From positions 7,531,322-7,595,321 of the forward strand of contig OU696583.1 in NCBI GenBank assembly GCA_916048095.2: a DNA stretch of 64,000 bases, given 5' to 3'. The notes under the pieces were generated by a model that was not told the origin of the DNA, searched no databases, and was given only the letters and a program-made list of their open reading frames with translations. A program made the position numbers and the translations under genes. This document shows, in pieces, positions 1 through 64,000 of the stretch; position 1 is the stretch's first letter, and each line of letters opens with the position of its first letter. This stretch comes from Sacculina carcini (Eukaryota > Arthropoda > Thecostraca > Sacculinidae).

Positions 1-95
1 CGTCTGGTGGCTCCACCGGCCACGCCGTGAGCGTGATTTCGCAGCAGAGAACTGCCCCAAACAGATTTGGTATCGACACACTGTCCCACAGGTGT
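1..95 (-). CDS. Possible exon running off the left edge (weak)
   Basis: The first 95 bases are GC-rich against an AT-rich background. The minus strand has a CCCACAG-like acceptor region near 85-95 and stays open to the edge in two frames, one beginning CVDTKSVWGSSLL. It could be a downstream exon of the TEP gene or of a neighbour, or nothing. I see no family motif in it. Confidence 0.2.
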
Positions 96-2280
96 TTGGG
101 CGGGAGCTCCGGGTGTCGGGGTGTATGTTTGTTGTTTCACGAGCCGTGTGTGTGTGTTTGTGTGTGTATGTATCGATGCATAATTACCGGGAAACGAGGG
201 CTGGTGGTGGGTTGTTGTACTAACCCTTAACCACACTCACTGTTCGTCTCATGAAAATCTGCTGTTGAATAAAATAGCCAATAATAGCCGAATGTTGTTT
301 CCTTCTCACCACACGCGATTAACACATTGAATATCCTGATGTAGCGCGATGCGGTTCGCACTAACTCAGTGGTTCTCAAACTGGTTTGCACTCGAGCCAC
401 ACGGGTTCGGCGGTTTGGTTCATCCACTCGCGTATGATTCGTGACGTCAAGCTCTGCTTGGTCATCATTGGCTGCAGTTCTAATCACGCCACATCGCTTG
501 GTCTTGATATCTGAGCCAAAATCAACTTGGTCCACTCAGTAGTAGCCTACTTATGTGACTGTCTTGATCGTACGTGAGTTGTGACTTTTCTCATATAATA
601 CCTCAAACACGAGCGGTTCGATGACTTCGTATATGAAGTTTGTGGAGTTGAGTACCTCCAATAAGCCTGAAAACATCTGCACTAAGCTGACCGTGAGCTC
701 TCACCGAGCTCTGACAACACTTGAGCAAGTTCGACAAACAAACAAATTCAACTGAAGCGAGCGGAGATTTTAAGCTCTATCAAAGTACACTTGGAACGTT
801 GTGTTCACGCTATTCCGCCACAAGATAAAAAAAAATAATTAGAAGAATAAAAATAGCCTGTCTGAAAAGCAGGTGGTTTTCTAAAGACGAAGTTGCCTGC
901 GATAACAGAAAATCAAGCCACGTGGATGAAACATAAGCTTGCTCAGTGAAAATCGTAAATTGCAACATTGGTTTCCAATCATTTTCATTGTCGTGAAGAC
1001 GTTTGGCCATGGAACTATAATTATTTCACAAATATACTAACTGCAATCGGCAGAGATAATTTTTATCGAATCTCATAGTTTGCTTAAGCCATTTTATAAA
1101 TAAATTAAATTAATTATGTTTGCCTTCGTCAGCTGGAAAACACAAATACTCAATTTATTCAATTTGGCTGTTTTGGTCCGTACTTTTGCCTAGTATTGTC
1201 AATGTTGTTGACATTTTTACTCATGGAGTTCAAATTGAATAACTAAATTTCACAACTGATCCCTTAGGCACAAAAGAACACTAATGCAAATTTGAAACCT
1301 CAAAATTAATTCGACACAAAAACAGCAGCCCGACAAACTTTATTAACGACATCTAACGATTGAAGACTGAATTCGCGTATGTAATTTGAATCATATACGC
1401 AAAAACAGCAATAAATATATCTACAATTAATGCCTTGGAGCAAACCAGTGTGTGTGTGTGTGTGTGTATGTGTGTCTGTGTGTGTGTGTGTGTGTGTGAG
1501 TGAGAAAGTAGACAATGTAGCAAGATAGACTTTCAAAACACCATTAAAATGCACACAGCCATTTTGACATACAACGACTTTTTCCAAAAAATATACAAAC
1601 AGACCTCATTCTATATATATACATGATTGATACGTGTGATTTATATACATGTATACAAGTTAGTATTGCGTTTTCGCGCACTGCTTTTTCGCAAACAATT
1701 ACCCCCTAGAAACCACAATGAATCACCAAGCAAACACACAGTAAAATTGTAGAAGAAGCAAAAAAAAATCATTATAATATAACTCATACACAAATGTGTA
1801 TGTATGATATTTTGAGTGGCCATTTCCCCAAAGAGAACATCAATTGAAAAAACGACACTCTGAGCTATCCGATATCCAGCCTCATATTAGCACCATCACC
1901 GTCACCGCTCTAGGAAAACACCGCGAAACAAGCAAATAAGACGACGGACGAAATTTCACTCGCTAGATGTCAGCACCAACAACTTAGTCGAGCACAAATG
2001 GTACCGGCCTGGGAATCGGCACTTTTTCACAATCGACATCCAAAGTGTAGGACTGCGTTGGCAGACACACACACACACACACACACACAAGTTAAAAATG
2101 AAGAAATTGCATATACAAAACAATTGTAACACTAAATCCTGCTTGGAGCAAGTGAGTCAAAGTTTTTAAAGATTATTCTGGAAAGTTCCCGAAGGAATGC
2201 TAATTAAAACGGCAAGATCCTCAGAGATTTCACACTGAGGTATGCATTCAATTTAGCCATATATCTGTAGAACATGGACG
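96..2280. other. Low-information DNA, no gene recognised
   Basis: AT-rich sequence with a 52-base TG tract at 1450-1500 and a CA tract at 2067-2090. No splice-supported coding unit was seen. A minus-strand reading frame at 810-1010 ends in a hydrophobic stretch but shows no family resemblance. Confidence 0.5.
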
Positions 2281-2539
2281 CAGCGGCAGATCCAGAGTAC
2301 AATTTTGGGAGGGGCTGAATAAATCTTGGGGGGGGGGGCTAAATTTTGGGGGCGATCAGTCATGTACATGCATCATTATGCAACGTCTTTGCGATACTAG
2401 TTATATCATCAAATTCTACCATCAAACTCTTATATATCATCAAATTCTACCAAAAATATTTTTGTTGACTTCTTGGTTATGAGCAGTTGATGGGAACATT
2501 GGGGGGGGGGTGTTGAAGCCCCCCCTGGATCCGCCAGTG
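2281..2539. mobile_element. MITE-like element with CAGCGGCAGATCC ends (copy 1)
   Basis: Begins CAGCGGCAGATCCAGA and ends TGGATCCGCCAGTG, imperfect terminal inverted repeats. G-rich runs near each end (GGGAGGGGCTG, CCCCCCTGGATCC) are mirrored by a second copy at 63515-63780. Unclassified DNA transposon derivative. Confidence 0.7.
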
Positions 2540-2659
2540 TATGGACGCTAATGTGTATGCCAGAGTATAGTACATCCACTCTCCCCATATCACTGGCATC
2601 TAGGACGCGCCCAGATATTTTGGTTCAAAGCAAAAGGACGACTTCGTTTGCCTCCAGCT

Positions 2660-2915
2660 CAGCGGTTCTTAATCGGGGGTGCTTGCATCCCTAGGGTGTG
2701 CGAAACTGGTTCCTAAGAGGCAAAATGTGTCAAAAATTTAAGAAAACATGTTTTAACCTATGTCTTAGATATTTTTTTTGGAAACAAGTTTCTTTTATCC
2801 TCTAAAACACTGTGTAAGAAGAGATTGTGTGTCGTCTGTATTTATATCTTTTTCATATAGCCATAATGAATCTAGGGAAAATGTTAAAACCACTGAAAAA
2901 TGTTAAAAACCACTG
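2660..2915. mobile_element. hAT-like MITE, CAGCGGTTCTTAA/AACCACTG ends
   Basis: Starts CAGCGGTTCTTAATCGGGGG and ends AAACCACTG; related elements are at 19365-19662, 29576-29843, 53244-53578 and partial ones at 31431, 58584 and 63940. The CAGTGGTTCTCAA terminal repeat is common in non-autonomous hAT elements. Confidence 0.65.
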
Positions 2916-5900
2916 CCCTATACTGTGTCTCAATTCATTATTATTAGTATAACTAGCATTAAAACCCGCCCGTTGTGCGGAGGAATTCATAAAATGGAAT
3001 TAATATTCATAATAATTCATATTCATAAAAATATTCCAAATTAAAAAAGAAAATGAAAACTCATCAGTGTCTTACTCAATAGAAAAGTCCAAGTGTGAAT
3101 AATTTTATTTTTATTTTGACATAATATTTTCCCTCAACCCGCCTCATATATAAACCAACCCATTGTGCGGAATAATTCAGAACACAAACACGTAACAAAC
3201 AATGAAAATCCTAGCATGTAAACCCGCCCGTCGTGCGAAACAGTTCATACTATTAAATTTGTATTCAATTCATGAGAGAAAAGGAATATGAATTAAAAAA
3301 GAGTTGAGTAAACCCATACAAAAGTCTAAATTTCTATATTTTCATATTTATTTTCACAAAATAGTTTGCCTAAACCGCCTCATATTTATACATGCCCGTC
3401 GTGCTGAATAATTCAGAACTCAGACACGAAACAATGAAAAATGACTACACTTTTTCATCATAATGTTTCCAAAATATTTTAATAACTTAATATCACCGTC
3501 TAGCATTGAAACCCGCCAGTTGTGCGGAGCAATTCATAAGATGAAATTCATATTTAATTCATAAACATATTGCAAATTAAAATAGAAAACAGATATACTC
3601 ATTAAAATCTTACTCAATTGAAAAGTCTAAATTCAATTATATTTTTTGACAACATATTTTCCTTCAGCCCGTCTCATATTTAAATCCGCCCGTCGTGCTG
3701 AACAATTTATCAAATAAAATGCATATTCAATCCATAAAATAAACTGAATACAAATTAAAAAGCAAAACATTTAACATTTTCCCTCGAACAGCCTCATATT
3801 CAAACCCGCCCGTCGTGCGGAACAATTAGGCCCCAACACCAATGGTTCTTTATATATAAACCAACTAATGACAACTAACTAACTAATATTCAAATGGTTC
3901 TTTATTATATAATAATAGGTTTTTTATTTAATGGTTCTATATGGTACAATAATTCAGTAGTTTACTTTGTTCCCAGTAGCATTTTACCCGCCCGTCGTGC
4001 GGAACAATTAAGCCCCTGATCTATACCATTGAACCCGCGCAATTATGTCACCTCATTCAAGCATACACACACAGACAGACAGATAATTTCTTCTTTATGT
4101 ATATACTAGCATTAAAACCCGCCCGTTGTGCGGAGCAATTCATAAAAATATTGCAAATTAAAAATAAATAAGGCAAACTCATAAAAACCTTAATCAATTA
4201 AAAAGTCTAAATTTCATTATTTTAATTTTATTTTGACAAAATATTTTCACTCAGCCCGCCTCATATTTAAACCCGGCCGACGTGCGGAATAATTCAGAAC
4301 TCGAACACCATCCGTTCTCGTTCTTGAAGTCAAATCCATTAGTTTTGTATATGAATTCATTCTGCACGGTGAAATTGAACGTTTCATTGCTGCCCGCGGG
4401 ACATTTTTATTTCATAAAAATGAGCCATCTCTTCGTTTGCGTTTGAAGCCCCTGATCATTGAACCAGCGAACCATGAGCCAGCGCAATTATGTCACCTCA
4501 TATTCAAGCATACATACACAGACAGACAAATAATTTCTTCTTTATGTATATATATAGCATTAAAACCCGCCCGTTAAAAATACCTTTTTTATATGAACCA
4601 TTTGAAAAAATGAACTAAAAAATGGAAACACTTTTTTAAACCCGCCCGTCGTGCGGAACAATTCATACAATAAAATTCATATTTGAAGTCAAATCCATTG
4701 GTTTTGTGTATGGATTAATTCTACAGGGGAAATTGAACGTTCTATTGTCTATATTTGCTGCCCGCGGAGCATTTTTATTAAAAAAAACTTTTTTTAAATG
4801 AACCATTTGAAAAAATGAACTAAAAAACACTTTTTTTAAACCCGCCCGTCGTGCGGAACAATTCATACAATAAAATTCATATCAAATCCATAAAATATAA
4901 TGAATACAAATTGAAAACCAAAAAATGTAACCTTTAAATATCTTAACCAATATAAAAGTCTAAATGTGAATATTTTTGTTCTAATTTTGACAAATACTAT
5001 CCCTCAACCCGCCTGATATATAAATCTGCCCGTCTTGTGGTATAATTCAGAACACTAACACGAAACAAACAATGAAAGATGATGAAATCTTTTCATCAGA
5101 ATGTTTCCAAACTATATATATTACTTAACATCATTCCCCAATATCATTTGCTTAAGTACTATTTCACTTTTTCCGCTATAATATTTATTGTTAAAATTTA
5201 TATCTTTTCCGCTATCATTAAAACCCAATATAACCTGAGTCAAACCTACCCAACCCAACCCAATCATCCAATCTTGACCGCTCTCAGCCTAGTCTGAGGT
5301 GATTTAACTTATTAGTTTGTGATCACAAAATATACTGATGCGATCATAATTTGTAATCAGAAGACTGAGATTATCTACCCCAGGGGTCCCAAACACGCGG
5401 CCCACCAATACTTATCCCGCCAATATAGTACCCAATACTCAACCCGCCAATATAGTATCGGAACCAAACTGTAAGGCAGCTAAATTCACATTTGTTGCAT
5501 AATGCGATATAATTATACACCATTATCATATTATCTCATGATTCCCGGTTAATGCTTCCACTAATGCATCATATTCCTACAGTTGTTATTTTTTGGATTA
5601 CACCGATATTACAGCCCTTGATATTACAGCCGATATTATATTATGCAATCTATATTCTGCTACGTATTATTCTTAATACATATATCATCAGATCGCAAAA
5701 TATATTTAAAGGTTCACATCATTCTCCAAAATCATTTGCTTAAGAGCTATTCATTTATCGCTAGAATATTTACTGCTAGCAAAATATCATATACCTCGCT
5801 ATCATTTAAACCCACTCTTTATAGATACATTTAAGCCCGCCCGTCGTGCGGAACAGCTCATAAAATATAATTAATATTCAATTCATAAAAAAATTAGTGA

Positions 5901-6599
5901 AAATTGAAAAAGAAAAACAAGCCCATAGGAAAGTTTTAGCCAATATAAAAGTAGAAATGTGAAATTTATGTTTCAATTTAGAAAACATGTTTTTCCACAA
6001 CCCACCTCTTATTTAAAGCTGCCCGTCGTGCGGAATAATTCAGAACTCAAACACGAAACAAACACAAAGAAAATGGATGAAAAACGACCAACAGAAAAAG
6101 TCAAATTTGTAAATTCTTGTTTCAATTATTGACGATGTTTTTCCCTCAACACTGCTCAAATTCACACCCGTCCTTCGTGTGTAGTAATTCAGAAGTGTAA
6201 CACTCAAAACAATGAAACTTTCTGTCATCTCTATAATTCCAGATTTATGCGTCCGCTAAAACAGCATATTCATATAGTTGGCATTGCATGATATTACAAC
6301 CCATATCCTTATGCAGCTTAAGCTTATGCAGCTTGAAATTAAACCAATTAAATTATACAGTAAAATTCAGTAGTTTACTTTGTTCCCAGTAGCATTTTAC
6401 CCGCCCGTCGTGCGGAACGTTATTGAGGACAATAAAGCCTTTATATTCAGTATAGTGTAGCATTAATTAAACTGTACCCAATAAAACCACACCGTCCATG
6501 CTTGGAGCTAATATGATGCATTCTTAATTGTGATTGGGCTTCAGTGAAATTTAATCGGTGTATATTCCTGTGTAATCGCAAGTGCGCATAATAGCTGTC

Positions 6600-7870
6600 A
6601 AATTGGTAATATGTGCTTTTGACTTTACACCGCCGTAACTTCCTTCAGATACACTTTGGAAAATTAAAAATTATACCGTATTGTAGAAAACAAAATTTCT
6701 AGCACAATGGTATAATTAATTTTAATTTATGACAAACAGTTCCTGAGAAATGGGTAGAAAAATGAATTAATTTTAGTCACCCGGTGTTCAAGTGTAATTT
6801 TGGATCTATTTGAGAATTTTGCCAATTTTACACGTTTTTTTGTATCATTTGTGGGTATAAATTATACATTTTCTTGTAGAACACAAAATTCTCTACACAG
6901 TAGTATATTCCTGTGTAATCGCAAGTGCGCATAATAGCTGTCAAATTGGCAATATGTCCATTTGACTTTACACCGCCGTAACTTCCTTCAGATACACTTT
7001 GGAAAATTAAGAATTATACCGTATTGTAGAACACAAACTTTCCAGCACAATGGTATAATTTATTTTTATGTGTAACAAATAGTTCTTGAGAAATAGGTAG
7101 AAAAATGAATTAATTTTAGTCGCACGGTGTTCAAGTGTAATTTTGGACGTATTTGAGAATTTTTCCAATTTTACACGTTTTTTGTATCATTTGTGGGTAT
7201 AAATTATAGCGTTTCTTGTAGAACACAAAATTTTCTACACAATAGTATAATTTTTATAACTGTAACTCTGCTGGTTTAAGAGGAATAGATAGCGGAATAT
7301 TGACCAAAATATTCGCGTTTTTCAGTGCCTTTTTGACTTTGTCATTTTGACTTCACACCGCCGTAACTTTTTCTTAATACGCTCTGGAAAATTAAAATAT
7401 ATACCGTGCTGTAGAAAACAAAACTCCCAGCATGATGGTAATATTTATTTAGATGTGTGATGTTTAGTTGCTGAGAAATAGAGAAAAAGTACAAAAAATC
7501 GGACGCGTCGAGCTTAAATATAATTTTGAATATAGACTGAAATTTTGTCATTTTTACATATTTTATATTTAATTTTTGGATATTAATTATAGCCTATCGC
7601 GTAGAACAGAATATTCTCTACACAGTGGTATAATCTGTTTGGCTGTACCATTTCTGGTTTATGAGGAGTAGATGTAGGAATATTGACCAAAATGTTCGCA
7701 TTTTTCAGGGTTCATTTTGTCTTTTCACCGCGATAACTTTTTTTGGTTTCATTTTTAAAATTTTAAATTTATCCTATCGTGTAGACAATAAAATTTCCAG
7801 CGTAATGGTATAAATTGTTGGCGGGTACATTAAGTGGTTACCGAGTAGCAGCTTTCTGAAAATGTGACCA
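6600..7870. repeat. Sub-repeat array (~340 bp unit, TTTACACCGCCGTAACTTCC)
   Basis: Four diverging units begin near 6620, 6965, 7350 and 7725. Each carries TTACACCGCCGTAACTT, then TTGGAAAATTAAAAATTATACC, a GTAGAA-ACAAAATTTC-type box and GGGTATAAATTATA. The array recurs at about 10365-12000 and 14500-15955 in the larger units. Confidence 0.8.
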
Positions 7871-10800
7871 AGGAGGGTGGGACAGATAAACACACAGACA
7901 GACAGACAGACAGACAGACAGAGGATCTCTTTTATATATATAGACTAGCATTAAAACCCGCCCGTTGTGCGGAAGAATTCATAAAAATATTGCAAATTAA
8001 AAATAAATAAGGCAAACTCATAAAAACCTTAATCAATTAAAAAGTCTAAATTTCATTATTTTTAATTTACATTTTGACAAAATATTTTCACTCAGCCCGC
8101 CTCATATTTAAACCCGGCCGACGTGCGGGATAATTCAGAACTCGAACACCATCCGTTCTGGTTCTTGAAGTCAAATCCATTAGTTTTGTATATGAATTCA
8201 TTCTACACGGTGAATTTGAACGTTTTATTGCTGCCCGCGGGACATTTTTATTTCATAAAAATGAGCCATCGCTTCGTTTGCGTTTGAAGCCCCTGATAAT
8301 TGAACCAGCGAACCATGAGCCAGCGCAATTATGTCACCTCATATTCAAGCATACATACACAGACAGACAGATAATTTCTTCTTTATGTATATATATAGCA
8401 TTAAAACCCGCCCGTTGTGCGGAGCAATTCATAACATGAAATTCATATTCAATTCATAAAAAATATGGAAAAATAAAAATGAAATAGGGTACACTCATAA
8501 AAATATTAATCAATTGAAAATTATAAGTTTAATTATTTTTATTTCGACACAATATTTCCCCTCAGTCCGCCTGAGTCATTTTTAAACCCGCCCGTCGTGC
8601 TGAAAAATTCAGAACTCGAACACGATCCGTTCTGCATCTTGAAGTCAAATCCATTGGTTTTGTGTATGGATTAATTCTACAGGGTAAATTGAACGTTCTA
8701 TTGTCTATAGTTGCTGCCCGCGGAACATTTTTATTTAAAAAAAAAAACCTTTTTTTAAATGAACCATTTGAAAAAATGATCTAAAAACACTTTTTTAAAC
8801 CCACCCGTCGTGCGGAACAATTCATACAATAAAATTCATATGAAATCCATAAAATATAATGAATACAAATTGAAAAGCAAAAAATGTAACCTATAAATAT
8901 CTTAACCAATAGAAAAGTCTAAATGTGAATATTTTTGTTCTTATTTTGACAAATATTATCCCTCAACCCGCCTGATATATAAATCTGCCCGTCGTGTGGT
9001 ATAATTCAGAACACAAACACGAAACAAACAATGAAAGATGATGAAATCTTTTCATCAGACTGTTTCCAAACTATATTTATTACTTAACATCATTCCCCAA
9101 TATCATTTGCTTAAGTACTATTTCACTTTTACCGCTATAATATTTATTGTTAAAATTTATATATTTTCCGCTATCATTAAAACCCAATATAACCTGAGTC
9201 AAACCTACCCAACCCAACCCAACCATTCAATCTTGACCGCTCTCAGCCTAGTCTGAGGTGATTTAACTTATTAGTTTGTGATCACAAAATATACTGATGC
9301 GATCATAATTTGTAATCAGAAGACTGAGATTTTCTACCCCAGGGGTCCCAAACACGCGGCCCACCAATACTTTTCTCTCAACCCGCCAATATAGTATCGG
9401 GACCAAACTGTAAGGTAGCTAAATTCACATTTGTTGCATAATGCGATATAATTTTACACCATTATCATATTATCTCATAATTCCCGGTTAATGCTTCCAC
9501 TAATGCATCATATTCATACAGTTGTTATTTTTTGGATTACATCGATAATGCAGCCCTTGATATTACAGCCGATATTATATTATGCAATCTATATTCTGCT
9601 ACGTATTATTCCTAATACATATATCATCAGATCGCAAAATATATTTAAAGGTTCACATCATTCTCCAAAATCATTTGCTTAAGAGCTATTCTACTTTTAT
9701 CGCTAGAATATTTACTGCTAGCAAAATATCATATACCTCGCTATCATTTAAACCCACTCTTTATAGATACATTTAATTCGCCCGTCGTGCGGAACAGTTC
9801 ATAAAATATAATTAATATTCAATTCATAAAAAAATTAGTGCAAATTGAAAAAGAAAAACAAACCCACAGGAAAGTTATAGCTAATCTAAAAGTCTAAATG
9901 TGAAATTTATGTTTCAATTTAGAAAACATGTTTTTCCACAACACTATCAAAACAATGCAACCTTCTGTCATCTCTATAATTCCAGGTTAATGCTTCCGCT
10001 AAAACAGCATAAGTTGGCATTACATGATATTGCAACCCATATCCTTATGCAACTTATGCTTATGCAACTTGAAATTAAACCAATTAAATTACACAGTTAA
10101 ATTCAGTAGTTTACTTTGTTCCCAATAGCATTTTACCCGCCCGTCGTACGGAACGTTATTGAGGACAATAAAGCCTTTATATTCAGTAGAGTGTAGCATT
10201 AATTAAACTGTACGCAATAAAACCACACCATCCATGCTTGGAGATAATATGATGCATTCTTAATTGTGATTGGGCTTCAGTGAAATTTAATCGGTGTATA
10301 TTCCTGTGTAATCGCAAGTGCGCATAATAGCTGTCAAATTGGCAATATGTCCTTTTGACTTTACACCGCCGTAACTTCCTTCAGATACCCTTTGGAAAAT
10401 TACAAATTATACCGTATTGTAGAAGAAAAGATTTCTAGAACGATGGTATAATTTATTTTTATGTGTAACAAATAGTTACTGAGAAATAGTAGAAAAATGA
10501 ATTAATTTTAGTCGCCCGGTGTTCAAGTGTAATTTTGGATGTATTTGAGAATTTTGCCAATTTTACACGTTTTTTGTATCATTTGTGGGTATAAATTATA
10601 GCTTATCTTGTAGAACACAAAATTCTCTACACAGTAGTATATTCCTGCGTAATCGCAAGTGCGTAAATTGTGATTGGACTTCAGTGAAATTTAATCAGTG
10701 TATATTCATGTGTAATCGCAAGTACGCATAATAGCTGTCAAATTGGCAACATGACATTTTGACTTTACACCGCCGTAACTTCCTTCAGGTACACTTTGGA

Positions 10801-13800
10801 AAATTAAAAATTATACCGTATTGTAGAAAACAAAATTTCTAGCACGATGGTATAATTAATTTTAATTTATGACAAACAGTTCCTGAGAAATGGGTAGAAA
10901 AATGAATTAATTTTAGTCACCCGGTGTTCAAGTGTAATTTTGGATCTATTTGAGAATTTTGCCAATTTTACACGTTTTTTGTATCATTTGTGGGTATAAA
11001 TTATACATTTTCTTGTAGAACACAAAATTCTCTACACAGTAGTATATTCCTGTGTAATCGCAAGTGCGCATAATAGCTGTCAAATTGGCAATATGTCCAT
11101 TTGACTTTACACCGCCGTAACTTCCTTCAGATACACTTTGGAAAATTAAGAATTATACCGTATTGTAGAACACAAACTTTCCAGCACAATGGTATAATTT
11201 ATTTTTATGTGTAACAAATAGTTCTTGAGAAATAGGTAGAAAAATGAATTAATTTTAGTCGCACGGTGTTCAAGTGTAATTTTGGACGTATTTGAGAATT
11301 TTTCCAATTTTACACGTTTTTTGTATCATTTGTGGGTATAAATTATAGCGTTTCTTGTAGAACACAAAATTTTCTACACAATAGTATAATTTTTATAACT
11401 GTAACTCTGCTGGTTTAAGAGGAATAGATAGCGGAATATTGACCAAAATATTCGCGTTTTTCAGTGCCTTTTTGACTTTGTCATTTTGACTTCACACCGC
11501 CGTAACTTTTTCTTAATACGCTCTGGAAAATTAAAATATATACCGTGCTGTAGAAAACAAAACTCCCAGCATGATGGTAATATTTATTTAGATGTGTGAT
11601 GTTTAGTTGCTGAGAAATAGAGAAAAAGTACAAAAAATCGGACGCGTCGAGCTTAAATATAATTTTGAATATAGACTGAAACTTTGTCATTTTTACATAT
11701 TTTATATTTAATTTTTGGATATTAATTATAGCCTATCGCGTAGAACAGAATATTCTCTACACAGTGGTATAATCTGTTTGGCTGTACCATTTCTGGTTTA
11801 TGAGGAGTAGATGTAGGAATATTGACCAAAATGTTCGCATTTTTCAGGGTTCATTTTGTCTTTTCACCGCGATAACTTTTTTTGGTTTCATTTTTAAAAT
11901 TTTAAATTTATCCTATCGTGTAGACAATAAAATTTCCAGCGTAATGGTATAAATTGTTGGCGGGTACATTAAGTGGTTACCGAGTAGCAGCTTTCTGAAA
12001 ATGTGACCAAGGAGGGTGGGACAGATAAACACACAGACAGACAGACAGACAGACAGACAGAGGATCTCTTTTATATATATAGACTAGGATTAAAACCCGC
12101 CCGTTGTGCGGAAGAATTCATAAAAATATTGCAAATTAAAAATAAATAAGGCAAACTCATAAAAACCTTAATCAATTAAAAAGTCTAAATTTCATTATTT
12201 TTAATTTACATTTTGACAAAATATTTTCACTCAGCCCGCCTCATATTTAAACCCGGCCGACGTGCGGGATAATTCAGAACTCGAACACCATCCGTTCTGG
12301 TTCTTGAAGTCAAATCCATTAGTTTTGTATATGAATTCATTCTACACGGTGAATTTGAACGTTTTATTGCTGCCCGCGGGACATTTTTATTTCATAAAAA
12401 TGAGCCATCGCTTCGTTTGCGTTTGAAGCCCCTGATAATTGAACCAGCGAACCATGAGCCAGCGCAATTATGTCACCTCATATTCAAGCATACATACACA
12501 GACAGACAGATAATTTCTTCTTTATGTATATATATAGCATTAAAACCCGCCCGTTGTGCGGAGCAATTCATAACATGAAATTCATATTCAATTCATAAAA
12601 AATATGGAAAAATAAAAATGAAATAGGGTACACTCATAAAAATATTAATCAATTGAAAATTATAAGTTTAATTATTTTTATTTCGACACAATATTTCCCC
12701 TCAGTCCGCCTGAGTCATTTTTAAACCCGCCCGTCGTGCTGAAAAATTCAGAACTCGAACACGATCCGTTCTGCATCTTGAAGTCAAATCCATTGGTTTT
12801 GTGTATGGATTAATTCTACAGGGTAAATTGAACGTTCTATTGTCTATAGTTGCTGCCCGCGGAACATTTTTATTTAAAAAAAAAAACCTTTTTTTAAATG
12901 AACCATTTGAAAAAATGATCTAAAAACACTTTTTTAAACCCACCCGTCGTGCGGAACAATTCATACAATAAAATTCATATGAAATCCATAAAATATAATG
13001 AATACAAATTGAAAAGCAAAAAATGTAACCTATAAATATCTTAACCAATAGAAAAGTCTAAATGTGAATATTTTTGTTCTTATTTTGACAAATATTATCC
13101 CTCAACCCGCCTGATATATAAATCTGCCCGTCGTGTGGTATAATTCAGAACACAAACACGAAACAAACAATGAAAGATGATGAAATCTTTTCATCAGACT
13201 GTTTCCAAACTATATTTATTACTTAACATCATTCCCCAATATCATTTGCTTAAGTACTATTTCACTTTTACCGCTATAATATTTATTGTTAAAATTTATA
13301 TATTTTCCGCTATCATTAAAACCCAATATAACCTGAGTCAAACCTACCCAACCCAACCCAACCATTCAATCTTGACCGCTCTCAGCCTAGTCTGAGGTGA
13401 TTTAACTTATTAGTTTGTGATCACAAAATATACTGATGCGATCATAATTTGTAATCAGAAGACTGAGATTTTCTACCCCAGGGGTTCCAAACACGCGGCC
13501 CACCAATACTTTTCTCTCAACCCGCCAATATAGTATCGGGACCAAACTGTAAGGTAGCTAAATTCACATTTGTTGCATAATGCGATATAATTTTACACCA
13601 TTATCATATTATCTCATAATTCCCGGTTAATGCTTCCACTAATGCATCATATTCATACAGTTGTTATTTTTTGGATTACATCGATAATGCAGCCCTTGAT
13701 ATTACAGCCGATATTATATTATGCAATCTATATTCTGCTACGTATTATTCCTAATACATATATCATCAGATCGCAAAATATATTTAAAGGTTCACATCAT

Positions 13801-14910
13801 TCTCCAAAATCATTTGCTTAAGAGCTATTCTACTTTTATCGCTAGAATATTTACTGCTAGCAAAATATCATATACCTCGCTATCATTTAAACCCACTCTT
13901 TATAGATACATTTAATTCGCCCGTCGTGCGGAACAGTTCATAAAATATAATTAATATTCAATTCATAAAAAAATTAGTGCAAATTGAAAAAGAAAAACAA
14001 ACCCACAGGAAAGTTATAGCTAATCTAAAAGTCTAAATGTGAAATTTATGTTTCAATTTAGAAAACATGTTTTTCCACAACACTATCAAAACAATGCAAC
14101 CTTCTGTCATCTCTATAATTCCAGGTTAATGCTTCCGCTAAAACAGCATAAGTTGGCATTACATGATATTGCAACCCATATCCTTATGCAACTTATGCTT
14201 ATGCAACTTGAAATTAAACCAATTAAATTACACAGTTAAATTCAGTAGTTTACTTTGTTCCCAATAGCATTTTACCCGCCCGTCGTACGGAACGTTATTG
14301 AGGACAATAAAGCCTTTATATTCAGTAGAGTGTAGCATTAATTAAACTGTACGCAATAAAACCACACCATCCATGCTTGGAGATAATATGATGCATTCTT
14401 AATTGTGATTGGGCTTCAGTGAAATTTAATCGGTGTATATTCCTGTGTAATCGCAAGTGCGCATAATAGCTGTCAAATTGGCAATATGTCCTTTTGACTT
14501 TACACCGCCGTAACTTCCTTCAGATACCCTTTGGAAAATTACAAATTATACCGTATTGTAGAAGAAAAGATTTCTAGAACGATGGTATAATTTATTTTTA
14601 TGTGTAACAAATAGTTACTGAGAAATAGTAGAAAAATGAATTAATTTTAGTCGCCCGGTGTTCAAGTGTAATTTTGGATGTATTTGAGAATTTTGCCAAT
14701 TTTACACGTTTTTTGTATCATTTGTGGGTATAAATTATAGCTTATCTTGTAGAACACAAAATTCTCTACACAGTAGTATATTCCTGCGTAATCGCAAGTG
14801 CGTAAATTGTGATTGGACTTCAGTGAAATTTAATCAGTGTATATTCATGTGTAATCGCAAGTACGCATAATAGCTGTCAAATTGGCAACATGACATTTTG
14901 ACTTTACACC
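6707..14910. repeat. Near-identical 4,139-bp tandem duplication
   Basis: Sequence 6707-10771 recurs at 10846-14910 with an offset of 4,139. By eye only a few differences are visible (near 7541, 7946 and 9345 and one T at 6841). The breakpoints fall inside the ~340-base CCGCCGTAACTTCC sub-repeat, which explains the event as unequal exchange. A third, diverged unit with an offset of about 3.84-3.96 kb lies at 4112-6600. Confidence 0.9.
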
Positions 14911-16298
14911 GGCGTAACTTCCTTCAGATACACTTTGGAAAATTAAAATTATACCGTACTGTAGGAAACAAAATTTCTAGCACGATGGTATAATTAATTT
15001 TAATGTATGACAAATAGTTCCTGAGAAATGGGTATAAAAATGAATAAATTGTAGTCACCCGGTGTTCAAGTGTAATTTTGGATGTATTTGAGAATTTTGC
15101 CAATTTTACACGTTTTTTGTATCATTTGTGGGTATAAATTACACCTTTTCTTGTAGAACACAAAATTCTCTACACAGTAGTATATTCCTGTGTAATCGCA
15201 AGTGCGCATAATAGCTGTCAAATTGGCAATATGTCCTTTTGACTTTACACCGCCGTCACTTCCTTCAGATACACTTTGGAAAATTAAGAATTATACCGCA
15301 TTTTAAAAAATACACTTTCCAGCACGATGATATAATTTATTTTAATGTGTGACAAATAGTTCCTGAGAAATAGGTAGAAAAATGAATTAATTTAGGCGCC
15401 CGGTGATCAATTGTAATTTTGGATGTATTTGACAATTTTGCCAATTTTACACATTTTTTGTATCTTGTGTGGGTATAAATTATACCTTTTCTTGTAGAAC
15501 ACAAAATTATCTACACAATAGTATAATTTTTATAGCTGTACCATTGCTGGTTTATGAGGAATAGATAGGGGAATATTTACCAAAACATTCACGGTTTCCA
15601 GTGCTAATTTTGCATTTTTGACTTTGTCATTTTGACTTCACACCGCCGTAACTTTTTTTTAATACACTTTGGAAAATTAAAAATTATACCGTGTTGTAGC
15701 AAACAGAATTCCCAGCATGATGGTATTATTTATTTAGTTGTGTGATAATTAGTTTTTGATACATAGAGAAAAAAGTATAGAAAATCGGACGCGTGGAGTA
15801 TAAATATAATTTTGAATATAGATTGAAATTTTGTCATGTTTACATCTTTTATGTTCTATTTTTGGATATGAATTATAACCTATCTTGTAGAACAGAAAAT
15901 TGTCTACACAGTGATATAATCTGTTTGGCTGTACCATTTCTGGTTTATGAGGAGTAGATTATTGCACAAAACGAACAAATAGTGACGCAGGAAGAGCACA
16001 TGCGCAATAAATCCACTTTGCACGTGGAAAAAACGAGAAATAACGGATATTACACAAACATAAAAATGACTACAATTCACCATGTTTATAGGCAATTGAA
16101 TCAAAATAAATCAATTCTAAATTAATTAAAATAGAAGAAATTATATTCAATGCATGCAGACAAATTGAAGATAAAATTAAATAATGAAATAAACTAAAAA
16201 TAAAATTAGCTAAAATGAGACTGAAATAAAATGTAATTTAAATAAAATTGAATCAATTTTATTAAAGGTTTATATAGGAATGATATTGCCAGACGCAC

Positions 16299-16474
16299 CT
16301 GGCTGACGGTACGTTCAGGACGATAGTAATCGGTAACAGACACACTGGCTGGCTTCACGTCGTCGACAACTTCTTCTCGCTGTACTGCCACTTTAAGACA
16401 CAGTGGTTCCGATGTGAGCGCGTCCAAGTACAACGCCACAGACCCGCTAGTTGTCAACTCCCATCGCTTCACAC
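16299..16474 (-). CDS. TEP exon 25: MG8
   Basis: Reads VKRWELTTSGSVALYLDAL, EPLCLKVAVQREEVVDDV and KPASVSVTDYYRPERTVSQ. K-P-A-x-V-x-V-x-D-Y-Y is the last MG8 strand. Acceptor ATGCAG, donor CAG followed by GTGCGT, phase 0. At least one further exon with the stop codon must follow to the left. Confidence 0.95.
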
Positions 16475-17127
16475 CTGCATGTCGTAGAGATAATGACAAA
16501 TACCGCAGATCGCAAACATTAAGCCCTTCATTTTCATCCATAATTCTACTCCATAATTTCCACAGTCAGAGCTATTTCAGGGAAAACAAATTCAGTCTGC
16601 CAAAGTGTTATTTATCCAAATCAACAAGCTTCATTATATAGTATAAATTACATCAATGCTGATAAAGTACAAATATGTGCAATAGTTTGATGTACGTTAC
16701 GTTAATGCTAGGAAAGGACGTATTTTGTTCAACATATTTAATATTTGTAGCAAACAGAGCATTTTAAAAATACTTCCGGAGATCAGTTCCAATTTTGGGT
16801 GGGCTTATTGGACTCTGCTACTAAAAACCTAGCACTTCAGGCCTGAAAATGGTGACGAGATCAACTTTGAGAGAGAGGGGAAAAACCAAAATACATATTT
16901 TGACAAAATTGAACCGATTTAAACTTTAGATTCGTTTTTCTGTTCTTATCATCTTAGTATAGATTAGTAAATAAAAAAAAAACAAAGACATTATTAGTAA
17001 ATGTGTAAAAATGTGTGAAAATAAGTGATATGGGTTGAAATTACATGGTAAATGCTATAATCACACCGTATGGTTCCTCAATTAAACGTTTAATAAAGCA
17101 CAAACACAGACCAATGGGCCAATATAC
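16475..17127. other. TEP intron 24, AT-rich
   Basis: No repeat family or gene recognised; carries no long microsatellite. It separates exons 25 and 24. Confidence 0.6.
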
Positions 17128-17253
17128 CTAGTTCTTCTTTGGCGGTCAGTTTGTCCAGGGAGCCTTTGACAGGCACAAAACCACTGAGCATGTTTAATTC
17201 AATAAGTGCCATGTTGGATTCGCCGTCTTCCTGAGTGTAACTGGCACAAATCT
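17128..17253 (-). CDS. TEP exon 24: MG8 (receptor-binding-type domain)
   Basis: Reads EICASYTQEDGESNMALIEL then NMLSGFVPVKGSLDKL; C-x-x-Y...SNM-A-x-x-E/D-x-x-M-x-S-G-F-x-P is the MG8 signature. Acceptor GACAG, donor GTATAT, phases 1 to 1. Confidence 0.95.
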
Positions 17254-17776
17254 CTGTCAATAACACAACACGATTACATTTTTAATTACAATATCTATAT
17301 TTTATTGTATAATTATATCATAATTAGCATATATTTAATCTGATATTAAATTATTTGAATTTAATCGCGATTAAATTTATTGCGAAAAATCAGCACACAC
17401 ACACACAAATACACGCACGAGTTTAATATTGGATGCGGAAATTTATTAAAAGTAGAAAAATAGAATATATTAATATAATACATAATATATAACTAAAATG
17501 ATATGTAATTTGTGAAAATTGGTACATTAGAATAAGTTAACTTCATGTGTTCTATTGAAAACAAATTTGTTAGAACATCGAGTTTCAAGCCGATCAAATA
17601 TATCATAAAAATCAGTATAAATGCGTGTTTGGTGAAAACATTATCGAACAAGTATCGAACATAATAAAAAACAGGACAACATGACTGACATGAAATAGTT
17701 ACAATTTTTTGCAACAATAAGATCAAAGGCGGGTCTAGAGAGGAGGGAATAATAAAGGCATGTCCCAGCATAAATC

Positions 17777-18108
17777 AAAAGGTTGAAAGTTAAAAGCCTC
17801 AAGTGACAGCTGCTACACGGGAAGAAGTCGAAGCTTATGAACACACACAGGTGTGTCCCGTGCAGCTCGCTGCCACCGCAGAACCGACTCTCTCCACGCT
17901 ATGACGCCACAAGGACGTAAGACGTATTAGAGAGGACCACCTCCCCAGAATGCATGACACAACACATGACTGATATCTGGTACCATCATTTTCTACTGGG
18001 TGGACAGGGACTGTTGGATTATAGAATTCACCCAAGAAATTCTGCACCGCCGAATTACGAACCCCGCTTGTGAGGCGGGTGTGCTAGCCACTACACCACG
18101 GAGTCCAC
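17777..18108 (-). mobile_element. tRNA-Val-like SINE, copy 1
   Basis: The minus strand begins with a tRNA-like head (GTGGTGTAGTGG box A region, CCGCCTCACAAGCGGG anticodon arm with CAC) and runs into a body shared with copies at 34035-34376 and 46880-47085. Box B is degraded here. The end carries CTGCTACACGGGAAGAAG in plus orientation. It sits between exons 24 and 23. Confidence 0.8.
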
Positions 18109-18146
18109 ATGTTACTAATCAATTAATCTATCAATCAATTACTAAC

Positions 18147-18255
18147 CAATGTCGTGTTTGAGACATTTCTTCTGTCCGTCTCTTGGCTCAGACTTCACTT
18201 CCAAATGCATCACCTCATTGGGTTCAGGCTTCTTCACATTGTAATAAACCTCAGC
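18147..18255 (-). CDS. TEP exon 23: CUB to MG8
   Basis: Reads AEVYYNVKKPEPNEVMHLEV then KSEPRDGQKKCLKHDI. Y-Y-N-V is the last CUB strand. Acceptor GTTAG behind a TG repeat, donor GTTAGT, phase 1. Confidence 0.93.
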
Positions 18256-18702
18256 CTAACATGCACATACACACACACACACACACGGAATGTGTACGTA
18301 TAGTATCAAGCCGCACACATGTAGAAAGCGTAGAATCAATTAGAAAAATACACACAAAAATGAGCAAAGAACAAATTGAAAGAAAAAACACGAGAACAAA
18401 ACTAAGTGAAGCAGCGAAGTGACACAAGAACATTAAAAATGACAATTGTAAGAACTACGTACGCAAAACCATTACGTATTTTTAATTATCAATCATTCCC
18501 AAAAAAATTATAATATATGATAGCAAAATTGTACAAATCACGTTTTTTCAGTTTTCAATATATCTAATTTTCAGAACAGAATAACGTGAAATACTTTGGG
18601 AAAAATCAAGCAGAATTTATATTGAAATAAAACCTCTGCTTTTTCATTCGTGTTTTTTTTGGCAACAATTTGAACTGTTGAAAAATTCACGAGTGTAGCG
18701 TC

Positions 18703-18745
<43 letters not shown>

Positions 18746-20206
18746 ATAGTTAGGTGGATGAATTTCGCAGGCAAGACCATAAAAATTCAATTTCACGCAA
18801 GATTGGCTGTAATGATTACTCTTCAAATGGCCATGCACCAGTGAAGGACTTGAAGCAGCTATTGAATAAAATCATTCCAACACATACACCCACTCAAACA
18901 CACACACACATACATACACGCACGCATAAACATGAATTGCAAATTTTGTTTGTGCGAGAAAACTTGGCAGGCAGATCTCGATGTGCAAAAATCCACAAAA
19001 ACGGCAAACGCAACGAATTTGGCAATAACAGATATGGCTGATATCATACTAAAATATAATATAATAAATTAAATATAATAAAATAAATAAAATATAATAT
19101 AATAAACAAACAGCTGCAATTTTAGAGGATTTACTATTATTTATAGCACAGCTATAATTTTACACCTATAATTACAGCTATAATTACAGCTATAATTCTA
19201 GAGGATTTTAGGGGATTTACATTTTTATACACCGATAATGAACCAGGGGCGGACATTATAATTAATCAATAATTATTGATTCTGGAAGCGCCAACACGGT
19301 TTGTGTTTCTACATAATGAAGTGACGAGCGTACAACAGCTCAAATTTTGCCTAAATCAGTCAGTCAGTGGTTTTTCACCGCGGGTGAGAACCTGGTTCCT
19401 GAGGGATGTTCCTAAGGGAGTTCTTGTGAAAATTAATGAAAATATGTTTTACACACGATTGCTAGTTCATCCTGGAAAAATAACTGGAATCAAAGTTAAA
19501 ATAAATTTTAGCTGTATAAATGAATATTGAATACAAATATTCTTACTACGTCGTTTGTATTATTTATTTCATACAATATATCTATCAAGAATCGAGCGGT
19601 GTGTGAAGATTGACTGTCGATTTGAAAAGGATGTGAACACTGTAATAGTTTGAGAACCACTGGCCTACATCGAAAGAGGAAATCTATACAATTCAGCGCG
19701 TAATTCAGTGACACTTTCAGTTCAAATATGTCCCAAGATGCGATGCTAAAGTCAAAACACATTTTTAACTGCTAACTATTTACAAAACACATTTTCTACA
19801 CATACTTCTATAGACAGCTACTCAAATTATGATAGCAGAAATTTGGCATAGATTATTGTGGAATCCAAAACGCCGGAATGTAAAAAATTCCAAACACAAA
19901 TTCGGCACAAAGCTCGTGAATACTTCGTAACCCGAGCTAGAATTTATTTTGTGATGCAAAACAAACAAACTCGCAAGAAAATTTCACAACCGTTTTGTAA
20001 TTTTCCTTTTGCTTTTTAGTGATTTATTTATTTTTTAACTTAATCTGTTTACTTTCTTTAATTCGAGGGCTGGCAAACAGGCCTTATTATGCTGTGTATT
20101 GTTGTGTGTGTATATTCAGTTGGTAATACAAAACAATAAATATAAGCAAAATATAAAAATATCTTAAAGACAGAAATAACAAAATCATCATTGAGTCAGC
20201 AATTAC
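18256..20206. other. TEP intron 22 with CA repeats and a hAT-like MITE
   Basis: Holds CA tracts at 18265-18287, 18706-18742 and 18898-18925, short TATAATTACAGC repeats near 19150-19200 and the MITE at 19365-19662. No coding signal. Confidence 0.6.
19365..19662. mobile_element. hAT-like MITE
   Basis: Begins CAGTGGTTTTTCACCGCGGG and ends TTTGAGAACCACTG, matching the ends of the 29576-29843 copy. No coding capacity. Confidence 0.75.
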
Positions 20207-20491
20207 CTGCACCAGAGCACATCCAGTTCCTTCTGCCACCACGGACACTACAGAGGGCAGCACTAACAGTGGGCGCCGCTGCGTTACCAGACGATTATCG
20301 CGTGTCACGTTGACATTGTCCAATTGCTCTGACATCGCAGCGCCGGCAGTCTCGTCGTAGCCGGCCGATGACGTCACAGCATCAGGCTGCTGGTGAGTGT
20401 TGTTGACACTCACCGTCAAGCGGTCCTGGTCGGATAGGCGCGGCAAATCGGCCGAGAAGCGAGCCAAAGCTTGCAGCGCCAAAACTGTGTC
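20207..20491 (-). CDS. TEP exon 22: end of thioester domain and second CUB segment
   Basis: Reads DTVLALQALARFSADLPRL, then a hydrophilic, N-glycosylation-site-rich stretch (VNNT, VNVT), and ends VVSVVAEGTGCALVQ, the E-G-x-G-C-x-x-x-Q strand of the CUB domain. Acceptor TGTAG, donor CAG followed by GTAATT, phase 0. Confidence 0.95.
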
Positions 20492-20689
20492 CTACAATAT
20501 ATTATATCATATCATTATATATAAAGTTAAATATTACTTTTATTAACAATAAATACATGCTAATAATTTATTATATCAAATGCATGTACAATATTATATT
20601 ATATACAATAAGTATTACATTATATTAATGTATTTAAAATTATCAAGACATTTATATCGCGCTCATCATCCGGGGGTTCCAAAAGCGCT

Positions 20690-20732
<43 letters not shown>

Positions 20733-21666
20733 GAGATAGTATAGTTTCCCATATAGGTGTGTTGATGTCTGGAATCAGTTAGGGGAGGATATTGTAGGAG
20801 CTAAAAGCGTAGGAAAGTGTTAGAGCGAGGTTGTATAAAGTGAAATACTGATAATTCAAAGTGAGATAGACTGCTAGAGGGTTGGTTGGAGACAGGACAG
20901 TACAAACACTGCTCATATCCTGTGCTAAACAAAGAGGTGAGTATACACATACACACAAATACACACACACACACACACAAATAAGTATAAGCCCACGCTC
21001 AAGAATACACTCAAAAATGTCACACAGCTACATCAGCTCGCCACTCGGAAAAATCTCTGGCAAAAAGTTTCCTGGATGTTCGGCAGTTAATCCTCAGCCG
21101 TTGTGATGTTGAGTGCTGGATCGCTCAATGTATAGCGGATTATTGCAGCAGCCCACACACCCATCCCCTCTTGACCCCCCACCCCCCACCCCCCACCGGG
21201 GATTTCATGAGATCACTAAAAATGACACTATTTTGTAGGCTTTTATCTATATTAACACGCATTTAATCATTAGGCTATATATTAGGATACTTTCTTTGAT
21301 ATCAAGTCAATATTTTCCACACCAAAATTGCTTGGAATTAATCGATACACAAGCTTGAAAGTATCAAAGTTGTTGAAATTTGTAAGTGTCTTTGAAAGTA
21401 AAAAAGTTGGGAGTTGATTGGTTCAGTGGTGGATGCGTCTTATAGGGACCCCTTGAGATCAATCTTGTGCAGTGAGAGGCACTATCAAACTAACCCTCAT
21501 CTCCATATCTTTTCAAAGAAAACATATTGAAAATAATTGCTTGGACTTGGTCCCACGCAAAATTATACTGGTATGAATAATTCACCAGTTATTTGACATT
21601 TGCAGTTATTTGACATTTGAAAATGACGGATATAGTGAATACATTCCCTGTATACATTCCTCGACA

Positions 21667-21931
21667 TACCGTAAATGCTCTATTTATCCGACAGGCTCTA
21701 ATAATCCGGCAGGCTCTAACAATCCGGCACCCTCAGGTATGGGTCGAGAAATAATCCGGCAATGAACTGTGGAGATACGCGTCTTCTCTCGTCCCTGTTA
21801 TCAGTGCACTATTTTTTGGTTTGCAGTTTTTGCGCAATCCTACCGTGCGGAGTGACCAAAAAATCCGACATGCTCTAATAATCCGGCAGGCTCTTATAAT
21901 CCGACACCATACGCAGGGGGCATTTTCGGTA
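21667..21931. mobile_element. pogo/Tigger-like MITE
   Basis: Ends TACCGTAAATGC and GCATTTTCGGTA are inverted repeats with one mismatch and may include a TA target duplication. The interior repeats AATAATCCGGCAGGCTC several times, a sequence style typical of Tigger/pogo derivatives. Confidence 0.65.
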
Positions 21932-22489
21932 TATAGATATGTTCCTTATTGCATATATTTATCAGTATATATGAGTATAGCAAGATGAATCGAGCTGTAG
22001 TGTGCAAATGTCACAACTGGATAATCACGCTTGTCAAATACTGCACATGCACAGCGGATGGGAAAAACAAATGGAAAAACGGAGGAGCACACTGAACAAT
22101 AGCCACGTGCTTGATTGAGACCGGCTCTCCGGGGACAAGAAAACCCATCACAACACACACACAAACACAGACAAGCACTCACACACACACACACGCACAC
22201 GCAGACATACATGCAGGGAGACAACGTTGTCGGATTTATCTCGTCAAGGAATAATACACCACCCCCCAAAAATAAGCTATATAATTGTAAAAATACAACA
22301 AAATAAATTTTAAGTAAATATATATCAATAGTATATATATATATATATAATTTAAATATAATATATCATGTAAATGCAAAATATAATATAAACAATAAAA
22401 TAGAACATTAATAATTTAAATTAAAAAACACATGAAACATACGTGAATGTTTTTCTGATAAATGTTCTGCCATGACATTCTGACTGTGC

Positions 22490-23238
<749 letters not shown>

Positions 23239-23246
23239 GCACGCGC

Positions 23247-23413
23247 CTGTGTCGAATAGAATCCTCCATGTCCACTACGCTGTCTTGATATCCAGCGAGC
23301 CATGCCGAGTGTTCGAGCGAAATAGTCGAGCGAGGGGTCATTTTTCATCAGCAGTTTGGCGGTGAGCAAATTGTACGAGGTCGTTTCCACCATAACTGCT
23401 GAATTGTCACCAT
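23247..23413 (-). CDS. TEP exon 21: thioester domain, GC donor
   Basis: Reads DGDNSAVMVETTSYNLLTAK, then WISRQRSGHGGFYSTQ. The family signature G-G-F-x-S-T-Q-D-T-V is split exactly here: STQ ends this exon and DTV opens the next, so the donor must be CAG followed by GCGCGT, a GC-AG intron. Acceptor CTACAG. The intron upstream has a run of 24 G on the coding strand, 12 bases before the exon. Confidence 0.93.
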
Positions 23414-23425
23414 CTGTAGGCATCA

Positions 23426-23449
23426 CCCCCCCCCCCCCCCCCCCCCCCC
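23426..23449. repeat. C24 homopolymer (G24 on the TEP coding strand)
   Basis: Twenty-four consecutive C, 12 bases upstream of the exon 21 acceptor on the minus strand, followed by CCCCACACAC. As G24 it could fold into a G-quadruplex in the pre-mRNA. Confidence 0.9.
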
Positions 23450-23457
23450 ACACGAGC

Positions 23458-23496
<39 letters not shown>

Positions 23497-24040
23497 ACAC
23501 AATGATAAAAGAAGCGACTACAAAGGAATATCAATGATTTGAAATGAATTAATTATGCAACAAAGGAAAAACTGAGCAAAAAGAAAAATGTACGAGACGT
23601 AACACAAATCAAGAAGACCAACACAACATCAAGAAGGATAAAAAATATAGAAAAGAGAACGGCGAGATCGAACTTACAGACTTGAAATATTTAAACTTTT
23701 AATGTGTCGTTTTCCAGTGATGTCAAATATTAAGGTTGAAAACTTTAGACATTGAATTTGTATTTGACAACTATCAACTTAGACTTTAGAATTTGTAAGG
23801 TTTTCACACCTAAAGCTATATTTCACGCAAATTACACAGCAAATTCAATTAAACCTACGGCCATATATTCTGGCCATTAAATCTCGTAAATCATATTTCT
23901 TCGTCAAAGAAGTTTGTGTACAAGTTAGCACGCTCAAACTTTGTGACATTTCGAGCATACATTTCAATACAATTCGAGCATTGTAAAGCTATATATCACC
24001 ACACCGCTATGCTAGCCATGAAGTGTCCGACGAAATAAGC

Positions 24041-24118
24041 CCGAAATTCTCAACCACGTCCAAGAATCGAACCCGTGAACAGCCATAATCAACATAGCAC
24101 TCACACAACTAGGCTACT
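24041..24118 (-). repeat. Possible tRNA-like SINE head
   Basis: The minus strand shows TAGCCTAGTTG and a CGGGTTCGATTCTTGG box-B-like string about 40 bases apart, and ends resembling an acceptor stem. No second copy was seen in the window, so it may be a degenerate SINE or chance. Confidence 0.35.
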
Positions 24119-24155
24119 AAGTAGGCCAACAAGTGAGCTTATAAACAGCATATAT

Positions 24156-24536
24156 CTGTTCGATTCACAATTTCAGAATCAATGATTTACGAAGAACAAG
24201 AATCGAACACTGATTCTGAAGTGTTCGGTATTTATGATTGTTTATCTGTCAATTACCAGGTGATATTTGTTCCGCCCACGTGTGTTAATATTTCTGCTCA
24301 CGATTTAATTTATTATTTGATATTTAAATATCCAGTTCAGTATTTTTTGAGTTCTGAACAACATTAGGCTAGAAATAAGTGCTCGAAAAACGAAAAACAA
24401 ACAAAATGAATGCCTGCTTTGCGCCATGAATGACAACTTCGGAATTCACTTGGGAAACACTTCAGAAGTGCTTCCCAAGTGTGAATCGAACGCTTCAGAC
24501 GTACTTCGGAAGTACTTCTGGAGCTGAATCGAACAG
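24156..24536. mobile_element. MITE with CTGTTCGATTCA inverted ends
   Basis: CTGTTCGATTCA at 24156 faces TGAATCGAACAG at 24525-24536, a perfect 12-base inverted repeat. Internal hairpins occur, such as ACTTGGGAAACACTTC/GAAGTGCTTCCCAAGT. It ends only 22 bases from the donor of exon 20. Confidence 0.75.
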
Positions 24537-24558
24537 GCCCATACAAATATAATCTTAC

Positions 24559-24709
24559 CGTCCGGTTGCCACCACAGCAGTCCTCCCTTGGTGTTTGCAC
24601 GTTCAAGAAGCCGCTCAAAGTCAGCTTGGGCCTTGTCCCATTTGCCAGCCAGGGCATATGCGTGCGCGCGCAGTGTGATTGTGTAGATGTGTGTCTCTTC
24701 TGCAACCGA
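24559..24709 (-). CDS. TEP exon 20: thioester domain
   Basis: Reads SVAEETHIYTITLRAHAYAL, AGKWDKAQADFERLLERA and ends GGLLWWQPD; Y-T-x-x-L-x-A-Y/H-A-x-A-L-A-G is the usual helix here. Two acceptors exist; CAACAG before 24709 keeps phase 0, while TTGCAG twelve bases inside would break the frame. Donor GTAAGA, phase 1. Confidence 0.94.
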
Positions 24710-25149
24710 CTGTTGTGCATATCAAATTGCGAATTGCAACGTATTTGTATTCTGTATTTTATATGTGATATGTTATATTAGTTTGTATTCATATATAGCC
24801 GTACTACAGCACGCTTGAACCAAACGGCTTGCTGAAAGAATAATAAAAATATGCCGAATAGAAATATTACAACTAATATAATAAATTATACTAAATTATA
24901 CGATTATAACTGTACTATAATAACTCCAATATTTAGTATATATAATGAATAATAATATAGACTAATGCCGAAATAAAACTAAAAATATTATAATTCACTT
25001 TTTCAAGTGCAAAATGGCTATGAGAAAAAGAACCAGCCATATGCAAATAATTTAATAAAAATTCACCATGATATATAAACACTTTGAAATAGATAGATAG
25101 AAAGACACAAACTCAACCAGACTTGAAACAGCATTGACGAATGGAGCTG

Positions 25150-25890
25150 GTCTGTGGGTGTATGTGCGTATGTATGTATGTATATATATGTGTGTATATT
25201 TGTGTATATGTTTATGTATGTGTGTGCATTTGCGTGTGTGTGTAAATATATGTGTATGTGTATATATGTGTGTGCATGTGTGTGTGTATATATGTGTGTA
25301 TGTGTATGTATGTATGCGTGTGTCTGTATGTGCGTGTATATCTGTATATGTGTGTATGCGTTTGTGTATGTATGTGTGTGTATATTTGTGTGTATTGGTG
25401 TATGGTATTAGCGACATAGGTCACACACAGACAGGTCAATGCCCCCTCTCTGTGACCTGTCTGTGTGTGTGTGTGTGTGTTTCTGTGTATGTGTCTGTCT
25501 GTATGTGTGTCTGTCTGTGTATGTGTGTGTGTGTGTGTGTATGTGTCTATCTGAATATGTGTGTGTCTGAGCGTGTATGTGTGTGTTTGTGTCTGTCTGA
25601 GTGTGTGTGTGTGTCTGTCTGAGTATGTGTGTGTGTGTGTGTCTGTCTAGAGTGTGTGTGTGTGTCTGTCTGAGTGTGAGTGTGTGTGAGTGTCTGTCTG
25701 AGTGTGTGTGTGTCTGTCTGAGTGTGTGTCTGTTTGTCTGTGTGTGTGTATGTGTGTGTCTGTGTGTGTGTGTGTATGTGTGTGTCTGAGTGTGTGTGTG
25801 TATGTGTGTGTCTGTCTGTGTATGTGTGTGTGTGGCTATCTGTATGTGTGTCTGTCTGTGTATGTCTGAGTGTGTGTGAGTGTGATCGTT
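25150..25890. repeat. Compound TG-rich microsatellite
   Basis: About 740 bases of TG with TGTATG, TGTCTG and TGAGTG interruptions. Long artificial open frames (Cys-Val or His-Thr repeats) arise on both strands. The non-repeat stretch at 25415-25455 contains a small inverted repeat (CACACAGACAGGTCA / TGACCTGTCTGTGTG). Confidence 0.95.
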
Positions 25891-25893
25891 CAC

Positions 25894-26013
25894 CTGGTCC
25901 AGACAGCGGAAGGCACCACTGATGGTCTCCTCGTCCAGGGAGACTTTGGTGTAGAGCAGCGAGGCCACCACATAGGCCGTCAGCGGAACCTCTCCCCCCT
26001 CAGCCACGCCCCC
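25894..26013 (-). CDS. TEP exon 19: thioester domain
   Basis: Reads [20 protein letters not shown] then [20 protein letters not shown], the G-G-V...V-x-L-T-A-Y helix pair. Acceptor GCGCAG, donor GTGAAC, phase 0. The donor lies against a 740-base TG-rich tract. Confidence 0.95.
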
Positions 26014-27195
26014 CTGCGCGCGTGCATGGGGGATAACACATGCTTATTTGTTGTCCACTCATGGTTTTTATCAACAAATTTCCAAGGAATTCACACAAAA
26101 CACTGATATACTCAAAGTGATTACACACGTATAAACACATATGATTCATGAAAATATAAAGTCTATGTCTAGTTAAAGTTAACAAATATAACATAAAAAG
26201 TTAAAATCAAGATTAGAGGTTAAAAATTAGAAGTTATGACTTGCTGATACGTTAAACCTATATCTTTGGAGAATGAAGGAAATATATATGGCACAGGCAT
26301 ATTTGTTTTGTTGAAGTCGATGATTTCTCTACTTTATTACATTTCAAATTTCCATTTATATTTAACTAATTCACTCTATTTTACTCGAAACGTTTCTCGG
26401 CCATCTTCACGAGTTTAAATAGGTAGAAATTAAAAAAGGTTTAAAATGTATTTGTTGGAAATGCATTACAAAAGGTCAAAATTCGCTCAACACTTGCCTA
26501 AATATGCAAAATATCTTAAACTAAACCTATATCTTTGGAGATTGTGAAAATACATCTAACTACCACTGAGGGACTAACGGAACCCAGGGGTTTACACCCC
26601 CATTTTGATCCCAGATCTATAAACCTCTACACAAGCATCAACTTGCACCCTCCAACATCACCCCTTTGACTATTTCTACATTCGCCACTGAAAGCCACGA
26701 CATGAAGCCATAAGAACAAATGATAACAGAACGACAACATAGGGAGGAACAACATCGAACAAACGATGCAAAATTCACAATGGAAATACACACGACAAAA
26801 GCGCAGCTTAAAAACAAAAACAGTTAAACATCGATATATGACGCATCAATGAAGCGAGATAATTAGTTGGGCGCAATAAGGTCTTGGACCTCAATATTTT
26901 TAGGTTTTTATTTAAAAATACAAAATATACTATATCATTAGTGTAAATAGTCTTATATATTTGTTTTTATTTCACTACGAAACACGTAAATACTGTATTA
27001 TCCTCGGGTATCACGAGGGTCAACAAAATATATACAGTAAAATCGGTATAATCGGCGTAATCAGATACAAAAACACGGTGTAATTTTTTTGACTCCAACT
27101 AGCGCTATATATCGAGATGTTTCACTGTATAACGATACTCTCCAACAGTTATTCGCATTTAGGACGGCTGTCTATCTGTCTGTCTGTATGTTTAA

Positions 27196-27303
<108 letters not shown>

Positions 27304-27728
27304 CAGGCGAGGTTTATTGGAGACACACACACACACACACAAATGTGTTAATGAAACAAGTTCTCTGGAAGGGTTCAAATTTGCTGTGAAAAAAACACTT
27401 TTTAGCTGACATGATTTCAAACATTTAACGGTGTATGTTGATAAGACCGTCTTATTTCGATGTAATTCATGTAAATTGCATATACTTAAATGCAGTGTCT
27501 CGTGTTGTTTCATATATAGCCTCGATATGATTTTCGTTGTTTGCTGCATGATTTGTCCATTGAAGTATATGAATATCACACACAAATGAGCACATTCACA
27601 TGATTCTACAACTGAATGTACTTTACACTATCCGTTCGTGTAAGAGCCACGGCTCGACGAATCGTTGCCTTATTAATCTGTGTTTGCTGTATAACTTGTT
27701 TTGTTGTCTATGTGTGGCAATACATCAA

Positions 27729-27899
27729 ATTGACAATTGAAATTGACAATTGAAATTGACAATTGACAATTGAAATTGACAATTGAAATTGACAATTGAA
27801 ATTGACAATTGAAATTGACAATTGAAATTGACAATTGAAATTGACAATTGAAATTGACAATTGAAATTGACAATTGAAATTGACAATTGAAATTGACAC
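27729..27899. repeat. 13-bp minisatellite TTGACAATTGAAA
   Basis: About thirteen near-perfect copies, one of them shortened (GACAATTGACAATTG near 27766-27780). Each unit contains the palindrome CAATTG. The array ends 11 bases from the donor of TEP exon 18. Confidence 0.95.
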
Positions 27900-27909
27900 A
27901 TAAACGTAC

Positions 27910-28175
27910 CTTCATGGCCTTGTGTAGCACGGTGCCAACAGGCCTGAAACAGCCCGTATGTCCTGTTGTCCTGGTGGATGTGAGGCGCACTTGTTGTCTC
28001 TGAAGCCAGTCAACACTGACTCGCAGATCCCTGGCATCCACGTCGATCCAGCCAGAAGCCTGGCTCAGTGAGCGCACGACAAAAGCCGTGAGCCACAGCG
28101 AGCCAGACTTGTCGCTGTTGCCAAACGCTGAGTACGAATGGTCCTTGCGACGATATGTCAGCTCACGCTGGTAGC
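27910..28175 (-). CDS. TEP exon 18: thioester domain with catalytic-type His
   Basis: Reads GYQRELTYRRKDHSYSAFG, GSLWLTAFVVRSLSQASGW and ends CFRPVGTVLHKAMK. The His of VLHKAMKGG aligns with the His of VIHQEMIGG in complement C3, the residue that directs the thioester to hydroxyl targets. Acceptor ATCAG, donor GTACGT, phases 1 to 0. Confidence 0.96.
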
Positions 28176-28197
28176 CTGATGCCATACAATGGATATA

Positions 28198-28260
28198 TAA
28201 TGGATAAGGCGTCTGACTTCGGATCAGAAGACGGCAGGTTCGATTCCTGCCGTGGTCGAG
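28198..28260 (+). pseudogene. 5'-truncated tRNA-Arg(TCG)-like fragment
   Basis: TAATGGATAAGGCGTCTGAC, an anticodon arm with TCG (CTGACTTCGGATCAG), GGTTCGATTCC and CGTGGTC match tRNA-Arg-TCG, but the 5' acceptor strand GACCACG is absent; the 5' side runs into the exon 18 acceptor sequence. The 3' end has a T8 run starting at 28261, a pol III terminator-like tract. Confidence 0.75.
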
Positions 28261-28339
28261 TTTTTTTCGCTATCGATTAATTCGATTTTGATTTTGCCTG
28301 ATTTCTTAAACACAAACTTAAGTTTTATTTCTGCATTAA

Positions 28340-28660
28340 TGACACACACACACACACACACACAAACACACAAACACACACACACATATACATACATATA
28401 CGTATAAGAGACACATAGAAACCGCACATACATATGCACACAGACACATATATACATATAGATAGACACATAAACAACTACATACATGTACATACAAACG
28501 GATACCTGCATACACACACACACACAAACATACACAAGTATTTACATACACACACAAGTATTTACACACACAAACATACACAAGTATATACATACACACA
28601 TAAACAAACATACACAAGTATATATATACACGTACACACAAGTATATACACATACACACA
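28340..28660. repeat. Compound CA/TACA microsatellite
   Basis: CACACA with ATACATA and AAGTATATA insertions, reaching the donor of exon 17. Confidence 0.9.
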
Positions 28661-28665
28661 CACAC

Positions 28666-28816
28666 CTATTTTCATGTGACTAATGAGTTTTTCCTTGAGC
28701 GATTCTGTCAATTCTCCCACGGTCACCAGATAGTCCATCACAACAATATTGGGAACAAAGCGGACCATATTCTGCTCGCCACATCCCGTTGGCATGCGCA
28801 CAAGTCCGTCCAAATT
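28666..28816 (-). CDS. TEP exon 17: thioester motif GCGEQNM
   Basis: Reads NLDGLVRMPTGCGEQNMVRF then VPNIVVMDYLVTVGELTESL. The Cys and Gln of GCGEQ form the internal beta-cysteinyl-gamma-glutamyl thioester; the motif is complete. Acceptor TATGTAG, donor GTGTGT at the edge of a TG repeat, phase 1. Confidence 0.97.
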
Positions 28817-28826
28817 CTACATACAC

Positions 28827-29070
28827 ACAGAGAGATAGACACACACACACACACACACACAGAAACAAACAGACGAACAGACAGATAGACACACATAGAG
28901 ACAGACAGACAGACACATGCCCACACACAAACAGAGAGACAGACAGACAGAGAAACAGACAGACAGATTGACACACAGACGAACAGACAGACAGAGACAC
29001 AGACAGACAGAGACACAGACAGACAGACACACACAGACAGACAGACACACACACACACACACACACACAG
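28827..29070. repeat. Compound CACA/CAGA microsatellite
   Basis: CACACA and CAGACAGACAGA blocks, starting 11 bases from the exon 17 acceptor. Confidence 0.9.
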
Positions 29071-29285
29071 ACGTTAGTGTACATTGAACAAATAGTTGGT
29101 TTTTAATTATTGTGCATTTGTTGTTATATTTGTTGTTTTTGCTCTTGATATCCTTGTTTTTCTGTTAGGTTTTTTTGTCCCTTACCGTTGATGTTGTTTT
29201 TCAGGGAGAAGTTTTGCAATTCACTTCAGTTCGAGTAGTTTATCTCCATATCTCGGCTAACATACGACCAACGCAGACATACGCA

Positions 29286-29923
29286 AGGGCGTAGATACCG
29301 GAGGTATGGAGGGAATATTTACCCCCCCAACCCCCACTGACAAATTGGCCGGGGGGGGGGGGAATATGCAAGTTATTCATATAATTATCTGATAATTCCG
29401 ATAATTCTGCTGAGCTCAGTAGAGATGGTCATCAAAATCAGCATAGCAAAATATTAGCTATAGATGACAAGAGCTCTATATATGTGCGTTAAGTTATACG
29501 CAATATACTTTTCATTGAGGTATGCAATTTGTAATTGAAAAGACCGAAAATGGTTGATTGTCCCATGTAATAGACCAGTTCTTAACCGGGGGTGCGAAGA
29601 TTACCATATTTTTTTAAAGAAATTATTTGTTTAGTCTATTAATTTATATTTTTCCTGAAAAACGTAGTTGTGATTAATCCTCTTAAATGAGTTTTACGAT
29701 AGAATATTAAATATTAAGTTTTGTTATTATGTCGTTTGTATTGATATATTTTCGTATACAGCGCTGTCAAAAATACAGGAAATACGAGAGCTGGCTGCTA
29801 ATTTGAAAGCGGTTCGAACACTGAGAAAGGTTGAGAACCACTGTAATTGACCAACTGAGTCAACTTTGAACACTAATGCATGATGGCTGTCATCCCCCCC
29901 GAGCCTCGACACAAATCTACGCC
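29286..29923. mobile_element. GGGCGTAGAT-ended MITE interrupted by a hAT-like MITE
   Basis: Starts AGGGCGTAGAT and ends ATCTACGCC. The right side (CCAACTGAGTCAACTTTGAA, GATGGCTGTCATCCCCCC, GAGCCTCGACACAAATCTACG) recurs at 51316-51395, 56303-56390 and 58028-58521. A second element occupies 29576-29843. Confidence 0.85.
29576..29843. mobile_element. hAT-like MITE with 8-bp target duplication
   Basis: Ends CAGTTCTTAACCGGGGGTGC and GGTTGAGAACCACTG. Flanks TAATAGAC and TAATTGAC form an 8-base duplication with one mismatch, as expected for hAT. Confidence 0.8.
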
Positions 29924-29938
29924 ATTGTTAATGTCAAT

Positions 29939-31125
29939 AGCCTCCCGCATGGGATGTCACAGACACTTAACATCGTGGTAAATGGATGTCAGATGAAGAC
30001 GCATTCACATCCTTCAATGCACTGTAAACATGGAATAATTGAAAACGTCTGAGATCCCCAAGAATCATACCATGCCAATGTCACTGTGTGTGTGTCTTAC
30101 AATACTTAATAATTAAAAATTTACGCATTTGAACACAGCAGTGTAAAGGCTAATGTTCGCGTGAATTTATGCATGGGCAAAGCCTCACGGCCCCGGCTGG
30201 CACACCGCAGGTCCGGCCGCACGGGTTTTGCAGTCACCGCCAGCACAGAAACTGCACGACTTCGCGCACACAAAACCCGCATTGCGACAATTGGGCTACC
30301 CTTTCAGAAACGAACCCAAACGTTTCACCTCGCCAGGGAATCGAACCCTGGACCTCTCGTGCACAGAGCGTGCCTCTTAGCCACTCGGCTACGAGGCGGA
30401 CTATACAATACTTGAGTGTGTGTGTCTGTGTGTATGCTCTTTTTGCCATTATCAATTCGGACTTCGTTTGATGTTGAAGGGTCATAGTGCATGTGAGACT
30501 ATAAAGACGCCCAGAATCAACAAAACATAATGATAGAAGATAAATTAACTGCAAACATTTAATGACATCATTGACTAATTTCAATAGAGGAAAGCACATC
30601 TTTTTGATAGAAATAATTGGACTAAAATTGGCCGTAGAGATTAATATGATAAATTAAAACTGACTGAGGTAAAGTGATGCTGAAACCACGGAAAGTTCGA
30701 GGAGGTAAGAAATCGACCCTGTAGGACGGCATCACCGCTATGCCCCATCATTCCCTCAACACAATAATTTGAATCAAACAATCGAGCACCGTTCAATTCA
30801 CAATTGGAGCTAGTGAGGTAGAGGGCTGACGGGGACTAAGATGCCAGAGCTCGGCGAAACATAAAGGGTTACCATCGATATGTTCATGGTGGAGATTGTT
30901 TTGGGGGAGGGGCTCAGTGGAGGCTTGACTCATTTTGAGGGGGGCTCAAAATCCCGCAGGGGGTATTTGACACACACACAGTGACATTGGCATGGTATGA
31001 TTCTTGGCATCTCAGACGTTTTCAATTATTCCATGTTTACAGTGCATTGAAGGATGTGAATACGTCTTCATCTGACATCCATTTACCACGATGTTAAGTG
31101 TCTGTGACATCCAATGCGGGAGGCT
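29939..31125. mobile_element. Element with 158-bp inverted repeats
   Basis: The left arm 29939-30096 and the right arm 30969-31125 are reverse complements with about four differences. They enclose about 870 bases that include a SINE. The arms start GCCTCCCGCAT and reach inward to GTGACA plus a TG/CA tract. Likely a foldback-type or large-TIR DNA element; no transposase seen. Confidence 0.85.
30165..30403 (-). mobile_element. SINE with tRNA-Ser/Leu-like head
   Basis: The minus strand begins CCGCCTCGTAGCCGAGTGGC (box A TAGCCGAGTGG) and has GGGTTCGATTCCCTGG (box B), both intact, followed by a GC-rich body to about 30165. The acceptor strands GCCTCG/CGAGGT pair. The GC-rich body differs clearly from the AT-rich intron. 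Only one copy was seen here. Confidence 0.75.
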
Positions 31126-31196
31126 ACACACTCAGGGGGGCCCTACGAAACCCCCTGATTAAAATCCTCCATCCACCGCTGTGTAAATCCACTGAC

Positions 31197-31333
31197 CTCT
31201 AGAGAAGGACCGAGAAGATCACCAACCACGGTCACACGTCCCCACTCCGATCCCTCGACCACATCTTCGGGCAGGGTCAATGTCCAGCTGACCTTGGGCT
31301 CATCCATGCCGCTCGTCAACTCGTTATTCTCGG
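31197..31333 (-). CDS. TEP exon 16: first CUB segment
   Basis: Reads PENNELTSGMDEPKVSWTLT, then LPEDVVEGSEWGRVTVVGDL and LGPSLE. The LPxxVVxGS...VxGDxLGP pattern immediately precedes the thioester domain. Acceptor CTACAG, donor GAG followed by GTCAGT, phase 0. Confidence 0.94.
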
Positions 31334-31429
31334 CTGTAGGACAATATACGTGGCAACATCACAGCCGGGGCATCACCAGGCTCACTTCGCCAAGAGGTGC
31401 GGTGACTTTTGATCAAGCCACTAGAGAAT

Positions 31430-31535
31430 AGGTTCTTAACCGGGGTATCGATACCCCTTGGAGTATGGGAACCAAACGTTGGGTGTCTGAGACTGGATTT
31501 CTGGGTACCGGTATCAATTATCAATGGTTTATTAA
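31430..31535. repeat. Fragment of a CTTAACCGGGGTAT-type MITE
   Basis: GGTTCTTAACCGGGGTATCG and GTGTCTGAGACTGGATTT match the piece at 63937-64000. Truncated; lies just upstream of exon 16. Confidence 0.55.
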
Positions 31536-32046
31536 TAGCAAAAATTTCGATAGTCATGTTTTTTCCTAGTAATCCGTATCTAAAGTACAGTTAATTCAAG
31601 CAATTGAAATACTCGTGGATCTGGAAAATATACTGGCAAATAATAGGACTGGTGATAATTTTTTCGAACAGCCAAGTAAAGGGGGTAAGGATAACTATTC
31701 GACTATCCATTATACAAAATAAACTACATTGGAGATAATCACAACCCACACTACTACATTCGATATATACAAAACACACTACATTGTTCTTAATATAGTA
31801 TAATTCATATTAAGCTGGCTATATATTCTACGATTGGTCAGTCACACCAACTTTTGCCACCAAAAATCCCGACAAATTTGCTTGGAGCAAATCTGCACGC
31901 TCTAAACACACACACACACACATACACAATCTCTCTTGGTGTGTTTACACAGCGGTAATTGTGTGTGTGTGTGTGTGAGTGTCAGTGTGTGTGTGTGTGG
32001 GTGTCTGTGTGTGTGTTTGTGAGAAATTGAACTTGATCCAACTCAC

Positions 32047-32129
32047 GCGCTACGCAGATAAAACTCGACTTGGTGTATTCTCGCGGGAAACCCTCGGGCA
32101 CGACCAGAATGGGACGAGTGATGGCATCT
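32047..32129 (-). CDS. TEP exon 15: MG7-CUB linker
   Basis: Reads DAITRPILVVPEGFPREY then TKSSFICVA; the D-x-I-x-R-x-I/L-L-V-x-P-E-G string is conserved across the family. The acceptor TGTGTAG is the end of a TG repeat. Donor GTGAGT, phase 1. Confidence 0.93.
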
Positions 32130-32381
32130 CTACACACACACACAATTCAGTGGTAACAATACACGTCAACTCTCAAATAGCCGTATCGCAACGACTAAGC
32201 CGCATTGAGAAAAACAGAGAACACGGCTATATAGCAATCTCGCCCTTCAACCAAATGATCTGAGAAAATACAGCCAAATTATGCTAGGTGAAATGGTTCG
32301 TTTGCGTTGCTTCCGTTTCGTTTGCGCGTTTTTATCTAAATATCCTGTCTACATGCCTGTGTTTTCCTTGTTGGTCGAATT

Positions 32382-32815
32382 CGAATAGCTATGAATGCTA
32401 TAAATGTTATAATAACTATAAATGAATCCTGCTGGTCGGCAAAATCCTTCTCTTTCATCGCACCTCGCTTCTTTAACTCGCTCCCCTCTCACATCCTTCT
32501 TTCTTCTTCTTCCTATGCTTCATTCACCTCTTCCCTACGCAAATACCTATTCTCTTTATCATTTGAGCCTGTCACTCACTCTCTGACGCCTTACGCCAAA
32601 CTATAATTCTCTATTGTCTCATCCCTTTTGTGATATTATTCAAACTATCTCTTCGTTTTCATCGTTTACTTGCTTACCTTGTGTTCACTATACATATCGC
32701 ATATTTGTGTTGATGCTGCGACCACGCCTCCCATTATCGTCGTGTCTCATTTTTGTGCTTGGCTCGCGTGTGTGTTATTTATATGCGCTATAGATATACG
32801 TTGTTGTTGTTGTTG
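32382..32815 (+). mobile_element. LINE 3' end with 11-bp target duplication
   Basis: The plus strand codes SCWSAKSFSFIAPRFFNSLP, then ASFTSSLRKYLFSLSFEP and ends LTPYAKL-stop, the C-terminal tail of a CR1/L2-type LINE. A 3' UTR ends in GCGCTATAGATATACG then (TTG)n. TTGGTCGAATT at 32371-32381 and 32816-32826 is an exact target-site duplication. It is a 5'-truncated insertion, young enough to keep its duplication. Confidence 0.9.
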
Positions 32816-32887
32816 TTGGTCGAATTGGCGCGCTGTAATGAATACACTTGATTGTTGTAGTTGCTGTTTTGCGAGCGGAACACTTAC

Positions 32888-33093
32888 TGGAAAGCCACCA
32901 CCGTCTCGGGACCGCACTCGAGCGGATATTCGGAATCAACGGTCGCCATCACCGTCATATTCACCTCTCCGAGATTCTGCGATCGCACTTGGAACACAAC
33001 CACCTGAGGCCGATCGGGCGAGACGCAAAGGCTGATGCGTTGGTTTGACAGCAGCTCCAGACGATTTTCCGTGTCGATAAAAGTCAGTGCAAC
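32888..33093 (-). CDS. TEP exon 14: MG7 end
   Basis: Reads VALTFIDTENRLELLSNQRI, then LCVSPDRPQVVVFQV and ends GPETVVAFQ. Two cysteines (SLCVS, LECGP) fit the MG7/CUB region. Acceptor TACAG, donor GTAAGT, phases 0 to 2. Confidence 0.93.
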
Positions 33094-34034
33094 CTGTACA
33101 AACGTAATCGGCCTTTAAATACTGACAAAGAACGGTGGATAGAAAGGGAGCCATGCTGTTACGCCCCAGGTATGATTGGCCCGCTTCAGTCCCGGGTCTA
33201 TTCTTCTCCCTATGGTTGATTGGGTAAGGTTAGATTAGGTTAGTTAGGAAATAGAAGAGAAAGAGAAAGAGAAAGAAGATCCGGATTAGTTAGGAAGAGA
33301 AAGAGATTCGGGACTGAAGTGAGGCCAAACGTGTCCGGTGCAAACTGTCATTAGCTCCAGATAGAACATGCTCAATAAATACAGCATAGAGCATAAAAAC
33401 CGGGCGTTGGCACAAATGTCTAAAGGTTTCATACAAGATAAATGAACATGAGAAACTCGACAAAACCACGCGAAGAAAAGCAAAACACTACCCTTCACAA
33501 AGGAATGACCTACCTCACGCCATATAAGCTAGAAAATTTAATTAAATTTCCCTCATGGAAAATTAGATCAATTAGCACGCACGTGATCCCTATCTGTGTG
33601 AGTTACCAAATGAAGACACCCACGGATGAGCTATTCAGCTACTTTTGCTCTGTTTCTCTCCTCACCTTGGATATTGTATAAATTATGGAAAAAAGTGACA
33701 ACTAAAAAGTACGAGTTGAAAGATACACGCTCCCCAGACAAGACACTTCTCATTCTCAACTCTTCAAGACATATCACTCCTCAACAATTAACAAAAGCAA
33801 AACAGTGAAACATACGGTATAAAAACCGTCAAATACTACACAATCTAATCACAAATGCCTCCGTACCTTAAAAATGGGGGGTCTGATATACATGGCAGTA
33901 CGTCTTTTAGCACCAGTATGTAATTATATCTGATGAAACATTCAATGAAAACATATATAAAATTAAGAGCTCATTTTTAGCTGGCCAGGACACCTATTTT
34001 CAGCTATTGGTACAGGTATTTAATGGTTAAAAGG

Positions 34035-34376
34035 TTAAAGACCTCAAAGAAAAGCTGCTACACGGGAAGAAGCCGAAGCTTATGAACACACAGGTGTGTC
34101 CCGTGCAGCTAGCTGCCACCGCAGAACCGACCCTATCCACGCTATGGCGCCAGAAGGACGTAAGACGTATTAGAGAGGGTAACTTCCCCAGAATGCATGG
34201 CATAACACATGATTGATATCTGGTACCATTTGCTGCTGGGTGAACAGGAGCTGCTGGATATAATATAGAATATAGAATCTATATAATTCGCCCAATGAAA
34301 TTCTCCTCCGCCGGGATTCGAGCCAAATACCTCCCGCTTGTGAGGCGGGTGTGCTACCACTACACCACGGGTCCAA
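34035..34376 (-). mobile_element. tRNA-Val-like SINE, copy 2 (best preserved)
   Basis: The minus strand begins GGACCCGTGGTGTAGTGGTA, has an anticodon arm CCGCCTCACAAGCGGG (CAC) and GGCTCGAATCCCGGCGG as box B. The body of about 250 bases matches copies at 17777-18108 and 46880-47085. Confidence 0.85.
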
Positions 34377-34574
34377 AATATTTCTGCGAGGTTACAATAC
34401 CATTATCATATGTGATTGGTCGGACATTATTTGTCAGGCAAATATTACTAAATACTTCTTCCAGAATTTTTGTCTAAAAATTGAGGTATCTTATACACAG
34501 GGATCTCATATATGCGGAACAATACGACATGCGCGCGTGTATGAGTATGTGTGTGTGTGTGTGAGTACACCGAC

Positions 34575-34806
34575 CGGTAGATCATGTTGTTCATAGTTGA
34601 AAATGGACACTTTGAGGTTGAGCGTCTCATTGCGCTGTAGCGAGTAGGGAATGGTGGCGCGCACGAAGAACGGCTGGAAGGTGACTAGAGTGGCAGCTGA
34701 GGGGGCCACACCAAGACCCTCGGAAGCCGACGAGCACACCGCTCCCGCCTTCCACTCGGTGATGGTGTCGGGAGCTTCACTGGTCCATGTTGCCTCTCCT
34801 TGCTTG
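34575..34806 (-). CDS. TEP exon 13: MG7
   Basis: Reads KQGEATWTSEAPDTITEWKA, GAVCSSASEGLGV and TFQPFFVRATIPYSLQRNET; the PDTITEW-x-A and QPFF strings are MG7 signatures. Acceptor GTGTCAG with phase 2, donor GTCGGT after DLP, phase 0. Confidence 0.95.
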
Positions 34807-34857
34807 CTGACACCGGCCAACCACGACCAAGAAGCAAGAGGAGAAAACAGGAGTTAG

Positions 34858-35497
34858 TGGACGATACCGAATATATTGTCTTGATGTGTTGTCTTGATGG
34901 TCACTGAAAATGAAGTGACTGGTAATGAACACTAAAAGATCTCACTGACATATTCATACCAACCTTTGTCTTAAACATGTGGGTATATTGCTTTACTCAC
35001 CACTATTCAATCATAGCACACAATTAAGCGAAAATCAATGTGTTCTAATTGGAAAGTGTGGCATTTCAACGGTGATACGCTGAATCAGCTTTCACGCACG
35101 AAGAAGTCCACTTGTCGAGATGGCCTATATACTGCAACGCACAGCTCTTGTCTACAATTAGCAGTACGGCATTTCGGGCCGGACAATTAGAATCGTGATT
35201 TTCAAACTGGGAGAACGTTCCTACCAGGAAGGCATCTAAAGTTAAGACGGCGAAACAACTACTTTACATTTATACTTGATACTAACAGCGCTCTACCGAT
35301 TTTACCCTTTAGTATGCTGACATCAGCATATTTGCATAGCGGAAAAATAGAATAGCAAATAGTGACAGATTGTTTCAACTACAGAAGAGACCACGACATG
35401 AAGAGGTCAATTTGGACGATTGCACTTAATACTGTAGTGGAAGCGTGTACGAGAGAAAACGTTCGCGGAGTCAGTGAAGTAGTCAGTCTGGATTCAC
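34858..35497. other. TEP intron 12 (part), unique AT-rich
   Basis: No repeat family or gene recognised. Confidence 0.5.
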
Positions 35498-35597
35498 CTG
35501 GTTTCAACCAGATCGAACAACCAGGTTTCCGGAAAGTGTGTGCGCACAGTTTGTGGTGTATCAACCGGTTCAGGCTCGGATGCTCCTGGAGCTCCAC
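35498..35597 (-). CDS. TEP exon 12: HFPETW block, MG6 second half
   Basis: Reads GAPGASEPEPVDTPQTV and RTHFPETWLFDLVET; HFPETW-x-x-D is one of the most conserved strings of the superfamily. Donor CAG followed by GTGAAT, phase 2. Two acceptors are possible: TTCTAG before 35597 (phase 1, fitting the cassettes) and CTCAG before 35625 (phase 0, which would join exon 11 directly and add MLTEDVIVL). The second would give an isoform lacking any cassette. Confidence 0.9.
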
Positions 35598-36536
35598 CTA
35601 GAACGATCACATCTTCAGTCAACATCTGAGCTCCACCGTGAAGGAGTGCACGTGATTTGCACGGAAGAGCGTTGGGCAATGCAAACCGACGTGTCAGTTA
35701 TAACTAGAACTCATGATAGACACGATCAACAAATACGCTTTGGAATTGCTTGAAAATAAGGCAACACAAATTATTATGTCAAACATTAAATTTACGATAC
35801 AGAACAAAACACAATGATAAACATTTGCAAGAATGCTGCTAATTTGATTGATCTCTCTTGATTGCATGCTGCACATTATCCGCATGCATGGATGAGAGAT
35901 GCTGGATTTGCAAAGCACATTCATGCAAGAATGACGATTCATGCAGGCACCATAGCTGGGATAGAAAGCAGAAATAGTCACGCAAAATTAATCGCCAAAT
36001 TTCAATCAAAATTCCAAAATTCAATTCCATTACAAAATTCAATTCCAAAATTCATCGCCAAGTTAAATTTCTCACCAAGCCTCTAGCAGCAAAGCGAATG
36101 TTGAACCTTTCTCATCCAACAAACCCTAACCCTTCTTATCCAACAAACCGACACCAAAAAACCACACCAATTTTAGTGCAACGCAGCATTGATAATATTG
36201 CAATAAAAGCGAATAGATGGACGGGTCAAAAGCGATGGTAAATTGAATTCAACCAAACTAAAGTACGCACAAAATACACCGTCATTGGACATTTTCTCTC
36301 GGCCAGCGCTGAAGCAAAATATCTTAGGACCGTCCTTATAAAACTGTATGGATTAATGGGCGGGCTTTGATAGCAAGATGGGCTTTGATAGATGTTGTGC
36401 TGTGAGCACAACGTTTATGTTGTAGTCACATACACACGAGGTAGTCACATACACATAGCAAGTAGCAGTGGGCTCGCACATACAAGCAGAAGCTTAGCGA
36501 TGTCGCTGATAAGTTCATAAGTTGTCTGGAGAGTAC

Positions 36537-36687
36537 CTAATGAGAACTGCATTGGTCCATTTAATCTGACCGCTTCTAACGCAACAGGAGAGTCCACCGA
36601 TAGCGGATGAAATCGTCGACGAGCTGTGTGGCGCACGCAAGGACCCAGACGATGTGCCCAGTCACTCAACACAGCCACACTTCCCAG
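36537..36687 (-). CDS. Alternative variable-region exon V5 (candidate)
   Basis: Opens LGSVAVLSDWAHRLGPCVR, continues HTARRRFHPLSVDSPVALEA and ends LNGPMQFSL. Acceptor GTTGTGCAG, donor GTACTC, phase 0 to 1. It is the last cassette before the constant exon 12. Confidence 0.75.
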
Positions 36688-36859
36688 CTGCACAACACGA
36701 TATGTACGATTAAGACCGCGAATGTTGCCAACTCTACAATGCCATGCAATGTTGACCGATCAGCCCACACAGAAAACCGTTGATTTAGCAATCGATAAAT
36801 GCCAAATCGTGCAATGAAACAAGTGAAAATATTTTTGTGTGGAATTTCTCCGTCAAACC

Positions 36860-37024
36860 TTCCAGGGGGGCTTGGATGGACTGAATCAACCCCAATATAT
36901 GTCAATCCCCTGAACCCCCCAAAAAATCCTGACCATGAACATTTCAAGTGTAGTGCCTCGTCTTTGGCCAAGCCCCCGCTTTTTTCCCCAGCCCCCTACC
37001 AAAGAAATCCCGGCGCCGCTATTG
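36860..37024. mobile_element. GGCGCCGCCACTG-type MITE, copy A (diverged)
   Basis: Shares CCATGAACATTTCAAGTGTA, GCCAAGCCCCCGC and CCGGCGCCGCTATTG with the copies at 37841-38017, 42251-42431 and 52498-52620. Confidence 0.7.
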
Positions 37025-37502
37025 ATTCGAATGTTTGTAGAATTCGTTTGTCAAAGTGCTTTGTATTCCAGAAATATGGACTTCTCTAAAGCCACAAAAA
37101 TATGGACTTCTGACAGGATCGCTCGTATATTCGTAAAATTTCGACGATGAACAAATAATTCACTTTTGTCGAGTTCCTGGCAGACTTTTCACTGTATTGT
37201 CAAAGACTGGTATTTATGCGGCTCCAAGAAACACGGCGCTGCAAACATGAAAGCGTAGCGAAGGATTTCTGCACATTCAAATGCCTGCCAAGAACCTCTA
37301 ATAGCCGTGGTATGCTTAATTTAACATAATTAATTTAATATAAATATTGGTATGAACTGATCTGACGTGAAAACAAACACAAAAACAAAATGTGGGTGTT
37401 TGAAATTGCCAAAACTTCAGACAGACTTGCGTGATTGATCCTGGCTGAGTCCCGCTTGGGCTATGTACGAGTTCACATGCTAACTAACCTGGTTTTTCTC
37501 AA

Positions 37503-37600
37503 ACTATAGCTTTTGGGCGCTTCTGATACATGGGGCCACAACAGGATGGTAATAGTGCTTGCCCACATCCGATGACACTGAATTTGCATGTAATTGTAAG
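37503..37600. repeat. ACATGGGGCCACCGCAGG repeat, copy 1
   Basis: GGGCGCTTCTGATACATGGG and GGTAATAGTGCTTGC match two further copies at 46076-46190 and 50626-50735. In those the 3' end is TAATTAATAATAAT-like, which suggests a LINE or SINE tail. Confidence 0.65.
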
Positions 37601-37840
37601 TACCTAGACAATTTCAAACATTGGTTACAAGTGTGGTGTACAAGACAACTTAACGAAATATAATTCGTTTTAATCAACGTCAGAATTAATGAGGGATTTC
37701 ATTAATTTAAAAAACACGTCCCAGTAGCTTATCAACGGTATGCGAAATAAGTGTATGCCGATAACACACACACACACACACACACCCGATCGTGCACACA
37801 TGCGATGACCAAATTCCACAAAAATTGTCAAAGAAAATCC

Positions 37841-38017
37841 GTGGCGGTTTTAAGCGGTTTTGGAGGAGCTGAAGCCCCCCAAAAATGTGTCAAGCGTCCC
37901 CCTTGAGCCCCCCAAAAAACATGAGCATGAACATTTCGAGTGTAGTGCTTCATGTTTCGCCAAACCCCCGCATCTTTTTGTTTAGCCCCCACCAGAACAA
38001 TTCTGGCGCCGCCACTG
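37841..38017. mobile_element. GGCGCCGCCACTG-type MITE, copy B
   Basis: Starts GGCGGTTTTAAGCGG and ends TCTGGCGCCGCCACTG. Lies 118 bases downstream of the V4 donor. Confidence 0.75.
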
Positions 38018-38134
38018 AAGAAAATTGAATACAAACGCTCTGCCAACCCACCCACATAAACTTAAATACCCAGCAAGGACAGTAGGTAATCCACACCCCC
38101 CACAGCAAATTATAATAAACCCACGGCGACTGAC

Positions 38135-38309
38135 TTGTCGCTGAAGTCAGCATAAATCCATTGGTACCGCTTAGACCCAATGGTGCTGTTTCATGTGCTA
38201 CAAACTCGGCGGGCGCTGACATAGCGCTCATTTGCATATAGCGAGGTCCGACGCGCGTGCAAGGACGAGCTTGCTCAGCCCAGTCATTCAGCACTGCCAC
38301 TCCACCAAA
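38135..38309 (-). CDS. Alternative variable-region exon V4 (candidate)
   Basis: Opens FGGVAVLNDWAEQARPCTR and ends GTNGFMLTSAT. Acceptor CTTGCCTTGCAG is strong; donor GTCAGT; phase 0 to 1. Closely matches V5 (VAVL-N/S-DWA, PC-x-R) and V1. Confidence 0.75.
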
Positions 38310-39492
38310 CTGCAAGGCAAGGTATGATATGATCCATAAGCTAGCGGTTCTGGACATTTTCCCTGTCTGCACCCCTTTCAAGTCGTAAGTCAGTTCTCGA
38401 ACCCCCTTGATAGCTATATCAAAGAGAAAAAGATACAAACGATGCAATATCTCCTCGCACACTGTTTAAGAGGATTAAGCAGAAAAAAAATCCGGGAAGC
38501 ATAGTTAAAAGCCTATATTTTCTTGAATTTTTACAAATCTTTTCTTGAAGTTTATGAGGATTTAACAGAAAGATATTTCCGGTAAAAATGTAAAGCATAG
38601 TCTATGTTTTCTAGAATTTTTTTCGCGTGGATCCTTGAACTCTTTGGGAACCAGGTTCGCATCCCTAAGGATGCCACAACCCCCGTCTAAGAGCCCATGG
38701 ATTAAGCCGTCGTTATTGGGCAGAAATCGATTGGTCGTTGCCTGAACTGTTCTTGTTAAGGTGGCTAGATAGTGTGTGTGATAGTTATAGATATTATGTC
38801 AGCTCGTGAAATAAATTCATTGGACTGCCGCTGGTCAAACTGTTCCATACAATCCAATAAGCAATGCATTCACTGGAGAGAAAAACTGAAAAATGGAAAT
38901 GCTTCTGTTTTTGAAGTCGAACAATTAGATAGTGCCCAGGAAACCATAAGATCAAACCATCACAAAAAAGACACGCTGGAAAATATCACGAAGAAAAAAC
39001 ACCTTTCCTCATCAGAACTGCCCAGAGAAGCCAAGTGCGGGTATTACTGTAGAGAACGACACCACAGAACAACGAATCGCAAACAACAGTTGTAGGCAGC
39101 TTGATTGGAGAAAAATGCAATAACGCAGATGCGTTCGTTTCCGGTTGGAAGAAGAGAGGCATGCAAAAGGTCCGATGCGAAAACTGACTGTGAATGTGTT
39201 CAACACCAAGAGACAGTAGTCATAACCTGTAGCATTTTCTCAATCCAAATGAAAAACAAGAGAGCCGTAGCAATGAAAAGTTTTCATTGTTAGTACCTCA
39301 CACCAAGTTCACATATTTCACGAATAACCCTGCACCTCTCAACAGGTTTTCTTTCCATAGGATCCTCATATCTTTACTGAGATGCCATTTACGAGCCCTC
39401 TCCAAATGCAGCTTCGGTGATACCTCACAAGACGATGCTGAACACACGTGGAACCTAGCACAGACACAGAAGACACATCACATTCCAACTAC

Positions 39493-39721
39493 CTGCCGAA
39501 GAACTGGACAACGTCGGAGGTGGGACACGACTGCCGGTAGTGGAGGTGGTGATGGAGGGTCGCGTGCCGCCTAAACTTTGTAGCGCAATGGCGGCAAACT
39601 CTGGCTGGCTTCCCTGGTGGCGTTGGCACGGCCTGGTCGGCAGCTGGAAGTCGCTGTTCACCGCTGAAGCGGCCATCTGTAGCGCGTATGAGAACAAAAA
39701 GGTTTCTACCAGAGTGGCGGA
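39493..39721 (-). CDS. Alternative variable-region exon V3 (candidate)
   Basis: A 229-base open unit, acceptor CACCAG and donor GTAGTT (same donor sequence as V1), phase 0 to 1. It reads SATLVETFLFSYALQMAAS, later LPTRPCQRHQG, then a Ser/Thr/Pro-rich tail. The opening is less like the VAVLTD motif of the others, but the TRPCQ string is shared with V1. It is GC-rich compared with the surrounding intron. Weakest member of the array by similarity. Confidence 0.55.
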
Positions 39722-41326
39722 CTGGTGCAAGCGCGTAAGCAAGCGCAATTAGAGACAAGAAAGAAGATGCACATTTAATGATACACTTAACATATGTTTC
39801 ACGATCCCGATAAACTCAGCCGTATGGCGAAAATGACCACTTACAACCGATGAAATATAACTGGACATCAAGCGAACAGATTATCGTAAAATAAGTCAGG
39901 TCCGCCCAATCATCCCACCAATCTTGCAAGCTTAATATCGCGCAAGAGTAAGACAAACGTACTTCACATCATCAGATGACGCTGGCTGAAAAATATGAAG
40001 GAACACAAAAATTGATTGTGCCTGTGGGTCACAAACAAAGATGACGAGACCATTACACACACACATACACACAAACACACACACACACACACAAAGGCGC
40101 AATATTACGAGTTCCACGCATCAACCAACTTTGCCTCTTGTTGTTGCACGAAGCTTTTTTCGCTGTCCATGCAGAATCCGCGACACCGACACTGGCTTGG
40201 CTTGGCTTTCAGCCAACTGTGGCGCCTGGTTTTTACGAGAGGCGACTGTGTTTGCGTTTGGTGGCGAAGGGTGCCATTTGGTGACAGTGTTACGACGACG
40301 AGGCGACGCTCGAAACTCGACGACACGAGAGCAAACAGACAGACCTCGAAGAGGTGTCCTCTGCTTCAATTCTTTGCTTTTCCGCTCTGCAATTTGGCTG
40401 TTGGATAAAAACCCGTGCCGTGTCGTGCTGCGATGCCAAACGACCACCGCTAACGTCCAATTTCGCCAGCAATTTGGCAGTTATTCGCTGCCGACACTAT
40501 CCCATTGTGAAATGGTAGCAACTGCAGAATATGTGCCGTTCACAGACTGGATGAGATCCATGACTTTTCTACATGATCTCATGATCGCAGAATCGAATGT
40601 TGGCTCCTTGTTATACTGACAACAATAATGTTGGGTTAGCTATTCCTTGAGCAAGCTACTCCCTTTGAGGAGTGCAGCTTCTGTGTACAAACCAACATAA
40701 AGTGATAAACTTTCTACTAGATCCTTGGTTAAATGCCTATCTTCTTTCACTGATTCCCCACTTCTTAATGAGACAACTCTATATTTCACACAAGAGCGCT
40801 GATAATTTCAAGAAAATATGTTGTTCCACCAAATTAAATATAAGGAAGTCACTATAGAAAGGAAAATAAACGAATTCGGATTGATAAAACACATATATAT
40901 CCTTCAGTGCGACCTTCATTTCTCCACATGGCATCCCCTCCATTCTCCACTAGTGAGGAATTCTCAACAACTTACGGATCACTGTTTTCAGAGATGCCTG
41001 GCAATATGATAATAGCTTATGAGAAGAAAGCTTATGCAGCACACGGGCAATATACAGTAAAGCTGAAACACTCGATAAGTCTATGACACCAGCGATTAAA
41101 CGACGGAATTGCTTGCGATAACTGAAATTTCCGACGATGGTTAATCGTAAGTATGAAGGTTCATCCTACACCGCGTGTCAACATGCAAGCGCTATGCCTT
41201 ATTAAGTGTATTACGCAGAGTAATGTGTGTCTGAATGCTTTGCAGATCTTGAGGCGCATATATTTACAATTTTAACGATTCCCGCATCTTAATTGTGTGC
41301 ATGCGTCATGTGTCATGAAATCTTAC

Positions 41327-41492
41327 TGCCGACACGGCTGGGAGATTTTCTTCTTATGGCTGGATTCAAGAGCGACAATTGCAGTATTTGCTGGGAGCTC
41401 TGGATACGCGGAACTAAAGACAAAGTACGACGATTTAGCAGACAGATTCTCGTGTCGATCAAGAGATCGGTGAGCCGCGCCACTCCGCTCGT
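41327..41492 (-). CDS. Alternative variable-region exon V2 (candidate)
   Basis: Opens TSGVARLTDLLIDTRICLL and ends RRKSPSRVG. The acceptor TTTTCAG is excellent and the donor GTAAGA is consensus; phase 0 to 1 like the other cassettes. The motif GVARLTD plus a downstream Cys aligns with V1, V4 and V5. The tail is basic rather than acidic, unlike V1. Confidence 0.75.
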
Positions 41493-42250
41493 CTGAAAAC
41501 CCAAATCAACTAGCAATACACGAGCTGGATAGTCGCGCACAATTGGTCTCTGTGGCTCCATTTAGAATAGTCACCCTGTCGAACGCTGGCTATCTCATGA
41601 ATCTAGTCCATTTCAACGTGTAAAATTTGCACGTACACACTTGGTGCGCCACATACAACCTACCGTACTAGCGTACCAGCTCACCGTATATGCTGGTTGA
41701 TGAAAACCGGCCCTAATTGCAGAACGTTGCACAAAAAAGCGCAAGTGAACCGGATCAATTGATTGCAGATAAATTAGTGTCATCGTGCTAGGAAACAAAT
41801 GGATGAAGACAGATACTTAAGACCATGGGTACAACTTCGCTAATTGGCTGTGAGAGGTAGTTAGGAAAAACAATACTGTTTTCATGCAGGCAACACATAC
41901 TGAACTACTATAGTGGAACGACACATAAAATACGCTACAAATGAGATCTGCCACAATAATCAGCACTGCATATTACGGCTGACGTAGAAAGAATAAGTTG
42001 GTAAAACGAACTACGGCAAAACTGCGTAATTCGCAAAAGCGGTGCTATAGTGCTCGACTCCACATGCGCACTCTGATGAGAACAAATAACATCCAAGGTT
42101 GCACGACCAACAAACGACACCCTGTTCCGTCAAGGTGAATATGTACAGCAGGCCAACTTATTTACACCCTCCCGACACATCAAACCGGAACTCTCAATCG
42201 GTGATGCTTCACCCTTTCTTATAAAAACCTCACATTAATCATTAGCAAAC

Positions 42251-42431
42251 AGCGGCGGTGACAAAAGCGGGCTTGGAGGAGCAGAACTTCTCCCCTAAAT
42301 GTGCCATGCCCCCCCTGAGCCCCCTAAAAATCCTTGCCATGAGCATTCCGAGTGCAGTTTCGCCAAGCCCCCCGTATTTTTTCCCTTAGCTCGCCTCAGC
42401 CCACACGGAAAAAATTCTGGCGCCGCCACTG
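42251..42431. mobile_element. GGCGCCGCCACTG-type MITE, copy C
   Basis: Starts AGCGGCGGTGACAAAAGCGG and ends TTCTGGCGCCGCCACTG, with short inverted ends. Lies between V1 and V2. Confidence 0.78.
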
Positions 42432-42663
42432 TTATCAAAATTGTTGACAGGAAACCGTGGACAAGGAACGATTCCCAATCAACTGGACGAGTTTGCACGA
42501 TGCAGCGCCCGTCTGCTAGTCAAACGTATCCCACGTCAATGCTAACTCGAATACGTCCACTTCACCATATCTACAAGAGACAATCGAGTAAAACAATCGA
42601 CGAAGCAACATTGAGAGTGCCAGGGTGAGTGTCCGGGAGCTGAGGCCGGAACAATGCAACTAC

Positions 42664-42835
42664 CTTCCGCTGCCAGCATAGTATTTTGCTGAGTGAAAAC
42701 CGGGACCGGCAACGGCTCCTCACCAACGTCGTCCTCCAATACTTCGAACGAAGAAAAATAGACAGGAGTTGGCGAAATGCTCGCTTGACACGGCCGCGTC
42801 TTCAGTGTGAGACTGGTCAGTACAGCCACACTGGC
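42664..42835 (-). CDS. Alternative variable-region exon V1 (candidate)
   Basis: Opens ASVAVLTSLTLKTRPCQ and continues through ISPTPVYFSSFEVLEDDVGE, ending QQNTMLAAE. Acceptor GGAGACAG, donor GTAGTT, phase 0 to 1, which joins exon 11 (phase 0) to exon 12 (phase 1). It resembles V2, V4 and V5 over the first 17 residues and differs afterwards. In TEP/CD109 proteins this position holds a G-L/V-V-V-L-T-D strand followed by the hypervariable segment. Confidence 0.72.
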
Positions 42836-42864
42836 CTGTCTCCAAGCACACAAGTAGGTTAGTT

Positions 42865-42990
42865 AAGTGTAACCCGGATATAAGAGATTTGTCAGGAATG
42901 GAACAAAAGTCTCTCTTATATCCGGGTGAAATTACACGTAAACTATAGAAGACGGGCCAGAGGAAAAACTCTCTTTTAATCGGGGTTTTC
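42865..42990. mobile_element. pogo-like MITE, AGTGTAACCCGGATATAAGAG ends
   Basis: AGTGTAACCCGGATATAAG at one end and TCATATCCGGGGCACACTG at the other are imperfect inverted repeats. A related copy lies at 53850-53970. It ends about 30 bases upstream of the V1 acceptor. Confidence 0.7.
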
Positions 42991-43099
42991 TCATATCCGG
43001 GGCACACTGCAGTGCGTGGAAGCGCACGTGCAAGACGATTTGTGAGTAGAAATTCGGCTTGGAGAATACACAAACTGAATACATGGCCGGTTGCGTGAT

Positions 43100-44080
43100 G
43101 CACGTGTAACAATATGCTATTCTCATAGCAGGATGTGGTGTTTGCAATCTAGCGTTGTCATAGCAACAAGAATTGATTGATGCAATGAACTGCGATCATT
43201 GCAACAATGCACACTCCTTCCAACCAACAAACACAGCCGTAACGAATGAGTCAAACACAAACAGCATGACCCGATATATACACAAATCGCTCCTTGACCC
43301 AATATACTTGCTGGAGACGAGCGGTGCACCAGGCTTTGAATTCTGTCAGATTGTCATGTGGCGACCATGGTAAATTGCCACTTGAAAAAACTCCTGACAA
43401 TTTCTGCGTCTCGACAAATCATTGGGCCGGGCCAATTTTGCGTTCTTATTCAGCTTGCTGTTTCTGATTGCATGATGGCATAGAGTGCAGAAAAACATTG
43501 CCGTATGCAAATTTCAACACTAGGTAGAGCTGCACTAAAAAACCTGGCGTAAATTTGGAAAAATAACTAAATATAAGGATTAGATTAAGACACACAATAA
43601 ATAAAATAACTTTGAAATATTATGAGAAAACTTTATGACAGGCGTTGTCAGCAACGCAACTATACGCGCATCTTAAGAATTGCTATTTGGAGGTTCTGTT
43701 CATAACAGAAGCACATGATGAGAAACAGAGGACTATTTCCTGTATATGTCTATATGCCGTTCTGATTTTCACACCGAGTAAACTCGCTAAATTACCAAGC
43801 AAATTAAATTCAATATTACCTATTCGCATAGTCAAAATATGACCAAAATTAACATTGAACATGTGACAAAAATTATGTTAAATTATTATATTTACTTATA
43901 TTAGTGTATTTTAAAATATAATAAATTATGTACTACAAATATTACATGATTTAAATTACGATTTCCAAATTTTTAGTTGTTTACTGCGAAAAATTACCGC
44001 TGAACTCCAATTGAACATAATTAACTCCAACAAGATCATAGATTTCTTTTAATATCAAAGTTACAATCAAGTCGATAATT
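43100..44080. other. TEP intron between exon 11 and V1
   Basis: AT-rich with no recognised repeat or exon. A minus-strand open stretch near 43170-43370 lacks a fitting donor. Confidence 0.5.
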
Positions 44081-44128
44081 TGCGTATCACCGTTTGTGTA
44101 TGTGTATGTGAGTTTGTGTGTGTCGTAC

Positions 44129-44364
44129 GTCGAACGCTGTCACGGTGTCAACATAAGGTGACTCCCAGAAGGAGCCTCCCCAGTGTCGTCCCCAGGTGCT
44201 GCGACGTTGACGAGGTGCCCTCGGCAAAGGTGCGCGTGTGCTTGGGACGGTCACAGGGATAGGTTGTGCCGGCGGGTCAGTGAGATTGTCTTCTTCAGCA
44301 CCAGAGAGCTCTTCATCATGTGAATCGATCAATTCCCCACCATTCTCCTCAAGCTTTGTAGGTT
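44129..44364 (-). CDS. TEP exon 11: acidic/proline linker with furin-like RQRR site
   Basis: Begins EPTKLEENGGELIDSHDEEL, passes through a Pro/Thr-rich stretch and LPRAPRQRRSTWGRHWGG, and ends SPYVDTVTAFD. RQRR fits the R-X-K/R-R furin consensus at the place where C3 and CD109 are cut. The acceptor TTATAG is phase 1. The chosen donor GTACGA after GAC gives phase 0 and fits every downstream cassette; a GT a few codons earlier is a weaker alternative. Confidence 0.88.
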
Positions 44365-45165
44365 CTATAATGAGACGACATGCATACACATGCATGCATA
44401 CGCATGAGCTTGCTCGATGGACATTTCTGCCATTTTATTACTTGTATATTCGTATGAAATGATTGCGATGTGAAAAGTGTGGCAATAAACTGCACAAACA
44501 AACAAACAAACACACACATACAAACAATACAAACAATACAATACTCATTTACTTAACACACCCACACGCACACATATATATATATATAGTAAATTTTCCA
44601 CCATATCAACAAAGCTTGTAGTTCTCAGCATTAAAATGTGGTTTCTTCCCGGCAGCATTTCTCAGTTTGCCCATAAGCAAAAACTATGCAATAACAGGCA
44701 CTCGTTTGAACAACATTTCCCATCCAAAAAGGGGAGATAAAATAAGGAGTTAGAAAATCGATTAATTGTTTTGAATGCTATCTTAGAAATTTGAGCGTTG
44801 TCTAACAAAAAGCGTTTGTTAATGCTATACGAGTGGGTGTTCAGTTTTTACAAATACACATACAGTGTGTAATTTGATTAATATAATACAAGTTTAACGT
44901 GAAAGCTCTGAGATTTAATGTGTTTGAGTAGGGTTTGATATTTGGGAAAAATGGCCTTTCGGCCAACAATCGTGAAACTTCCACCGCTTTGACGTAGTTC
45001 TGAAAATTGGTGTTTTCAGAAAATTTGAAAATCGTTTGAAAATTGGAAAAAACGGAGCCAGCCATTCCGCCCGCATTACTTGATTTTCATACTTTCGTAA
45101 ACGTAAGTGTCACCCACACACACACCCGCACATACATATAGCACAAATGGAGATGTCAAACACAC

Positions 45166-45240
45166 CTGGGATGATCATCTCCTCGATTTCTTCCAACGAC
45201 AGTTCCGGAAGACGTCCCGGCTCAATATTGGCCTCGCCGT
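45166..45240 (-). CDS. TEP exon 10: short acidic linker exon
   Basis: A 75-base exon coding GEANIEPGRLPELSLEEIEE followed by MIIP. Acceptor CAACAG, donor GTGTGT, phases 1 to 1. It leads into the linker/furin region and is strongly acidic. A small phase-symmetric exon could be skipped without shifting the frame. Confidence 0.85.
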
Positions 45241-45739
45241 CTGTTGTGCAATTGCAAGCACAAAAATCAGTGTTGCCCGTGCAACAAGCGTAGATAAATC
45301 TGGTAGGTAGATTAGGTATGTGAGCTGCCGTAATAGATTACTCTTAACATATATAAGAGATCATGCATCTGTCCGCAAGTGTGTCCAGATAATGTACGTA
45401 ATTGACTGTCGCCCACGTTCAACTTTGCGTAATTGCTTGTCGTTTAAGTTCGCACTCTTCAACGATTAAAATCAGCAAGTTTTTATATCAGTATATACTA
45501 GTGATGTATTTATTTCGGGTTATTTGTTGATAGTAAATATTTTCAGCTCTCTCCAGGAATCCCTGCACTTAACGATGATATAATAAACTCTTTATATCCA
45601 GGACACGCAAACGTACTAAGGATTTTTGCCAGTTTTACTGATTACAGCGGTAAATGACACTTAAATAACGTGAATCGCAAAGAACTTTGTGCTCAAAACC
45701 CCAACGGAGATACCACATAAGACAAAACATATTTATCAC

Positions 45740-45883
45740 GTTTTTCCTGGCAGTACTCGTAGTCATTCTGTTGAGGTCTACCATCGTAGCGACCAATGTT
45801 GAACTCCTTCAGTCGACGGAAAATGTCTTCCAGTCGCACACGATGCGAGTTACCCAGCAAATTCACCGATTTGTCCACAATAT
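45740..45883 (-). CDS. TEP exon 9: MG6 (VDKSV block)
   Basis: Reads DIVDKSVNLLGNSHRVRLED then IFRRLKEFNIGRYDG, the conserved MG6 VDKSV-LL-...-L.LEDIF strand-helix. Acceptor GTGCAG; donor GTGATA after 45740, phase 1, matching exon 10. Confidence 0.92.
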
Positions 45884-46075
45884 CTGCACATGATACACGT
45901 GCACACAAAATCGATAATTGTTTAGTACACCTGAATATCTGCAAGAAACTTTCTGCAGCAGTAACACGTTTTCCAAATTTCGCAAGCAAACCCAAATCTC
46001 AAATTTATTTCTAATGGTTCTTTCTTCATTAGCTTTGAATTTCCTGACTAAAGCCTTTACCATTCGAATTCCATT

Positions 46076-46190
46076 TCATTCTAAATCTTGTGGGCGCTTC
46101 CGGTACATGGGGCCACCGCAGGGTGGTAATAGTGCACTTGCACTCTTCCCCCATGCTACTGGATTTGCCAGTAATTAATAATAACATTAA
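46076..46190 (+). repeat. ACATGGGGCCACCGCAGG repeat, copy 2
   Basis: The plus frame reads MGPPQGGNSALALFPHATGF and the copy ends in TAATTAATAATAAC. The conserved reading frame in two copies hints at a LINE ORF2 C-terminus. Confidence 0.65.
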
Positions 46191-46879
46191 TAGTATTAAT
46201 AATAGCTTTATTATGCGAACCAAAATAATTGTAATAGTTGTGAACGTGTTTATTTCATTGTTTATTTATTATTATTTTATTTTATTCCTCATATTACGCA
46301 TCTTCGTCTAGTATGTAGGCGACATTGAATACATTTGTTTCTTTGTTAGTGAGTCAACCAATATTTGTCCATAATTGTTTGATATCAATATGTGTCGGCA
46401 AAGTTTTTCGTGTCAAATCGAACATATTTCACATTTGCTCTGAAACATCAGGCCATTTTCGATATTTTCTGACTTATAACAAACCTTACTTTCAATTCCG
46501 TCTTGAATTCCGCTTTTACTCTAACGAATTGATTGATAAAATTGACAAATTCTCTTTATAAGTAGTGGTTATATTTGAATATAATTCAATATGTAAAAAT
46601 TTAATTTAATCATGTTGTGCTTCGATTATATCAGGATTATAATTTAATCATGGGTCTGCTTAGAATTCCAAGACCAGCCATGCATTTATATGCATTGCAT
46701 ACTCAAATTATATTGGGTATGTGGGTATTATATAAACACATACTTTGGCGACAGAATAGTTCTTTTCTACGAGCATTTAGCGACCCAATAAAATGGATTG
46801 CAGAGCCAACATTGAGTGACATCACAGGGATTAGGAACCAATACTATAGAAAACACCATATGCAGCACACTCCAAAAAC

Positions 46880-47085
46880 CAGATATCAGTCATGTGTTGT
46901 GCCATGCATTCTGGGGAGGTGGCCCTCTCTAATACGTCTTCCGTCCTTGTGGCGCCATAGCGTGGAGAGGGTTGGTTCTGCGGTGGCAGCGAGCTGCACG
47001 GGGCACACCTGTGTGTGTTCCTAAGCTTCAACTTCTTCCCGTGTAGAAGCTATCACTTGAGGCCTTTAGCGTTTAACTTTTAAAC
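46880..47085 (+). mobile_element. tRNA-Val-like SINE, copy 3 (head lost)
   Basis: Contains AGATATCAGTCATGTGTTG, CTCTCTAATACGTCTTCCG and GAGCTGCACGGGGCACACC, the SINE body in plus orientation, without the tRNA head. It ends about 20 bases from the donor of exon 8. Confidence 0.8.
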
Positions 47086-47105
47086 CACACATTTCGCAGA
47101 CTTAC

Positions 47106-47330
47106 CAAGACCACATAGCGAATTGGCAGCTGAGGTGACTTGTAGCGACACCAAATCTCCTGGACGAACACGCTGCTGTGTCCACTGCAGCGACACATTG
47201 TTGGCAAGACAGGGAGCGACCTGATAACTCTGCGAATCGGCCACTAATTGGCCATCAACGACCGTGTACACCAGCAGCTTGAAGTCGCTCGCCATATCGG
47301 CAGTGACATCCACGTGCAACTTCACCTCAC
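47106..47330 (-). CDS. TEP exon 8: MG6 first half
   Basis: Reads EVKLHVDVTADMASDFKLLV, then YTVVDGQLVADSQSYQV and ends AANSLCGLG, the block that precedes VDKSV in all family members. The acceptor CACACAG is formed by the end of a CA repeat. The donor is a perfect GTAAGT, phase 1. Confidence 0.95.
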
Positions 47331-47574
47331 CTGTGTGTGTGTTTGTGTGTTTGTGTGTGTGCGTGTGTGTGTGTGTGTGTTTATGCAAGTGCGTTCAGTT
47401 TAGTTCAGTTCAAAAACATGCATCATTTTTGAATTTATGTGTTTAATTTTTTTACGTATAGACAATCTAAATATTGTCAAATACTTCTTAACATAACAAT
47501 ATAACAATTACAGATTTAATAACACAAACCTACGACAACATCCCGTTGAGCTATACAGCTCTCAGACGCACATT

Positions 47575-47768
47575 CACCAGTATGTGTATGTGTATGTGTA
47601 TGTGTGTTTGAGTGAGTGCGTATCTGTGTGTGTATGTGTGTGTATATATATTTGAGTGAGCGAGTGAGCGTGTTTGTGTGTATGTATGTGTGCGTATGTA
47701 TGTGTGTGTGTGTTTGTTAGTTTGTTTATGTGTGTGTGTGTGTTTGTTAGTGTGTGTGTGTGTGTTTG

Positions 47769-47828
<60 letters not shown>
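47575..47828. repeat. Compound TG microsatellite
   Basis: TGTATG, GAGTGAGTG and a long pure TG run at 47770-47827, in intron 7. Confidence 0.9.
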
Positions 47829-47830
<2 letters not shown>

Positions 47831-48835
47831 GTTTGTCGGGAAGACAGTGAAAAATAGCCAACTAATTGTTGGAAAAACTATTAACTTGCAGACACGTCAC
47901 ACAAACATTGGTAGACATTTATAAGAAAAATGTGCAAGCTGACCGAGGCTATTTTTCAACAATAGTATATTATATTATACAATATTATATTTTTATTATA
48001 TAAGAATTATATAGAAATCCAAAGAATTAAAATCCAATAAAATACACCGAGAAATCCAAAGAAATTAACAGAATTATATAGACAATATAGGAATTATAAG
48101 AATTGATTATAGTAATATTATATAAGAATAATATATTAGTGAACAATATTATAGGTAGCAAAAACAGATTTTCTAGGACGAATATAGGAAAACGCACTGT
48201 TTTATTTCCCGAAACACATTCAACCAGATTTGCTCGTAAACATCAAGCCACAAGACTTTTATAGAAACAATATCGACAACTTGAAGTATATCCTAACGAA
48301 ATTCTACACAAAACCCCATTTTTATTTGAAGATATTTGAAGAGACATTACTGCGATTCCTGTCCATGTTTCACAATTAATTAATCATACTTGAAACTTTT
48401 CCCAAATTAACCAATTTGGTAAGGAGATTTCAAGGTAGCTGTGAATTCAAGTACATCTTAGTCGTATATCTTAGGCGTATCATCATCGTATCATCTTAGG
48501 CGATGTGCAGCCTGTAGGGAATTTCCCACTGGTGGTGGGAAATGAATGAGTTGCCAAGTGGGAAATTTAAGATCGGACAGAACAGGACAACTATGTGTGC
48601 GTGTGATTTTAATAAATCCGAATTGATATATTATCGTTTTAGTGGCTTATTGTGACATTTAATCTGGTGGAGAAACTGAATTTATTGCATTTATCAGCGC
48701 TATTGTGTGGAAAATGAAGAGATGGCTCATTAAGAAGTGGGGAATCAGAGAGGGGAAAAGGCTGAGAACCACTGACATATACCGACACGTGTGTTCACAG
48801 TTGCACGATGTTGCAATAAATCGACCAAATCTCAC
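47829..48835. other. TEP intron 7, AT-rich
   Basis: Repeated TATAAGAATTATATAG-like strings at 47990-48130, otherwise unique. A GTTGAGAACC/GGCTGAGAACCACTG hAT-like end lies near 48756-48774. Confidence 0.5.
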
Positions 48836-48968
48836 CAGTGGGCATAGTGTTGAGAACCGGAACTTCCGGCGCTTGCAACACCAACTCCCCATCACTGTAC
48901 AGGGGCTGATTTTGACTGAAATCCACGTTCATTGAGCCAGTGTGCAGAATGTTACCCCGACCCAACAC
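48836..48968 (-). CDS. TEP exon 7: MG5 to MG6
   Basis: Reads VLGRGNILHTGSMNVDF and ends APEVPVLNTMPTG. The RGNI block marks the second half of MG5. Acceptor TATAG, donor GTGAGA-like after 48836, phase 1. Confidence 0.92.
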
Positions 48969-50149
48969 CTATACATGTCAAAACATTCAATTTTGTACAC
49001 ACATTATGACCAATTTTATGTGATTACAATGTGATATCAATTATAAGCTATTGTAATTCTTATAATTCAGCATATACAGAATCCGTCTAAAATGTATATA
49101 AACATGAAAATGGTCATAGATTGGAAGACCCTCGCTTTTAACATCACATGCTAACTATACATTTACTAGACAATGTTGACATTCCAATCGTAAAGTTTTC
49201 AGGTGAAGTCATTTGTTTGAACATCAATACGGATGTCGGTTTGTGTCAAGTAAAATTGTCTTGTCTTCCTTGAATTTGACGTCCAAATATATGATGGCCA
49301 ATGTATAGTTGAAATGCAATGCGTAATTGCAATTATATATCTTAACGCCCATGTATTTGAGTATATATTTTCAACGACAAAATAACCATTATATTACAAG
49401 CGCCATAATATTAACATAACACAGGTTAGTAACACATAAAGAAAGCAAATTCCGCGTGAAAATATAAATTGTTGTAGAAACCCACTATTTTAACACATAA
49501 ATCCATGTACATTCAATAATTCCGCGCATACAACGTTTTGCCAAAGTATACTTGAAACAACATAATTAAAACCAAAACATGCAAATAATATAAAACCCTT
49601 GATGTAACGCACACACACACACAGATTTTAAATACAAGCATTTAAAGATTGAAGGCAAATTATATATCAAAACACAAGCATATATCAAACAAGAGTACAA
49701 AAAATGTTACATCAATACTATTTTCCAAAAATGAAAAAGCAATACACACACACACATAGGATTCTGAATGTTTTTTGAATGTTTTTGTTATTGAAAAGTG
49801 TCTCTTAATTTGTACTTGTCTAGTTAATAAAATATTAAATATAGATACCTGAAAGGAATAATTGGTTTAAAGACATTGTAAAGAAAAAGTATGAATTGTT
49901 TATGCGAAATGAGAAGTTATTGTTATAAATATACTTTTTACGTCTTACACACACACACACACAGACAAATTTACAAATGTACTCCATTGATATATTTACT
50001 AATTTACTCCATTTATAAATGTAATAATTAAATTTACAAATTGTAAATTTATAAAATTACACTAAAACTACATTGAAAAATTAAAAACTACATCAAAATT
50101 CAATTCAAAATTTAACATTTAAATTAATCAGATTTTAAATTTCAAACTT

Positions 50150-50155
<6 letters not shown>
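48969..50155. other. TEP intron 6, AT-rich
   Basis: No gene or long repeat; short CA tracts at 49610, 49745 and 49950 and a longer one at 50158-50187 next to the exon 6 donor. Confidence 0.5.
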
Positions 50156-50189
<34 letters not shown>

Positions 50190-50206
50190 GGTGACCTGCA
50201 GCTGAC

Positions 50207-50440
50207 CTGATAGTACAGAGGGAATAGCGAGGGCAGACGGGCCGTGAAGTGGACGGGAACCACGGCTTGTTGGCCACACACAAGATGAGTGCTGAACGGC
50301 GCCGGAAGTTGCAGGAAGTGACCGGTGGGCGAGAACCAGCCGGTGATTGAGAATGAAAGACTGGCAGAGCGAATAAGCACGGGACGATGACCCCATTCAG
50401 TCGGGGGAAGTGTGACCTCAGCATACTCCGGTGCGTCAGC
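50207..50440 (-). CDS. TEP exon 6: MG5
   Basis: Begins ADAPEYAEVTLPPTEWGHRP and ends ARLPSLFPLYYQ. Contains a lone Cys in LVCGQQAVVPVHF as in MG5. Acceptor TTCTAG, donor CAG followed by GTCAGC, phase 0. A second GT ten bases further would add VSCR, but family alignment favours the first. Confidence 0.92.
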
Positions 50441-50625
50441 CTAGAAGATTTTTTTTTTCCAAATTGTAGATTATTTGCGATTTATTAAAATATATTAATT
50501 GTTGCAATCTATTGAGGAACGTGGGTAGAGTGACATTACAGAGTGGTATGGGATGATGGTTTAATATTCATTGTTATTTATTCATTATTTTCCATTCCAA
50601 CTCTCTTTCTAGAAGTCTCATTCTC

Positions 50626-50735
50626 TCTAAATCTTTTGGGGGCTTCCGTACACATGGGGACACCGCAGGGTGGTAATAGTGCACTTGCACTCTTCCCCCA
50701 TACTACTAGATTTGCCTGTAATTAATAAATAATAA
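50626..50735 (+). repeat. ACATGGGGCCACCGCAGG repeat, copy 3
   Basis: Plus frame reads MGTPQGGNSALALFPHTTRF, then TAATTAATAAATAATAAT, matching copy 2 in frame. Confidence 0.65.
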
Positions 50736-51039
50736 TATTGATAGAAATAAAAATAGAAGACACTGAGCATTCAACAAGGAGCAGCTTTTCCCCCACTTGG
50801 TCATCCCTCCACGTGGGGAATTAAGGGTCGGACAATACAAATTCGTTTATTCGTTCGTTCTAGTGACTTAGTGACATTTAAATTTGACAGAATAGCTGAG
50901 TGTATTGCATTTATCAGCGCTGTTGTGAGCAAAACGAAGGTATTGGCATATTAAGAAGTGCGGAATCAGAGGAAAAAAAGGTTACGAGCCAGTGTTCCAT
51001 TGGATGTATTCGGTGTAATTAAACAAGGACGTATGCAAA

Positions 51040-51395
51040 TTTTGGCCGAAGTACATCCGGGGGGGTATGGGAGTATTTATACCCCCGACAAATTGGCTGG
51101 GGTGATATGAATATGCAATTATACCCTCGGATAATTCTGCTGACTTCAGTTAATTGGGTATATTATCATCAGAATCAGTATAGCAAAAAAACAATACATT
51201 ACAAATGTAAAAACTTATAAGTATTCGAGAAATTATACTTTACGCAATTCACTTTTGATTAAGGCATGTGTGTTGTAATTGAATAGGACGAAAATAGTTG
51301 AGGGCCCCATAAAATTGGCCAACTGAGTCAACTTTGAACACTAATGTATGATGGCTGTCATCCCCCCGAGCCTCGACGCAAATCTACGCCCTTGT
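51040..51395. mobile_element. GGGCGTAGAT-type MITE, copy 2 (degraded left end)
   Basis: Contains CCCCCGACAAATTGGCTGGG, AATTCTGCTGACTTCAGTTA and the right end CGAGCCTCGACGCAAATCTA CGCCC. No nested element, so it shows the intact arrangement across the site where copy 1 is interrupted. Confidence 0.8.
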
Positions 51396-51600
51396 TGGGT
51401 TTTGTATGGACGGTATAAGATATGAAAGTCGATATTCTGACAGCCAATCGAACAAAACAATAAAAACCCCAAATAAAAGTGGAATGTGCATAATTTTGTG
51501 TGCTAAACCATTGATTATTTGAAACAATTATCAACATAATCATCGATTTCTTTCAAATTAAGTTTAACAGGTATGGTAAAACGAAGAGAAAAGAAAATTC

Positions 51601-51684
51601 TCCCTCGAACCGGATTTGAACCAGTGACCTAAGGATACCCGCTTCCACTACAGTCCTCCGCTCTACCAACTGAGCTATCGAGGG
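51601..51684 (-). tRNA. tRNA-Tyr (GTA) with 11-nt intron
   Basis: The minus strand gives a full cloverleaf: acceptor CCCTCGA/TCGAGGG with discriminator A, TAGCTCAGTTGG box A, anticodon loop CTGTAGA interrupted after position 37 by an 11-base intron, GGTCACTGGTTCAAATCC for the T arm and box B. An intron at this place is standard for eukaryotic tRNA-Tyr. Downstream GAATTTTCTTTTC supplies a pol III terminator. It lies inside intron 5 of the TEP gene on the same strand. Confidence 0.95.
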
Positions 51685-51911
51685 ATGAGAGCCCTGAAAC
51701 TATTAAGGCTTTAAATACCTCACGCAATTAGCGAAAATCAAGTCTCAAATCCTCGAAAATAATCAATGGTAGCTTCAAAAGCTTAAAACAATTAACTAAA
51801 CAAAGACTTAAAAGTACTCACTCCAAGGCAAACTTTATAAATCATATTTTTCCGTAATATTGAGGGGCATTTTGCGATATATATAGCGATGAAAATAGCG
51901 AGTCTGCTTAC

Positions 51912-52020
51912 CCGAAAGTCGATTTTATAAACTTCCTGACTCAGAGCAGGCACGACAAATGTGATGATGCCGCTGGAATCACTCGTCAAATTATTGCAAA
52001 TCGCGCCTGTGGAATTTCTT
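51912..52020 (-). CDS. TEP exon 5: MG4 end
   Basis: Completes an Arg codon and reads RNSTGAICNNLTSDSSG, then ITFVVPALSQEVYKIDFR, typical of MG4 strands with a potential N-glycosylation site NNLT. Acceptor CTACAG, donor CGG followed by GTAAGC, ending in phase 0. Confidence 0.93.
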
Positions 52021-52497
52021 CTGTAGAAAAACAACAACAAAATGTGACGTCAAAAACTGGCTCTAAAACAAGAAGTATCAATAAAAACAACATCTCAAAA
52101 GAATATCTATTGTTCTCTGAGCCTTTGCTGTTTTCTACATTACAAGCGACGGCAAGAAAATCATCCAACAAAATTCACAAAAACAAAAACAACAACAATA
52201 TATTAGAAAATTTTAAATTCCACGTTTTTGCGGCTGTTTTCCCAATTCTCTCTGGCATAATCCCCTCTACGCACCCACACGCACACACGAACACACGAAC
52301 ACACACACGAGCGTGCATGCCAGCTGATTACCCTGTACGTCACGTGACACTCAAGCGTGATTTGATGAGGCTAACGATATTGCGCCGGCAGACACTTAAT
52401 TAGTGCGATCGATCAGGCGGCAAAAAGCCTGGCAGAAACATATATCGACTGCGGGGCGGAGCGGACGGGGCAAGGAATTGGAAACACTGAAAATAAC

Positions 52498-52620
52498 CAA
52501 GAATGTACCGAACCCCACAAATCCTCAACATGAAAAATTCGAGTGTATTTGCTCAGATTTCGCTAAGCCCGCGCATTTTTTCCTTAGCCCCCCGCCGGAA
52601 AAGACCTGGCGACGCCACTG
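52498..52620. mobile_element. GGCGCCGCCACTG-type MITE, copy D (truncated)
   Basis: AACATGAAAAATTCGAGTGT, CGCTAAGCCCGCGC and GACCTGGCGACGCCACTG match the other copies; the left end is lost. Confidence 0.7.
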
Positions 52621-52751
52621 ATTCTGTCTATCTGCGGCCATCTTTCGTGAAACGCTCGCTGCTGCCATCATTTATCTGACATTTGTTCGTTGCACAGAAT
52701 TGCTAGCTATCAATCAGTGTTTCGTTATCACCACCTGTGTCATTACGCTCT

Positions 52752-52848
52752 CGAATTCTGACGATATTACGACGATAATAATTACGACGAAAATTCTGAC
52801 GATATTATTATTCTGACGATATATTCTGACGAATTCTGACGAAGTGTC
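52752..52848. repeat. ATTCTGACGATATT minisatellite, degenerate
   Basis: Six or so imperfect units of ATTCTGACGA with ATATT or ATTACGACGA spacers. Confidence 0.75.
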
Positions 52849-52894
52849 AAAACGTTGACATCAATTCAACTTAATATATACAAAAAATATGTGT

Positions 52895-52975
52895 GTGTGT
52901 GTGTGTGTCTGTGTGTGTCTGTGTGTGTCAGTGTGTGTGTATGTGTGTATGTATGTGTGTATATGTGTATGTGAG
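52895..52975. repeat. TG-rich microsatellite
   Basis: TGTGTCTGTGTG and TGTATG interruptions. Confidence 0.9.
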
Positions 52976-53243
52976 TGTGATAATGTTCTGCACCTCTTGT
53001 CAAAGGCATATTCAGGGAGGAATATAAGGGACAATATACAAATTTAATTAAGAAAAAAATTAAACACACACACACATGTTCTTCTGTACTTCTTTCAATT
53101 CCCCCACTGGGCAACCCCTCCATATCCCCACCAGACGGAAGTTCAATTGCTTTTTGGAACTATGGGTTGCGTCCGTCTCATGCACAAGCATACGGTCGCA
53201 AAAACACGTGTGTTCCGCAGTGTATAAAAGACAAGCTGTGCAG

Positions 53244-53340
53244 AGCGGGGCTTCTTAACCGGAGATTAAGAAGCCCCTGGTTCCTGAGGACTGCGAAGAT
53301 TTATGTGAAAAATTAAAGAAATTATGAATTTTTACCTATG

Positions 53341-53395
<55 letters not shown>

Positions 53396-53578
53396 TGTTG
53401 GAAAAACTTGAAAGAAACTTGAGCTTGAAACTTGAAAATTGACCAAAAAAAAGTTTTCCTATTACGTCGCTTGCATTTTTATCATTGTCATGTATCTATC
53501 AATTATCCAAGGGGGTGCGAAAAATGAGTGTTTTTTTCAAAAAGTGTGTGAACGCTAAAAAAGATCGAGAACCACTCG
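53244..53578. mobile_element. hAT-like MITE carrying a (TA)n run
   Basis: GGGGCTTCTTAACCGGAGAT at one end and GATCGAGAACCACT at the other; a pure TA run at 53342-53390 sits inside. Confidence 0.65.
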
Positions 53579-53849
53579 TCTAGAAGGAGAACTGTCCTAC
53601 AGTTACAACGTCAACTCACAACACACACACACACACACACAAACAGAAATACTCGTAAAAAACTCATTCCATACACCAGCCCTGTCATCGTAAAATCTGC
53701 AGTGTGCCAACTTTACCGACTATATAAAACGCATAAACACGTAAACAACGAAGCATAACACACACACACAAACACACACAAACACACAACACCTAAGACA
53801 AGCAGCGACTGTGCAAACACAAGCTAGGAGAAAAGACTCTTAGAGAAAG

Positions 53850-53970
53850 TCTTCTTAGAGAAAAAGTCTATTATATCCGGGGAGAATTACACGTAAAGTA
53901 TATACAGAAGACGGGCCCGAATAAATCCTCTCCTATAACCGGGGTTCTCTTACATCCAGGCTACACTGAT
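53850..53970. mobile_element. pogo-like MITE related to 42865-42990
   Basis: Shares AATTACACGTAAA, GAAGACGGGCC and CCGGGGTTCTCTTACATCC with the other copy. Just downstream of exon 4. Confidence 0.7.
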
Positions 53971-54049
53971 TATAGTTTTAATACAAAATTTAATGTAAAT
54001 TAATACCAATAACTTATACCTAATTTATAATAATGTATATAAGTGTGAC

Positions 54050-54216
54050 CTGAGATTCCACGCTGATCCGTCATCATCGACCATGTCAGACTCAAGCGCC
54101 GAGTCTGTATTGATACTGCCATCCTGATTGCGACTCAAGTTGGCCATCTTCAGTCGGTAGCAGATCTCAATGAGAACATCAGGTGCCGGCGTATTATCGG
54201 GATTCTTCACCGAGAT
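54050..54216 (-). CDS. TEP exon 4: MG4
   Basis: Reads ISVKNPDNTPAPDVLIEICY, the MG4 V.NPD.TPAP block, followed by an acidic, serine-rich stretch (ALESDMVDDDGSAWNL). Acceptor GCGCAG; donor AG followed by GTCACA, a weak site, phase 2. The next exon restores the frame exactly. Confidence 0.92.
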
Positions 54217-54647
54217 CTGCGCCAACACACACACGTGCGTATCCTCAATATCGCTGTGCACAAGTGCGATCATGCCAATTTCTACGCTTGTGTGTGTCTT
54301 TTATATTTGTCAAGGACTATTAATATTGTGTAGTAGTCCTTGATATGTGAGTATGTATGTGCTGTATGAATGTTATATATTATATATCTACAACAACATA
54401 TCTATTCTGTGCGAAGTTATAAAGCGGAAATTTTATTGGGTTGTCATTGCGTAAGACAACATACAAATATACGCATATGTTAGCTTAGCTTAACAGCTTT
54501 GCACATTGGAAAAGTTCCTGTTCGATTCACTTCCATTATATGAAGAAACCTGCAATAGCAATATATCGTGCAAATCATTCATTCCACGCCTCTATTTGTG
54601 GTTTTGTTGGGTGTTTCGCGATGCCGCGTCGCAGTGGCGGAGCTAAC

Positions 54648-54878
54648 CTGGTCCGAGTAAGGCAGGCCCGGTTTGAAGTGTTTATCATACGAGTTGGGCG
54701 AGCTTATTTGCAAACGTTGACGGTGAATTCGGTCGGATTTCTCTGCGGAAAAAGTCAGTTCCGTTTCGTCTTCCTCGAATGTGGCGTTCAGTTTGAAGTT
54801 GTGTGGCGAGTAGCGCTTGCGTCCAATACCAAGATCCGAGCCGGTAACCTCAAACTTGACACAACGATCGTCTCCAGT
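54648..54878 (-). CDS. TEP exon 3: MG3 end to MG4 start
   Basis: Begins TGDDRCVKFEVTG and ends DKHFKPGLPYSDQ; the FKPGLPY motif marks the beginning of MG4. Acceptor TATTAG, donor CAG followed by GTTAGC, both phase 0, matching exons 2 and 4. The intron upstream is about 5.8 kb, so a further small exon there cannot be excluded, but phases and domain content fit a direct join. Confidence 0.92.
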
Positions 54879-55569
54879 CTAATACCGACACCCAAACACA
54901 CACAAACACACATGCACATACTCTAGTTCTATCATAAATTGGCCGACTTATGTTTTGGATAACAAAAACTGTTTCCACTTGAAACAGACTACTTTTCAAC
55001 ACATTCAGAAAAATGAAAGATCAGAAGAAACTTCCTAGAGAAGTCCTAGAGAGCTGTGCAGACCATACAATATAGTATAAAATAGTACCAAAGCAAATAA
55101 AGCTGACAAGATCCTCAGACTAACGAGAGTTGAGACGACATAAGTAGACATAAGACATAAGACACGCTAGCGAATGAGGAATTGAAATAACAAACAGAAA
55201 TAAGGGGAAACATAAAATTTGCATGATAACAAAACAATATTGGGAATGTTTTGAGAATATTTCAAAAATACAGCCGCTGTAATTTTGGAGGCGTATTAAT
55301 TTGTTATATAAAAAACTTTTTTGAAATGTGCAAAAATGCGGGCACCAGTTTTCCAGCAGTCATTATCAAATGGGCAATGTTGCATGCTTGTTCATAACCA
55401 CGAGTACGATGAACGATGTGCTGATTGCAATACGAGAGTGGGATGTGGGAAAATTTATGAACACTCATAAATTCACGCAGCACGGGGCAACTAATGAAAA
55501 AACAACACCACGGAACACACACACATACAGACACACAGATGGCTGTATAAATCACTCCGTAACGTAGAG

Positions 55570-55573
<4 letters not shown>

Positions 55574-55622
<49 letters not shown>
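55574..55622. repeat. (CA)n microsatellite
   Basis: Pure CA run of about 49 bases in intron 2. Confidence 0.95.
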
Positions 55623-55625
<3 letters not shown>

Positions 55626-56302
55626 ACACACACAGACACAACCACTCATATACACACACACGCGCGCATACACGGAAAGTTTTCAAGTTACATGTACCCG
55701 ACGAAAATACCGCGGCCTACAATGGATTATCAGCAGTATGTTGTACCCAGACGCTTCCTGTTGCATACTGATGTGATCGCTGACTTTTGGCTGCACTTTG
55801 ATTTATATTTCAATGAAGGCGCGAGGTGCATTAGCATACTGGATTAGCTAGCAGTCTTCGCTGGCTGAGTGCAAAATTTCACAGCGAGATGACAAATCCT
55901 AGCGGCTGAAAGATGCGCGCCATAAATATCTTATGCCAGACAATTTACAACAATTTCACAAGAAAAAAAGTAAAACTTCTATTTGAGCGTTACTACAGGG
56001 AAAGGTTGGAAAAATAGAACGGCATGCCGAACAAATAGAGGTTTTACGGTACATTACAAAGAATAAACCGTAAAACCATATATTTTCTTTATTTCATATA
56101 TACAAGAATCTATTGAGTGATATTTTCAAAACCGGTCTAATAATCACTATTCGTACTGGTTCTATTATTTATGCATATTGGTTATCTCTGTGATTATGTT
56201 GCTAGCTAGCGCACCTCAACATCTCCTATCTCATCATCTCTCAAACTCTGCCTGCATCCCTCGTCCTCTCTCTTATTTTAAGCTCTTCTATTCTCCTCTC
56301 CA

Positions 56303-56630
56303 AGGGCGTAGATTTGTGTCGAGGCTCGGGGGGATGACAGCCATCATGCATTAGTGTTCAAGGTTGACTCAGTTGGTCAATGGTATTGGATCCTAACCCC
56401 TTTTATTCCTAGTTACAACGCAAACATACCTCAATGAAAAGTATATTGCATATAATTGCATACACACAAACACACACAATAGTCGTGTATTGTGACTTTT
56501 CTGCTATGCTGATTTTGATGACCAATTATACCCAATAAACTGAACTCGGGAAAATTCTCGGGGGTATAATTACATATTAATTTGTCGGGGGTATATTACC
56601 CCATACCCCCCAGGGATCTACACCCATGCT
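56303..56630. mobile_element. GGGCGTAGAT-type MITE, copy 3 (complete, inverted)
   Basis: Begins AAGGGCGTAGATTTGTGTCG and ends GGGATCTACACCCATGC. About 325 bases. The interior includes GTATATTGCATATAATTGC and AATTTGTCGGGGGTAT, shared with copies 1, 2 and 4. Confidence 0.85.
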
Positions 56631-57074
56631 TGTCTTTCCCACGCTAGGCCAATCACGATGTATCTTGCTCTCTCGTGTACAAGAATCTATATTTTGGTTC
56701 AAATTGTCACTTCAAAATATCGGGTATCTTATACATGGAAATAAATATTTTAGCACCAATAAGCAATTATATCTGATCTGAAACAGTTAATCCAAACATT
56801 TATAATATTCAAAAATATTTGTAGCTGACCAAAACATTTATTTTCAGCTTTTATTTAACTATCAATTGTCATTTTCTGTTATTTAATAATTTCTATGGTG
56901 AATAAATTTACTTATTACTGAAAAATACCACGGATTTTGTCTAAATATTGAACGGGTCTGTTATACTAAATAGACTCTTATGCACGAGAAAATATCTTAT
57001 TCACGGTACTATAATGGCATAGCCGCTACTTTGTTAGTGCCTGCAGCCTACAGAAACAAGGCTAATCAAACACG

Positions 57075-57111
<37 letters not shown>

Positions 57112-57218
57112 AACAGGCGTCTACACACACACCGCATGCAGTGATTGCATAAGTTAATTTGCATTGTCGGTGACAGTGTAGAACGCATGGAATAACAACG
57201 CATGTGCAATAACATGGG

Positions 57219-58521
57219 CGTAGATAGCCTGGGGGTATAAATATACCCGGATGAATTGGCTGGGAGGAAAGAATGCAAGTGTATACCCTAATATACCCTC
57301 CGCTAATTCTGCTGAGTTCAGTTCATTGGCAGTTATATTGTCATGAGAATCAGCATAGGAAAAGAGTAACAAAAACATAAACGTGTGTTTTTGCAATTAT
57401 ATGCAATACACTTTGCATTGAGGTGTGTGTATTGTAATTGACTAGGCTGAAAATCGTTTTGCACAGTTTTTCTCAGCTCTTTCTTGTCATGCCCCCCTTT
57501 CAACTCAATGCGAGTCCTTGACCCCCCCCCCCCCTAAAAACGATTGACGCTAAATATGTAAGGATTCAAGAACATTAGATTGAGAACATTTGATTTAGCG
57601 AATTTCTTCCAGTCCCTCGCCGACTATAATAACAGCACATTACATTACAACGCTAAACCTAACCTAACCTAAAATATATGAAAATACTATAGAAACGTTT
57701 TAGTGCGTTATTTAAGCGGTTTTTATAAATTAGCTCAATTTAATGTTCTTGAATCCTTACACATTCGGCCTAGACCCCTAGTAACAGTTGATGGACGTCT
57801 AGAGGTCTTTATGGTCTCAAATATTTGTACACATGGATTTTCGCGACGCAGCTTATTCAGATCTCATGCACACCGGTGACTATTTCCAAGCAAAAGAACA
57901 AATAAATAATCTACTTCAACATAAATTCTTGCGGCCCCTGATAAAATATAGCGGCCCCATTTGTTTTATTTAGGTCATATGGCCCTTCAAAAGAATCCCA
58001 TGACCCACTTTGAGAAAGACTTAGAAAGATTGACCAACTGAGTCAACCTTGAACACTAATGCATGATCGAGAATGCATGCATGCATTCTCGCGCTATCAA
58101 CGAGTCACCTTGGTCCGCAAAATCCTTTTCTTTCTATGCGCCTCGGGTCTACAATGATCTTCCTTCCTCAATCACTTCCTCTTCATCCTTTAGTAGATTT
58201 TCCTCCTCACTTCGTAAATATCTTTTTGCTAAATCTTTTGATCCCACTTCTCGCACTCTTACACCTTACGCTTCCCTATGACTCTAATTTACAATTACTT
58301 ATGTTTTTACTTATTTTCATTTTATTTATCTCCATTATTATTGAAAAAAAAATCCTTTCTGTGAATTTTCTACTTCTTTTCTCACATCTTGATATCGTGT
58401 ACTGTTGTTTCTAATTGTTGTCTCTTTCGCGCTTGTTTCTGTGTGAGCGCTATACAAATACATTGTTGTTGTTGTTGTATGATGGCTGTCATCCCCCGAG
58501 CCTCGACACAAATCTACGCCC
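57219..58521. mobile_element. GGGCGTAGAT-type MITE, copy 4, split by two insertions
   Basis: The left part 57222-57455 (GGGCGTAGATAGCCTGGGGG) and the right parts 58028-58067 and 58478-58521 (TGATGGCTGTCATCCCCC) together make one element. An unclassified repeat with CAGTTTTTCTCAGC / TTTGAGAAAGACTT ends fills about 57462-58027, and a LINE tail fills 58068-58477. Confidence 0.8.
58068..58477 (+). mobile_element. LINE 3' end (same family as 32382-32815)
   Basis: The plus strand reads ESPWSAKSFSFYAPRVYNDL, then FSSSLRKYLFAKSFDP and LTPYASL-stop; the 3' end is GCGCTATACAAATACA then (TTG)n. ATGAT at 58063-58067 and 58478-58482 flanks it as a short target duplication. Confidence 0.85.
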
Positions 58522-58829
58522 TCGAAAAAGTCAAGCTAATACAAACAAGGTCGTTCACATAATAGAGGCAGGACAAAACAGACCAGTGGTTCTCAAACTT
58601 TTCCAACCTGGATTATCTAGGTTTTTTGCAACTTTATACTGTCATTGGAAAAGTAGATTCTCTTCGCACAATGTTTAATAGGATTAAGCAGGACGATTTT
58701 CCAGGAAAAATATAGCACATGGGAAAAAACGTGTATTCGCATCCCCGGTTGAAAACCCTGAAATAAAGCGTGCTTCCGTTGTGTTTTCGTCGTTGCAAAT
58801 GAAATTTGCTTGCAAGCGACATACACCCA

Positions 58830-59138
58830 AGCACACACACACACACACACACACGCACACACACACACACACACTCGTGGACGGAAGGTTGTTTTCGCGC
58901 GCGCACCAAACGTGTGTCTTATATGCAAAGTAAGTGGCATTTTTGCCAGCCACAAATCAAATTTTATCCACAATTGTGGTCTGTGTGTGTGTGTCTGTGT
59001 GTGTGTGTGTGTGTCTGTATGTGTGTGTGTGTATCTGTATGTGTTTTTGTGTGTGGCGGGACTTCCACAACTGTAAATATAGTTTTATCATTTATGCGAA
59101 GACGCCAAACTTGACAGAACTCTTAATGCACACATACA

Positions 59139-59175
<37 letters not shown>

Positions 59176-59240
59176 ATACACACATACATACACACACACA
59201 CACATACACACATACACACACACATACAAACACACACGCG
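58830..59240. repeat. CA and TG microsatellite cluster
   Basis: CA tract 58830-58874, TG tract 58981-59055 and CA/CATA tract 59131-59237 in alternating orientation, so the RNA could pair with itself. Confidence 0.9.
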
Positions 59241-60688
59241 CTAAGAGAGGGCGTTGGCTAGTGCTTTTAGCCCAGAGAAAAGTGTACTAAATGAATAAGT
59301 AGATTGCATTACTGCTACCGTCACCTGAGCAGATTCAGCACTACGTCAAGAACTTTTATAAATGACACACGTTCACAGCCTAGATTGCCAGTGAGAACCT
59401 GCCAGAGGATTTGAGTACACCAGCAAGACTTAATGCCGTTTGAAATTGATGAATACATGCATTTACCGTCTGGAAAAATGAACAATAAATGCTACATTTG
59501 GAAGTAATTTTTGATGACACAGAAAATTGAAATATTTGGCAATCACTGTTTTACAATCATTTATATAGAAAAGTAAAAATTGTAAAAGAACTTATTATAA
59601 GCAGGTATTTAGGCACCAGAATGGTATTTACAGGCAAAAGGATTTAAGATACTTCAATCTGCTTAACTATATGTGACATGAATATGAATATTTTAGCTTT
59701 CTAAAATTAATGTTTTTGATATCTTTGTCACATATATTTAACATATAGCAACATATTGCACACGCACACATACACATACATACACATACACACATACACA
59801 CACCTGTCTTGTACGTTCATATGGTTATCATGGAAACGCACTCGCTAACACTCGCTATTAACATTATGTCGCTGTTCAAGATGTATTACCGCAGCAAATA
59901 TATTACCGCATCTCGCACAATATAATTGGCAATATGCTAGGGTCAATTTGCATGTGTACTCAATGTTCTATACAGGCTGTCGCAAAAATGTTTACACATT
60001 TCATCAGCTTGAAAACGCAATAATTAATTAGTCTTTTCAGACTGAACTAATTGAACCGAGTGATTGCGGTCAGACTAAAATTTGAAGAAAACAAATTATT
60101 ATTTCAAAATGCTACTGGAAGAATAAAAACACAGTTGAACAGCAAAGACAATTTAGGATGAAGTTTCATAAGAAATCGCCAACACTAATTAACATCACTC
60201 TAATTAGAAATGATTTCTTGTTTGTAATCAACTTAAACCTGAACATGCGGTTAGAAGACAATAAAATGGTTTTTGTAAATTATTTTGCTTGTTGAAAATT
60301 ATTTTAATTATATTTTACGCCAATTTCACAATTATTTAAAGTGCTTATAAAATTTTCGGGTACACCCAATGTTTTTCGTCCACGCAAATTAATATTCAAA
60401 ATCGCTCTTATATCAATTTTTCCGTTGGCAATAGTTTATCGCATAACCCAAGTTTATAATTTGAAGTTTTACATACATAATTTTCAACTTTTTGCATGTT
60501 CAGATAAATTGAGTAAAAATAGCTGGAAACAAATAAAAAATAGAAAAAAATAACACAAAATCATATACATATTTTGTGTTGGGTTACTTTGACTAAATTC
60601 TTGCTAAAACTCTAATATAAAAACGCCAAAATCTTATGCCAAAATCTGTCACATTTCATGTTAAATTTTCGTGTTGAATTTTTCTCAC

Positions 60689-60779
60689 GTGCGCAGATTT
60701 TTCGAAGACCACTTCTCGTGAGTAATCGGCAGTAACTTTCAACGTGGCAGTACCTCTTACTGGCTTGCCATAAGTATAC
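60689..60779 (-). CDS. TEP exon 2: MG3
   Basis: Starts in phase 2 to complete VCAV, then reads YTYGKPVRGTATLKVTADY, the classical MG3 YTYGKPV block. The acceptor GGCCAG follows a (TG)n tract directly. The donor is GTGAGA after SAH, phase 0. The frame stays open past the donor for some codons, so the end is set by the splice consensus and by the phase of exon 3. Confidence 0.9.
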
Positions 60780-60859
60780 CTGGCCACACACACACACACA
60801 CACACACACGTTCCAAACGCCAAACGTTCACATTGTATATGTATATGTGTGTAAGTGTG

Positions 60860-61640
60860 TGTATACTCATGTGTTCACATGTGCTTACCTAGTTGTGGTA
60901 GAAGAAATGAGCTTACGCTCAGACTGTCCTGTCTCTTTCTCTTACTGAGTATCAAATTTATGTTTGAACTCTCCTATAGTTTTGGCCTCTACAATAGTCT
61001 AGTGTAATTTATTCCAAACGTCAATTCGCCTGAAGGGAAAACAGAATTTCTTTGTCATTTTTGAACCGAGGTTTTCTGAGCTTCTTGCCGTGCCCCCTTC
61101 CTTTATCCTGCTTTATCATTCCAATTTCCTGCTGAGCTGTGGTTTCTGTCATGTTCTTGAAAATATGAATGAGATCACCTCCTGTCTTCCAACGTCGGTA
61201 ATTTCAACGCATTTAGCCTGTCTTCGTAACTGAAGCTCTTCAGCTCTGCTACAAGCCTGGTGGCCAGTCTTTGCATTTTTTCAACTTATTTCACCAGACG
61301 CTTTTCGTGGGGACACCAAACCGCTGCGGCATACTCAAGTTTGGGCCTATTAACTGACACTATCAGCTTCCGCATTATTTCTGCATCTATAAAGTTGAAG
61401 ACGTGTTTTATTCTGGTCAGTAAGGAGTAGTTTTTGGCTCAGATATCATCAATGTGGGCCTCAAGGGACAAATCTATCTGCACCATAACTCCGAGGTCTT
61501 TTTGCTTATCCACTTCATGAAGTACCGTACCTCCGAGGGTATACGTCACCGACGGCCTGTTTTTACCCGTGTCAAACTTGATTAGGTGACATTTCGTCTC
61601 GTTGAAGGTCATCTGTACGTACATCTGCATGCGTGTACGC
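60860..61640 (-). pseudogene. LINE fragment: reverse transcriptase C-terminal half, degenerate
   Basis: The minus strand reads MTFNETKCHLIKFDTGKNRP, YTLGGTVLHEVDKQKDLGV and, after stops, PKLEYAAAVWCPHEKRL, the thumb and tail region of CR1/Rex1-type LINE RT. Several in-frame stops and a frame break show it is dead. The 3' part (CTGTCCTGTCTCTTTCTC) resembles that of the 22490-23135 fragment. Confidence 0.88.
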
Positions 61641-61807
61641 ATGTATATGTGTATTGTATGCATATAATCAAATGTCCGTAAGATGTCTCGACTGAAAGGG
61701 ACATGTGCCACCTTTACATTGTATGTGCTGATATATGTATGTGTTCAGTGTAGCAAATATATTTACTTCACTTTACTTAACACAAACACATACACACACA
61801 AACACAT

Positions 61808-61811
<4 letters not shown>

Positions 61812-61852
<41 letters not shown>
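61812..61852. repeat. (CA)n microsatellite
   Basis: CA run in intron 1 with flanking CAAACA units. Confidence 0.9.
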
Positions 61853-61858
<6 letters not shown>

Positions 61859-61999
61859 AACAAACTCACAGACACACACACCCGATTTTTGAGCACAAAC
61901 ATTATTCGAAGCTACAACAAGCCAAATCTGAGGCCAATTGGGTTTTAACGTTATTTAAATGAGGAAAATTTTCATATTTTTCGGTCTGCTAGCACTCAC

Positions 62000-62157
62000 A
62001 CAGCACAGACTTTCCAGCTAACGCTTGGATCATTGACCATGATGAAGGCAGGACTGATAATGTCCACGCTGAACTTGGGCAACACATATGTCTCCACCTT
62101 GAATGTCTTGCTGGTGGAAACGTCTTCATCAGACTTCACCGATATCTTCCACTCGCC
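62000..62157 (-). CDS. TEP exon 1 of window: end of MG2, start of MG3
   Basis: Reads GEWKISVKSDEDVSTSKTF and then ETYVLPKFSVDI, the conserved MG2-MG3 hinge of the family. The acceptor is AATACAG at 62160-62158, preceded by a long TG/CA tract. The donor is a consensus GTGAGT after 62000, ending in phase 2. No upstream partner exon was found before the window edge. Confidence 0.9.
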
Positions 62158-62178
62158 CTGTATTCGCACGCGCACACA

Positions 62179-62214
<36 letters not shown>

Positions 62215-62550
62215 AACAGAAATATTACAGAAAGTGGCATTACCAACATTAGCATATAGAAGAAAACGAGTCAACTTGATCACCATTTATAGATGCCCAA
62301 TAAAAACAGAACATATTCAGAACACATAATTATTCCCACACTCAAAATTAATACAAGTATCATACCAGTTTCGGTCTGCAAAAACACAGAATATAGAAAG
62401 ATACGCCAAAAATATAGCTTGGCAAACATGATACAATAGATGATTATTGGAACAAATTACCAAAGAAAATTGTCAACCACAAAATACAACACAAATGTTA
62501 GAACAGAAATATTATCTCTGGCTCATTTCTGCGGAGACAACTTGGTGAGA

Positions 62551-62581
<31 letters not shown>

Positions 62582-62619
62582 TTAGCATATTAGCCTGGCC
62601 GTCATTCGTTGTTTATGTA

Positions 62620-62673
<54 letters not shown>

Positions 62674-62895
62674 TGTGTTTGTCTGTGTGTAGATATGTGC
62701 GTGTCATTAGTATAGGTTGTCAGAAAGAATATACTTGAACACACAAAATATACCGTAATTCCAAAATCCGAATTTCGCACAAAAGAACACACACATGGTA
62801 TGTTAATTAACAAACGTTCACTTTCCATTGATGCGTGTATGTTTGCCACAGCTTTCTATACTTTCAACATTAATTGAAGCATATGTGAGCAAACA

Positions 62896-62986
<91 letters not shown>

Positions 62987-64000
62987 CAAACGACATTTGC
63001 AGATATGAAACCGTAATATCTAGTAGTCTGCGTGTTTGTCTGTTTGTGTGTGTGTGTGTGTATCTATGTTTGTATGTGTGTGCGCGTGTGTGTGTGCGTG
63101 TGTGTGTGTAAGAATGGCATAGAATCAGAACTGTCAATACCACACACGCACACACATACACACACATACACACACATACACACATACACGCGCCGGAGAT
63201 GACAAATACTGTCATATCCTTTCTCTAATCCTTCCTTACCCCACTCTTCCCTCCCTCTCCCTCTCTCTCAGTATGTTCATATTCTGCGGTTATGACAAAT
63301 ATACATGTGTGGGTATGTGCGTATACTTGTGTGTGTGTGTGTGTGTGTGTGTATAATCGATGCGGTGTGTGGTGTGGGCGTATTAGCAAGCAAATGAGAT
63401 TAATAATGCAGAACTGGTAGATCTATCAGGATAGCAATAAATAACTGTATTTCACACGAAAAATAGACATTTCAGAAATCATTTTTCATTGGAAAAAAAC
63501 CCAACATAAACTGGATTCAGAGCGCAATTTTTGGGGGGCTGAATTATGTATATGAGTGACTAGGTAGCGTGTGAAGGTCATGACTAGATGGGACATTTTT
63601 CAATTATATACACACACAATTACACACATAATAATGTGCGAATAAGCTTTGCGATAATGCTTATATCAATAAATTCTACAAAAGGATGAGGGTACTTGAC
63701 CTCTTGATTTTTTTAGGAGTTGATGGGAATATTTGAGGGGGGGCTCAGTCCACTCAGCCCCCCTCTGAATCCGCTAATGGCAGAATGAGACGAAACAAAA
63801 TTAAGTGAATTTTGACCGTGGTTGGTGTGTATATTTACCGCAGACAACAGCAGGTCTTACAAAATTTTTCAGTGGGCATTTGAGAATAAATAAGCAAACT
63901 ATCGGTGAAACGACAGAGAGAAAATATCTAGAACGGAACTTCTTAACCGGGGGTATGGGAGCTGAATGTCTGGGGTCTGGGACTCCATTTTTTGTATAAT
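62158..64000. other. Region upstream of TEP exon 1 of this window
   Basis: CA tracts at 62172-62218, a TG run at 62628-62672, a pure CA run of about 88 bases at 62897-62985, TG tract 63330-63352 and a MITE. No MG2 exon was recognised on the minus strand. Confidence 0.6.
63515..63780. mobile_element. MITE-like element with CTGGATTCAGAG ends (copy 2)
   Basis: Matches the 2281-2539 element: AATTTTTGGGGGGCTGAAT, GCGATAATGCTTATATCA, GTTGATGGGAATATTTGAGG and an end CCCCTCTGAATCCGCTAATG. Confidence 0.7.

Follow-up and report, generated by a model that had tools for sequence, protein, structure and literature searches.

What do five short open units, lying in tandem within one intron of a thioester-family gene, contribute to the protein? 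In the window (the whole stretch of 64,000 nucleotides that was analysed), these units, V1 to V5, sit in a single intron between exons 11 and 12 of a gene on the minus strand. A preliminary description had read them as mutually exclusive exons for the hypervariable region of a thioester-containing protein (TEP), from which one gene would make at least five recognition variants. The five-cassette array is genuine, although one boundary needed correction. The gene that carries it is very probably an alpha-2-macroglobulin (A2M) gene with five tandem bait cassettes, one of which would enter each mature transcript, thereby offering different protease baits.

The recognised part of the gene, its constant exons around the array and the cassettes themselves are listed in Table 1; three further 5' stretches of the gene lie outside the window edge. 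Joining 13 exons, namely 12 constant exons and V1, yields 741 codons with zero stops, and the phase-2 join of exons 12 and 13 yields Ser. Exon 12 has 78% identity to the Amphibalanus sequence EPEPSEVPETVRTYFPETWLFDL (tblastn), and exon 11 aligns weakly with Amphibalanus WTTVNVDSLTAFD (tblastn, E 8.2, 52% over 21 residues). Exon 12 has a weak acceptor, which scores -1.6 at 35597; a second phase-1 acceptor at 35585 scores 1.0. The exon before exon 11 has a weak donor, AAAAAC/GTGATA, which scores 1.6; a competing donor of phase 1, at 45782, reaches 2.8, and its use would remove the conserved YC..K of this exon. Further upstream, the joins e-f, f-g and g-h have tentative borders; the join t-u scores poorly; all of these are outside the array.

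Table 1. Features of the A2M gene recognised in the window, in order of transcription after the first row.
Feature	Position	Strand	Description and basis
A2M gene, part recognised in window	16302..62157	minus	tblastn
Exon before exon 11 (DIVDKSVNLLG...DYEYCQEK)	45740..45883	minus	phase 1 to 1; tblastn to barnacle A2M, splice phases
Exon 11, constant upstream partner	44129..44364	minus	acidic linker rich in proline, followed by WESPYVDTVTAFD; final phase 0
V1 bait cassette	42664..42835	minus	172 nt; ASVAVLTSLTLKTRPC and acidic tail; profile score 31.0 at AG acceptor; splice sites
V2 bait cassette	41327..41492	minus	166 nt; TSGVARLTDLLIDTRIC and basic tail; profile score 21.8
V3 bait cassette, corrected start	39493..39676	minus	184 nt; MAASAVNSDFQLPTRPC and Ser/Thr/Pro-rich tail; profile score 16.2
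V4 bait cassette	38135..38309	minus	175 nt; FGGVAVLNDWAEQARPC; profile score 14.6
V5 bait cassette	36537..36687	minus	151 nt; LGSVAVLSDWAHRLGPC; profile score 8.0 at AG
Exon 12, constant downstream partner	35498..35597	minus	(G)GAPGASEPEPVDTPQTVRTHFPETWLFDLVET; phase 1 at start, phase 2 at end
Exon 13	34575..34806	minus	KQGEATWTSEAPDTITEW...; homology E=1e-23
Thioester exon (MPTGCGEQNM)	28666..28816	minus	72.5% identity to barnacle A2M (tblastn)

As originally described, the five units are open in frame 0, preceded by AG, followed by GT and 3n+1 nucleotides in length, and their tails are unrelated. The starts first assigned to V1, V2, V4 and V5 also hold, leaving V3 as the exception. From a start at 39721 its opening fails to align, and the acceptor there scores 0.1, compared to 2.4 for 39676. 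As the AG at 39676 places MAASAVNSDFQLPTRPC in register with the other openings, V3 is therefore 39676-39493, with its start moved by 45 nt.

The cassettes were scored with a profile of bait openings that excluded the window and was built from 29 distinct 17-residue openings, both barnacles being absent; its source was a regular expression, which matched an opening in 37 of 120 proteins (the best 120 of 731 matches). Cassette scores at AG acceptors were taken in a 16-residue register. These scores fall steadily from V1 to V5, and V5, the lowest of all, also has a weaker donor (2.9) than the other four, as could be expected if only V1, perhaps with V2-V4, were working, and V5 or another cassette were a duplicate in decay that never enters a transcript. 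Similarly, frame 0 comes out ahead in codon score in V1, V3, V4 and V5 (barely in V5, 0.02), whereas the score of V2 is negative and tied with frame 2, leaving this cassette without a codon preference for frame 0. Such partial use is nevertheless unlikely. Open frames, both splice dinucleotides, the 3n+1 length and an exon-like GC content have been kept in all five (0.51-0.63 in the V exons, relative to 0.42 in the surrounding intron and 0.46-0.65 in the 12 constant exons), and the chance survival of these features in a dead duplicate is improbable. It would be possible, however, for a young duplicate, for instance V4 or V5. The exon DNA of these two is alike (local score 21, against a maximum of 13 in 300 shuffles), and they are the only one of the 10 cassette pairs with DNA-level similarity above the shuffle maximum.

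Judged by its sequence, the gene is an A2M, closer to A2M than to other thioester proteins. Firstly, its nearest relatives are barnacle A2Ms: in a protein search with part of the gene, the best 120 of 731 matches included those of Amphibalanus (44% identity, E 8.4e-142) and Pollicipes (43% identity over the part searched). Secondly, a quick tree grouped these two with the window gene with an SH-aLRT of 100; in its alignment, the window row covered 42% of columns, and the composition of Amphibalanus was flagged as unusual. Thirdly, the solved structures (PDB) ranked as A2M at 133 bits, A2ML1 at 116, another A2M at 108, CD109 at 90 and TEP1 at 60. The gap between TEP1 and A2M in this search ruled out an insect-type TEP (Tep1/Tep2), and the original assignment of the gene as a TEP gives way to A2M on the barnacle matches, the structural ranking and the tree. 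Because the nearest relatives are barnacle A2Ms, and A2M outranks TEP1, the variable stretch is taken to be the A2M bait region; it is flanked by a conserved opening with a terminal Cys on one side and by the (F)PETW strand on the other. Pfam matches in the gene were TED_complement, A2M and A2M_BRD, the last over its upstream part (protein 4-85). The thioester GCGEQ is present, and the C-terminal receptor-binding domain is represented by 17260-17105 and 16472-16302, which align with residues 1416-1515 of Amphibalanus P0001, a protein that bears PF07677. A genome search found a single A2M locus.

The nearest homolog, Amphibalanus amphitrite pregnancy zone protein-like isoform X6 (P0001), known here from the protein alone, shares the flanks AFD...EPEP...VRT.FPETWLFDL. 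It is named as isoform X6, and its 90% cluster comprises 24 sequences, which may be bait isoforms. The bait part of P0001, used as a query against clustered proteins, in which isoforms of >90% identity are hidden inside one cluster, matched six proteins, including the named barnacle proteins P0001 and P0002, and one without a name. The other three presumably come from two spiders and one amphipod, going by their species names. The window gene has a His in TVLHKAMK, as does Amphibalanus in the counterpart RVLHQGMK; from C3, we take this to be the catalytic position of the thioester domain. A2M is described without a catalytic histidine in this domain in the part of PMC2685406 drawn on here.

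Barnacle macroglobulins also include settlement pheromones, according to the portion of PMC8371367 used here. Hence the gene might encode a macroglobulin of the SIPC or MULTIFUNCin type, with the variable exons diversifying a signal rather than a protease bait. This is very unlikely, as A2M-like proteins are the closest among the matches listed, the bait opening, thioester and flanks are all of the A2M type, and the names SIPC and MULTIFUNCin are absent among the best 120 of 731 matches, where names are shortened and many proteins are nameless.

The position of the cassettes within the intron also exceeds what chance would give. Profile scores above 4 were found at 5/440 AG acceptors in the intron, compared to 0/5,563 other AGs in the window, this threshold being picked post hoc with the scores already seen; scores above 0 were found at five intron AGs and 10 others in the window. 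In 180 kb fetched elsewhere, 5/16,538 AGs scored above 4, with a maximum of 4.8. Once the AG rule was dropped, V5 was unexceptional, as scores of 10.2 and 8.7 occurred at two unrelated places in the window, and values above 8 were frequent in random sequences; the score of V4 was exceeded once in 20 random 64-kb sequences. A homology-free scan for splice sites and open frames, with cut-offs fixed when the V scores were already known, identified eight candidates on the minus strand (V1, V2, V4, V5, three V3 starts and an extra one at 38140-37993), against one on the plus strand. Although open stretches are abundant on both strands of the window, many of them from microsatellites, there is only a negligible probability that the cassettes are exons of another gene or intronic open frames due to chance, given this strand difference, the A2M-bait-like openings exactly at five intron acceptors, and the fit of each cassette to the frame between exons 11 and 12.

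No convincing sixth cassette emerged from the profile or exon scans of the intron. The splice and open-frame scan yielded no candidate exon in the GC-rich open stretch at 40.1-40.5 kb, while 38140-37993 overlaps the end of V4 by six bases and has a profile score below 0. Nor were bait arrays found in the stretches fetched near four other thioester-family loci, where the best AG-anchored scores were 4.1-4.8; two places there without an AG scored 11.1 and 9.0.

The reading of the array as bait cassettes used one at a time follows from its phases. The frame is left in phase 0 by exon 11 and can be resumed in phase 1 by exon 12, as first proposed; because each cassette has 3n+1 nucleotides, one per mature transcript is expected. 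Any single cassette restores the frame, the path from the preceding exon through exon 11, V, exon 12 and exon 13 being stop-free in 5/5 cases. Skipping, or the inclusion of two or three cassettes, would shift the frame, and all four wrong joins tested carry stops (no cassette, V1+V2, V4+V5 and V1+V2+V3), bearing out the claim that two cassettes in series break it. Four cassettes in series would also keep the frame. The tandem cassettes, common opening and equal phase are features of a mutually exclusive exon array. Hence the earlier proposal of five one-at-a-time cassettes at the bait position is upheld in its frame logic and place, but not in its V3 border. Docking-selector RNA pairing, one known control route that is not obligatory, showed no excess over shuffles (13/20 and 6/20 shuffles were as good). 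Cassette choice would most likely depend on the frame and nonsense-mediated decay of wrong joins, with splice regulators picking the cassette.

In the proposed mechanism, each cassette would supply a conserved opening of 16-17 residues ending in Cys, putatively the last strand of the MG6 domain and the bait anchor, followed by its own exposed bait tail. A protease cutting this tail would trigger the thioester trap, and five isoforms would thereby widen the range of proteases trapped. As the gene is an A2M, and not an insect-type TEP, the variants are more aptly considered protease baits than recognition variants; the bait-region placement in the preliminary description is retained, but the recognition role is not. 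We infer from the sequence that the cassettes are spliced in singly in vivo, and that the protein is secreted, traps proteases and confers this benefit. Five baits, with their exon borders given exactly, are arrayed in the sole A2M locus found in what is probably the genome of a thecostracan (barnacle-lineage) crustacean, whose A2M bait diversity would therefore come mainly from splicing. The array also offers well-defined cassettes with which to examine whether bait choice alters with infection or life stage.

Alternative A2M baits are already known from ticks, shrimp and snails, in the sections of the literature drawn on here, and the window gene adds another case. Among ticks, arthropod A2Ms with alternative bait sequences generated through splicing include TAM of Ornithodoros moubata, with four variants, and IrAM of Ixodes ricinus, with seven (PMC5438962, PMC7962413, in part). 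Among crustaceans, A2M-2 of the shrimp Fenneropenaeus chinensis likewise has several bait variants, six in number, although this species is a decapod (cited in PMC7016707). The excerpted PMC7016707 also describes the snail Biomphalaria glabrata, in which the bait or bait-like region of both A2M (three variants) and TEP2 (12 mutually exclusive exons, in a tandem array over 30 kb) is encoded by alternative exons. Drosophila Tep2, in its exon 5, and scallop CfTEP use one of several exons at the matching place (both cited in PMC7016707), and are valid precedents, as initially suggested. Yet they are not the sole ones, given these A2M cases, and they belong to the TEP branch, whereas the window gene belongs to the A2M branch.

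The exchanged unit itself invites a closer comparison. Each cassette starts immediately downstream of the AFD found ahead of the bait opening, and therefore each isoform would swap the putative strand, the Cys motif (TRPC, TRIC, TRPC, ARPC and LGPC) and the bait. In three aligned tick-type A2M pairs, drawn from different species, variation lies in the tail and the opening ESGV.V.SDLTLETRPC hardly changes, whereas here each cassette has its own opening. In the two Biomphalaria A2M forms compared (P0051 and P0060), variation begins after TRPCSRRPQVFY, whereas here the opening itself varies. There is an even chance that the swapped unit is larger in this crustacean lineage than in ticks and snails, such that isoforms would alter a structural strand, a Cys motif and the bait together; perhaps this exchange tunes the way the bait is held in place in addition to its appearance. 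These comparisons suggest that the exon borders of alternative baits differ between lineages.

The intron between exons 11 and 12 of the minus-strand alpha-2-macroglobulin (A2M) gene contains five candidate bait cassettes, V1 to V5, which the preliminary description had proposed as mutually exclusive exons of a TEP hypervariable region. The coding properties ascribed to them were borne out, as all five units were open in frame 0, preceded by AG, followed by GT, and 3n+1 nucleotides long. Joining the preceding exon, exon 11, any one of the five cassettes, exon 12 and exon 13 gave an open product of 288 to 299 codons, using the corrected V3 start. Double inclusion broke the frame, as had been suggested: stops were present in the V1+V2 and V4+V5 joins, and also in the cassette-less and V1+V2+V3 joins, making 4/4 of the incorrect joins tested; four cassettes in series would be expected to retain the phase. 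The V3 start first given, 39721, proved wrong: the bait-profile match sits at 39676, and the original start was therefore 45 nt too far upstream. Exon 12 has two phase-1 acceptors 12 nt apart, which could add or drop four residues.

Features in window coordinates, with bait-opening profile scores at the cassettes' AG acceptors
Feature	Coordinates	Profile score
Amphibalanus protein, aligned extent (minus strand)	62157-16302	
Exon 11	44364-44129	
V1	42664-42835	31.0
V2	41327-41492	21.8
V3 (corrected)	39493-39676	16.2
V4	38135-38309	14.6
V5	36537-36687	8.0
Exon 12	35597-35498	
Exon 12 paired acceptors	35585-35597	
Thioester-domain stretch with TVLHKAMK	27910-28175	
Short interspersed repeat copies near V5, V4 and V1	36907-37024, 37899-38017, 42398-42431, 42866-43000	
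Reverse-transcriptase-like fragments (minus strand)	22659-23552, 61289-61744	
Three tandem units	4220-15924	

Each cassette begins with a conserved opening ending in cysteine, followed by a variable tail. Bait openings collected from other species, 29 in all, were compiled into a 17-column profile, and AG-anchored scores were compared with a threshold of 4, picked after the scores from an earlier scan had been seen. This threshold was exceeded by 5/440 AG acceptors in the exon 11-12 intron, and by none of the 5,563 in the rest of the window; at a threshold of 0, there were five inside the intron versus ten outside. Across 180 kb from elsewhere (16 stretches round four other thioester-family loci, and 2 upstream of the A2M gene), 5/16,538 AGs scored above 4, with a maximum of 4.8. 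Without the AG rule, V5 was unexceptional, as two unrelated places in the window reached 10.2 and 8.7, and the V4 score was exceeded once among 20 random sequences.

A homology-free exon scan, with cut-offs fixed once the V scores were already known, returned eight minus-strand candidates versus one on the plus strand; the eight comprised the five cassettes, alternative V3 starts at 39721 (that first proposed) and 39613, and an extra candidate at 38140-37993. Cassette GC was exon-like, and codon scores preferred frame 0 in V1, V3 and V4, and barely in V5, with a tie in V2. V4 and V5 are alike at the DNA level, which is the trace of a later duplication; similarity in the other nine pairs was not above the shuffle maximum, the nearest being V1-V5 (5/300 shuffles equally good). 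Short interspersed repeats lie near three cassettes, and genome searches with two of them found at least 41 and at least 40 matches, self included; such repeats might have aided exon duplication.

The gene itself is better described as an A2M than as the TEP originally suggested, as a solved-structure ranking placed A2M first (133 bits), with TEP1 well behind (60). The homolog query was a conceptual protein with exons chosen by eye, of which residues 300-900 were searched. Among the 120 matches listed, the best of 731 relatives, at 44% and E 8.4e-142, was Amphibalanus amphitrite pregnancy zone protein-like isoform X6, which belongs to a 90% cluster of 24 sequences; the other top relative was a Pollicipes pollicipes A2M-like protein (43%). 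The Amphibalanus protein aligns exon by exon, with three further 5' stretches outside the window. In a quick tree of 26 rows, the window row, occupying 42% of columns, grouped with these two barnacles, outside their pair (SH-aLRT 100). The source is therefore probably a thecostracan that branches outside both sampled barnacles; a COX1 search of the assembly gave no match. The histidine in TVLHKAMK is shared with Amphibalanus, and Pollicipes has tyrosine. Reverse-transcriptase-like fragments, recognised by eye, lie in A2M introns, and downstream of the gene are three tandem units, each about 3.8-4.1 kb, 96-97% alike over the compared parts, with inner repeats every ~340-400 nt.

When the Amphibalanus protein was searched against all 264 Mb of the genome, in 43 contigs, 17/17 matches at E <=0.001 fell in this locus. 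A thioester-domain family search gave ten matches, three in the A2M gene and seven on contigs C20, C22, C29 and C30; the latter loci match A2M-family proteins weakly, and a bait-like array was absent from the stretches scanned there. One thioester-family gene on C20 reads PAGSGEQN at C20:8104882-8104649, with serine in place of the thioester cysteine, and a later stretch of it (C20:8094244-8094020) has a near-copy at C30:2478931-2479155.

In A2M, protease cleavage of the bait causes a shape change that traps the protease (PMC12939704), and alternative baits are credited with a broader protease range (PMC5438962, PMC7016707). By analogy, a wider range would also be the best reading of the V1-V5 array. 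One cassette per transcript is predicted, with exclusivity imposed at least by the reading frame; a signal of RNA pairing for cassette choice was looked for, and none was found. Spliced A2M bait variants are on record for two ticks (PMC5438962, PMC7962413), as well as for shrimp A2M, snail A2M and TEPs (PMC7016707). The text of a barnacle adhesive macroglobulin paper (PMC8371367) contains neither "isoform" nor "splice". For Amphibalanus, public annotation already lists numbered isoforms, so it may reveal an array of this kind. In tick-type A2Ms, compared as pairs from different species rather than as isoforms of one, the opening up to TRPC is identical in 2/3 pairs, with one substitution in the third, and the tail differs; in the two Biomphalaria A2M forms compared, the opening is likewise identical and the tail differs. 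By contrast, each S. carcini cassette has a separate opening, which, judged indirectly from these sequences, may be a new feature.
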